From positions 6,324,001 to 6,388,000 of the forward strand of contig OZ005707.1 in the NCBI GenBank assembly GCA_963930775.1: a stretch of 64,000 nucleotides of DNA. The letters run 5' to 3'. The notes beneath the pieces are model-generated. The model was not told the origin of the DNA and ran no database searches. It saw nothing but the letters and a program-made list of their open reading frames with translations. Source of the stretch: Cliona cf. orientalis. Its lineage: Eukaryota; Porifera; Demospongiae; Clionaida; Clionaidae. Position 1 is the first letter of the stretch; each line of letters starts with the position of its first letter. Below, piece after piece: positions 1 through 64,000 of this stretch. The translations under genes and the position numbers were made by a program.

Positions 1-916
1 AAATAAATGTGATATTTCTACTCAATACTAAGTCTTCAGAAATGGCTGAAACTTTCTCCCTGAGTTACACCTATATAGGTGCAAAAAATCTTTATAGCTA
101 TGAGGAGTGCATGAAAGAACCTATAATTATTTGTATACCATCCTATAGTTATAATGGTAGCCAGGTGGTGAAAGTCACAGCTATAGCATGGTTTATCTGT
201 TTTATCAGCATGTATCACTAGGTAAATAACAAGGAATGCTTCATCTTCCATTCCTTCTATTTCCTACTTAGCTTCAGAAACTCAATGGTTGTAAAAATTA
301 ATTATATATAGTACACAGATTATTATCTGGTTTTATTTCGATCCTTTGTAGTTGATAGTGAAAGTGTATTTTTGCAGCAGGATAGGTAAACACATCAAAT
401 AGACCTAAATTCAGGAAGCTCACACTTGTTAATATAATATTGGATACTAAGTTCCGTTTCCTTCTATTTCCTACTAGCTTCTATTGAATCAGAAACCCAA
501 TGGTTGTAAAATTATTTATGCAGCAGGATAGATAAATGCATCAAATAGACCTACTTCACTCAACCTGAATTCATATCATCACTGGACCAGGTATCGGTCA
601 TCAACATAACCAGTTCTCAAACTATGCCTCAAGACTACATACGCAACTACAAATAATTATTAGAATTCAATCAAATGCTGTGCTTTAAGTCAGCAACGTA
701 AACTGTGAATTCTCTTCATACACTCATGCTCTGTACTCTACAATTATTATCGAAAATAGCCCTTAGAAACTAATGGGAATTGTGACTCAGTTTCATGGTT
801 TCCATATTTACAAGCACAGTTGTTCAGTAGACACTAATATGGATGCATGCACATGGCCTAGTAAGGCTTTTGGTTAACCCACTCAATTTATCTTTACACG
901 GCATTCTATTGTGCAG
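1..916. other. Intronic/non-coding sequence of a truncated upstream CUB-family copy
   Basis: No exon seen. The stretch is similar to intron 8 of the complete paralogue (4766-5695), including repeated short blocks such as the 'tttttgcagcaggatag' motif (near 370 and 530 here, near 5200 and 5395 there) and the 'gaatcagaaac' block. Intron 8 there is 930 bases, so the preceding exon of this copy should lie just outside the window's left edge. Confidence 0.6.
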
Positions 917-1555
917 CCCATGACCTTGACGAGTACAGAAATAAGGACAATAGACAATCTGGCTGAATCGCTGTTCACAGTTGCTCTCAGAAACGCTCGT
1001 CGCTGGGCAACTCACTGGCCACCAGCCTCCTACTCAAAAAATGGTAGTCTTCTCTTTCAACAAACAGGAGAAAGAGTTTGTGGTGCAACAAGTGAAGATT
1101 CAATCAAATCAAATAATATATCAAAATCATCAGGTTCTGTATATTATTTTTACATTCCATTAACAACAAATTAGACGTTTAATTATTAGTGCTCATTTCA
1201 GTTAAGCTGATACTGCTCACCAGGGGACTAAAGGGTAAAAAATGGTTGTCATGCATACCATGAAATTAATATTTGGATTATATGATGTATACACAGAGCC
1301 AGCAAGTCTAGACAGTGGGGCAACTATGGAGGCTGTGAGAAATGAGAATGCTTGCAATCCTATTGTCCGCTCAGTTGCTAGAAGCTACATCAGCGTTGCT
1401 AAAAGGTATAAATTTGTGATGCATCATTGTAGCTAATGGTCCGAGAATACCAATTAATTTTTACACCAAAAAAATTTATGCCATTACACAGAGTTGATCC
1501 CATTCAATTGAAAGAAGCACAGAAGGAGCTAGAGAAAGAACCTTGCACTGTCTAA
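917..1555 (+). CDS. 3' end of a CUB-family secreted protein, 5' part outside window, rearranged
   Basis: Three exons are recognisable by near-identity to the last exons of the gene at 3185-6315: 917-1043 (begins PMTLTSTEIRTIDNLAESLF), 1297-1405 (EPASLDSGATMEAVRNENAC) and 1492-1555 (VDPIQLKEAQKELEKEP, then CTV and stop). Splice phases are intact. The exon that should lie between the first two, carrying the RRKR basic site, is present but inverted (about 1053-1213), so it cannot be spliced in on this strand. Because that exon is phase-neutral, the rest still reads in frame. A new 'tttcag' acceptor at 1196-1201, followed by a 33-base in-phase stretch 1202-1234, could serve as a replacement mini-exon. 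It may be an altered gene or a decaying copy; the sequence alone does not decide. Confidence 0.55.
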
Positions 1556-2672
1556 GCTATCCTGATCAGAATCAAGAATCAAACTTCTGGTTCCTTCAAT
1601 ACCCATGCATCCATCAGCATCCGTTTCAGTGTCACATTATAAAAGTAGTAGCCTTTGTAGTATGTAGCTTCAAACATTATTATGTACCATGCAATGTACT
1701 CTATGTGTATATTATAGTGGATTTACTCCGTGTTTGTGGTAATAATTACTCTGGTACAAGTATATATACTCACAACAATTTGTAGAAAGCATGCAAGTTG
1801 GATATTGAGGTAATAAACAGAAACGGTCCTTTAATAATAACTGTTGATTGTCTCAAAATTGAAATTGTGCTTCCTTTTTATTTGATACATTCACACATGA
1901 TACCTATACACAGGTAATTGTGCATGCTATGAGTTGTGAGTGTACTTGTAGCAGACCAGTGTAGCTTTAGCCATAAACACAGAGGCATACTGCAGCTGTA
2001 GCAGTATACATTACATGCTACATAATACTATAACATGGAAGTAACTTATTTATGATACTACATTTATTTCATTTCATGATTTCCACAATTGAATGTCATC
2101 ATCCTAGGTAGCTAGCCACTTTACTATTCATAATCTTTTGAGGAGCTTGTCGTCACTAAATTGAAATGAACACCAATGGTGCTATTAAAACCCTCGGTGC
2201 TATGAGACTTATTACTAGTCTACATGTTGCAAATTTGCAAGCTAAGCCTGCAACACTCTGTTGCTATTAACAGTGTTGTAGAGAGTAACTATAACCACAA
2301 GAATGCATTACTGATTGCACGGTATTACGTAATAGTACCACGTGCATAGCGCAAAACACACCCCCTACGTTACATGCACGTGGTCAGGAGTACATCCATG
2401 TACATGATATGTACATGCATGGGCCTTTTTCACTTATTTAGATAATTTCCGCTGATTTGAGCTGAGCGAGGATGTTTATGCAAGCATCCAATGGCGCTCC
2501 GACCCTGAAAGATTCCACTCCGTACCACTCGGCAGACATAATAGCCAAAATAAGGCACAGTGCAAGCTTTGCTTCCATAATAAATCAGTAACGAACGAGT
2601 GACAGCTTCGATTACACTCCAATTTTTGACTAGCATATATAGCACTATTGATCGGGAAAAATATACTATATT

Positions 2673-2683
2673 GCGCATGCGCA
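2673..2683. promoter_or_regulatory. NRF1-like palindromic GC motif
   Basis: The word gcgcatgcgca matches the core of NRF1-type sites found in many animal promoters. It lies 0.5 kb upstream of the CUB-family gene at 3185; a related word occurs in the paralogous flank at 6701-6709. Confidence 0.3.
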
Positions 2684-2886
2684 TACATAAACGTCATAGC
2701 ACGCAATTTTTGATGCCACCTTTCATATATAGCTGCTACCGGTAACTTGATATAATAGACTCCATTATGTGCATATGATTGATACTTGTGCTTAATTTAG
2801 GGATAACTTCTGTACAAAACAGGATGTGATCTTATTATTACTGGTCGACTATGATGACCCTACATGGCTAAAAATAGCCCCTAGTA

Positions 2887-3022
2887 CATGATTACAACAT
2901 CCTCTGATCTAATCTAAGTGCCTATCCTGAGTCAAACTGAGTCCTCCCCCCTCCCCATGATTACAATATCCTCTAATCTAAGTGTCTATCCTGAGTCAAA
3001 CTGAGTCCTTCCCCCCTCCCCC
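2887..3022 (+). repeat. Two-copy direct repeat of ~67 bp
   Basis: Two adjacent copies share 'atgattacaa', 'atcctct', 'tctaagtg', 'ctatcctgagtcaaactgag' and a C-rich tail ending ccctcccc. The second copy is slightly diverged and lacks one short 'atctaatcta' unit. Non-coding. Confidence 0.7.
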
Positions 3023-3113
3023 CATTCTTGCATACTGAATAGGGGATACCCTCTAGCTGCTCCTACTCCCACACCCTTCAGTTCCCTTGTTTATGTTGCT
3101 TCCTGGAATTGGC

Positions 3114-3120
3114 TATAAAT
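3114..3120 (+). promoter_or_regulatory. TATA-like box of CUB-family gene A
   Basis: TATAAAT 71 bases upstream of the ATG at 3185, preceded by attgg (inverted CCAAT). All four full CUB-family genes have a TATAAAT word 49-128 bases before the ATG, which supports a real core promoter. Confidence 0.5.
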
Positions 3121-3184
3121 ATGGGCCAATGATGAGGCCACTGATCATTCCGATATCAACAATCACTGTGCTTCAATAAAGAGG

Positions 3185-6100
3185 ATGTCCTATTTCACCC
3201 TACTACTGCCATTATTGCTGCTCCTCATCATAACCTCAGCACATTCAAGGTCAGACTGACAGCACATCATGATCTTTATGACGTCATGATCATCTCATGT
3301 ATCTTCATAAACAGCATCAACCCGTGCCTGTACAATAGAGAAGACTACTTCCCATGCTTGGACTATTTTAATGCTGGAATTATTTCACCTGGACCAAAGT
3401 AAGTATCTGCTATGCTAGTGGCTCCATAAACTAATGAATCATTGAATGAAGAGATCCTCCCTTGTGTTTCATGCAGTGAGTACACCATCCACGCAACTCG
3501 TTTCCAAGGAAACTCAGTTGATGGATTTCCCATTTGTGTGAAGAGAAAGGAAGGCGAGATTGTGAGGAAGATCCAAGATCTTGGATCACCTTCCGTCAAA
3601 TTTTTATTCTCACCTGGTGCAGAGCAGGAACCAAGAATGAAGTGAGTTTCAGCTTTCTTGAGCTCATTACAGTATACTCATGCAATGGAGTCTCTATAGA
3701 TATTGTATACTTTTTGCAACCAATAATTATTATTGCATGGATACTGCCATGGCTGTGGCAGTGTAAAATGTAGTACATGAACACAACAAAACTATAGTAC
3801 TATATTAGGTACTATTCCACATAGATTAGTAGTACTATCATTCTGCAGTAAGCTTACACTCATCTATATACCTTGTCTGAGTTCAAATAAAATTAAAACA
3901 CTGGGAATGTAAAATATTATTATGCTCCTATATATACATGCAGCTACACCAATCAGATACTTGTGGAGTACAATGTGCAATGTAAACCAGGAGATACAGC
4001 CTTCATAAAATTTGACAGCCTTGACCTGGAATCAGAAAATTGTCATGATGGGATACAATTCAGGTAATATCATGCATGAATGTTACAATACAGCCTCTAT
4101 AGTGCTCAGGCTGTCTAGGTATACATGGCTCCTACTTGCATGTAACTGCAGATGCCGAGACTATGTTACAATTGATGCTGGTGCTGGTGGGAGTATGGAA
4201 TATTGTGGAAATGTAGTACCACCAAACCCCTTCATTGTAGGAACAGGTATTCTTGGACTATAAATGTAAAATTATTATTATTCCTGTTGCATTGGCTAAT
4301 AATACAGGGGTGTTCACTCTGAAGTTTCGGTCGAGTTTTTCTGACACCTATCCTGGTTTCCACATCTTTGTTACCTGCCTCAGTAGTGCAGGTATAATAT
4401 TATTATTAATATCATATCAAGTATTGGTACTATTGAAATGATGTTTTTTAATGCTAGAGTCCAAACAAAATGCAAAACGTACTTGCAATGAACCAGATCT
4501 AGTAGAGGTACGTAAGTTGAAATTAACTATGTGAGCATTGTTCTTCTGTAATATTATAGACAAAATGTGGAAACTTCATAATTTGATGTAGAATAATAAT
4601 TCTTCTTGTCCTATTACAAAACTCCTACCTTGATTGATTCTTACTAGCAATGAACTAGATGCATATTATTATTAGCTATTACTTTGTTGCCACAGAAATC
4701 TTCAACGATTGAAGTGATTAATTTAACTGAAGAAAGCCTTCGCAACAGAAGGGGATCAAATTCTCTGGTAAACAATTGTCAATGTTATGTACATAACCGT
4801 TGCATCTCATGCCATGCATCACATGCATGGGAAAAGGCCAGACATGTCTGTCTATGCCAAAACAGCATTTCTATGGAATTATTAAATCATATCCAGACCA
4901 TAATAAACATGCATGCATGCTGCCTACAATCTCGCACTACAGTTCAACCATGTATGCAAATATTAACTTTAGGGATAGTCCACAGTCACTGTGCACCCTC
5001 AACTACTAATAAAATAGTATCTGAGTGTGTATACTCACGTTCCAACAGTACACATATAGCTAACATAAATATAGCTACAGGCATTACTGTGAATAACTCA
5101 TGCATGCATATTATATTAGCTATACATTATCAATCCCATGATTATTTCGATCCTTTTTATAATTAGTTGCATGGTTGACAGTGAAAGTATATTTTTGCAG
5201 CAGGATAGGTAAATACATCAAATAGATCTACTTCACTCAACCTGAATTCAGGAAGCTCACACTTGTTAGTATAAAAGTAATATTGGACATTCCATTTCCT
5301 TCTATTTCCTACTAGCTTCTGTTGAATCAGAAACTCAATGCATGGTTGTAAAATCATTTCGATCCTTTGTAGTTGACAGTGAAAGTATTTTTTTTGCAGT
5401 AGGATAGATATATGCATCTACTTGAATTCAGGAAGCTCACACTTGTTAGTATAAAAGTAATATTGGATAACCTCAGGGAGCTATATAGTAGTATAGTGTC
5501 AATATGTTCAAAATTAATGTGATTAAGAAATTAATTTTAATGCCTGGGAATTTTGTGTGCAGTTTCATGGTTTCCATATTTACAAGCACCATAGTTCAAT
5601 AGACACTACATAGTGGACGCATGCACATGTCATGGCCTAGTAAGGCTTTTGGTTAACCCACTCAATTTATCTTTACATGGCATTCTATTGTGCAGCCTAT
5701 GACCTTGACGAGCACAGAAATGAGGACAATAGATAATCTGGCTGAATCACTGTTCACAGTTGCTCTCAGTAATGCTCGTCGCAGGGCAACGCACTGGCCA
5801 CCAGCCTCCTACTCAAAAAACGGTATAAGCTTAACTGAAATAAGTAAACGTCTAGCTTGTTGTTAATGGAATGTAAAAACAATAATATGCAGAACCTGGT
5901 GATTTTGATATATTCGATCTGATTGAATCTTCACTTGTTGCACCACAAACTCTTTTTCCTGTTCGTCGAAAGAGGAGATTGCTCACCAGGGAACTAAAGG
6001 GTAAACATTGATTGTCATGCATATGATATTTGGATTATATGATGTATACACAGAGCCAGCAAGTCTAGACAGTGGAGCAACTATGGAGGCTGTGAAAAAT

Positions 6101-6315
6101 GAAAATGCTTGCAATCCTATTGTCCGCTCAGTTGCTAGAAGCTACATCAGCGTTGCTGAAAGGTATAAAATTTATGATGCATCATCATAGCTAATGGTCC
6201 GAGAATACCAATTACTAAAAAATTTATGCCATTACATAGAGTTGATCCCATTCAATTGAAAGAAGCACAGAAGGAGCTAGAGAAAGAACCTCAATCACTA
6301 TCTAAACTGTCCTGA
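3185..6315 (+). CDS. Secreted CUB-domain protein with furin-type site, paralogue A
   Basis: About 12 exons. Exon 1 encodes a signal peptide (MSYFTLLLPLLLLLIITSAH). Exon 2 (near 3316-3400) carries NPCLYNREDYFPC. Exon 3 (3476-3642) carries HATRF, PICVKRKEGE and FLFSPGAE. The CUB-like domain follows: NQILVEYNVQC, CRDYVTIDAGAGG, EYCG, and PGFHIFVTC at 4350-4380, the last being the typical CUB ending. Downstream exons encode a small linker, then TLTSTEMRTIDNLAESLF (exon from 5696), an acidic exon ending in the basic stretch RRKRRLLTRELK (5893-6000), EAVKNENACNPIVRS, and a final exon ending at the TGA at 6313-6315. The RRKR is a predicted proprotein-convertase site. No membrane anchor seen, so a secreted protein is inferred. 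Function unknown; CUB domains usually bind proteins or glycans. The exon layout is the same in three paralogues downstream. Confidence 0.75.
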
Positions 6316-6690
6316 TCAAAATCATCAAGAATCAAACTTCTGATTTCTTCAATACCCATCCATCAGCATCCGTTTCAGTGTCATAGCATGCATAATATGA
6401 TTCATTACCGTCATACAGCTACAGGTATCATATTCATTTAGTCTATCATGTCATCAGGATCAAGCATCACAATTTATTATGATAATCATATCACTTAGCT
6501 ATAAAATTATTATAGATTTATAGAAGTGACTTGTTTGTGCATGGTTTGTGATACTACATTCATTTTATTTTCATGATTTCCACAACTGAATGTCATCGTC
6601 TAGGTAGCTAGCCACTTTACTAATCTGAGTCACTGTTCTATAGCATGATTCAGCAACATTTGAGGAGGTCGTCACTAAAATTGAAACTAC
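4700..6690 (+). repeat. Segmental duplication, copy 2 (pairs with 1-2160)
   Basis: Second copy of the tandem block described for 1-2160. Intron 8 here (4766-5695) contains internal repeats of 'tttttgcag' plus 'aggata' blocks at about 5150-5240 and 5350-5420. Boundaries approximate. Confidence 0.6.
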
Positions 6691-7598
6691 TCGCGCGTAC
6701 GCATGCGCATAATGAGTACACCCACGATGATCAATCATGTGACTCGTCCCTTGCATGCTCTATCCTCTGGCAGTGTATCGAGGTTCTCCTAGAAGTCTAA
6801 GACCCACAACGACCTGCAACGTGAGTTTATGTGATCATAGACGTAGTACCTATCTGTGATTGATATTATACACGGTAATTTTGCGTGCATGAATATTAAA
6901 TTTTGTCAACATCATCACAGTCGGAATTCCGCATTCATCACTATGAAGCTGCTGACTACTAGCGGGTTGAGGGGAGGGGTGGATGGGAGCATTGACCACT
7001 ATAGATGTTTAAATACATTGATGTCGGATAAAGAAGTGTATTCAGGCTTCACATGCGAAGATCTAAGCTAGTAGAAAGTTCAAATAGATTCTCTCATAAT
7101 AATATTATATGTGATGTATAGCTACTAGATGTGGTCATGCAATCTGGTAGTCAAGCCTTGAAAGCACACTTCACAACACCTGCAGTGTGCCACCAGCATC
7201 GTCTATGCATATCAAAGCTGCTGCTCTGTAGAGAATAATAATAATATTACCTTCTAATGTAAGAAGCCTCATGTGGACAGTGAGATCATGCAGTCTGGTC
7301 AGGTCAGCAATTATATCATTGCAAGGCAAGCAGCAGGTAGAATCCCTGGGACATACCCTGCCTATAAATTTGGTTATCAAAACCAACGTCCATATAAGAA
7401 TGACCATCCATAATATTACATTATCCCATTTGGCTAATGAATATTATAATCATATTATACTATAGTAATCTGTAGATTGTGAGAGAAAGTTCCATGGAGC
7501 CATCACATGTAATACTAACAATCCTATCGAAATTTAATAGCAGTAGCTAGCTAGTAACCCTGGATCATTTGATTGGTGTGCAGGTGTGTCCGCAAAGT
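6316..7598. other. Intergenic region upstream of the RTX-type gene
   Basis: The first ~370 bases continue the duplicated 3' flank. A GC word gcatgcgc lies at 6701-6708. On the - strand, 7171-7407 holds an open stretch with CPRDSTCCLPC and a hydrophobic-heptad-like run (DIIADLTRLHDLTVHMRLLT); this may be a gene fragment but has no start, partner exons or clear family. 'tgtgcag' at 7577-7583, just before the ATG at 7599, could be a 5' UTR splice acceptor. Nothing else seen. Confidence 0.4.
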
Positions 7599-10500
7599 AT
7601 GAAATTCAAGACTCGCCACTTCCTGTGGCTCTTGCCTCTGCAGCTGCTGCTAGTATTGTTCCCCACTTCAGTAAATTCATTCACTCCCAAGCCACTGTAC
7701 AAACAGCAAGTTGTTGTGATTCTTGACGATGTTCCAACAATCCAAAAAGCAGGAAGGTTCCTTTATGGAAAACATGACACTTCATCACACATTCTCATGT
7801 GGAATGGAACAGCAGAAGAACTTGAGATAGCGGAATGGAATACAGACTCGGAGACATACGAAGGAGTACAAGGTTCAGGCCAACAGCTCCCTATTGGACC
7901 ACAGAAGACTTTCAGCTGGTCAGACACATTGATCCAGATTGTAGGCAGTGGTGATATAGACAACAAAAATTCTCCAGAAATTTCCAGATTTTCTGCTGAG
8001 AAATTAGCGACAGTGATCACTGGAGAGCTAACTCATGGTGATGTTGGTCGAATTGACATCATAGGGTATGGTACACATGAACATACAGCCACGTCTGAGC
8101 CACCTACATATTTGAGCCAGTTCATGTACACACTGAAGCAGTTAGGTCGACTCAATACAGCTGTAACTGTCAGAGCGAGCCTCGCATTATTGGACCATAG
8201 CGGAAGAGAGCTAACTGGCCAGCTTTTCCTGGGGATGAACACAACAGATATTGAATGGAATCATATGACTCAATTTGACACCTGGGTCGGGTTTTTCACC
8301 GGCGAAAACTACCAACTTGAACAATTAGCACCTAGTACGATTCTACAATCGCCATTCTTTGGAGTACTGCCAGGGGGGATAGAAGTCCACGTGACTGACT
8401 ATCAGAAGAAATCGGACGATGAAAATCCAACTGCATATGCTATGAATGATGAAACGGCCTTTGAGTGGGTAGACAGTGTCGCTCAAACAACGTATCAGGC
8501 CATTCCGAACGGTCGTGCTCCCTCAGTTTCGAGACGTGTGCAATTTTTACTTGACACCCAGGAGATCAGAGACATCTCTGTTACTGAAATTGGTAGTGTT
8601 GCTGATCTGCTAAAGGAGCTTCGCTACTACGGCGATAAAGGTCCCGCAGACTCCAACACCGAGAATTACTATCGTTTTGGAGATTGGATCGTCATCATGA
8701 ATGAAGCTGATTTCTATGTCACTGTGAGTGGTATAGTAGTCAGTTCGACTGATTCAAGTGTCAAGAGAGCTAAACTCGAGAATCTTCTCTCTGACTGGCA
8801 TGCAATTCCTGTCCTCTATCCAGGCATGCAACCAAGTACTGGTGCTAATTTCTTGACCGATGTGACTTCATGGATTAACGGAGAAAGTGGCGCCATTGGA
8901 CTGGAAATGGAGAATGCATACAACGCCCAGTGCGGAGTAGCGATGTTCCTCTCTGAAGCTATCCGAAGCTTCCATACCCACATCACCAACATGATGTCCC
9001 TTGATCTAGCTAACCATGGCTACCTGACAAAAGAGTATTTCTTCAGCTCTCATCCGATGGCTCGCAGGAGAACGTGGCAGATACACTATACAAATACTGG
9101 GAAGCAGAAGACGGGACTGGCCCTGCTACAAGACAAACTGGCAAGATCAGGTTTGTTTCCAGATGAAGACGTTCAAACAGTGTTTGATGAAATCATCCAC
9201 CGAATCTCTCGTATCAGCAAATCGTGGCTTTCACACATTGATAGCGACGAGATTAAGGGTTCAAGAGATCTTCCTCCAGCCACAAAACGGCAAGAGTATA
9301 GTCTTAAAGATGGTCTAGGCCTATTGGCTGTTTTAGAAAGCATCGGTTCCGTACCACCTGCGTCCAACACATTCCTACGAGAGTATGAACTCCATGAATC
9401 CTTCAATCGTCTCTTATCGTCAAACATATCCGAACCGGAAACAGGAGCTATTGGCACCCAAGTCATCGATTTTTCACACATAGACGATGTGACCTTACCT
9501 CTCCATGCTTCCATAGCGCTTGTGAATGACCATGCCTATGTGAGTGATCTTATCAGCCGTGAACTTCACCTGAAACAGCTTCATACTGGGAAGGTTTATC
9601 AAGTGGTACCCAATACGATTGAAGTTGACGATGAAAGCGATATCGTCAAATTCTTTGTAAAGGAGGTAGCAAACGTTTCAAGTGAGCTGGAGCAGATAGT
9701 AACAGAAATAAAGAAATTTCGCCTACAATCAAAGGCTTTGATTGAAAAATTTCTATCATTATCCAACAAGACAAAGAAATTCATCCCATGGCTTAAGAAG
9801 GGCGAAGGTCTCATAAATGCAGTGAAGGGAATATCTAGCTCTATTCATCAGCTTGAGAGTGGTAACCTGGTGGAGGAACTAAAAGGAGCATATCATCTTG
9901 GTCAGAACATTTACAAGATTGGTGACATCACTGGAATTAACAAAGCAGCTGGAGAGTATATCGGCAAAGCTCTGAAGAAGTTAACCGACGAAGCGAGTAA
10001 ATCAGTTGAATCATTTGCGAATGGTGTCGTGAAAAAAACTGAGGGAACAGTATCTTCCCTCATTGGAAAATTCAAAGAGCTGAAGGCAAAGTTTGCTCCC
10101 ATTATATCAGCAGTAGAGGGCATCTACAACATCTACGAGGACTTTAAGCAGCACACTACCCTCGGCTACATCAATGCAGCATTCGATATCGCTGAAACCG
10201 TCCTATCATTCTTTGGCCCCGAAGCCGCACCTTTTGAAGCAGCTCTATCACTGATCCAGATGGGGGTTGACTACTTTTACACGGACATCAGTAGAGAGCT
10301 TCATGCCCTTCCCCCGCACGCTTCCGTGGGTCGAATAGTTGTTGCCGTCCTCAAAGGGATATTCGAAGGAATTGTCGACATCATAAAACAGTTTCTACAC
10401 AACATCGACATCTTTGCAGTAATTGGTGATGCTCATAAGCTAGACAAGCAATATGACAATGATCGCAGGTTCCTTCAAGAATTATCAGACTACAGAAATT

Positions 10501-13500
10501 ACTTCGAGATATCGAGACTTAATGGATCGAATGTTTCGGAGATCAACTTTGCAGATGGAAGCGAATCGTGGAATGGAGGCGATATCACTTTCCGTTTGGG
10601 AGAAGATGGTCATTCTACTTTGACTATGGAAGGCGTGAATTCAGATGGCAATCCAACACATGCCAACGAGGTTATCAACACACCGGGAGTTGAAGATATC
10701 GTACTAGGTATTGGAGAGTCACACTCCGTCAGCTTTAAAACGGTAACAGTGAAATTTTTATTCTTCAAAGTTGACAGCAAGAGAGTAATATCTCGCGTTG
10801 ATGGTGAGAAGCAAACGCTGTATGGTACATACTATGGTAACTCCCAAAATAACAAATTCATTGCTGTTCAGGAACTTACGCCGCAGGCAGAAAAGAATCT
10901 AGGATACAATCTTCACGATTATCACTACACTCTTTACGGTGGGGGTGGAAATGACACCTTCTACCTCGGACCCCAGCCCACCTATGTCGAAGGAAACGAA
11001 GGCTCAGACGCCTACTTCATCAACTCAACATCCACGTTTACCGAAATCAACAGCCACGCTGGTGATGGACAGGGCGACACTATGATCATCAATCTCAACT
11101 ACGACCAGCTCACCGCCAAGAGGGAAGGACTCAACCTAAACCTAACATCATCAAACACACACAGGATAGTCATTCGCAACTGGTTCCATGATGTCACACA
11201 TCAGCGCATGGTATTCAAGACTGGAGATGGAGTTCTATTCAAAGTCTCGGCTACCATCACCGAAGCAGTAGATCTGATTGCCTACGCTCTAAGTGGCCAG
11301 GGCGCCACCAAATCAGGAGTGTATGACGCTCGTTTGCCACAATACTCGGAGGTAGCCACGATTGCTGGTTCTGAACACGATGATATTCTCTATGGCAACG
11401 ATCTTGATAACCAGCTCAATGGTGCTGGAGGCAACGACAGGCTCGTTGGAGGAGAAGGCCAAGATACATACAATGTAGATTTGGACAAAGGAGTCGACAC
11501 CATCGATAATTTCGCACTTGGAGGAGAAGTGGATACTCTAGTTATAGGCACAAGGCTCGATCAGTTGGCCTTTTCAAGCCACGAGGACAGTAATGATTTG
11601 TTCATATCACGTATAGAATCTACTGAGGATGAATCGAGTACACCCAGCACTGGTGCAACTATCTCCAACTGGTTTTTGAACAAAACCTATAGACATCTGA
11701 TTGTTGTTACTGAAGATAAGGCTGTGATCAAGGTCTCTTCTGTTAAGAACTCCACCGTCTCTTACCAGTCACTCATTGTCAACATGTCTCAAATTGAAGA
11801 GCAGCTAGCCGCACAGGGCATACCTTACTCGAGAAAGCTCGATCTAAACAGCGATCAAAAGTACTCTGCAGTCGTGACCGTATTTGGGACGCCATACAAT
11901 GACACCATTATCGGCAATGGCAAAGACAATTACATCACTGGAGGTCAGGGTTTGGACTACATCGAAGGGAGAGAAGGTGCGGATACTTATGTCGTCAAGG
12001 AGGGTGATGAAAGTACGACGATTCTAAACTGTGCCAAGGATACCAGTATGGACACGCTACTGCTCGCTGCTAAGTTTGACGACATAGAGCTACTGAACAT
12101 CTCAGATAGTGACTTATCGCTCATGGGAAATGATCTGGAAGTGATACTGAAGAACTGGTTTCACAGTAAAGAATGTCAACACTTATTGGTACGCTCAGCA
12201 GATGGAGTGACTTTCACACTGCCAAACGTAACGGCCATGGATTTGATGAAAACAGCAAAATCAGTCGATAACTCGAACCTGACCACTGATGTTCAGCTCA
12301 TCTTATCCGGGAAGTGGGCCACAGTGGAACATGTGACTGGGTCACAAGGAGATGACAGCATTCTTGGAAACTCCCTTGATAACTATATTGATCCTGGGCT
12401 AGGCAACTCATATCTACAAGGTGGCAATGGAAGTGATACATATGTCATTCGCTCAACCTATGGAGAAGACAACATCATCAATAACTACGCTGAAGACGAC
12501 TTAACAGACACTATTCTCTTTTTGGTGCCGTACTTAACCATTCAAATAGAGTTTATCGGCATGGACATTCGTCTCACATCACTCTCGGGCGATGGCCTAG
12601 TTGGTGTACGGATCATGGACTACAACTTTCATTTACAAGAGCATGCGCGCCACTTGGTAGTCACCACCAGCGATGGGATATCGTTTGTCCTTCCCGTAGC
12701 AAATGATACGACAACAAGCAGCAACTACAAACCAATTCCCATATCGATAAACATGGCTCAAACAACTACCGGACAGCACATGCACCTCACTGCGTACACA
12801 GATTTCACAGAGGTTCGTACGGTCTATGGATCTAGCAGATATCAGAATACCATCATTGGAAATGGACAGAACAACACGCTTGTGGGTGGAGTCAATGCAG
12901 ATTTGATACAGGGTCTAGACGGAGGCGATATTCTCAAAGGAGGAGACGGTAATGACGTAATTGAAGGAGGGTCCGGCGCAGATACTCTCGTGGGAGGTGA
13001 TGGTGACGATAATCTAGACGGAGGTGAGGATAATGATATAATCTCCCCAGGGTCAGGAACCAATCAAGTTGATGGTGGTTCAGGAACTGACACTGTGCTT
13101 TACAGTGGAGATGCCTCAAAAGAGGAAGGAATTAGTCTTGACTTAAGCACAAGGACTTGTATTCATGACGGAAATGCTCAAGACACCTTGAACAACATTG
13201 AGAATGCCTACGGGACTGAGTATGATGACGTACTTCAAGGAGATGACAAGGATAATGTACTAGTTGGCCAAGGAGGTAGTGACTATCTTGCTCCTGGATC
13301 TGGCTATGACATTCTTAATGGTGGCAATGGAAACGATACCTACGACCTGTCCACTGCCAATGGAACCGTCACTATTGAAAACTATGCTGATGATGGAACT
13401 TGGGATCTTGTGATCATGGGCTATGCCAATTTATCACACATCTGGTATGAAATCATGGGACATGATGTCATTATTCGAGCAATCAACATTCAGCATCCAG

Positions 13501-13793
13501 TTTTCTACGATGGAGACATGCCAGCTGTTGTCTTTAAGAGCTTTACGGTCAACTCAACATACCAACACATCACCCTAGAGATGGCTGACGGGAGTAGAGT
13601 CAACTTAGCTGATTTCATCACCGACAATCCTCAAACCACTCCCACGGCTGAGAGCCCCGCTAGTACTCCTGTTGGCTTGTACGTAGCATTGGGCCTGTTG
13701 CTCCTGACCTTGTGTGTGCTTCTAGCTCTCGTCGTTTTGGGAGTATACAAGCTTCGTTCGAAACGCACACTCAAGCGATACATATTGCTTTAA
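7599..13793 (+). CDS. Giant intronless membrane protein: C80-protease-like domain plus RTX calcium-binding repeats
   Basis: One 6195-base frame, 2064 residues, no introns. I start at the ATG at 7599 (MKFKTRHFLW), which gives a clean signal peptide of about 27 residues; the open frame extends upstream only to a TTG. Residues ~30-215 resemble the cysteine protease (peptidase C80) domain of large bacterial toxins: a QVVVILDD strand, GKHDTSS, VGSG (115-118), SRFSAEKLA, IIGYG (154-158) and VTVRASLALLDHSGRE. The usual catalytic His and Cys positions appear to be Ser117 and Tyr157, so it is probably inactive. A long middle region is unassigned; ~850-930 is hydrophobic and helical. Residues ~1110-1910 carry RTX/hemolysin-type GGxGxD repeats in several blocks, densest at ~1750-1840 (12850-13110), which bind Ca2+. 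A TM helix at ~2024-2049 and a short basic tail make it a predicted type I surface protein. Bacterial ancestry is inferred. Confidence 0.85.
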   Translation: MKFKTRHFLWLLPLQLLLVLFPTSVNSFTPKPLYKQQVVVILDDVPTIQKAGRFLYGKHDTSSHILMWNGTAEELEIAEWNTDSETYEGVQGSGQQLPIGPQKTFSWSDTLIQIVGSGDIDNKNSPEISRFSAEKLATVITGELTHGDVGRIDIIGYGTHEHTATSEPPTYLSQFMYTLKQLGRLNTAVTVRASLALLDHSGRELTGQLFLGMNTTDIEWNHMTQFDTWVGFFTGENYQLEQLAPSTILQSPFFGVLPGGIEVHVTDYQKKSDDENPTAYAMNDETAFEWVDSVAQTTYQAIPNGRAPSVSRRVQFLLDTQEIRDISVTEIGSVADLLKELRYYGDKGPADSNTENYYRFGDWIVIMNEADFYVTVSGIVVSSTDSSVKRAKLENLLSDWHAIPVLYPGMQPSTGANFLTDVTSWINGESGAIGLEMENAYNAQCGVAMFLSEAIRSFHTHITNMMSLDLANHGYLTKEYFFSSHPMARRRTWQIHYTNTGKQKTGLALLQDKLARSGLFPDEDVQTVFDEIIHRISRISKSWLSHIDSDEIKGSRDLPPATKRQEYSLKDGLGLLAVLESIGSVPPASNTFLREYELHESFNRLLSSNISEPETGAIGTQVIDFSHIDDVTLPLHASIALVNDHAYVSDLISRELHLKQLHTGKVYQVVPNTIEVDDESDIVKFFVKEVANVSSELEQIVTEIKKFRLQSKALIEKFLSLSNKTKKFIPWLKKGEGLINAVKGISSSIHQLESGNLVEELKGAYHLGQNIYKIGDITGINKAAGEYIGKALKKLTDEASKSVESFANGVVKKTEGTVSSLIGKFKELKAKFAPIISAVEGIYNIYEDFKQHTTLGYINAAFDIAETVLSFFGPEAAPFEAALSLIQMGVDYFYTDISRELHALPPHASVGRIVVAVLKGIFEGIVDIIKQFLHNIDIFAVIGDAHKLDKQYDNDRRFLQELSDYRNYFEISRLNGSNVSEINFADGSESWNGGDITFRLGEDGHSTLTMEGVNSDGNPTHANEVINTPGVEDIVLGIGESHSVSFKTVTVKFLFFKVDSKRVISRVDGEKQTLYGTYYGNSQNNKFIAVQELTPQAEKNLGYNLHDYHYTLYGGGGNDTFYLGPQPTYVEGNEGSDAYFINSTSTFTEINSHAGDGQGDTMIINLNYDQLTAKREGLNLNLTSSNTHRIVIRNWFHDVTHQRMVFKTGDGVLFKVSATITEAVDLIAYALSGQGATKSGVYDARLPQYSEVATIAGSEHDDILYGNDLDNQLNGAGGNDRLVGGEGQDTYNVDLDKGVDTIDNFALGGEVDTLVIGTRLDQLAFSSHEDSNDLFISRIESTEDESSTPSTGATISNWFLNKTYRHLIVVTEDKAVIKVSSVKNSTVSYQSLIVNMSQIEEQLAAQGIPYSRKLDLNSDQKYSAVVTVFGTPYNDTIIGNGKDNYITGGQGLDYIEGREGADTYVVKEGDESTTILNCAKDTSMDTLLLAAKFDDIELLNISDSDLSLMGNDLEVILKNWFHSKECQHLLVRSADGVTFTLPNVTAMDLMKTAKSVDNSNLTTDVQLILSGKWATVEHVTGSQGDDSILGNSLDNYIDPGLGNSYLQGGNGSDTYVIRSTYGEDNIINNYAEDDLTDTILFLVPYLTIQIEFIGMDIRLTSLSGDGLVGVRIMDYNFHLQEHARHLVVTTSDGISFVLPVANDTTTSSNYKPIPISINMAQTTTGQHMHLTAYTDFTEVRTVYGSSRYQNTIIGNGQNNTLVGGVNADLIQGLDGGDILKGGDGNDVIEGGSGADTLVGGDGDDNLDGGEDNDIISPGSGTNQVDGGSGTDTVLYSGDASKEEGISLDLSTRTCIHDGNAQDTLNNIENAYGTEYDDVLQGDDKDNVLVGQGGSDYLAPGSGYDILNGGNGNDTYDLSTANGTVTIENYADDGTWDLVIMGYANLSHIWYEIMGHDVIIRAINIQHPVFYDGDMPAVVFKSFTVNSTYQHITLEMADGSRVNLADFITDNPQTTPTAESPASTPVGLYVALGLLLLTLCVLLALVVLGVYKLRSKRTLKRYILL
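12850..13110 (+). repeat. Dense RTX nonapeptide-encoding tandem block
   Basis: Inside the large gene, consecutive ~27-base units encode GGxGxD-type nonapeptides (for example GGDGNDVIEGGSGADTLVGG). Further isolated repeat blocks lie near 10935, 11380, 11890, 12350 and 13240-13340. Such repeats fold as a Ca2+-loaded parallel beta-roll. Confidence 0.85.
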
Positions 13794-14310
13794 CTGATAT
13801 ATTTGAACTTGTATGAACACAATACTTTTTTTCATAGTTTTTTGACTGCTCTTCTAAGTTAACAAATTGTTTATTGTACATTATTATTAAATTTTGTCTG
13901 TAATAAGAGTGTGGTGATATAGTAATGATCATGTGTCCAAATACAATATGCAAGATCAGTGACCTAATAAGGAAATTTTTATTTATAGAAGGTTGAAATA
14001 TTGGGACAGATGATCTACTGACAGTAATATCCTGTTAGTATGATATAGGTATTAACTTTTCTTAGAAAGTTCTCCACTAATAATATCACTGAACCTGAAT
14101 ATAATGCAGAATATGAACATGTCATGATTACATCATCATGACATCATACATCCTGTCCAAAATTCACCACCTACTGGGCAACTATAAATTGCATCCAACT
14201 GTACATGTGCACATGCAACAGTTACTGCATTTTAACAAAGTCTCAGATCAAACTAGTAGCAAAAAAATATTATCCAAGTATAATAAGTTTGACTTCTCGA
14301 CTGACTCGTG
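13794..14310. other. Intergenic, 3' flank of RTX-type gene and promoter of CUB gene B
   Basis: AT-rich, no coding seen. A TATAAAT word at 14183-14189 lies 128 bases before the ATG of the next gene. A short inverted repeat around 14122-14142 ('catgattacatcatcatg') is the only other structure noticed. Confidence 0.4.
14183..14189 (+). promoter_or_regulatory. TATA-like box of CUB gene B
   Basis: TATAAAT in a position comparable to the other family members, 128 bases before the ATG. Confidence 0.4.
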
Positions 14311-16482
14311 ATGAAGTTCTACGTAGCTTTATTTCTCTTCCTTATAGCCGCTGCTCCTTCAATGTCTCAAAGGTAAGTTGTATTAATTTTTGATACTATT
14401 CATTAATAATATTATTGTTTTTTCTGCTACTGCTCCATGCAGGTTTAATCCGTGTTTGTACAATAGAGAAGACGTTTTGCCTTGTACAGATTATGCTAGA
14501 AGGGGTGTTGCTTCACCAAGAGCCAAGTAAGACTAGTAGCTAATCACATGTCTAATTATGAGCAGAGCAGCATACATTGCTATCCAATTAATGTTACAGA
14601 AACATGCATGCATTGAGCATTGGATCATAAATATTATCAGCACTATTCTGTATTCATAATAATTTTTGTACAGCCAATACACAGTTCATGCCACTCGGTT
14701 TCGAAGGAACGCCCTTGGATATCCAGTGTGTGTTCTGAGAAAAGATGGTGAACTTGTAGCAGACATTGAAGATCTGGGCACGCCCGATGTTAAGTTCCTA
14801 TTCTCACCTGGAGCCGAGCGCAGCCCAAACATTAAGTGAGCTCACTAGTGATGTTGTAATATCTACATCCTGCCAAAAATGGTGACCTCTAGGGATCCAT
14901 GAAGAATAATGGCTCCATGGCCATCTCTAAACCATTGATCCTTTAAGGAGAATTACTTCCACTAATCTCTTATGCTTTTTTTTATAGCTATGCTAACCAG
15001 ATGGTGGTGGAGTATAACGTGCAGTGCCAAGCTGGAAAACTGGCGTTCATACAATTTGATAGCCTCGATCTTGAACCAAAGAACTGTTTTGACGGCACAA
15101 CCATGAGGTGAATGGAATTAAGATTACTACTGATCCATATAACATTCACTGTTTGCATGCTTAATTGCTACATAATTATGATGTATGCAGGTGTCAAGAT
15201 TATGTAGAGATTGATGCTGGTGCAGGGGGACGTAGTGAATTTTGTGGAAGTAGCTATCCCAAGGACCCCCTACTTGTTGGAACAGGTACGTATGCAAGTA
15301 TTTGAGTTAAGCTGCCTGCGTAGCTACTAGCATTATCTATGTGGTCATGCTATGATCATGCAGGGAAATTTACCTTGAAAATGAGGACCAGTTTCTTCAA
15401 CAGCTATTCTGGTTTTTGGATATCTGTGATATGCTTCAAACAAGAAGGTACTTAATAATAAATATTATCCTTAAAATTAATGCTCTCATTAACATGTATA
15501 GAACAAACGAGCCGGCCTAACTGTATTGATTCATCCGATGTAAGTATATTGGCTATAATTATTAGTGCATGATTTAAGTTTATACTAATCTTACCTTGAT
15601 CCAGAAAATCAAAGCTGCTGAGCTGGTCGATTTATCTGCATCCACAGGACAAAAACATTCAGTAAGCCAATTTAGGCTCGTTGGTTCATCAGAGAGATAC
15701 ATGCATGCACACAGTCTTGCTTTGATACTCCCCTCATCCAATTTATTGTACATACAGTCCATCACTCTGACCAGTACGGAGAAGAAAACACTGGAAAACT
15801 TAGCAGATTCACTGTACACAACTGCACTCCGCCAAGCTAGAAACAAGATTGCTTCATGGCCTCCTTCTTCCTACTCTCAGAACGGTATGCAGCTCAATAG
15901 CTACTCCCAGCACGCATAATTTCATGCTAACGACTATGTGAATGAGTGCTCCCATCTAGTTTTATCATATTACTTCCCAATTGCAGAAATAGGTGATATC
16001 TTAGATATCTCAGAATTGGGTGAGCCCAATCTTCCACCGATCAACATCCCAATATTGCCTCCTGGGGATAAGATAAAGTATCCGCCTCAGCCAATTATAG
16101 GACTGCCGGTCGAGAGAGAACTTGCGTATCGTAGAAGAAGATCACCTTTTGAAGGTATTCATGTAATATTTATTGGTACTAATGCTCATCGATCTGTCGT
16201 AACATATTAGTAGGTCAGGATCGTCTGAATAGCAAAGCTATAATGGAGGCAGTTAGGAATGAGAATTCCTGCAATTCTATCGTCCATTCAGCCACAAAGA
16301 GCTACCTGAGGGTCGCTCAAAGGTTTGTGCTAAGTTTGCTCAGAGTAACTACTATTATTTTACTATGATTCAATTTATCACACACATGCAGGCTTGAGCC
16401 CCATCAGCTAGAAAAAGCTCAACAGGAGTATCAGCTGGAAACCTCTCAGCATCTGAACAATAATCTTTTAGCAGCTCACTGA
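14311..16482 (+). CDS. Secreted CUB-domain protein with furin-type site, paralogue B
   Basis: Signal peptide exon 14311-14372 (MKFYVALFLFLIAAAPSMSQ). Exon 2 from 14443 encodes FNPCLYNREDVLPC. Then QYTVHATRFRRN, VCVLRKDGEL, FLFSPGAE, and the CUB core NQMVVEYNVQC, CQDYVEIDAGAGG, EFCG and SGFWISVIC. The linker is longer than in paralogue A and Pro/Ile-rich (PPINIPILPPGDKIKYPP) and ends in YRRRRSPFE, a predicted convertase site. The C-terminal module has TLTSTEKKTLENLADSLY, SWPPSSYSQN, MEAVRNENSCNSIVHSATKS and LEPHQLEKAQQEY, and ends with the TGA at 16480-16482. Same exon order and phases as its neighbours. Predicted secreted; function unknown. Confidence 0.78.
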
Positions 16483-16692
16483 ATTAATTCAAATAGCACC
16501 ATGCATACATGCCATGGGTATAATAGCAAGCTAGTTAGCTAGTCCATTTCAGTGATATAGTAATATTATAATATTATTATTTATGAAATTTGGTGTATGA
16601 ACAAATAGAGTACCTCCTTGTGACCAAGTAAATCACACCCCCTCCTGCAAGCTGCATCACTGCTTCCTGTTCTAAAAATAGATTACAACTGA

Positions 16693-16700
16693 TATAAATA
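16693..16700 (+). promoter_or_regulatory. TATA-like box of CUB gene C
   Basis: TATAAATA 49 bases before the ATG at 16742. This close spacing implies a very short 5' UTR. Confidence 0.5.
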
Positions 16701-16741
16701 GACAACAAGCACTGGAGGTATTTCAATCAGTGTTCAGCAAT

Positions 16742-19700
16742 ATGCAACACGAGATGACGTCCCACGTGTTGAATCTTCTGTTTCTGTTCCTTACAATAGC
16801 ACCATCAATATCTCAAAGGTGTGTTTGCATGTACAGGGATGGCTACATAATTCATTTTTGTGTTTTTCAATGAATATCAACCTCTTGCAGCTTCAACCCT
16901 TGCCTCTACAACAGAGAAGATGTTCTCCCTTGTTTGGATCATTTCAATACTGGTGTAGTCTCACCAGGAATCAAGTAAGTTTCCAATAGATAAGTCCCTC
17001 AAAAATAATGATCATAAAAATTAATCGTGCAAATTTATATGATGATGGTTGCATCATGTCATATAACGTGGTATTTGTTCTTTTGCAGCCAGTATACAGT
17101 CCATGCTACACGACTCCAAGGAGATCCACGGACAGGACTACCTATCTGTGTCAAGAGAAAGGATGGAGAGCTCCTTCAAGATGTTGAAGATCTAGGCAGA
17201 CCTCAGGTCAAGTTCCTTTTCTCACCAGGAGCCGAGCAGAGTCCTGCGCAAAAGTCAGTGAAATTAAAATTTAATAGTAGATATAATATTTGGCAGCTCA
17301 TGCTTTAAGTTTAAGCTACCTACTAACGCCAGGCTATTGACAAAGTAATCGTTTCTATGCAGCTATGCCAATCAGATACTAGTCGAATACAACATCGCTT
17401 GTGAAACTGGGCAGCCTGCTTTCATACAGTTTGAAACTCTCAATCTGGAGCCAAAAAACTGCGACCTCAAGTGAGAACTCAGTTCAGACGTTGACCTATT
17501 ATGCATGTAAGGATATCTTATGACGTGATTGGGTTTTTTTAGGTGCAGAGACTACATTGAAATCGACACCCTCACGGGAGGGATCCAGGAGTACTGTGGA
17601 AACAGTGTACCCGCTGATCCCTTCATCGTTGGAACAGGTGTGATCAATAAGCTAGATTTTTATTACTCAAACTTACGTGAGCTATGGTTACTATTGTATA
17701 TAGGGAAATTTACACTCAAGCTGAGGACTAGTTTCTTCTCCACCTTTCCTGGTTTTCGTGCATTTGTTACTTGTGTCAGTGCCAAAGAAATAAGTAAGAG
17801 AGAAAACTCATGAATTTTCCGATACACAAGAAGTTAATAACACCATAATAAATTTTCTATAGATCCTACTACTTGCACTGATTATGGAGGATCATTTCAA
17901 GTAAGTCATAGTATCTGATCAAATTAATAAAATTAATAATATTATGTTTATCTCCTTCATATTACTTTTTAGAAACGAGCTGCTGCCACTGAGCTCCTTG
18001 ATCTAGCTACCCTGCAGCCAGTGGAGGTCAATCTTGGAGCAGAATTAAACCTCGCCAAAAAACCCCAAGTAAGTGATGTGTGCAATGTGGAGACATAACA
18101 ACTCTATTCCATAATAAAGGAAGAATAGCTTATCGACAAGTTTGCCTGAATACTGCATGAAGATTTTTATTGACCATAATCACGTCAAAACGATTACCCT
18201 CAATTACATCATAGGGGTGGTATAATTATATTTAAGCTGTTTACAAATTGGAATTTTGTCTAAGTCAAGTCGGATAGTCCCATTGCCCAATTTGCACATT
18301 CCTCTCAGTCAACACCCCTTCTTGATCATGCAAAAGGTAATAAAAGGAATTATTGATCTGGGTGCTTTTTTCTGTGGTCCTAGCCATCTCCAAAAACAGC
18401 ATTTCAGTGGTCAACCATTCCAGCTTGGACGTGTGACCACAGATGTTGCTACACCCGTCCACTCCCACACAACCTCATATTTACAACTTTTTACCACATA
18501 CATCATGCATTATGCCACGTCACACACACACACACACACACCACATGCAGCCTTTGCCGCTGACTCTGACAAGTACGGAGAAGAAGACCCTCAACACTAT
18601 GATAGAGTCCCTCTTTAACGTAGCACTCAGCCAAGCTCGCCGAAAGATCCCCTCATGGCCACCCCTTTCTTACTCTCAGAATGGTGAGCATGCATTCTTA
18701 GCCTTGTCCCCCTCCCTCCCTCCCTACCCCCATTGCACACATACCCCCATGCACCCACATGATACCTCTTAATTTTGGCAGATTTTTTAGTGTTGCACAC
18801 TGGACATGGTGCTAATACCTTAGTAAAAGCAGCCATACTGAGAAACTTCACAATGTCATGTGGTTTATACTTTGGCACTGCTAATCTGTAACCCCTTGGC
18901 CTGCCTTGTATAATAATAAGATGAGCATGTAGCAATGTTATGTCCTGAGATTTGGTAATTAATGTCAGAGGGGAGTCATTTCGTGCCAATTAAATCACCA
19001 TTAATAATAACTGCATCCTTTGCACCTCACCTAGACCTGCAGGCACTGTATACCTATCCTGATTTCACTTGATTTTTTTGCTCAAAATCATACTAAGTCT
19101 TGCATTTTTTTCATAGAACCCAATGACATTCGCAGTCTTTCTCAACTGAGCTCGCTTACTCCCACACTCCGCCCACCTACACGTCCTCCTCCTCCTATCT
19201 CTCCGCTGCCTATCTCTCTTCCCCCTCCCATCTCGCTGCCACCACCACCAATTGATCCACCGGAGTTTGTACTCCTTCCAGTGCAACCCAGCCTTCAAGC
19301 TCGGCGTAAACGATTATCTATAACAGGTATGGACTTAAAGTTAAAAGTTAAACTCATTTTCAAAGCAGGAGCAGGAGTGGCCAAGATCAATTGCATACAT
19401 ATCCAACCACATTAGCCCTGAAAAATAAAATTTAATCAGAACTCCATAACCACACATATTTACAATTTCCTGGGACACCATTAATCATACTTCCTCTTCA
19501 GCCCACACATTGTCAATCAATAGTACCCTATGCAATACCAGAACCATTTAATGAAAAAATCCTCCCCCACTCACTCCCTCTCACCCACACAGGAAGCTTG
19601 AGCACAGTGCGTCTGAACAGTGAGGCTACGCTGGAAGCAGTCCGTAATGAGAATTCCTGCAATCCCATCCTCCGTTCGGTCACAAGCAGTTACCTCACAA

Positions 19701-19988
19701 TTGCTCAAAGGTCAGTTCACAAAGACCACTGATTCTGTAGCTAACCATCACAATCATGAGGGAAAAGTGAATCATTACAAATTGCTATAGCTAAGCCGCA
19801 TATAATAATTATAATCGTCATTCATTTTGACCTTTATGCTTTTTATATTCAGGTTGGAACCAGTACAGCTGCTATCAGCTCGAGAAGAATTCAAACAAGA
19901 ACTTGCCCTTCGACCTCCAGACAGCCTTGACTTGTCACAGGAGAAACTTGTTCAGCAACCTAATCAACCTCAGCTTCAGTTTCAATAG
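16742..19988 (+). CDS. Secreted CUB-domain protein with furin-type site, paralogue C
   Basis: Signal exon begins MQHEMTSHVLNLLFLFLTIA. Then FNPCLYNREDVLPC, QYTVHATRLQGD, CVKRKDGELLQDVEDLG and FLFSPGAEQS, and the CUB core NQILVEYNIAC, CRDYIEIDTLTGG, EYCG and PGFRAFVTC. The linker exon (about 19117-19326) is strongly proline-rich (PPTRPPPPISPLPISLPPP) and ends QARRKRLSITG, a predicted convertase site. The C-terminal module has TLTSTEKKTLNTMIESLF, SWPPLSYSQN, LEAVRNENSCNPILRSV and LEPVQLLSAREEF. A Gln-rich tail ends at the TAG at 19986-19988. Longest family member because of large introns; a (CA)n run lies just before the TLTSTEKKT exon at 18521. A poly(A) signal AATAAA follows at 20064. Confidence 0.78.
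18521..18540 (+). repeat. (CA)n microsatellite
   Basis: Ten CA units in an intron, about 10 bases before a splice acceptor (ccacatgcag). The run could act as part of the acceptor's pyrimidine tract and vary in length between individuals. Confidence 0.9.
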
Positions 19989-20063
19989 AACCGCTAGCTA
20001 CTTTCACCCTACTACTCTAGCTACTTTAATTAATATTGCCAATTCTTGTGATATAATAGTGTA

Positions 20064-20069
20064 AATAAA
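20064..20069 (+). terminator. Poly(A) signal AATAAA of CUB gene C
   Basis: AATAAA 76 bases after the stop codon. The sequence after it (about 20094-20135) recurs in weaker form after gene D (about 23240-23275), showing that 3' flanks were duplicated with the genes. Confidence 0.55.
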
Positions 20070-20165
20070 AGTTACTAATGAACTGACGGTATTTATTGAC
20101 CTGTGCTCTTGTTTTGTGAAGCTGCATGGACGGGTTGCACCATGGCTTCCAATGACTGTAGCAGA

Positions 20166-20172
20166 TATAAAT
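20166..20172 (+). promoter_or_regulatory. TATA-like box of CUB gene D
   Basis: TATAAAT 106 bases before the ATG at 20272. Confidence 0.4.
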
Positions 20173-20271
20173 GGACGATGAGTCTGCATGAAACATTACC
20201 TCATGTACTTGAGCTATTAATATTCATCAAAATTTAGTAAAGCAGCAATCAGCTACCCAAAGTCAATTGGG

Positions 20272-23087
20272 ATGTCTCACATAATAATATTATTGAATCT
20301 GCTTTTCCTATTCCTCATAAGTAGGAGTAGAGGTCTACCATCAATATCTCAAAGGTTTGCAATGTTATTGAGCATGCTACAGCATCTAGCAAGCATAAGC
20401 TATATTATAACTTTTAATATCAACCTGCAGCAGTATAGCAGATCCAGAGCCATCAGTACCTCAAAGGTGAACTTGACTGCCCATTGTATTGAAATAATAT
20501 TAATGATGCCGTGCAATTATCAACCTGCAGCCAATATCCACGATTCAATCCGTGTCTTTATAACAGAGAAGACTTTCTACCTTGCAGAGATCATGGGAAT
20601 GCTGGCGTAATCTCACCAGGACCCAAGTAATTATAATATACTTAATCCATTGACCTTTAAACATGAATACCGGTAGTATCATATTCTTGCAATTGTATTC
20701 ATGATTTGCAGCCAGTATACAGTTCATGCTACACGATTCCAAAGACATCGACGGACAGGAAGACCTATCTGTGTCAAGAGAAAGGATGGAGAGCTCCTTC
20801 AAAATGTTGAAGATCTAGGCAGACCTGAGGTCAAGTACCTTTTCTCACCAGGAGCCGAGCGAATTCGACCAGAAAAGTGAGTAAAAGCAATAATACAGCC
20901 AGAATAATAATATTATAGTGTCGGATTTCTGTTACAGCTATGTCAATCAGATGTTAGTGGAATACAATATTGTATGCGAAACTGGACAACCAGCCTTCAT
21001 ACAGTTTCAATCTCTTAGCCTCGAGCCAAAGAATTGTGAACGAAGGTGAGAAAGGAACGCAGATGAGAGAAATTTATTGATAACAGTTTCACGGTGTTTT
21101 AGGTGCAGAGACTATGTTGAAATTGACACTGGCGCAGGAGGACGCATGGAGTTCTGTGGAAACAACAAACCCAATCATCCCATCATTGTTGACAATGGTA
21201 TACATGAGCTATAGCTAGTAGGCTATTCACTAATAATACTGCTGCTGCTGTGTAATATTATACCATTTTCAAGCCCATAATGAGAAATTTTATCCTGCTA
21301 TGTAACAGGTGCATCTTTCATGATCTACCATGTCCTTTATGCAGCTGTTTACATCTAGTGGTATATAGCCTTGCTACACTGTATTGAATTCACTATGCTT
21401 ATAATAGGGCGTTTCACTCTCAAGCTGCGGACTAGCTTCTACTCCAGCTATCCTGGTTTCCGTGTGGTTGTGATATGTGTCAGTAACAGAACAATAAGTA
21501 CGTACAAACATATATTATAGTTATGGAAACACATAATTATAATTATTATAGTCAATCATCACTTTTTTACTTCATATAGACCCCAATACTTGTCATGATT
21601 ATGGAGGATCACCCCGAGTGAGTACATAAAGTAAAATTCAGTGGCCTGTGTGATAATACCGTGGTATTGTCTTCAATTCCTGTAGAACCGTCGTCGTGCC
21701 CCTCTACGTACTGACGAAGATCCAGAAGATTTTGATGAACGTCGTGTACTACACTATGATGGTGATCAACCACCCAACATCAATAGATCTCCAGTGAGTT
21801 GATGCATATAGCTACATGAGTAGCTAACTGGTTCAAAAAATAATTACTGTGTGTGTTCATTGAATGAGACTATTTCAAAGAAGACAGTGCGATTAATAGT
21901 TTTACTAACAGAAAAAACTCCCATGATCATTGAACGAAACTGTGGCTAGTGTATTATAATATACCAAGTGGAGTAATAACTACAATCCACAGTATTTATT
22001 ATCCTTGACTTCTACCTACCCCACATATTCCAGTTTCGATTTTAATGCACCACATGAACATGTATATACTGCTATACTATAATACAGGCTCTTTCCCTGA
22101 CAAGTGCCCAACAGGAGTCTCTTTCAAGCATGGCAGACTCCCTCTTTGACGTAGCTCTCAACCAAGTCCGTCGAAAGGTCACCTCATGGCCACCCCACTC
22201 TTACTCTAGGAACGGTGAGCAGTATATAGCTACCATCATCTCCAGACCTTTCCCATTTTCAATAATAATTATTATAATTAATTTATTATTATGTTAGCTA
22301 ATAACTACCTTTGTTGTTAAGCAATTGCATCTCACCTTAGCAATGTACAATGTCATGCACTCCAATGAATGGCCGATATTTTTATTATCTCATATGCAGA
22401 TCCCGATGATATTCGCTTTCTCTCTGAGCTAGACTTTCAGCCCACGGTACGTCCACCTACACCACCTCCAGTTCCACGCACTCCCTCTCTTCCTCCTTAT
22501 CCACCTCGCCCTCGCCCTCACCTGCCGTTAGGTCCAGATTACGCTGCCCGTCGCCCAGTTAGGCGCAAAAGAGTATCTACACTACAAGTGTCAGGTATGG
22601 ACTAAAGAAATATCGATTGTACGTACGGGACTGATTCATGATATTATCGATTGTATGGTTGTTTGTGACAAAAAAAACGCTTCATCAATTTTTACCTGTT
22701 GTGAATTAATTTTAGTTTGCCGCCTATATGCACTAATTAAAACCGCTATACTGTCGAGGAAGAAGCCTCTCAGTCTCACACTCTCTCTCATCCATACAGG
22801 CCCAGACAGAGTGCAGTTGAACGCCCTTGCTACACTGGAAGCAGTGAGAAATGAAAATTCTTGTAACCCTGTTGCTCATACTATGTCATCCAATTACCTC
22901 ACCATTGCTGAAAGGTTGGCTTCTAAAACATTACCGCGTCTCCTATATAGAACTAATACAGACTGGTACAGTATCATCACTATCTCTGTATTATTTTGTG
23001 TGTACATGCAGGATTGACCCACGACAGGTGCAAGCAGCTCAAACACAGTTCCGAGCAGAACTCGATGTCCCTGAATTTACACCTTAG
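20272..23087 (+). CDS. Secreted CUB-domain protein with furin-type site, paralogue D
   Basis: Signal exon 20272-20354 (MSHIIILLNLLFLFLISRSR). A 36-base in-phase optional exon appears at 20431-20466, a partial duplicate of the signal-exon end (CTCAAAG then donor). Exon from 20531 encodes QYPRFNPCLYNREDFLPC. Then QYTVHATRFQRHRRTGRP, ICVKRKDGELLQNVEDLG and YLFSPGAERI, and the CUB core NQMLVEYNIVC, CRDYVEIDTGAGG, EFCG and PGFRVVVIC. The linker is proline-rich (PTVRPPTPPPVPRTPSLPP), ending RRPVRRKRVSTLQ, a predicted convertase site. The C-terminal module has LTSAQQESLSSMADSLF, SWPPHSYSRN, LEAVRNENSCNPVAHT and IDPRQVQAAQTQF. It stops with the TAG at 23085-23087. Predicted secreted; function unknown. 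Confidence 0.78.
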
Positions 23088-23482
23088 GACGCACCGATGG
23101 CCTTTCCACCGTCCAAGGAACAACTCAATGACATGTACTGTAGCACAATCAACTTTAGGTTAGTTTCAGTCTCGTCTCATTAGAATTATTAACTGCTGCA
23201 TTATAGTAGCTATACTCTGGAAAATTTTATACAGATCGAGTTGACCTATGCTCTTGCTCTTGTAAAGCTGCGCGATTGCGGTCACAGTTTCTGGAGTAAA
23301 AATGTACCTACAGCAATTTCCGCAGTAGCTAATTGTCTCCATGGCACTTGAGTCAGTTTAAATATCTGCACGTACACACATATCTACATACAAAGACTTT
23401 AACTTAAGCATGGAGCTTACCATATCACTGTGATGAATGATACTATATATGGTATTGTGTACATGGCATGGATTGATCAAGC
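23088..23482. other. Convergent intergenic gap
   Basis: Lies between the 3' ends of CUB gene D (+) and the anillin-like gene (-). Contains the duplicated flank noted after gene C. No coding seen. Confidence 0.5.
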
Positions 23483-26371
23483 TTAAGGTTTCCATGTGTT
23501 CAAACAAGTGATCAAACTGTTCAGTGCAGTCATCCACTGATTCAATTGAGCCTCAGAATCTGCCGAGAGAAGCAACCTGTAGCTATGTTAAATATTTTTT
23601 GTGCATGTATTGGACAGCTATAACGATGAATATCTTGTAACTCATTGCCACGTATACTAATATCTCTACTTACTCTTTAGAATGAGGGGAGGGAAGGATG
23701 AAGGAGTGCTCCCATGCACAAACATTGGGGTTGGCCAATTCAGCAAGTGATGTGCATTCACACAAATTCCACGTCGATATTGGGGGCTGGATGTCAAAAG
23801 ATGCATGATATACTGAGATGGCTAACTCAATAAAATTTATATGTAGTTTTACCTCAGAGTGTTCTGGTTGGTCAGGGTAAAGCCAGTAGCTTAAGGAATG
23901 GCTATTCAGCACAAACCATCTCCTACCCCACTGATGCCCGCCAAATAAAGTCTGCGTAGAGAGAGAGAGAGAGTTAACAAGGAAGTACATCTTAAGACTT
24001 AGCGATGTTTCATACCAGGTATCCTTGAAGAGGGAGGTCCTCCATGACGGAAGCTATGTCAGGCTCAGCCTGCAGGCAAGCCTGAATGGCACAGACAGCA
24101 CTAGACTGTTGCTCCATGTTGAATACCCTTTGCTTTAGAGATCCTCTATCGATACGGATACTCCCAATCCTCTGAAACTTAGACAAGAGTGGCTCCGCCT
24201 TTTCACGATCACTTGTACTCCCACCTATACAAGCAACATAATATTATAGCTGTTAAAATTAGCATCGTTACAGAGAAAATGCATGTCATTGCTTACCTTC
24301 GGTCTCAGTTACAGGACTCATGCAAGAACTCTGTAGTATTACAACATAGTAGTGACAGTGGTAGCCAGAAGATAATGACATTGTACATTTTTTTGTACTT
24401 ACCAATAAAAATTGTGGGTTGTATCGATTCACCAAAGCAGGAGTCTTTAGGGCAAGCTATTGTACAATGTCATGTATAATGATAATAATAATATTATTCA
24501 TTTGATCCATGATTAGCTAGATTATTTTGTCTATACAATCAAAAAGTACTCACACAGTTGATGGCATTCATGACCTTCTGCTTTAGTGGCTGCATACCGT
24601 TGTCTACAGCCTATATGCGCGTATAAAGCACATTCAGCAGAACTCAAATAACAACGCTAATACAACTCAAACTTAATTAGCTATAGGCCGGCAACTCACT
24701 AAGTGGTATACTTCGATGATCAATTCAAAATTATGCTGTATCCAAGGCCTATATAAAAATTATATTCATGTTAACATTTCATAACAAACTTTAGTAGCTA
24801 TACTCACAGTGTGAAGCAGTTGTTGAATTCAACTCTAAATGTGGTATCAGTACATGTGGTAGAGGAGAGGGTTGCTATGTGTGTGGCTGTGATCCCTTTC
24901 GATTGGGCTTCTTTGACAAGACAGAGAAGATGATGAGTAGCTGGTGAGGACTTGAGCTTTCTGATGAAACCATCACTGAGAATCAACTTAATACCTTAAT
25001 GTATGATGTACAAAAATAATGCAAGATCAATTGTGTGCGGATACTATTATACTATTACCGTATTTCTTCTAAAAATTCGGCATGGAAATAATAATATTGC
25101 TTTAGCTTCGCCGAATTTTTAGAGGTTAATATTCATCATTCTGTCTGCGTGCGCATTTCATTCCCGTTTATAGCATATACGCATGACGACCTTTGCCGAA
25201 AAATTAGAGACTATATTCAATCATTCGGTAAAGGGTGCCGAATAATTAGAAGGGCCGAATTTTTAGAAGAAATACGGTATATGCTATTATTACTTGTGAG
25301 ATAGATAGTAGCAGAGCAGGGTAAAATACTGTCCATTTCTTCTTCTGTCTTGAGAGTGGCCACTGTCTGCCCAAATTCAGAAACCATTTGCTGAGCTTCA
25401 GATATGTACGTAAAATACCTCTCTCCTGCACAGTGCATAATGTGATCCGATATTAAAAGGGTGATCCACAATACTAGCCACCAGCTAGCTACTTTACCTG
25501 CAAGTAAGATAATCCTCTCTGCTTCAAAATACTCCACATCTGCACACATGGCCATGGATTGAGCTTGACTGGCCTCTTGCTGAACCACCAGCTGAGACGA
25601 AGCTTCCTCAAGGAAAACCTATAGCACAATAATTTTGCATTACAATTTTATCAGATTCTATCTAAAAATTCACGTCGTCCAACTGTTACCTCGATGATTT
25701 CTTGTCTTCTGATGGCCTCGGCTCTCCCGAGCTTCAATCGAGAAGTGATAGGATCTGTCGGTTTCACCAGTGGACCTGTCCATCCATCACTACGACGCTT
25801 CAAGCTGTGAATCACCAGAGAGGCATCATCACAAACACTTTCAACTTCTTGCCTCTCTTTCTTTGTAGACTTAGTGTGGCGTGATTTTGAAGTGGATTTG
25901 AACGATTTTAATGAGAGTTGATCATTACAGGTAGCACAAGTGTATGAACTGAGAGTAGTGAAATTGGAAAAGAGGCTGACACTATCACCATATGAGGAGC
26001 AGGCCTCCTGCAATTGTATTTGGAGATCTGAGGCTGAGGAATTACAATTGCAGAGGTCCTCAGGAAAGGGAGTTGTAGCGGTGACAAAGTTGTGACCATA
26101 GTGCTTGGCTAGACCAAACTGCAAGTCATGGTCAGAAGGCGTGACGGTTCTGCTGTCAGGCTGGGCAGAATCATACCCAGAGGAGCAAACACTATCAGCC
26201 AGACTGAACATGGAACCAGTTCTGCCACGTACAGTTGTGGTCCTAGCCGCAGTTTGAGACTGTAAGGAGATAACATAATAATAACTTTGCTTCCATATCT
26301 CACTTCTATGCATAGCTACTATGGTATTTAATACTCACACGAAAGGACATCCTTTTTGCTCCACTTATCAT
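23483..26371 (-). CDS. Compact anillin-like protein (AHD + PH domain)
   Basis: Starts with a short exon 26339-26371 (MISGAKRMSFR), then exon 25690-26259 with a Ser-rich, low-complexity N-terminus. Later exons encode EASQAQSMAMCADVEYFEAERIILLA split over a junction, matching the helical start of the anillin homology domain, then ILSDGFIRKLKSSPATHHLL (24804-24970). A PH domain follows: GGHQWGRRWFVLNSHSLSYW (near 23900-23950), WNLCECTSLAELANPNVC, and a final exon with LLLSADSEAQLNQWMTALNS ending at TAA 23483-23485. Anillins scaffold RhoA, septins and membrane at the cytokinetic furrow. The N-terminus here is only about 200 residues, much shorter than in vertebrate anillin, and I see no clear myosin- or actin-binding segments. 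A divergent promoter with an E2F-like word lies at 26372-26602. Confidence 0.75.
25056..25279. mobile_element. MITE-like element with ~25 bp terminal inverted repeats
   Basis: Left end taccgtatttcttctaaaaa and right end tttttagaagaaatacggta are near-perfect inverted copies bounding 224 bases. Internal sub-terminal copies of the ccgaatttttaga word occur at about 25112 and 25253. No coding capacity. Lies in an intron of the anillin-like gene. Confidence 0.7.
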
Positions 26372-26602
26372 CTTTGAAATAAGCTATATAGGTTTGTTTA
26401 TCACACCTAGTCTAGGCTGTTTACACTTGGGAGTTAACATTTCCCGCCAAAAGTTTAAAATCGCGCTCACTTGTACGCATGCGCAAAAGAACTCGAGGAG
26501 CAACACCCACGTAATTAGCGGCATAGCTACACCTCTTGTGGTTATAGGTGTTAAGTACTGCGTGGCACATAAATATTTCATGATTTCGGCATCGCTACCA
26601 AC
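26372..26602. promoter_or_regulatory. Divergent promoter with E2F-like and NRF1-like words
   Basis: 231 bases separate the anillin-like ATG (-) and the first DUF1295-gene ATG (+). It contains tttcccgccaaaa at 26440-26452, an excellent match to an E2F site, and cgcatgcgc at 26477-26485. E2F control would suit a cytokinesis gene. Confidence 0.5.
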
Positions 26603-27833
26603 ATGGATAAAGTTCTTGTGAATGCGGTGATCACTGATTTCTTCATACAATACGGCCTGTTCCTCATTGCGATATACCTGAGGACAGAAAAATTCTTTTT
26701 CCTTGCTGGATCCGCCACGTTCTTCGTGACTGTTCAATCTCTCTTTACAGGAACAATGTACCCCAGGCAGGTTAGTGGGCTGATTTATTAATACCCATAG
26801 CTACATCTACAGATGATAGGCCAGGGTATGGCGATTTATGTGTACAGTGGCTGATCCTGGGGTGGGATGGATAGGGTGGCTGGCCACTCCATCTTTTAGA
26901 CCTGGCTCAATTTAGGAGGGGTGTGGTCAGATTAAAACAGTGGGTAACTGTTTTTGTACAAATTATACAGATAGTGGTGGGGGAGGCTAGATTATGAGCC
27001 ACTTTACTCCTTGATAATGCAATGATTCTATCTACACTTGTCTCACGGCAGGTGATTCAAAGCACTCTGGTGAGCGTATGGGGAATGCGTCTCGGACTGT
27101 TTCTGATTGCCCGTATGTGGCGAGATGGCCATGATTACAGATTCAACCAAGCCAAGAAAAGTCCCATAATATTCTTTGCCTTCTGGACTGTAGAAGGTAT
27201 ACTACATGTATCTAGTAAGGTGTAGCATAATAAGTTGTTGTTTTTTTTTTTCAAGGTATATGGGTATGGGTGATCCTCCTTCCAACACTGATCGTCAACT
27301 CCAAAAGTGTTGACACAAAATTTTGTGTGAGTGACTACATAGGTTGGAGTCTATGGTTATTTGGAATGTTGCTGGAGTGTGTGGCAGACTATCAAAAGTA
27401 CGTCTTCAGAGGCGAATCAGCGAACAAGTACGTTGATATGAGATATCTCACACCAGCAAATCATGTATAAACCTATATATATACCTCAGGGACAAATGGA
27501 TAAGCCATGGGCTTTGGAGAGTCGTCCGTCATCCAAACTATCTTGGAGAAATTGTACTCTGGACTGGTCTTTTTATTTCAGCATCATCAACGTTTACAGA
27601 GGTACACAGAATCTGTATCATTAAAGCTAAAATCTATATCAAGAGTATTTGTATATATTTTTCAGGGTTGGGAGCTACTAAGTGTGATCTCTCCAATATT
27701 CGTCGCCTTTCTGTTGACTTTTGTGTCGGGAATTCCACTTTTAGAGAAGCTGAATGAGGAGAAGTGGAAAGGGAACCCACAGTATCGCCAATACATGAAG
27801 AACACTCCAAAACTCATTCCCTATCTTTACTAA
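26603..27833 (+). CDS. DUF1295 / steroid 5-alpha-reductase-like membrane enzyme, copy 1
   Basis: Five exons: 26603-26770, 27052-27196, 27256-27427, about 27491-27600, and about 27666-27833. Several hydrophobic helices are visible (FFIQYGLFLIAIYL; WVILLPTLIV; WSLWLFGMLLECVADY). The exon-4 motif WRVVRHPNYLGEIVLWTGLF is the signature of the 5-alpha-reductase/ICMT-like C-terminal fold that binds cofactor. The C-terminus is GNPQYRQYMKNTPKLIPYLY. Family knowledge: DUF1295 proteins are predicted membrane oxidoreductases, mostly with unknown substrate. It is the most diverged of three tandem copies. Confidence 0.75.
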
Positions 27834-27999
27834 AAGAATATACCATGACATTACATTCCAACTGACTCCTATGCATATTTCATCCTATACAATGTCGTAA
27901 TAATTTATTAACACCCCGCCCCAAGTCCCCTTGCATAAAGTGGGTGTGGTCACAAAATTTCCGCCCGGATAAATAATCTTGGCCATAGCCTCTGACAGT

Positions 28000-29362
28000 A
28001 TGGGGAATGTTCTCGCGAAGGCCGCAGTCACCGACATGGCCTTGCATTGGGGCCTCTTTCTCATCGCGGCCTACCTCAGGACGGAGAAGTTTGTCGACCT
28101 CGCTGGATGCAGCACCTTCATCTTGCTCGCTATCCAGTCGCTCCTCAGCACCAGAAAACTGTTCCCCAGACAGGTAGTACCTGTATTAATGTGGTAGTAT
28201 AAATACTTTCCAATTATACCGTCAGAGGTCTATTATGAAGACGCCATGGGCCATCAGGGATTCGGTAAAGGGTCGTTACGTTTAATTTGTAGCCTCAAGT
28301 AAAATAATGACATTGTTTGAATTTCACATGTACAGTTGATTCAGAGCAGCCTTGTGTGTATGTGGGCCGTCCGGCTTGGACTGTTTCTTATCATGCGAGG
28401 GCTACATGCCAGCGATGACAGCTGGTTCAATAGAAACATCAGGGATAACCCAAAGAGATTCTTCATCTTTTGGACATTGCAGGGTACTATAATAATAATA
28501 ATACTGGTAAATATCCCATATCCCAATTCAGGCTCCTCCCAGTTTGGATAACAGAGAACCCTGGGAGGAGCGTTGGGGATGAGCTAAATTGAACCACCAA
28601 TGCCAAGATGTACTAGATCAGCATTTCCAATTGTGTATTGAATTTACTCCCTGCAGGTCTGTGGGTGTGGCTGACCCTCCTCCCAACTCTCATTATCAAC
28701 TCCAAGCGTAAGGACAAAGAGTTGTGTACCAGAGACTATGTTGGCTGGGGGGTGTGGCTGGCTGGAATGCTGATGGAAGTTGTTGCAGATTACCAAAAGT
28801 ATGCCTTCAGGAGCAACCCAGCTAACAAGTAAGTCACATAAGACACTATTTTATATTATGCGTTTTAGCACAAAAAATTTCCATGATTGTAGTGTATTTT
28901 TACCACTAATGAGCCAGAGCATACAATTCACACTCGATAAATGTTCAACCCTTAAATCACCTATTCGAAAATTATTGAAGCTTAACTCTGCTGTTTTTAG
29001 GGAATTGTGGATTAGCCATGGGCTTTGGAGCATTGTTCGTCATCCAAACTACCTTGGAGAAATCCTTCTCTGGACTGGTCTTTTCATTTCTGCTTCATCC
29101 ACTTTTAAACAGGTTTATCTATAGCATTATATATACCACCAAAAGTTTAACAATTTGTAGATTGTATTATGATTAAGATTACTTCATTTTATAGGGCAAG
29201 GAGTTTCTGAGTGTGCTGTCCCCAATCTTTGTGGCATATCTCTTGACTCGTGTGTCAGGAATACCAATCCTGGAGCGACAAAACTGGAAGAAGTGGAAGG
29301 AGAACCCTCAGTACCTCCAATATCTGCAGAACACTCCTAAACTTATCCCTTTCCTGTATTAG
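28000..29362 (+). CDS. DUF1295 / steroid 5-alpha-reductase-like membrane enzyme, copy 2
   Basis: Same five-exon structure as its neighbours. Starts MGNVLAKAAVTDMALHWGLF; exon 2 begins LIQSSLVCMWAVRLGLFLIM; exon 3 begins LWVWLTLLPTLIINSK; exon 4 has SHGLWSIVRHPNYLGEILLW; it ends NTPKLIPFLY and TAG at 29360-29362. Much closer to copy 3 than to copy 1, so the 2/3 duplication is younger. The intron at about 28490-28660 carries a hairpin (28532-28571). Confidence 0.75.
28532..28571. repeat. Intronic hairpin
   Basis: gctcctcccag (28532-28542) pairs with ctgggaggagc (28561-28571); the arms extend imperfectly outward. Not present at the matching intron position of copy 3, so it is an insertion or local rearrangement after duplication. 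Confidence 0.6.
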
Positions 29363-29393
29363 TAGTAAATTGCACGCATGCGTATTACGACTC

Positions 29394-29406
29394 TTCCCGC
29401 CAAAAG
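29394..29406. promoter_or_regulatory. E2F-like word upstream of DUF1295 copy 3
   Basis: ttcccgccaaaag, the same word as at 26441-26453, about 100 bases upstream of the ATG at 29507; a GC palindrome gcacgcatgcgt lies just before it at 29372-29383. Confidence 0.35.
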
Positions 29407-29506
29407 TCGAGTTTTGTTGCGCATGCTCGAGCGCTTGTATCCAATTTTAGCACCCCCGCCCCTGAACAATCCCTTTCTGTTTGTGGGGATCGAGCGAAGT
29501 ACAAGT

Positions 29507-31047
29507 ATGGGGAACGTTCTCGTGAAGGCTGCAGTCACCGATATGGCTTTGCAATGGGGCCTCTTTCTCATCGCGGCCTACTTTAGGACGGAAAAGTTTT
29601 ACGACCTCGCTGGATCGAGCACGTTCATCTTGCTCGCCATCCAGTCGCTCCTCAGCACCGGAAAACTGTTCCCCAGACAGGTATTATGCTAATAAATACT
29701 AGAAAAATATGCCAGTGAGCCTATTAAAGATCGAAAATGGTAATTCAAAAGGCCTAGTTTATAATAATTACAAGCGCTGATGTAACACTGGATTGGGTAC
29801 AGGGTCGTTACTTTTGCTTAACTTTCACAGTTGATTCAGAGCAGCCTTGTGTGTATGTGGGCCGTCCGCCTTGGACTCTTTCTGTTCATGCGAGTGCTAC
29901 GTGACAGCCATGATAGCAGATTCAATAGAGTCAGGGACAATCCAAAAAGATTCTTCATCTATTGGACAGTGCAAGGTACATGTACTGTAAGGTTCTAATT
30001 ACAGCACCGCTCTAATGTAAGCACCACTAATTATAGCGCAAGGTACAGTCAGAACTGGCACCTTAAGTAATTTTTAAATGTTCTAATGGAGAGCCAAGCG
30101 CGATTCTGAATTTTGGCACTGTAATTAGAACAACATCAGCATGCATAAAAATTAGCACCCCCCCCCCCCCCCACCCAGTTACAGTTGTATTGATAAATCA
30201 AAATCAAAATATATTATGTCCCTGCAGGTCTGTGGGTGTGGCTGACCCTCCTCCCAACTCTCATTGTCAACTCCAAGCGCGAGGACAAAGAGCTGTGTAC
30301 CAGAGACTATGTTGGCTGGGGGGTGTGGCTGGCTGGAATGCTGATGGAAGTCGTTGCAGATTACCAAAAGTATGCCTTCAGGAGCAACCCAGCTAACAAG
30401 TAAGTCCCTATTCGTTAATAGTAACACTATCTTTATCGTCTTGGAAAGTTACTCAGGCCTGGAAAATACTTGGTGGTTGGGGGTGGGGGGGGGGGGGAGA
30501 TCCATCGAATTAGCACACATTATGCCATGACTACTACTGATTAGCCTCACTGTCATTAATTTTTATGCTTCCCTATTAATTATTTTTAGGGAATTATGGA
30601 TTAGCCATGGGCTTTGGGGCATTGTTCGTCATCCAAACTACCTTGGAGAAATCCTACTCTGGACTGGTCTTTTCATTTCTGCTTCATCCACTTTCAAGGT
30701 ATTATTAATTTTGACATTAATAACTGATCTAGATGCAGAATAATATATAGTTGCCCTATCTCCTCAGATTTTTGATAGATGATCACAAAATACAATAATT
30801 ATTCCATTCTAGGGACTTTAATACTAGTCTAGATCAGTCCCTTAGAAAAATATGTGATAGGATCATTTCATTTTTATAGGGGAAGGAGTTTCTGAGTGTG
30901 CTGTCCCCAATCTTTGTAGCGTTTCTCTTGACTCGTGTGTCAGGAATACCAATCCTGGAGCGACAAAACTGGAAGAAATGGAAGGAGAACCCTCAGTACC
31001 TCCAGTATCTGCAGAACACGCCTAAACTTATCCCTTTCCTCTATTAG
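29507..31047 (+). CDS. DUF1295 / steroid 5-alpha-reductase-like membrane enzyme, copy 3
   Basis: Near-duplicate of copy 2. Starts MGNVLVKAAVTDMALQWGLF; contains LCTRDYVGWGVWLAGMLMEV-type helices (residues LWLAGMLMEVV visible at 30320-30350); exon 4 has SHGLWGIVRHPNYLGEILLW; ends NTPKLIPFLY with TAG at 31045-31047. Introns differ from copy 2 by a MITE-like insertion (29992-30131) and by poly-C and poly-G runs (30158-30172, 30485-30497). Confidence 0.75.
29992..30131. mobile_element. MITE-like element, 140 bp
   Basis: Left end gttctaattacag and right end ctgtaattagaac are perfect inverted repeats. No coding capacity. Lies in an intron of DUF1295 copy 3 and is absent from the matching intron of copy 2. 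Confidence 0.6.
30158..30172 (+). repeat. Poly-C run
   Basis: Fifteen consecutive C in an intron. A similar run lies at 63510-63524, and a G run at 30485-30497. Prone to sequencing and replication slippage. Confidence 0.9.
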
Positions 31048-31310
31048 TAATTCGTACGCATGAGTATTGCATACCGTTCTATTCGCTAATTCAATATTCA
31101 TTGCTTTGTGCATTAATTTTGCGTTTTTGGGCGCGGGGGCTGCGGCCGAGGATCGCGCGAGCGGCTATAGTATGTAGCGCGCGCGAGGGTGTTGACATGA
31201 CGTAAAAGTGACACTTTGAAATATTTTATATCGCGCAAGGGTACGGAGTACATGTACCAAAGGGTGCGATCGTGTTTCTTGAGTCGCTTGTTCAAAAGAC
31301 GCTGCTAGCT
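31048..31310. promoter_or_regulatory. GC-rich promoter of the proline-rich two-TM protein
   Basis: About 31125-31200 is strikingly GC/CpG-rich for this AT-rich window (gcgcgggggctgcggccg; gcgcgcgcgag), followed by a CRE-like tgacgta at 31198-31204. No coding seen. Confidence 0.5.
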
Positions 31311-32160
31311 ATGTCTGATCCTTCTACCTCACAGCCCAGTGGTCCAGCTCTTACCAAAGAGCAAGAAGCCGCGATGGGTAGTTCTGCTCCGCCGCCAGAA
31401 GCCTGGAGCCAACAGCCAGCGCCCCCAGCGTACACTCCTGGCACTGGTCAAGTAGCCTACGTCCCTGGAACCGCTCAACCCGTGGCCTACGTCCCTGGGA
31501 GCGCCCAACCTATTACTGTTATGGTGAGCGAGTGTAAGCTTAATCATAAAGTAATTAGTTGACTGAAAAAGTTTACGTAAACAACCACCATGGCTTTTAA
31601 TATTAATTTTAGGCTAGAGGCCCTTGGCTAGCGTTTGATTAATAATGATAATCACTTTACTGTGTATAAAACACTTTCTATGGCAGCCTCAACAAATGAT
31701 GGTGATTGAGCCGTCGCAGTTTATCACGGACTATCGAGGGTTTGCCATCGTCACGACAGTCATATTTGCCGTGCTGGGACCTCTCTCTCTTCTTACCGGT
31801 ATCCCTGCTGTGGTGGCCGCCTACAGAGTAAGCTGACATGCCATGCAAGGCTCCAATACTAGGATTTAATTCGTAGCCTTGATCGTCCCTAACAACACTG
31901 AAGGGCTGGGAGGGAGGGCCACTTGGGAGACAAGGCCAAGATTAGATATAATATGACTTAGAAGATACTTAAAAACGTTTGTGTTTTCCCCCCTGTAGTC
32001 TCGGAGAGAGCTGAAAGAAGGAAAATTACAGTCGGCTAGAAGTTTATCCATTCTTGCCGCCTATCTCTCAATCGCAACGCTTGTAATTGGGTTCTTGTGT
32101 ATGATGGCACTTATTCTGTTTCCAACGGGATTTCGGTTCCAGATAAACGGTGGACGTTAA
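31311..32160 (+). CDS. Small proline-rich two-TM protein, dispanin/CD225-like
   Basis: Three exons, 31311-31523, 31687-31827 and 31999-32160, give 171 residues. The N-terminus is Pro/Ala-rich with short repeats (TPGTGQ, VPGTAQPVAYVPGSAQP). Two hydrophobic helices follow: FAIVTTVIFAVLGPLSLLTG and ILAAYLSIATLVIGFLCMMA, separated by a basic loop (YRSRRELKEGKLQSARS). This proline-rich tail plus two helices with a basic, conserved loop resembles CD225/dispanin (IFITM-related) proteins, but the similarity is by pattern and I would not name an orthologue. Start chosen at the first ATG of the frame. Confidence 0.6.
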
Positions 32161-32385
32161 CTGTGACAGATTAAAGACCTACCTAAATCTAAATATTATT
32201 ATAATATTATGTGTATGTTGTGTATTTTTATACCATTTTTCAATAATACAGTGCAGCTATGGTGATACCTGACCAAATCCAAGTTCATGAACTGGAATGA
32301 TAAACATTAGGGTTAAAGTTCAAGGGTGCATGTCTAGTCTGTCACTATGGTTCACAACTAATAATAGCATTATAATACAGCTGCA

Positions 32386-35300
32386 TCACACAGTTACAGT
32401 TGTAGCGTTGACATCTTTACTGACCACCCGTCTTCCACTCTGCTTCCAGTCAGTAGCTATAGCTGACCTAGTCACTGAGCTACCATCATCCACTCCCAGA
32501 CCATCTTCACTCCCACCAATAATCAATACATTTTCATTGCTCTGTTCAATCAGTGTGTCAAAATCACACGATCTATATATTATTTTTCAAACAGCTGCTC
32601 TTACCTGATACGAGGAGAGAACACTCTCCAACTCCCTGATTCTCTTACGGAGAGTGTCTTCAGTGCCGAAAGCAGTGGTACCTCGCTGTAATTGCAGACT
32701 CCCCACTATGCCTGCTGATGTAATGTCACCAGTGTGGGTGTCACTGAAGACATTCTCACCTTTGGGATCTTTATACAGTCCTATCATCTATACACGAAAA
32801 TATTAGTGATAAACTGCATGCGATATTGTCTGACCGTCATTGAATAAAGGATAAGGTGAACATGCACACACCGCAAGCCACACAATATCTCACACATAAC
32901 ACAACACCAACAAAACCCTCTCAGTATCTACATAGGGAATTACCAATAGCTAAATCACATGATATGTAGCCCTAAACAAAGCCATTGCATTAGAAGCATG
33001 CATACCAACATATGCGTACCTTTGGTATAAACAGTAACCCTAGTATGGCTGTACCAGAGAAGAGGAGAGCAATGGCAAACAGGGCTGTGTGAATATTGAT
33101 GTAGTCAGTCAGGGTAAAGTGAGTGAGAGTGGACAGTAGCAGCCCAAGGCTGGAGACATAGACAGCCGCAACTATGTACTTGGCATCATTGAGACCTTTG
33201 ACCTTGACACGTGGTATACAAATGGCCAGAAAAAAGGCCAAAATTTGAAGGAGACCTTTGTAGACGGAGAGAATACCCACTGCTACCCTCTCAGCAGTAG
33301 ACTGGCAGATTAGAATATAATGCTTGGTTACGTTCTTCACATCCTGTAAAACAGCACAATTCAATAACGGTACAAATTTATTGTGCACTCCGACCGTCAC
33401 AGACTCGGACATATAGCCAGTTAATGGTATATAATGCGCAAACTATAGCTATATACTTACTCCTTCCACTGTCTGAGGATTTTCTCTATGAATCACACGC
33501 TCAACAATCTGTAGATTCAGACCACCTACAACTGCAGAGAACACGACAAGCACCAGAAGATCAACAATGACCATTATTAGCACGACAACAGCGAGCATCC
33601 AATCTTGAAAGAACTGTACATACGAAAAATATTTAGCTATGGAGGCACCCAAATAATATGAAGAGTGATGAGCCTTAGCTAGCTCACCTTCTTTCTCTTA
33701 GGAGTGGGGTTACTGAAGATAAGATAGACCCTGAACATCTTCATGATGATGGTGCCAAACGCAAGAGACACACCTATAGATAAGAACCACAGCCGAGCTA
33801 CGCAGAGCCTTGATACCACTGATTCACTCTGGGTAGGGATTGCAAAGAAAACTGCAGCTGTGTAGAGAACCACCACTCCAAGCACTATGATATTGTTCAG
33901 CTTAGGACTGCTCAAGCGAATCAACCTGTGAAAAATTAATAGTCATCTTTTGTCATCGATAGTGCATCATCTCTCAGTCTGCATGCATGTACAGTACGTA
34001 TGATTAATTTTGTTTGTACTTTCTATTTCTGAAGATGTAGTTGAAGGCCAAGCAAGCAATGGCAAAGAGGATACCAGCAGCTGCTAGCAAGTAGATGACA
34101 ACAACAAGAGGAATGAATGCTGTCTGAATATCTTCTCCTGGCACTCCATCATAAGGAACTCCATCTGTGCATGCACAAGTGCATGTAGGGGTGGGGGGTG
34201 AGGGCAGTGGTACAGGTGAGTGTGTGTATAATTATACGTATGACATTGTGTGTATCAGATGCACTGTACATACTTGGCCAGATAGCATTCACATTTCCAG
34301 ATAGACCACTTGAGTCTTCAAGCATCACGAATGTCCCAATCTCCACCCAATTCAATCCATCTCCACCTGAAATTGATACATAAGGCTTCCAATATTAATT
34401 TGCTACAATTTGCAGCTGCATAGCTACCAATTCTAAGTTGGTGAACAGAAAGAATCTTTGTTATACGAATCCCCATTGTGTTGAATGATACATCTCTCTG
34501 TATGACAGAATACAATGGAAATCTTATAGTCTAAAATTCAAGCAAAAAACAATTAAATCCTCACCGTGATTCCATTAAATGATGTGTTGCTAAGGTGACC
34601 AAAAGTGATGTTGGTCAGGGCATCACTCCTGTAGTTGAAGTCCTCCAGGCCAAACAAAGTACCATTTGGAAGCCCATAGGCAGAAGCCAGCCTGGAGTTT
34701 ACTTCATTATCACTGATATCTGCATAAAAATATAATTATTATCCAGCAAACTTGTTTCATTACAAAAGTTCACTACTAACTGGGTACTAGAGTACAAGTG
34801 GAGGACAAATTAATGAACAGTATTGATACATTACCTGCCAAGGTTTGATTGAGAGCATATGCCAGAGTTAAGGTTGCATCGAAGCAGTACTGAGCATAGA
34901 GTGACCGGCTAAAGTAGTGTGGGGCCACCCCAAGCTGACCTTTCTCTTTTGACAGGTACTCAGCACCAGTCTAGAAAGCAGTAAAAGCATCAATAATATA
35001 TGAAAGATCAACTGTTACACCACACCATAATCAAGAATTGCTGTAGCCTTAATTCTTACAATTCCGACATCTGTTGTGACATCCTTATTCTTCAAGTAAT
35101 CCGACAGGACAAAGTTGAAAGCCAATGAGTGCATCAGAACACTCTCCCTCTCCTCCGGGGTGCAGGTGAGGTTGATGTCAGACACTCCACTCTCTTTCAG
35201 CCACCATCTTTCCTCGTACCACTGAAATGTCAGCAGCAGATGGGTGGGGTAGTGTACACCGCGATGAACGGCCTGTATTAGTTATGAAAGTGTGATCTTA

Positions 35301-36379
35301 TGCAAGTGTGTATAGCTACTGAGGGACGTCCATGATATTTTTATCTTACCTCACATAAGAGTGCTTGTGCATAATTCTCATATGTAGCAATGACATAGAT
35401 TCTCTCTTCAGGAATCTACATTAATTCAGAGTGTATTCAAGCTTATAGTATATTATGGAATTCTTACCGAGAAAGGCAGTACTTTGAGGTCTGATAATCC
35501 AATGTTTGTAGAGAAAGTATCCTCCCTGTATAAGATTCGATTGTTTGCGTCTTCATCTGTTAATAACTCCTTTAGTCTTCTTGTCATCTACAGATAAACC
35601 AGCACTGAGCTATTATAATACTTTCATAGCAAAATTGAAGTACAAGCTGACCTCTGTGAAAAGATTCTCCTCTTGCACAATCAGTGTTACATGCCTCCAG
35701 CCATAGCGTCGAAAAACACCAACATATCCGTTGGCAATATCCACCATGCTTGGTAGCAGCTGAAAGTACCTCCTAAACCTGCTCCTGTCCGATAATACTG
35801 GTGAAGTTGAAGCACAAGAGAGCCGCACAATATATTTATAGAATCACTGATTTACATTTCATTCCCAGTAGCCATACACCTGTGTGATGTTGAACTGGTG
35901 TGATATCTCAGCTGTTGGCTCAGTAGCTGGTGAGCATCCTGCTCCAATGACAGCCAGCTTCTGGTACCGAGTTTCAGCAAGTATCTGGTGAAAGAAAGCG
36001 TCTAATGCTGGGGTCTTCTGACACTGCATATTAAAGATAATATGATTCAAGTCATAATTTATGGCTATATCATCACAGTCTGTGAAGCAAAGAGGCAGCC
36101 ACTAACTTTTGAATCAGAGAGGATGTAGTGTAGAGAGTATCCATTGAGCAGGTTGCTATCATTGCTATTGATGATATCCAGGGCAACATTCACTCCAGGG
36201 ACAACACCAGAGCTGTTGAAATTCTCCCCAAAGGAAACTATCAGGCTGAAGAAGATAGCCTTTCTATCTGTTGGAAGAGGCCAGGGATAGATGCGGCCAC
36301 TTCCATCATATCTACTGGCTTCACATCTTAGCAGCACAATGGCAAGAAGAATGATTATTAGTGGTCGAAAATTCACCAT
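32386..36379 (-). CDS. Metabotropic GABA-B-type receptor (class C GPCR), copy 1
   Basis: Signal peptide in exon 1 (MVNFRPLIIILLAIVLLRCE; start 36379). The extracellular periplasmic-binding-protein-like domain follows (LPTDRKAIFFSLIVSF; VNVALDIINSND; LAVIGAGCSPATEP; YFQLLPSMVDIANGYVGVF). No cysteine-rich domain follows, which is typical of GABA-B and not of mGluRs. Seven helices start in the exon at about 34020-34165 (AFIPLVVVIYLLAAAGILFA). Then LIRLSSPKLNNIIVLG, FGTIIMKMFRVYLIFSN, DWMLAVVVLIMVIVDLLV and FSGTAILGLLFIPK. The cytoplasmic tail has a short coiled-coil-like stretch (TEDTLRKRIRELESVLSSYQ) and a final exon ending at TGA 32386-32388. Predicted cell-surface receptor signalling through G proteins; ligand unknown. 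Confidence 0.85.
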
Positions 36380-36618
36380 GATCGATCACTTAGTAATGCC
36401 TATCTGTTCATATAGTTATCTGCTGCCCAGTCTAGAGTCTAATGTGCTGAGTAAAAAGGTGTGCGGCTACTTTAGTTTTGTAGCTACCTGCCAGTTTAAA
36501 GTTCTTGAAACCGTACAGAAGATGTGAATAGTACTAGACTAGACTCATATAAGATTGTGAGCAAGTATGTACATTATTCAAAGCATGACATTGTATAACA
36601 TAGAAAACACTTTCATGA

Positions 36619-39600
36619 TCAATCTGCTATCTTAATTTCCGAGTCTTTCTCTGCAGTATCTGATACACCAAGTCTGTGCTGTTCTCCATTTGGCCTTAAG
36701 TTTGTGGAATCAGAAGTACTATTAACTGCTGATACATTTCCCTATAATTTAGCCATTAGCAAAGTAGAAATACCCATAAATGCTTAGTATCATACTTGTG
36801 TGGAATTATGTAATAGCGTACAGTGTATGTTGAAATTAGATTTTCCAGCTGCCTAATTCTCCTTCTCAGGGTATCTTCAGTGCTGAGCTGGAGTTCTCGC
36901 TGCTGTTGTGCTGGCAATGACCCCAAATCGATATCACGAGTGGGTGAGTCGCTAAACACGTTTTCACCCTTGGGATCTTTATACAATGCAATCATCTGCA
37001 TAGGATGTCATATAATATTATTACAGTCAGCTCAAAACCAATTATAGCAATATGCATGGATAATTACCTTTGGTATGAATAGTAGTCCAAGAATGGCTGT
37101 TCCTGAGAACCCTAGAGCAACGGCAAAGAGTACAGCATGCACATTTTCGTACTCAACAAGCGTAAAGTGAGTGAGGGTTGCCAGAACGAGCCCAAGGCTT
37201 GAGGCATAGACAGCGGCAATGATGAACTTGGCTTCGTTCAATCCCTTGATTTTAATCCGCTGGGTTCTGATGGCCAGGATGAATGCCACTAATTGCAGGA
37301 GCACTTTGTAGACGGAGAGGACAGCCACTGAAATTCTTTGTTCGGTGGATCGACAGATGTGAATAAAATGCTCAGTGACATGCTTCACATCCTGCACCAT
37401 GATATTCAATAATAGAAAATCTATTGTCATTTTCATAAAAATCAATGAAAGTGGAAACACACGGCCTAGAAACAAGACTATCCCAAGTATTCATGTCAGG
37501 CAGGTGAAAATCAGTTATAGTAGCTTTTTTCAAGCTAGTCAGCCTAGCATCTGAGTGTATCTTAGCCAGTGGTGTCACCAGAGGGTGCATATGGGCTCAT
37601 TTGCACCCAATCCATGCACCTGTGCACCATCCTATGTACGACATGTGTAGCTCTATTTATCTATAGCCTGTCACAGTGCACATTTCACTACACTAATATA
37701 ACATATCTAATACTACAATGTCATGTATACACTTCCACTAGCTCTGTGCATCCACCTATACAGTTACTTTCAATAAGTTGCACCCTTACCCCTGTCACTG
37801 TTTGACGATTCTCTCTATGTGGCACAACTTGAACAAGTGGGAGATTGAGGCCACTCACGACTCCTGTGAATACGATCAGTACCAGAAGATCGATGACGAC
37901 CATTACCAGAACTCCAACAGCAAGCATCCAATCTTGAAGGAACTATTGAATAAAATTAACAAGTATGCACAGTGGATTCTCAAGATTAATATGATAACAT
38001 TAGTGACCGAAGTTTATAAAAATTGCTGGCTCACCTTCTTTCTCTTAGGAGTGGGGTTACTAAAGATAATGTAGACCCTGAACATCTTCATAATGATGGT
38101 ACCAAACGCCAGAGACACGCCAAGAGCCAAGAACCATAGCCGAGCTATGCAGAGCCCATGGATGACAGACTTGCTGTGAGTTGGGATGACAAATAGCACC
38201 ATTGAAACATAGAGGATAATGACCCCAAACACTGTGATGATATTCAGCTTTGGACTGCTTAGACGAATCAATCTGTGAGTGTATGTGTGTGTGTGGGAGA
38301 GAGAGGGGGAGGAAGAGAGAGAGAGAAATGATTTTGCATTCATAGCAGCCGCCGATTCCAACTCAAATTGAGCATATATGTAAACCACTTCTAAAGTGAT
38401 GATCATACACATACAAACTGCACTGGTCCTGTTCAGTACACATAACTACAAATTGCCTGATAGTCTTAATTTACTGACCATGTCTGGAGAGCAATCATGC
38501 AGTGATTCTTAATTGGTGGTTTTCCACAACACAGAGATGCTACTGGTCAGTTGCCCAGTGGAAAGGTAAACAGGATAGTGGTTCTCAAGTGCTTAATTCA
38601 GTTAAGGTGCAATCACAAACACTTTCTATATTATAGTGATATAGCCAGGTGGCTCCCTCTAGAACACAAATACCTACTTTTTATTTCTGAAGATGAGGTT
38701 AAAGGTGAGACAAATAATGGAGAACACGACACCAGCGGCTGCGAATATGTAGATCACTACAACTAGGGGAATGAATGCCGTCGCAATATCTGTAGCGGGC
38801 ACACCATCAAAAGGAACTCCATCTAAATTCATGTGTGTATGGGTAAATTTACATGAGTGTGCGTGTATAAATACAAGTGTGCACGTGTGAGCATGTGCAC
38901 AACTTAATAACTCACTGGGCCAACTGGCAGTCAGCATGTTTCCAGATTGATTATCAAAGGTATAGCTATCTGAGCCGTCCAGCATCATGAATGATCCAAC
39001 CTTTACCCAATTTAGGTCACTGCCAACTGCATCAGTACACAAGAAATAACTGTTACATTAATTTTATAGTATTGGCTGTACAACTAGAAGGTATAATGTT
39101 GACTGAGAGTATACATCTAATTATTAATAGTAAGATTGCTTAATGTCCAAGAAGCTCAATGGCTATAATTATGTACTTCAGTCTCTATCATGGTAATTGG
39201 TTTTGGGAGCCTCAAGTTCTGGCATCCCATGGTAGTAATTATTCTAATAGGAAGAATTATGCAAAACTGATGATTTACCAGTTCTGAATTGATAAACAGA
39301 AGGGTGGCTTGTTGTGCGAATCCCATTTTCATCAAACGAGACAGCTCCCTGCATAATTGTATGCATTATGCAGATGATAAATGAATCGAGGCACATGATT
39401 AATTCTGTGAGTGCATTACTCACTGTAATTCCGTTTAACCAGGAGGTATTGCTGAGGTGGCCAAATATGATGTTGGTTAGAGCATCACTCCGGTAGTTAA
39501 AATCCTCCAAGCTGAAGAACGTGCCGTTAGGAAGCCCGTATGCAGAAGCCAACTTCATATTGATGCCACTATTACTAATATCTGTAGTAGTACATTATGT

Positions 39601-41574
39601 AGTACCATTTCCTTAATTAACACCACCAGCATGCATACATTACAACATTCCCAATAGTTGACTTAATAGAGAAGATAAGCATCTACATAGTTATTATTGG
39701 TGTGATCATGAAAGTATATTAATGATTGTGTACCTGCCAAGGTTTGGTTGAGGGCATATGCCAGAGTTAGAATTGCATCAAAGCAGTATTGAGCATAGAG
39801 TGACTGGTTGAAGTAGTATGGGGCAATTCCAAGATGACCACGCTCCACTGTAAGGTACTCTTCCCCACTCTAATCAGAAGATATTTTCACAAACAGGTTT
39901 TGTTTCATATCAACAACTAGATCAGTTATTACTATAATATTATGTATTCATGATTGGAAGCACATGATGCATGCAATATTGTGCCAGGGCATGGAGTGAA
40001 TTCAGGAAAGCATTATTCACATAGTATACGGTATACTATGTGAATAATACTATGTGAATAATGCTTTCCTGAATTCACTCCATGCCCTGCAGCATCTACT
40101 TATAGTTCTTCATGCATCATAGCTACTGAATTCTATTGTCTATATAGAACATCTTTAATCTAAACTAAGTCTTGTAAACTTACAATTCCTACATCAGTTG
40201 TGACATTCTCATTCTTCCTGTGACTGACAGGAGGAAGTATGAAGTTGAATCCCAGTGAGTATACCAAAACACTCTCCCTTTCATCTGCAGTGCAGGTGAG
40301 GCTCACGTCAGTGTTTTCTTTCAGCCACCACCTTTCCTCATACCAATGAAAGGTCAACAGCAGATGAGTGGGATAGTGTGCACCAAGATGAAAAGCCTAC
40401 ATGCAGTGTGTTTTGAGTTGTAATACACACAAATAATGTCAATACTAGCTACTGTATCCACTCAGTTGTTGTTTTTTGTTTTTTTTTTCAAGATTTGTAC
40501 CTTACACAGAAGTGCTCTTGCATAGTTTTCATACGTTGCAATGAGGTATATTCTTTCGTCAGTTACCTACAAGAATATAATGTTACATTGCTCCACGCAT
40601 GATTCCAAGTGATCACAGTCTTTTGTTATTTATACAACTCTCTCACTGTGAAAGGTTCAATGGAAAGATCTGACAATCCTACTTTGGAAGAAAAGGTGTA
40701 TTCTGAGTACATAATCTTTTGTTCTTCCAACAAATCCTTCAACAGTTCCACCATCTATAGAAAAACAAAAGCCACAGTAATCAACAACTGCGTTATGCTA
40801 ATCATCTATAGCTACTCCAGAATGATACATACCAAAGTGAAAATGCTTTCTTCTTGAACAATGAGTGTAACTCGCTTCCAGCTGTAGTACTGAAACACAC
40901 CAATGTAGCCGTAAACAATGTCCAGCATGCTCGGCAGCAGCTGAAAGTACTTTCTAAACCGCCTTCTATCTGACAATACTGGGGATGCAGAGGCACAAGA
41001 GAGCTGAAGAAAATAAAATTTTAAGTAAAAATTAATTAGCAAAGATTTGGTCAGGGTTAGAAAATTAAGTCGAACCTGTGTGATGTTGAACTGGTGTGAT
41101 ATCTCAGCTGTTGGCTCGGTAGCTGGTGAGCATCCTGCTCCGATAACAGCCAGCTTCTGGTACTGAGTTTCAGCAAGTATCTGGTGAAAGAAAGCGTCTA
41201 ATGCTGGGGTCTTCTGACACTGCACATAAAGACAGTATGATTCAAGTTATAATTTATGGCTATATCATCATCACAGTCTGTGAAGCAAAGAGGCAGCCAC
41301 TAACTTTTGAATCAGAGAGGATGTAGTGTAGAGAGTATCCATTGAGCAGGTTGCTATCATTGCTGTTGATGATGTCCAGGGCAACATTCACTCCAGGGAC
41401 CATACCAGAGCTGTCAAAACCTTCACTAAACGAAGTTAGCAGGCTAAAGAAGAGTGGCTGCCTGTCCTGGGGAAGAGGCCAGGGATAGATCTGCTCTGTT
41501 GGATCATAGCCACCCGAGTAGCCACCGCTCACTGACAGCACAAAAACAACCAGGAAGAAAGATACTAACCGCAT
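36619..41574 (-). CDS. Metabotropic GABA-B-type receptor (class C GPCR), copy 2
   Basis: Tandem paralogue of copy 1, same strand, 240 bases upstream of the copy 1 start. Exon 1 starts MRLVSFFLVVFVLSVSGGYS at 41574. The ligand-binding domain, 7TM region (LIRLSSPKLNIITVFGVIIL; FGTIIMKMFRVYIIFSN; DWMLAVGVLVMVVIDLLVL; FSGTAILGLLFIPK) and tail coiled coil (STEDTLRRRIRQLENLISTY) follow the same exon plan; stop TGA at 36619-36621. Introns are longer than in copy 1 and one holds a large palindrome (39985-40088). Exons 1-2 and the intron between them are nearly identical to copy 1 while others are clearly diverged. Confidence 0.85.
39985..40088. repeat. Near-perfect 45 bp-arm palindrome in receptor intron
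   Basis: Left arm 39985-40029 (cagggcatggagtgaattca ... tagtatac) is exactly repeated in reverse complement on the right, interrupted only by a ~15-base duplication of 'actatgtgaataat' within the right arm. Would form a long hairpin. No coding. Confidence 0.85.
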
Positions 41575-41782
41575 TTTTGAATTTTTTTACAGCAACTTCG
41601 CGGATACAATGCAGAGCACTAACTGCACATTATTACGTTGCACAGCGATAATAGATCCGAAACCATACTGCGGCACTATTAGTTTACATAGTCCAAAGTT
41701 TATGATGCGTGACAAATTGACCACACCTATCATCCACAAACGTTTCATGTATTCATTGGCCATTATAGAATGATATGGTGAT

Positions 41783-43138
<1,356 letters not shown>

Positions 43139-46100
43139 ATGAAAATGTACTGGACATTCTTGAATTGTATGATATTATGGATGCTAATGACTGCAATACA
43201 GCCTGTCTGCTCTTCAACACTACCAGTAACCAGTAAGGTGTTCGTGGATAGTGTTAAAAGAATGCACAAAGGCTGCCTCATTTACGTTTCCTTAACACCT
43301 ACTCTTCTGAGCATATGTTGCTGAAATTTTATCCTGTAAATAACCTCCTGCTTGTGGCCTACTGTAAATCCAAGCCTGGCTTCACTTCCAATAGACTGGG
43401 GTAGAGATAACACAATTAGAGTGACCAGATGAAAGAAAGGGACTCCTTTACCTCTTACCACTACGTTTACACACAGTCCACTGATACACTACCCCCTAAT
43501 TGCCATCACCAAACTATAATTGCCATTCCATAATAGCAATAGCATCACTATAATACTTTTCACAAAATTATACAACTAATAATAATGCTATAACATACTG
43601 CAGTTGATGTTTTGAATGCTGTTGGACTTCGAGATGGGAACATTGAAGAGGCTGGTGCATCACTGGCATTTGGACCAAACGGTTTACTGGATGCATACGC
43701 ACTAACAGAAGAGCTTGCTGCTCCAACCACTGGAAGAGAGTGGGAGTTGATTAGGGCAGACTTTGACACACAATTTGGAATCTATTTAACTTTTGACGCT
43801 CTTGGATACACTGGCTCCATCGTCTCAATAGGCGATGAAGATTTGTCGAAGTTTGTTCTGTCTCTGAATAGCTCAGCAGAAGTGATAGATGAAACACAAC
43901 TGCTTCGTGTTCTTCTTCCCAATTATTCATTGCATTACGACATTGAGATACCATCTCAGGGTGATAGTGGATTTCAGAGTATAGGGATTGCTCTAGAAGA
44001 ACAGCGTCTAGTTATCGTGGTCAACTGCACTGTGGTTGACATCGTACCAGTCGACTTCGCCATTGGAAATCTACCTAACGCAAGTGCTGATATTGCAATA
44101 TTCAGTGAGCCTACCACCGTAAGTTTTGTGCTAAATTTTGTATGTGTCTACATTAATTAAGAAGTATGATATCTATTCACAACATAATTATTAGGTTCAT
44201 TCTCTATTGATATCCAACAGCCCAGCAGTATCGTCCACTGGTTGTGCATCGGTGAGCAATTAAATTGTCAACTTTTCATTCATGGCAATGAATCAGTTTA
44301 ACCCATTATTTCTCATTTTTCAAATAATAGACCAGAAATCTACCAGGACCACAGGTGAGAATAAAAAAAATTAGCTAGCTATTTGACCTTCATTTGTTGC
44401 CTATTATGTAACATAGGGACCACCAGGCCCAAGCGGGCCACCGGGAGATCGTGGTTCACCAGGTCCACAAGTGAGTACACAAATTTAAAACTGCGTGCAT
44501 ATGAACTACAATACCGTAGTTAGATACAAAACTATCACACTACCATATTATGACTTATGGCAGGGAGATCCCGGTCCACCTGGTCCCACAGGAGAGCCAG
44601 GCAGAGATGGAGAAATGGTACAATTCAATAAATTTCTAAAGTTCATTTTATTGTCGTATATTTTTGCATGCAGGGTCCCACAGGAGCACCTGGCGATGCT
44701 GGCCCCCCAGGACCAATGGGACCTCCTGGAAATCCAGTATGCTGCATGTCAAATAACGTATATCATGTGTGTAGCTATCAATGGTAGTGTACTGCATACT
44801 CCATGATATGACATGTATTTAGGGTGATCCAGGCACGCAGGGTCCTACTGGGGCACCTGGTGAACCAGGACAACCGGTGAGCAGCATTAGCAATTTTGTG
44901 TATGATGGCGTCATAGTAGGGAATTTATGTGCTCTGCAGGGGACACCTGGTCCACCTGGAGAGAATGGAGAGCAAGGAATGAAAGGAGATCCTGGAGATC
45001 CAGTAAATTATATAGAAACTACTATCATAATGGTTACATTAAGCTTGTAATTGTGTACATTAAAGAGTAGCGTTTGAAATGGTGAATATGATTATTGAAG
45101 GGGCGTACCCATAATTAATGAAGCTGCTATGCTTGATTTATAGGGAGAGCCTGGGGCAACTGGAGCACCAGGAGCTCCAGGAAATCCTGGAAGATTTGGA
45201 CCACCTGGCAAAGACGTATGAAAATTAATTTCAATTAATATACTATAATATCGATGAATACTCTGTACTTACAGGGATTAGCTGGTCCACCAGGCGATCC
45301 AGGACCTGCTGGCCCGCCAGGCAGAAAGGGATTACCTGGAAGCAATGTATGTGCATAATATTATTTTATTCAGTGTTATCATTGACAGTATTCTCACTAT
45401 TGTACGTAAATGTGTATAGGGAACTACAGGTCCTCCAGGAGAGTCCGGAGAGCAAGGCTTACCCGGAGACCCTGGAATACCTGTAAGAACTCAAAACTTT
45501 AACTAATAGGACATCCGAAATCACAGATTTTGTCGTATGTATCCATACTATGATAGGGAAGAAAAGGTCCTCCCGGTGCACGAGGACCACCTGGAGAGAA
45601 TGGAACAGCTGGAGTTCCTGGAGAGCCAGTATGTCGTCAAACTGTAATTTAGCAGCTTGTAGCTATAGCTGATGAGATATTGAGGACTGTGATAGGATCG
45701 ATCTCTATTCGATATTTACCCAGGCTTGAACTATGATATCATTAATATTGTACAGGGTACTCCCGGACTCCCTGGCTCAAATGGCACAGATGGAGATGAT
45801 GGTTTGCCAGGAGAGAAAGGGGAGACTGGTAGAAAGGGCAGACCCGGAGACCCTGTATGTGGGCAATGATGAAACGCACGTATATAGAGTCTAGCTAAAT
45901 TGAGAAAATCTTTATAGGGTGAGAAGGGACAACCAGGGCTCCCTGGAGATCCCGGGCCGACTGGAGCACCAGGAAGATTCGGCCCCCCTGGAAAAGATGT
46001 GTGTAAATGTAACACTTGTATTGTGTAGCTGTGTAGTAAATATGCTCTAATTTTGAATATTAGGGTGAAATTGGTCCACCTGGCCCCACTGGAGCTCCAG

Positions 46101-49100
46101 GCGAGAAAGGAGACAAAGGCGATACTGTAAGCTAGCCTACTCAAATACAGCAGTATATAGCTGCAGCACACAACAAAATGTATCATACTTGTGCTAAATT
46201 TGATGGTTAAACATTGCCAGTGCATTATGTGGTGTGGTGGTCGGATTAAATATGCCCACTAAGCTCCTTTAGAAGCCAAGCAGTGATTATTAAACGTTAA
46301 TTGAATGCCTGGGGGAAACCTACAGGCACCTTAAGGGCCTCAAGGTGTCAATATTCGCCATTGAGGTGGTTAGAATTTCAAAATTGATAGTCTGCTAAAG
46401 CATACACTGCATTTGATGACTGAGGCCTCGTTAGGTCCAACAGCTGTCCACAGTTTGTACACAGAGAAATTTACACTCCGTCTTTGATCGACATTGTTCT
46501 GTTGCTGTATGTACTGTGATCCATGCTTGCTTGCTTGTAGGGAGAGAAAGGTGATAAAGGAGATCGTGGTGAAACAGGGATAGCCGGCAGGGCTGGAAAA
46601 CCTGGACTCAATGTAATAATTAATACCATGATTGCATACTGTCTAGCACCTTATATATATATATTTTTAACTTTAGGGCAGTGCTGGACCACCTGGCCCC
46701 CAAGGACCTCCAGGAGAAGCAGGGGAACCAGGGACGACTGGAGCACCAGGAAGAGAGGTGAATTATTATGGGATAATTTACATCAATTTTCATATTTGAC
46801 TCTCACACAATAATATAGGGTCCTGCTGGACCTCCAGGACCTCCAGGATTAACTGGAAGGAAAGGACGACCAGGAAACCCAGTAATAGAAACAGCTGCTT
46901 CTAATTATTTATGCACAAATTTATTACTATTATATTTTCTGTGCTATGTATATAGGGTGAACCAGGAGCAGATGGTGGGCTTGGAATGAAGGGTGAAAAG
47001 GGCGAATCAGGCAGAGCTGGAAAACCTGTACAGATGCTTGATTGTTCATTCTTTTATGCACAGTTATTCTTATTCATCTGAATCTTTGTTTCTAACCATG
47101 CAGGGAGCAAATGGAGATCCAGGACTGCCTGGTGAAGCAGGCGACCCAGGCCAAACAGGGCTGCCTGGAAAACCTGTATGTATTACAACCATTATTTTTA
47201 CATAATTCAATTATGGTGAAACAAAGAAAGATTCTCTGTGGATGACTTACACTTTTGTAATACTTGCCGTTGTCCGTCCACAAAGAATCTTTGTTTGTTT
47301 CTATGCAGATACCAACTGATAGGTGATGTCATTTTATATGACGAGTGTGCATAATTATTATGTGTAAGTCTTGTACTTTGTACTTATTATAGGGCTTAAA
47401 TGGAGAGCCAGGTCCACCCGGTGAAGATGGTACACCAGGGTCACAAGGTCGACCTGGAAAAATGGTACATATTTCCCTTTATTAGAGAGACTGATCATTA
47501 ACGCTAGCTACTGAACTATAGGGTCTACCAGGAACACCCGGAGATCCGGGAGACCCAGGAACACCAGGGAGAAGAGGACCACCTGGAAAAAATGTACACA
47601 TCATAATATTATCATGGGAATTTTGGCAAAAGCATAAATTTAATTACTTCATCATCATGCATGCATGCACACCTATGATGCACCCTAATCATCAACATTA
47701 ATTTCTTAACAATATTCGCCTTAGTTGGCCTATATGATCTAGGATGTAATATTGTTTTGTATTTTAGGGTTTGGACGGTGATCCAGGAGACGCAGGTGAA
47801 CCAGGGGAGCCAGGCCAGAGTGGTCTTCCTGGGAAGAACGGTACAGCTGGTCCCCCAGGGAGAGATGGAGAGCCTGGGGAACCAGGGAGAGCTGGACTCC
47901 CAGGAAAAGTAGTAAGTCATTGGCAGGAAGTTTCTTCCCAACCTTATAATTATTATGTTTGGAGAACCCTGAATTAATATTAGCATTGTTATAATAATTA
48001 TAGCTGCATAGACCTAATAAGAACTGAAAAGGCTTTTTGAGTATTACAATATTCATTGTATATATATAGCAAGGTTATATTAAACACTTGATAAGGCTAT
48101 GCATTGCGTGATCTTTAGGGTCCACAGGGAGTAATGGGTCCCCCGGGACCAAAAGGAGATTATGGAGAGAACGGTACGGTGGGTGATCCGGGAGAGAAGG
48201 GTGACAAAGGTGACACCGGTGAACCCGGACAACGGGGACTCCCTGGGAAAATGGTCAGTAATTAATCATTTGATGTCAATATAAAATCAAAAATTAATGT
48301 GATGATTGATAGGGATTGCCTGGAATGAAAGGAGAAGATGGACTCACAGGACGAACGGGGAAGCCAGGTGTAGCGGTAAGATAATCATAATTATAATGAT
48401 TTGGATTTCAAATTTTATAATTTGCAATAATTACAGGGTCCCCCAGGTCCCAAAGGAGAGTCTGGTGAGGAAGGAGAGCCGGGAAGAATGGGACTGCCTG
48501 GAAAAAATGTGAACAAAGAGTAGCCAATGACGTGAAAATTGAATGTGATAATGGACATCATTTTCATGCAGGGTCAAAAAGGTGATCATGGAGATCCAGG
48601 GGAGCCAGGCAACGATGGCCTTCCAGGAAGACGAGGTCAACCGGGAAAAAATGTGAGTCAATTGTAGCTGCCACACTTCGATCTACCTATGGATCTATCA
48701 TTAACCCAACTGGGCAAAATTAATTAAAGTGTACTAATGGACTTTTATTCATTAGATAATGAGGGAGTATCTCCAAACTAACCTCCTAGTATATGTATCA
48801 TGCAACTGCAGGGTCTGCCTGGATTGCCTGGACGTAATGGAAGTGACGGTGTGGATGGAGAACCTGGTGACCCTGGAATGACCGGAAAGCCAGTTAGTTC
48901 ATATCTTGCATGAAAATAATGATATTGAATATCACTCAAAACTCTACATGCAGGGACGAAAAGGTGATCTTGGACCAAAAGGCGACCCAGGAGAGCCTGG
49001 ACAGAGAGGACTGCCTGGGAAAATGGTAACTTTAATAATTCACACCGTCACCAAGAGTACTATACATGACTCTTGCGATGACTATCATTGTTTCACTGTG

Positions 49101-52100
49101 TAGGGCCAACATGGAGCTCCAGGGGAGGATGGCCTACCAGGCACTCCTGGGAGAACTGGCAAATCTGTAAGTTCAATCTCCAATATGCTATTAATTTTAT
49201 AACTATTCTGCAATTATTTAAAGGGTTCTCCGGGAAGTAAGGGTGACGCTGGCGAGAAGGGTGCACCAGGTCAGAGGGGAGGCAAAGGCTTACCTGGTGC
49301 TCCAGGTGACCCCGGCGAACCTGGGCAAATGGGACTCACTGGAAAACCAGTAAGAATTAATACTCAGCATGTAATGTTATGCTACAGCCTCGAACTCTCT
49401 CTCTCTCTCACGATAAAGTGCCTTGTTCGAGGCTTAGACATACGACACATAATGTTGCAATTATGAGCAGTTGCATTATGACCTTCTCTGATAGGGCCGT
49501 TCTGGAGAGAAAGGAAGTAAGGGAGATCCAGGAAGGAAAGGTGTGCCTGGACTGAAGGTAAGTTTATATTATACACAATTGAAAATATTATCATTTAGAC
49601 TGTACACAGTGATTATGAGTTGTTGTTTTTTGTGTGCATTGGAAATTTTCACAAATTAAACAAATTAAACACTCAGGGAGCACGAGGTACTGACGGTGAA
49701 AAGGGTGATCCTGGAGAACCTGGAAGCATGGGACTGCCTGGGAAAAATGTTCGTGAATAAATTAATTATTAATAAAAAAAATACACCTTAATAACCACAG
49801 GGTCGCCCTGGAAACGATGGTGATCCTGGTCCAGCTGGTGAACCAGGATCAATGGGACTGCCTGGAAAAACAGTAAGTGCAGATCAAAATTAATGATGTT
49901 TAGGTAGAAAAAATTGTATCTTGTATATGCTTTAGGGAAGGCCAGGCACACCAGGTGAAGATGGACTCCCGGGAAGAATTGGGAAGCCTGGACCACGGGT
50001 ATATTATGCTTCAGATATTATTATAAAATTCAATTATGTATGAGATAATTATGTTATCTATGCAAAGGGTATGCAAGGAGAGAAAGGAGAAATCGGTCCA
50101 GAAGGAACGCCAGGTCAAATGGGATTACCAGGGAAAAATGTAAGTAAACCAAACACAATGCATACTTATGCATGGGCCATGCACCCTATTCAATTTTGGA
50201 CAGTTAAATGAAAGGGCAAAATTTGCACTTAAGCTTACATTATCCTCAAGTATCCTTAAGCATCCTGCTAGCTTCTGTGAGAATGACACCTTGAACAGTA
50301 TCGTCCATCCACATGTAGGGACAACCTGGAATAGATGGACCACCAGGACCTCCAGTAAGTAGCTATGAATATCTTATCGGACTCACAAAAAATTATTGTG
50401 ATACGATCATCCTCCTCTATACTCAAAGGGCCCGCAAGGTCCAATTGGACCAAAAGGCGACATGGGAAGAGCTGGCTCAAGAGGTGTACCGGGAAAGGAG
50501 GGGCCAGAGGGACCCATTGGCCCTAAAGGAATGCAAGGAACGAGAGGAGAGCAGGTAAATTAATCATTACTAACAAGATATCTATTTTATCAATGAACCC
50601 ATGCACTTTTTTTCCTTTCGATCGCTTTGAATGTATCAATGACAGGGAATGATTGGTCCAAAGGTACGTTCAACTACAGTCGACCTCAGTCGTACAGTAT
50701 TGTACTATCATCATTCTTGTAACTATATGATTTTTGTTGTAAATTTCTTGATCAGGGAGACCCAGGTCCACCTGGTAGCAGGGGAATACCAGGCAAGCAG
50801 GGGCTTCCCGGAGAAGATGGATTGGATGGAGAGCCGGGGCTGGACGGAGATGATGGGGAACCTGGAACCCCTGGAGCAAGAGGTGACTACATTAATGAAG
50901 AAGCAACTATTGAGCTCAGGAAGAAGTTACGATCTCCATGATTGTTTCAGTTATCTGAGCAAATTATATATAAAATTTTCGCCTTAAATAATATGTTTTC
51001 ATATTCTGCTGTTTCTCTTGTCTAGGTGTTCCTGGTAAGCTGGGTCTCCCAGGTCGTCCGGGAGCCAGGGGGCTGCCAGGAAAGATAGGCCCAGCAGGTC
51101 CCCCTGGACCGAAAGGAGAAACGGGAATGGAAGGAGAACCCGGAAGCATGGGACTTCCTGGAAAGAGAGTAAGAACATAATTATAAGGCTAAAGAATATT
51201 ATAGCCGTGGTGGGTGTAGTTTGGGTGGAGTTTGTGACCATATCAAAGAAAAATATAATTATCCATAATTATGGGAGAGGGATACTACGAGAATGAAACT
51301 ATGCTTCTGCTAACAAAGGCCTGCAAGAGAACACTGAATGCATGAAATCAACAGTCATTACAGTTGAAGATCAATAATATTATTTATCAACAATACATGT
51401 CATATTACATAGGGAGTGCCTGGCATGAGGGGCCTTCCAGGAAAGACGGGGATTAAAGGATCAGACGGAGTACCTGGAACCAATGGAACGGAGGGTGTCC
51501 CCGGCTCTCGAGGAGTCCCCGGCAAATCTGGTCGAGATGGAACACCAGGAAGAGTTGGCCTGCCGGGGAAGACTGGTAGACCCGGCTCAAGGGGAATCCC
51601 CGGAAAGCCTGGCCCAGAGGGACAGCCGGGAAGAAGCGGACTGCCAGGAAAATGTACGTTCAAGAAGACTACTAAAATAAATGTTTCTAGCATTAATTGT
51701 AAGTAAGATGCAGTTATGGAGTTCTATGTTTAAACTCAAAAAGTAACGAGGGAAATTATCAGATCCAAAACCCCAAAGGGATTACTGCTAAAATTTCACA
51801 ATATAGACAGCTTATGACGCATTTTTAACAATTTTCAAGGGGCTAGCCACTTATTTCTTTCAACTGCAGCTGGAAGGGATGGAAGTGATGGAGACCCTGG
51901 AGCTGAAGGGCCGAGGGGAAGTCCAGGGGCGAGAGGGATACCTGGAAAATCGGGAATACCAGGAATGACAGGACTGCCGGGAAAAACAGGGATGAGAGGT
52001 CCAGCTGGAACCCCTGGAATCAATGGAATGCCTGGGAGGAATGGAACAGATGGAGAACCGGGAGATGTGGTATGTGGATTCTGAAAACGAAAAAGAAGAT

Positions 52101-53618
52101 TTAATGTGTGCACAATGATGAGCTTAAATTTAAAACTGCAGGGATTCAACGGCACTAAAGGAGAGAAAGGAAACCAAGGCATCCCTGGAACTGTATTTGG
52201 TAAGCATACACTGCACAGTAACACAATAATAATATTATCAGGAATGACAAAATTATGACATTTTTTAACGATCCACAGCGGTTGAAGGTCCTCCAGGTAT
52301 GAAGGGTAGAATAGGAGAGAAAGGTGACCTTGGACTGATGGGCCGGCCTGGAAATGACGGGGACAGAGGTCGTGTTGGGCCCACGGGAAGAAAGGGAGAC
52401 AGAGGAGATGAAGGTAAATCTGAGGCTATAATTATGTAATTATTAAGCATTACAAGATTTTATATGGTTGCCCTGCATATAATATTATTATAGGAGTGAA
52501 GGGCTGCAAAGGAGAGAGAGGACTCCAGGGAGACACTGGTGTGAAAGGTGACAGAGGTGATCCTGGAGGGCAAAAGGGCGATCAAGGAATTGCCGGACCT
52601 AAAGGTGAGCCACTGAAATAAACTTGGCCATCTTACATCAGGGATTTCCCACCCCTGAGGAGGTTGCTCCATAGAATCTCTATAGTGTACTCAGGGATTA
52701 GTACTAAAGTATTATTACTGAAACTATGTACATGTATGATATTATCTAATTTTAAGAATCAGCAATTTATAATCCGCCGTTCTAGGTGACAAAGGTGATA
52801 CTGGAGAGGTTGGTCCAAAGGGCAACCAAGGGTCGATAGGTTCGCAGGGAGAGAGGGGAACAAGAGGCCCCATTGGTCGAAAAGGAGATGCAGGTGACGA
52901 AGGGGTCAAAGGTTGCAAAGGAGATGGCGGAGAGAAGGGACAGAAAGGATCTGTCGGAAGAAAAGGTCCCCCTGGTTTGGATGGATCCCCTGGAGTTGGA
53001 CCAGTGAGTGTCTGTTGGCAGAAAAAAAAATTTTTTTGTGTATATGCTCAGCCTCATCCACTGGCCCATTCCTATGTTGCCCACTTTTTAGGCTAAGAAT
53101 GTGGTCTGGGAATGAGATTGGCTTTGATTAAACTAGCACCATAATCAGCAAGAGCTCAGCTGTTCTGGTATTTTTTTTCCTCCCTAGGTTCAAATCTTCC
53201 AGACGTTTCAGGAGCTGAATGACTCTGAATTCTCGTCGACAATTGGAGTGCTAGGATTTGTCATGGACACACAGTTTCTCTATGTCAGCACTCCAGTGGG
53301 ATGGCTAGCAGTCAAGGTAGGGGCAAAATGTCATGCATAATACTGACATGCTGCATGGTAGCTAAACGCAAAAAAATTACATTGTGTAAAGATATTTAGA
53401 GGATGGGGAGCGTAAGGAAATAAATGTAAATGAATCCCTGATATGCATACACACAATATCATACATAATTATTATTATTACAGAGTAGTGATGGAAGTGG
53501 CAGCACATCAGATCCGATCGGGAAGAGATCAGTCCGTGAGACTGAAGAGAGGAGGAGAGACAATAGCACCAGTAGCAGGAAAATAACCAGGATAAGACGA
53601 TTCAGCCAGGTAGGATGA
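43139..53618 (+). CDS. Multi-exon collagen with TSPN/LamG-like N-domain and XV/XVIII-type trimerisation domain
   Basis: Exon 1 encodes a signal peptide ([20 protein letters not shown]). Exon 2 (about 43604-44118) encodes a ~170-residue globular domain ([32 protein letters not shown]) that resembles TSPN/laminin-G-like heads of non-fibrillar collagens. From 44417 more than 40 short exons, each starting on a Gly codon after AG and mostly 54-100 bases, encode Gly-X-Y repeats. The last Gly-X-Y part (52494-53004) is hydrophilic, with two RGD tripeptides (GDRGDEG, GDRGDPG) and paired Cys in KGC. The end, [20 protein letters not shown] then [13 protein letters not shown], resembles the trimerisation domain of multiplexins (XV/XVIII). 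The tail is basic ([13 protein letters not shown] 53616-53618). No endostatin domain seen. The gene could extend if the final CAG|GTAGGA is used as a donor. Confidence 0.8.
46136..46536. other. Long intron within the collagen gene
   Basis: About 400 bases between Gly-X-Y exons, unusually long for this gene. Contains no Gly-X-Y sequence or other exon that I can see. Confidence 0.5.
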
Positions 53619-53923
53619 TAGCATATAGCAGCACACACTCCACTAGTCATTTTTTGAATATCTTCTTCTATCTTTTGTCGAAGTTATTATGCATTTTAAA
53701 GTCTCATCAATTAGTAAAATGAAAACTTTGCATGTTGCGTTGGGAACGGAGACAAGATTCTTGCATTAAACTCCAATAATAACAATTATGAGCCACTGAT
53801 TCAGAAATAAATACTTAATATCTACTAGAGCAAGATATGAAAAGTTTAATATAAAACGGCAAACTTCTACATGGACGATTTCATAACAAAAATATAGCAA
53901 CATACTAAGTGATCTTTGCTACG
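53619..53923. other. Convergent intergenic gap, with poly(A) signal
   Basis: AATAAA at 53806-53811 suits the 3' end of the collagen gene. No coding. Confidence 0.5.
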
Positions 53924-56900
53924 TTACGTGAGGGCGTCTTGATCAGTCTGAGATTGAAGTTTGCTCACTGCTAGTTCTTTGTTCTTAATGGCTGTCTCTA
54001 CTGTGGGGTCGCTGCGCCCCAGGTGAACCTCGTAGATTTCGATGGCGTGAGTGAAATACGGCACAGCTTGCTCGAAATTTCCCTGCACGTTGAAGTAAAA
54101 ATTATGGCCTGGGCTCATCTCTGTTAGAGAGTATGCTCTACTTTATATACATGACATACATGTACAAGATAGTTCAGGCATGACCTTATGTGGATGGGGC
54201 CTTAACATTCGCAATTTTGTCTGTGCCGAACTGTACTAGAGCACGATAGACCCTTTACCCTATGTATACGATTGGGGTACATACTGGATACACCAAAATT
54301 AATATTTAATTTTACACATTTTCCATTTTGGGGGATGGTTATGAGCGCATAAGATCATCTTTGCACGGTACAATGCCATAGCCTTTGTAGTTGGCAGACG
54401 CATAGAGCATCAGCTTGTTCGCCTACCTGTAAACAGTAGAGGACGGCCAAGTTGTTCATGACCTTGCCAACACTCAAGTGCTCCTCACCGAGCTCAAGGA
54501 TTTTCAATCTCAACAGCTCTCTGCAGCAATGGAAACGATCAACAACAGCGACGCTCATACACTGGCACTAAAATTAATGATTGCTATGCTACAAATATTA
54601 TCACGGTAATAATATTATTGTGCGACCGCTAGGGAATTGGCTCACTGTAACACCACTCACTTTTGGTACATTTCAGCTTCTTCCAAATTTCCCTATTAAT
54701 AGAGTACAGCAAAAATGATATTATTATTATTAGTATGACATTGTGCAATTATTATGGCAGTAAATAAAATACCTGACTACGATACAATAGAGCCAAATTC
54801 TCAACCACGCTGGATATTTGAGAGTGACCTTCTGGAAAGTACTGCAAATGAGATAAGAAAAGAAAAAAAACAACGAACTGTTTGACTCATTTTAGAAAAA
54901 ATTAATGTGTGAAATGTGGACTGACCTTTGTGGCCACATCATAGGCCTTTTCGTAGAGCGGTGCGGTGAGATCAAACTTCTTGAACTGCATGTAAAAGGA
55001 GCCGAGATTCTTCAAGACTGCCAGAAAGTAGGTGTAGCTGTCCTCAGGAGGAAGACTTTCGACCAACTGTAGTGACTCCAAAAACCGTTCTTCGGCAACA
55101 CTGAAAATGTAAAAATTTGACCACATCATGAGTCATGCAATCATAATGTGTATTATGGTGGTATGAGGAATGGGGGATGTAAAGTGTGGTATGGGACATG
55201 GGAATGTGACTCACCCAGAATCTGCATAGATGGTATTGATGACTGCCAGTTCATTGGTTCTCCTGACCAGTTCCAGAGAGACGGGCTGCATTTCGTTGGA
55301 GCAAAAACTATCGAGCTCAGCAAATCTACTCCTCAAAATACTGCTTGGCTATATTATAGAGAAAAGGGATGAAAAGTCGTATCCGGATCCAGTTACACTG
55401 CTGAAATCTTACTGTCTGTTGAAGGCTTCTGTTCTGCTTAATAGCAAATGCTCTCTTGATTACAGCATCAGCCATATCATTCCTGCAACATATACACAAT
55501 ATCATGTAGCAGTGACTCACTGAGTGACGAGGGCCAGATACTATTATCAAGGGTAAGTTTACTCTTGCTACTATATATACCCTCTATACTTACTTTCCTT
55601 GCTTTTCGTAGACTTTACCCAAACTCTTCAGTACCTTCATGTGGATATACATACAATGTAGAATAAATGCTAGCGTTGACGTACAGTAATAACATTATTA
55701 TCATTTTGTACCTTGTGAGCCTGTGCTGACTCCTCTCCGTAGGTTAGCTCAAAGATTTGCAAAGCTTGGTTGTAGTAACCTTCAGATGTCCTATCAACAC
55801 AAAGAGAAGAAAAATAAGCCGACAATTTTTTGGCAATTTTTTAATGTACTAACGAGTATCTTCCAGCCACGTAGTGCAGGGATGCCAGCTCACACATCGT
55901 CATGGCAACCTCCACACCGTCCGGGTCAAACAGAGACTCGCACAGTTCCAGCGCATGTTGCAGAGAGGGAAGAGCCTGACGGAGAAAAGAGAAAGAAAAA
56001 AGAAGAAAGAGGTATTATCTAGCCTTACAGAAACTAGAGGACAATATTTTATGTTATTTGCCTCATCCAAGAATCCCAGATTTCTCAAAACCTTTCCAGT
56101 TGTCTCGTAAAGAGAAGCAATGTAAGCAGTCTCACCCTCCTCTGCAGATTAGCATTACCAACGATCAGATTTACAATTTTCTACGAATAATGACTCTATT
56201 CTACCAAGCTGAATAATTATACTCGCCTTCTTCTGATCTAGCCAGAGCATCTCGATACTGCAGGGCCATCTCTGTGACGCTGGCTCTGAGGTACTCCCAG
56301 TAGGCCAGCAGCTCTCCTGTCCTCCCGCTGCAAAGAAAGACAGTAAACGGTCTTCCTCCCTCTCTTTCCACACCCCCCTGATCCTCTCTCTCTCTCTCTC
56401 ACCTAGAGTAAAGGTGTAGCAGTACGTCCATATTGAGGATGGCATGAAACAGCTGCTCCTTTAGCTCGGCTCTCTTGAGTAACCATGGCAACTCCTCAGC
56501 ACATCGAGTCACTAAACTACTATCACTACACATCAGAAACAATACACAATAATATAACAGAGATTCATGGTTCTTCAGGAATGGGAATCAGACATGCACC
56601 ACTAATTCCATGCACATTTTAGAAATTCTAGGGAGGGGGAATCAACCTCCAAAATCAACACATGTATGTAGCATATAGCAGCTGCGCTGCTTAGATTTTA
56701 CAGCGTTATATACCTGGAGAGTTCAGAGAACAGGGTGACCAGTGGATCAGTCCACAGTAGCATGTACTCACAACTGGGGTCACAGGACAGCATCACGTGG
56801 ACACCTTCCTGCACCTGCAACAAAATTTCTGTTTGATCCGAAAATGAAAAAAAATTACACATGCAAAATAAATCACACAGTGTGGTAGCAAATGAAAGGC

Positions 56901-59900
56901 TGAGGATATTATAATATTATTATACAATTTCATATTTTTGTCACCACTGGCCCACCTGGTCGTGGCTGAGGTGGTAGAGGCCTCCAATCTCAGCCAAGAT
57001 GGCTCTCCTCTTCAGCTCCCGGAGCAAATAGAGGAGGGCACAGGGAGGCAAGGCGGTCAGCTGGGAGAGCTCACACACTGTTAGGCCATTCCTAGACCAG
57101 TAGATGAGCTGGAGAACCTGGGGAGGAGGAGGGGGAAGGAGGGATACAGGGAAAAAAAGCTCTATTTAGAGAAGAGAGAGAAAAAAAAGAGTGTTCTTCC
57201 TTAATTGGCAAGAAAAAAAAAACAAAAAGGAGGGCATAGTTTGGGTGGAGCCTGTAATCACATCAAAGATTTTGAATTCTCCCCATATACATGTGTATTC
57301 CCACATCAAAGGAAATTCTGTACTGTCTAAAGGCTTGCTGGACCAACATGCCCTATGTACGCTGGGGCTGGGGAGAACACTGAAAATGGTTAGAGTCTGT
57401 GATTGAGTTGTTACCTTCTCCAGGCAGCTGGCAATGAACTGGTTCTCGAAGGCAATCGTCTCTAGTACGTGCTGGATAAGGTCGGGGATTTCCTGCAGAA
57501 TACATGGAGAAGATACGAATAGGTAGATAGGATATGGTCAGTAGCCACAAGAGCTCTTAGCTGGAGAGATTACAAAAGTACATAGAAATTGATTATTATT
57601 GATCACCTGAAAGTTTTCAAATGATTCTATGACCTCATCCAACTTCAGTGGATCCTCCACATGTGAGAAAGTGCTGAGGGAAAATGGGACAATAACTAAG
57701 ATATTTCAGGGGTTCCAGGGGGAATGTACGTATACCTCAAAATGTGTTTAGTTGCGAGGACAGACCAGAGAGGCAGAGAGGGGGCACTCAGGCCAAGCAG
57801 CCCAGCCTGTACACATAGCATGAGCAATACACAGTATAGCCACACAATAATCCAGCAACTGGTTGGAGAGGCTACTACATCATGTCGTGTACGTACTGAC
57901 CTGTTCCTCTTCAATCACAGCAACTCCCTGTCTTTCTTGAACGGCTGTTATGATCTCACTGAGGTCACTCAGGGTCGGTGTGGGGAGAGTAGGAGATGGA
58001 AGAGCTCTGAGGACAGGCAATAGTATAATATTCTATACTTGGAACGATGCAAAAGCTTATTGTATAGTACCTCCATGCGTCAGGGTAATTGTCATTGGTA
58101 GCAGTTAGTACGGCACGAAGATTCTTGGGTAATGGCTTCAGCATCCAACCAAGGTGCTTCTCACAATCCTAGCACAGGAATGGAGGGAGAGAGAGGGAGA
58201 GAGAGAGGGACTAACAATGTTCATGATACTCCATACATCACAGACTTACTGTGATGAGATCCACACCATCGATGACTATAACTGCCTTCTCCGATTGCTC
58301 TTCCAGGTTAGTGGACAGCTTCTCCAACCAAGACGTGAAGCCTTCATCCAGCTGGACTGGGTGACTGGGAATCGGACCGCTCTCCTTGCAATAGTACATA
58401 ATCTGTCACAACCAACAGTAAAAAAAATTTAATACAGTTAGACAATGTTTTGGAGGTTTGCTCAGGATTCTACACAGAGCCTCTTCCATATTATTTGTAA
58501 CAAATTCTGCAATCTGATTGGTTGAAGACAGGTATGGATATCTAAATGTGATAATTTATAAATAATTTTATAACCCCTTCAAGTTTTTACAAGGCCTCGC
58601 AATTAGGAACAGAATATTAAATTATGTCCATTTAAGATTTCTATTTACTGTACACACAATTATGGACAGTTCCTTTCAGTCGCTCACACTCACAGAGACA
58701 GAGAGGTGATTTCATACCTTCTGAATGAAGCGTCGATAGATGAGTGTGGATTCTGCGCTAGACGAGCACAGTCCCCTCACAAAATGGTAGAGCACAAAGA
58801 TGTTCTCTCCGTACTTATCCTGCAGCTTTTCAACCCTTCAATCAATCATAAAGGAAGAAAAGAGAATAAGAAATGGCTACCAGGAGATTACCGTAGTTAA
58901 TCGAATACAATGCATGATCCAATTTAACACAAGAAATTAGCATTTTACGAATTCTCATAATGGTTATAATTATATGGAGTGATTGATGACCTTTACCAGA
59001 AAAATGCACATTTTTCGAAATTATTTTTTTCCATGTGCTGTATTAGATTAAGTACGGTATTAAGTAATTTAGAGAGTGGTGATCACAAGGATCTCCATCC
59101 CTGTGATCACCTAGCAGTTAAACAAAAAGGTCAGGTTCATGCATAATAAGAAGGGCTCAGAAGCAAAGTGGGCTAACCCCGAACTAAATATACCATTTAG
59201 CAGCCAGTGTTGATTTTCCCATTCCTGAGAGCCCAGTGACGAGGTACGTGGCCACGGGCCCTTCCTCTTCCAGGTAGCCATCAAGACGATCAAACACCTA
59301 CAGAGATGTGCTAAATTTGTAGGGTTGTTAGTACACGTATAATATTACAAATTGAGCACACTTGTGAGACAGATTTTTTGTCTGTGATAAATAGTATTTT
59401 TTTAAACTGTCCATAGTAATAATTTAAATTACACACCCTTATTAGATTAGCCATAATTGTGTTTTAAGGAGCTAATTACTACACACACTAATTGACTTAG
59501 ATCAGAGGAACTGACGTTTATTAAATTAGTTACTGATAATTAAAAGGGGCTACCTCATCCATAGCGATAGGGGTGGGTGGAGCGTTGGCGATCAATGCAG
59601 CAAACATGTCCTGCTGTTCTCTCTCCCACCTCATGTCCTCCAGCAGACGGATCCTCTCCATCACAGCATCACTGCCGTCCTGAACAGGCTCTAGCACACC
59701 AAACTCCTGCAATACAGTATCACATGCAACAAATAATAATAATACTACAGAACATTTACTACTCTCTGTAACAGAAAAAAAGAGTGAAAATTAAACATTA
59801 GGATAGCACTTCTAATTTTCCTAAACAATAATAGTTTGTACAGTTAAAGAGGCATCACCTCTTGATTCAGTAGTGGCATGCTCTTATGTGTACCTTCTTT

Positions 59901-61955
59901 AAGGTGACCTGCAGTCGCTCTCTCAACTTCACTAGTCCACTATCAACACTTTCATCACAAGCCATGATCTGCACCAAGGGAGATGTACATGTATGTAGGT
60001 AGGATGCAATCTCATTGACAATACAAGTGTGGCAATGCATGGTTAAGCTTCTTCATATATACATTTGACTTGCTTGACTGTATCTTTCTCACTCTCTCCT
60101 TCAGCTTCCTTGCGTTTTTTGAAGCGACGCTAGACCCACTGAAAATCATCAATAATGGTTAGTAATCAATTTCAATCTAGATAAACTTCCACTTACTTTT
60201 CTTCCGTTAGAAATAGAAATTCCGTATATCTAGTGTTTGGATTATTCAAAAATCCGTGCTCAATCTCCAGCTTAGTCAACCTACATGTACATGTACACAC
60301 ATTAGTAGAGATTAGTAGAAATCATTAAAATCATTTCTTACAAATCAGCACTTGATTTCAAGAGACAGACGAAAATGTCACAATTTTCTATCTGATGGAC
60401 CACAAATGACTGGATTTCATCCCCCGACTGAAACGATTAGAGTCAATAATTAATCATTAGAAAAATAGCAATAATTATTTGTAGCAAATTATTGGACCGT
60501 ACGGTAACTTGAGCCATGGTGTCAGTGTTCATGTGGACCACGGTGAGGTAGCAGCCACCCTCTCTACACTGCTGAGTCAGCAAAGGTAGATGGTCCTGCA
60601 TGGTGATAAAAAAATTAATGTGAATTTTTTTAACCGCACAGACTTCAGACACAAATACACAGTGATAGTTTAATACTCAACCATTCCTAACTATGCAACA
60701 CCAAAAAACATGGAGACAGGCCAGAGTGGAGACAGGCTAGGCTGCACATGGATACACCTATTATACCCCCCACACATACATGTACATGTACATGTACATG
60801 TATGTATACATAAACACTGCACACCTCCATAAAGCTGTCGACAGCAGAGTGCATATCGGCCGGGGCACACACATAAACAGTCAGCACGAATTTCCATCTA
60901 CTGGTCCATGGAGATCCCGGCATCCACTGACCAGTTTCTGAAAAAGAATTATTAACACACTCACATTAATTTTTGTAATCTCAAGTGTCAAGATTCCACT
61001 ATAGTGTATGCTGCAGAATGAGATATGGGAATGGGACCAACCATTTTCTGCACACACTTCTCCAATGATTCAAAAGGTGTCCAGGTTCTGCTACAGAGTA
61101 TATTACAGAATATGACATGGGAATGGGACCTACCATTCTCTGCCTCCAGCTGTTCCTTGAAGAGTACTATAGTGTCCTCCATTCCTTCCCACTTGCCCAA
61201 TGCTTCCACCACCTCGCTAGCTGTGAGATTTGGGAGACCGGCCCCTGTCAGCGTCGAGAGCATTGGCTCGCTGCTCTGAAGGTCCCCCTCTCCCGCCAGA
61301 AGATCAGCGATGCCTCCTTGATGCGACTCCAAGACGGAGCGTAGTCTTAGCTCGAGATCCTGCTTCGTGCGGTTGAGCTGAGCAATTTCTCTGTCTGTCC
61401 TCTCCTTTAGGTCAAGGTACATCTTTTCTCTTAAGCTGAGGTCCTCCCTGAGAATGCTATGTGCAGCATTTAAGTTTAATAACATCGTGATTTGTAATAT
61501 AAAATTTACGATACATACCCACACGTACTGGTCAGTCCCCAGGGACAAGGTATAATTACATTGTAGCATATTAAAATTTTGGCCTAGGTATTAGTGCATA
61601 TGAATACGTATGCAATCATTAACTGGTGGCTGATATAAAGCAGGATAACCTATTATATTAAAGATTTGGTAAAAAAAATTATGCACAATTTCTTAGAGCC
61701 ACAAGTGGAAGCCACAAAAATTTGACACAGTAGATACTGAATACAGTATAGTGGCCCAGCCGTTAATACCAAATCACTCTTTCAGGCTTATCTCTAATAC
61801 CTTATCTGCTTGTGGGCATCTTCAAGTTCACGAACTAGTCTGTCTCTCTCAGTTTTCATCTTCTTGTAGGCGCCTTCAAACGCTCGGGCCTCGACACTTA
61901 TCCTGTCCAGCTCTCTCTGGAGCGCCTGGTCGTTAGCGGAGGACGGTGGCTCCAT
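53924..61955 (-). CDS. NPHP3: Nephrocystin-3 (coiled coil, NACHT-type P-loop, TPR repeats)
   Basis: Starts at 61955 (MEPPSSANDQALQRELDRIS), exon 1 61801-61955, exon 2 61134-61456, then exons 60825-60937, 60503-60595, 60342-60427 and about 20 more. Order: N-terminal coiled coil (LREDLSLREKMYLDLKERTD); a domain with WKFVLTVYVCAPADMHSAVD and NCDIFVCLLKSSADL as in NPHP3; a P-loop NTPase with Walker A GLSGMGKST (near 59230) and Walker B AVIVIDGVD (near 58290); FVLYHFVRGLCSSSAESTLI and EKHLGWMLKPLPKNLRAVL, closely matching the nephrocystin-3 pattern; helical region EELPWLLKRAELKEQL; and C-terminal kinesin-light-chain-like TPRs to a TAA at 53924-53926 (AVPYFTHAIEIYEVHLGRSD). Nephrocystin-3 works with NPHP2/INVS at the inversin compartment of cilia. 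Head-to-head with CEP78. Confidence 0.88.
58889..59059. mobile_element. MITE-like element in an NPHP3 intron
   Basis: Left end taccgtagttaatcgaatac and right end gtattagattaagtacggta are imperfect inverted repeats around 171 bases. The outermost 'taccgta' is shared with the element at 25056-25279, suggesting a related family. Confidence 0.5.
59143..59190 (+). repeat. Dispersed ~45 bp repeat, copy 1 (also at 63874-63919)
   Basis: agaagggctcagaag plus aaagtgggctaacccc is found here and at 63880-63915 with few differences, in introns of NPHP3 and CEP78. Likely edge of a short dispersed element. Confidence 0.6.
60777..60803. repeat. (ACATGT)n simple repeat
   Basis: Four and a half units of tacatg in the intron after NPHP3 exon 3. 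Self-complementary. Confidence 0.85.
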
Positions 61956-62088
61956 CACTGAGCCCAGATGTTCAACTAATTTTAGAAATGGTACGGGTCG
62001 TCACACGACCACGCTCGCGCTTGGCGGGAAACTTTGTGTTATGGTGCGCTTTATTTGGAAAACAATCCGAAAAATAAACAAACCGAGG
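61956..62088. promoter_or_regulatory. Bidirectional promoter of NPHP3 and CEP78
   Basis: Only 133 bases between the two start codons. Contains ttggcgggaa at 62021-62030, an E2F-like word in the opposite orientation to those at 26440 and 29394, and CpG-rich sequence cgtcacacgaccacgctcgc. I see no clear RFX X-box. Confidence 0.6.
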
Positions 62089-64000
62089 ATGGAAGCTGTT
62101 CAAATACGCCAACGCGGCGCTGAGGACTTCGCCGCTTACTACGAGAGCCTCTGCGCGCTTCAAGCTATCTGTCCCTTGGCTAGCATTCGCGCTGGGGTCA
62201 AGGAGGGCGTCCTGAACTGCCACATTCGCCGTTTGAAGAAGGACGACTGGCATCCCATCCTCACTGCGCTGAAGATCAACAAGGTTCTACACACCGTCGT
62301 CTTCTATGAGAAGTGGGAAGAGAGAGTGTATCCCGCCATTAAGAACCTTGCAACTGGTGAGAAAATTTAATACCGATATGGGCTCAAGCATAATATAATC
62401 TATGGCTCAAGTGTACTTCTATCACTGTGTTTCCATAGAAACAGTTTAGCCACACTACTAGCTATAAACGAATAGTACCAGAATTATGTACTTGCCGGTT
62501 TTTCAGGTGATGCACTGAGAAAGTTCTGTGGCAAGCCTCCGTCACGCCCTCTCACCTCAACAGACAAACATACCACTTTTAGCATCGCCAAGTGAGCAAT
62601 TTTAGGGCTCAGTATTAAACAATCAAAGATTTATCAAACTACTTCTATTTCAGGACATTGCAAGACTGTCTTACAGTGTCATCAGCTGTGAGGTCACTGG
62701 CTCTGGAGGGCATCCCTCTCTCATACAGAGACTGCAAGACTTTAGCTAAGGTCAGCGCATGCATATAGTTTCAATCAATGCCATATCATATGCTATATTA
62801 CTGTACGATCTTTTATTATTGCAATAATTACAGGGGTTGTTGAGGAGCCGCAGTCTATCTCATCTCTCCTTCAAGGGCAGTGGTATAGGAGACGCAGCTA
62901 CAGAAGGTCTGTGAGTAATAATTCACCGCATCTTTAGCCTCATCCCCAGCCCATTCCCAAATTTTTCACATTGCTTTTCAGCATGCAACACATTGAAAAG
63001 CTGGGGACAAGGCTACTCCGTATTGATGATTGTCATTGTAGTTTCTATAGTTGTGTGTGATGCGTTGAGGGAGTCTCACTCTGTGGAGTGGATTGACCTC
63101 ACTGCATGCAGCCTCACCTCGCGGGGAGCAGCGGCCGTGGCCAACGTCATAAAGGTATGCATCTAACATACAATCTGAGTCACGTTAGGAGATAAATTTC
63201 CCATAAATATGTCCCTCCCAAGTTTGTATTCTCATCTTCTCACTGTTGATATACCCTCATTAATATTAAATGTAACACAGCAGTCATTATCAGGGTTTCA
63301 TCCAGTGACAAAAATTTGGGGTGGAAGCGAGATAAATGAGTGGGCATATTCAGCACGCCAAGTTCCTTGGGATATATTTAGGAGAATTTCTTTAATTCTT
63401 CCATATTCTTTCAGATAATTTTCAAATGCTAGTGATTTTATGATGCTTAATTTAATTAAAGTCAAATTTTTAGGGGCGGGGGAAGCTAGGGAGTTTGGAG
63501 GGGAAGCTTCCCCCCCCCCCCCCCACGTCCCCCCACTGGATGAAATTTATATCCATCCTATCCATCCTTAATCACTATAGCATTATATATAATACATACT
63601 CATCTTCAGCACCAGTGTCTTCAGCGTCAGAGTGCAGCGTGGAAGGACAGTCTTCGATTCCACCAGCCTCGACTGGGGCAGATGCCAGGGCTCAGGAGGG
63701 TCACCCTCAACCTCAACACAGAGGTGGGGGACAAAGGAGCCAAGGAGCTGGCTGATACTCTCAGAGATGATGTCTGCCTCAAAGGTGTGGTGTATGCCTC
63801 TATATAGACCAAGAATAGATCGATCTACTCTTGCTCTAGACTGTGTAGAACTAGCACACAGTATATAATAATAATAATAGAAGGGCTCAGAAGTAAAGTG
63901 GGCTAACCCCAAATAAATGTGGGGAATTGTCTAAAAAGCTCAAAAATGGACTAAAAACCATACATTGTACTCTAAAAATTGAATTTTCTATAGATCATGA
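62089..64000 (+). CDS. CEP78: Centrosomal protein CEP78 (5' part, truncated by window end)
   Basis: Exons 62089-62356, 62507-62591, 62654-62748, about 62834-62906, 63051-63154 and 63610-63784; the rest lies beyond the window. Start at 62089 (MEAVQIRQRGAEDFAAYYES) fits the family N-terminus; an upstream in-frame ATG at 62041 is possible. It encodes leucine-rich repeats: LQDCLTVSSAVRSLALEGIP, SLSHLSFKGSGIGDAATE, VEWIDLTACSLTSRGAAAVA and GLRRVTLNLNTEVGDKGAKE, in the order of CEP78. For the junction after 62906 the frame requires donor GTCTGT, not the nearby GTGAGT. CEP78 acts at the centriole with CEP350/VPRBP and in ciliogenesis. Confidence 0.85.
63874..63919 (+). repeat. Dispersed ~45 bp repeat, copy 2
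   Basis: See 59143-59190; same orientation on the + strand, here after CEP78 exon 6. Confidence 0.6.

Follow-up and report, generated by a model that had tools for sequence, protein, structure and literature searches.

A C80/RTX frame in a sponge chromosome

The window analyzed here, a stretch of 64,000 nucleotides from the sponge Cliona cf. orientalis (contig OZ005707.1, positions 6,324,001 to 6,388,000), contains a gene that raises two questions: how a frame encoding a C80 domain and RTX repeats came to lie in an animal, and what its product may do there. On the + strand, which carries all of the features given below, we found a single unbroken frame for the C80/RTX/TM protein, running from the ATG at 7599 to the TAA at 13793 (7599..13793; 2064 codons plus stop). 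An earlier sequence-only reading had claimed this uninterrupted frame, and the claim was borne out: judged from the window's own stop frequency, a stop-free run of this length would occur by chance with a probability of about 1e-50. An acceptor-like site at 7583, upstream of the ATG, may mark a junction in the 5′ UTR.

The gene is integrated in an animal chromosome. Its position is internal to a 7.2 Mb contig, where multi-exon CUB-like genes, all on the same strand, form a tandem array around it: copy 1 upstream (3316..6163; extent approximate, from tblastn blocks), copy 2 downstream (14311..16323; with a first exon that by eye resembles a signal peptide), and copies 3 and 4 (16895..22966; extent approximate). 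Introns split the neighboring CUB-like blocks at 3316-4245, 14447-15284, 16895-17636, and 20544-21190, so the prior statement that the neighbors are divided by many introns holds for the CUB-like genes, the only ones examined closely. The CUB label is itself weak, since all three stitched peptides match CUB but fall short of its cut-off (E 4e-4, 7e-4, and 0.044); the crude exon chainer fused neighboring genes and ran through the target gene, and was used solely to find exon peptides. When 30 open stretches from the window were scanned with Pfam, a deaminase alone turned up, since the exons are short; no exporter gene was recognized among these stretches.

Third-position GC was 0.45 in the window gene and roughly 0.37 in the CUB-like blocks, the latter a rough value since the tblastn blocks take in some intron sequence. 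We searched each flank singly for insertion marks, so that the result concerns repeats within a flank: the 5′ flank contained no repeat, and the 3′ flank contained three chance-like pairs, two of them short and direct and one inverted. The spacer common with array copy 0 ends at about 6625. Elsewhere in the assembly, contig C149 is a 19,633-base mitochondrial genome in which TGA encodes Trp, which encodes atp9 (E 1e-12), and in which a tRNA-Arg(tct) was called; the host mtDNA is of the demosponge type (16-25 kb, atp9, extra tRNAs).

Domain architecture of the predicted protein

The N-terminus carries a probable signal peptide, recognized by eye and by hydropathy (residues 1-28; 7599..7682). 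Its segment 7-25 reaches a hydropathy of 1.69, but the internal segments 911-929 and 1639-1657 nearly equal it (1.64 each), so that the eukaryotic-type signal peptide previously claimed stands as probable. It is followed by a Peptidase_C80 domain (residues 34-204; 7698..8210), identified with Pfam at E 3.7e-9 and 37.5 bits, where the cut-off is 23.8, in agreement with the C80-like domain that had been proposed; the match covers profile positions 3-151 of 154, and the same protein scored 42.8 bits in the genome search. A sequence search of the C80 region against the PDB gave no match. A point absent from the sequence-only reading is that this degenerate domain has no cysteine at all (0 in residues 34-204, and 0 in residues 29-444). 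Because it lacks cysteine, the domain cannot act as a cysteine peptidase, and we ruled out an active C80 peptidase.

Residues 205-736 (8211..9806) belong to no recognized family, and they had no relative in the plasmids or viral contigs searched. The next region, residues 737-1106 (9807..10916), contains hydrophobic segments at 868-886 and 911-929, of modest hydropathy (1.24 and 1.64, respectively), and then a pre-RTX stretch. A sequence search of this region against the PDB returned three matches, none above chance, and residues 737-1184 had no plasmid match. In HMM searches for C80, RTX, and pore-forming domains, the first two exceeded their Pfam cut-offs and no pore-forming family was matched; nor did Pfam and NCBIfam reveal an effector family in the protein.

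The RTX repeats foreseen from the letters alone proved to be well supported (HemolysinCabind, PF00353; 8 stretches, E 2.1e-28), with 9 strict nonapeptide repeats. They are arranged in five modules: module 1 (10917..11348; boundaries set by us), module 2 (11349..11876), module 3 (11877..12335), module 4 (12336..12800), and module 5 (12801..13628), in the last of which strict GGxGxDxU nonapeptides form their longest run. Beyond them lie a predicted transmembrane helix (residues 2026-2050; 13674..13748), in which residues 2029-2047 stand out with a mean hydropathy of 3.15, and a short basic tail of the stop-transfer kind (residues 2051-2064; 13749..13790). The single C-terminal helix with basic stop-transfer that had been described is clear as to helix and tail, but its singleness is only likely since internal segments reach 1.64. 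The likeliest reading of the hydropathy profile is a type I membrane topology.

We also considered N-glycosylation sites as a mark of eukaryotic secretion, and rejected them as not discriminating. The window protein has 24 sites against 18.5 ± 3.8 in shuffles, a count reached by 199 of 2000 shuffles and hence no clear enrichment, and one bacterial relative is denser in such sites (82 in 3649 residues). The paralogue described below is enriched (26 sites against 14.9 ± 3.5, reached by 3 of 2000 shuffles).

A paralogue with animal modules

A search of the sponge's own genome revealed one relative, on contig C6, an observation absent from the earlier reading. The two proteins are 29-33% identical over residues 737-2031, and BLASTP aligned nothing N-terminal of residue 737; C80 is carried by the window copy only. 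Among the searches made, residues 737-1106 were common only to this paralogue, and the RTX modules of the two copies are collinear in four of five, module 2 being the one that does not fit. The C6 frame continues, still open, into Sushi, SRCR-like, and fn3-like modules (4 Sushi stretches above the Pfam cut-off; SRCR and fn3 just below theirs), and its third-position GC is 0.29. In its predicted frame, then, the paralogue joins the RTX scaffold to domains of animal type.

The genome as a whole gave 1 C80 match and 8 RTX matches (14 candidates scored), all of them located in this pair of genes. In 14 control genomes C80 was found in none and RTX in 2, both bacteria, a set that is uninformative about animals. 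Because the relative shares residues 737-2031 with the window protein and continues in-frame into Sushi modules, we conclude from the predicted frames that the two genes are a small domesticated family and not contamination.

Search for a bacterial donor

Plasmid searches matched 190 records. In the 20 of these that were listed, all matches lie inside residues 1076-2007, and the matched place is annotated as calcium-binding protein (14), as a VCBS protein (1), or not at all (5). In two of three plasmid records that we opened, the next gene is a type I secretion permease/ATPase. Other parts of the protein tried, outside the RTX block, had no plasmid match. Against genome contigs, the whole protein gave 9 pattern matches and no relative, and the region shared with the paralogue gave a single match out of 113, in an Allorhizobium frame resembling a FAD-dependent oxidoreductase (our reading of the translation), which we took as false. 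In viral contigs, two scans gave 50 and 7 pattern matches, none of them a relative, and phages yielded 2 short unannotated records matching the RTX block only. A bacterial origin is the best reading of the RTX block. The inference that the gene was acquired from a bacterium and refitted for the host surface was sustained in part: the gene resides in an animal chromosome and has a paralogue with animal modules, but direction and donor are not established, and no bacterial protein with this domain combination was found in the genome contigs, plasmids, viral contigs, and phages searched.

Origin and probable role

We think it fairly probable that a bacterial C80/RTX secreted protein became a sponge gene and now serves as an extracellular, calcium-stiffened rod for adhesion or recognition. 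The starting point would have been a bacterial-type RTX gene, encoding a large secreted protein whose N-terminal domain was C80-like. This gene would have passed into the sponge lineage at an early date, become an animal gene, and acquired a signal peptide as well as, in the window copy, a C-terminal anchor. It would then have duplicated, with the second copy losing, or never having had, C80 and gaining its Sushi, SRCR-like, and fn3-like modules. Outside the cell, millimolar Ca2+ may load the nonapeptide loops of the five RTX modules, which would fold into beta-rolls; the resulting rod could keep the degenerate C80 domain, together with the uncharacterized N-terminal region, off the membrane as a binding head, serving adhesion or the recognition of symbionts or microbes. 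By analogy with teneurins, the protein most likely acts at the cell surface in adhesion or recognition, stiffened by calcium. A bolder version, which we offer tentatively as a possibility, is that one ancient C80/RTX transfer founded a "teneurin-like" sponge family of calcium-rod receptors or matrix proteins, with C80 kept as a binding head and the sister copy fused to complement-type Sushi/SRCR, used in calcium-dependent adhesion or symbiont sorting.

Other histories have to be weighed against this one. The family could be old in animals or other eukaryotes and inherited vertically, with possible losses elsewhere, its bacterial origin being too remote for a sponge-specific transfer. The two copies being only about 30% identical suggests such age, the composition is not clearly foreign, and the searches beyond this genome covered genome contigs, plasmids, viral contigs, and phages; yet the sponge's own genome shows only two RTX genes, and we regard this history as unlikely. 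More improbable than vertical descent are separate transfers, one for each locus, from bacterial proteins related to each other, which would account for the missing alignment N-terminal of residue 737, the presence of C80 in one copy only, and the difference in third-position GC (0.45 versus 0.29). A single ancestor in the host is favored, however, because residues 737-1106 are common to both copies and had no match elsewhere in our searches, and because four of five modules are collinear. To bacterial contamination or an assembly chimera we give almost no credence: C80 and RTX are typical of bacteria and the RTX block matches bacterial plasmid proteins, but the site within the array of intron-bearing genes, and a second locus on another large contig, where the RTX frame leads on to Sushi modules and a predicted GT-AG intron of 516 bases, ruled it out.

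As to function, the protein might instead be a sponge toxin, a tethered or shed pore-former or killing factor that, like RTX cytolysins, enters membranes by way of its hydrophobic stretch at about 868-930. The hydrophobic segments at 868-886 and 911-929 are consistent with this, and large bacterial exotoxins show a similar succession of C80, hydrophobic region, and repeats. However, the C80 domain lacks cysteine, hydropathy in the stretch is modest, neither a Pfam pore-forming family nor a solved structure matched by sequence above chance, and a type I anchor would fit display better than release; we consider a toxin quite unlikely, and return to the cell-surface rod as our preferred reading.

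Comparison with known systems

The sponge protein can be compared first with bacterial RTX exoproteins of type I secretion (PF00353), which share GGxGxDxU nonapeptides, glycine/aspartate-rich modules, and an almost complete lack of Cys (the 1999-residue sponge ectodomain has 4; the three bacterial frames that we opened, all longer than 3000 aa, have 0-1). The sponge protein differs in its animal host and its probable signal peptide and, by hydropathy, in ending not in a type I secretion signal but in a transmembrane helix and basic tail, the helix sitting where bacteria have that signal. C80 is the autoprocessing domain of MARTX and large clostridial toxins; without Cys, the sponge C80 has no cysteine-peptidase mechanism. 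MARTX toxins have glycine-rich repeats of 19-20 residues at both ends, with effector domains between them; in the sponge protein the comparison covered the nonapeptides, which occur only after residue 1107, and the effector families of Pfam and NCBIfam, none of which matched. Relative to animal Sushi/SRCR/fn3 proteins, the C6 paralogue has such modules appended to an RTX scaffold and the window gene has none. In the demosponge Amphimedon queenslandica, 227 putative transferred genes have been listed (PMC4784904), and the main text of that report contains no occurrence of RTX, hemolysin, or C80.

By way of working, the protein resembles teneurins, in which, according to PMC5851990 and PMC13018210, a large bacterial toxin-type scaffold, horizontally acquired, is now the membrane-anchored ectodomain of an animal protein. 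The scaffolds are unrelated (RTX/C80 here, not YD repeats), an adhesion role is only proposed for the sponge protein, and its predicted topology is type I, whereas teneurins are type 2 (PMC5898268). The two sponge genes are concrete and can now be tested for calcium-dependent adhesion or symbiont recognition. The case of the teneurins demonstrates that adhesion receptors of animals can arise from toxin-type scaffolds of bacteria. A further scaffold of this sort (RTX/C80), unrelated to theirs and displayed by a sponge, with one copy anchored and the other fused to Sushi/SRCR-like modules, would, if true, suggest that new surface proteins can arise repeatedly in this way in animals living intimately with bacteria.

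Domain organization of the C80/RTX protein

Translation of positions 7599-13793 (+) gave one open reading frame of 2064 codons, in agreement with the uninterrupted frame described in the sequence-only reading; at the window's own stop frequency, a stop-free run of this length has a chance of about 1e-50. An HMM check, which that reading had proposed, recovered with Pfam both its C80-like domain (Peptidase_C80, residues 34-204; E 3.7e-9, over the cut-off) and its RTX repeats (eight stretches; E 2.1e-28). Three other Pfam families and eight NCBIfam families were all under their own cut-offs, the best NCBIfam stretches lying within residues 1428-1987. Hydropathy upheld the C-terminal membrane helix also claimed there: residues 2029-2047 form the most hydrophobic segment (3.15), with a basic tail behind it. 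The claimed signal peptide (residues 7-25; 1.69) and the singleness of the helix were less clear, being rivalled by internal segments 911-929 and 1639-1657 (1.64 each). Based on hydropathy and reading, the product can be read as a type I membrane protein, with a predicted ectodomain of 1999 residues that contains 4 Cys.

Peptidases of the C80 family act through a cysteine residue. The domain (residues 34-204) contains no Cys, nor does the longer stretch 29-444, ruling out an active C80 cysteine peptidase. The domain, which was compared with the Pfam profile, may be a binding head of conserved fold. A PDB sequence search with the C80 region returned no match.

A paralogue in the same genome

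A whole-genome search with the C80/RTX protein revealed one further match (E 1.9e-130), on an 11.3 Mb contig (C6:1315050-1323569, minus strand). This paralogue, with a frame of 2508 codons, has residues 737-2031 of the C80/RTX protein in common (29% identity over 1384 columns); its N-terminus differs and is without C80. Beyond the RTX block, the open frame runs on through 4 Sushi stretches (E 2.4e-19), an SRCR-like module narrowly under its cut-off (26.0 bits vs. 26.1) and an fn3-like module also under its own (19.1 vs. 25). An intron of 516 bases is predicted where this frame ends, its donor ranking 6th of 482 GTs and joining the acceptor in phase. Since the predicted last exon (169 aa, no family match) ends in a stop and is without a membrane-grade segment, the paralogue looks secreted.

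For 4 of the 5 RTX modules of the C80/RTX protein, the best-scoring paralogue module was the one at the same position. For module 2, the exception, the paralogue counterpart scored 138, lower than paralogue modules 3 (144) and 5 (145); paralogue module 2 itself scored best with C80/RTX module 3 (184). A five-module single ancestor for both RTX genes is the simplest reading. Genome-wide, at least 1 C80 match and at least 8 RTX matches were found, all in the C80/RTX gene or the paralogue; these counts are lower bounds, given that the best candidates only were scored.

Genomic setting

The window covers 6.32-6.39 Mb of a 7.2 Mb contig (C19) in an assembly of 216.8 Mb and 149 contigs. Surrounding the C80/RTX gene are five secreted CUB-like gene copies, all on the + strand and split by introns, as the sequence-only reading had said of the neighbours: copy 0 (C-terminal exons 899-1406, the C-terminal part alone seen) and copy 1 (approximately 3316-6163) before it, and copies 2 (approximately 14311-16323), 3 (approximately 16895-19714) and 4 (approximately 20544-22966) after it. 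CUB blocks were seen in copies 1 to 4, and the CUB label is a loose one in that 3 of 3 peptides matched under the Pfam cut-off. With same-orientation, intron-bearing copies on both sides, the C80/RTX gene sits inside an array of animal genes. Third-position GC was 0.45 in the C80/RTX gene; the paralogue had 0.29, and the CUB-like blocks had about 0.37 (a rough value because the blocks take in some intron sequence). These values suggest that the gene is not clearly recently foreign.

Within this tandem array (899-22966), copies 0 and 1 had ~80-93% identity over stretches of their 3' parts and spacers, where a segment of ~165 bases is inverted (1048-1213 vs. 5823-5978). The 3' flank of copy 1 resembled that of copy 0 until about 6625, where the likeness ended.

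The last contig of the assembly (C149; 19,633 bases) is a complete-looking, demosponge-type mitochondrial genome. In its frames TGA stands for Trp. Proteins encoded by cox, cob and nad genes were recognised by eye, and an atp9 frame matched ATP synthase subunit C (E 1e-12). ARAGORN made 26 tRNA calls across three stretches, including a tRNA-Arg with anticodon tct and, owing to its bacterial rules, one labelled SeC. Passages of PMC2444032, in which Homosclerophorida are still counted within demosponges, give 16-25 kb for demosponge mtDNA, atp9 in all 22 analysed except Amphimedon queenslandica, and extra tRNAs such as trnR(ucu). The size, atp9 and tRNA-Arg(tct) match these traits, supporting a sponge host.

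Elsewhere in the window, we observed a single-frame deaminase of 174 aa (41786-42307, minus strand). It scored 74.7 bits with Pfam MafB19-deam and 73.9 with dCMP_cyt_deam_1, whereas TadA, its top NCBIfam model, reached 81.5 against a cut-off of 150. An ordinary tRNA deaminase of the ADAT2/TadA type is the most likely identity. A membrane-enzyme-like gene with the motif WISHGLWxxVRHPNYLGEI, which we take to be DUF1295-like, stands in three tandem copies (27345-30695). GC skew was -0.27 at 18001-20000; over 48000-54000 it was strong, sustained at +0.16 to +0.20, there with an AT skew of +0.12 to +0.16.

Bacterial relatives

The whole C80/RTX protein matched 190 of 72,556 plasmid records (tblastn, E 1e-5). 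Matches in the best 20 of the 190 showed 23.6-28.1% identity, all inside residues 1076-2007, and were annotated there as calcium-binding protein (14), VCBS protein (1) or not at all (5). A type I secretion permease/ATPase was the next gene in 2 of the 3 records opened, and the bacterial frames in these stretches had 0-1 Cys over >3000 residues. The nearest PDB entries by sequence were likewise bacterial RTX proteins, matched through the RTX block. Neither residues 1-736 nor 737-1184, nor the 917-residue N-terminal stretch of the paralogue, matched any plasmid record. Scanning genome contigs with the whole protein found no relative; the sole match to the region shared with the paralogue was judged false by eye. 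As the plasmid and PDB matches listed ran through the RTX block, we call this block bacterial-type by family, on sequence likeness, and claim no donor. The RTX block also matched much of the length of two unannotated faecal 'Bacteriophage sp.' records of 4.4 kb (MT839220.1 and MT839290.1), possibly mislabelled bacterial fragments.

Discussion

On balance we favor, with moderate confidence, the view that a bacterial-type C80/RTX gene was adopted as a sponge surface protein; this confidence was slightly reduced by the internal segments that nearly match the signal peptide in hydropathy. RTX repeats are described in parts of PMC3034196 as Ca2+-binding modules that are unfolded or floppy at low bacterial cytosolic calcium and fold outside, following export via a C-terminal type I signal. 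In the sponge protein, the putative N-terminal signal peptide would take over from the type I route, and the C-terminal membrane helix would stand in place of the RTX signal region. Calcium-rich sea water or mesohyl may then fold the RTX modules into a rod that presents the N-terminal half.

Among the matches listed from the open-access literature, none described an RTX/C80 sponge gene, which at this coverage is weak evidence of absence; the main texts of two horizontal-transfer papers had 0 mentions of RTX or hemolysin. Teneurins are animal adhesion receptors for which the abstracts of two papers (PMC5851990, PMC13018210) describe a bacterial toxin-like ancestry. Without a claim of sequence kinship, we regard them as the nearest precedent for the career of the C80/RTX protein, the likeness being one of working.
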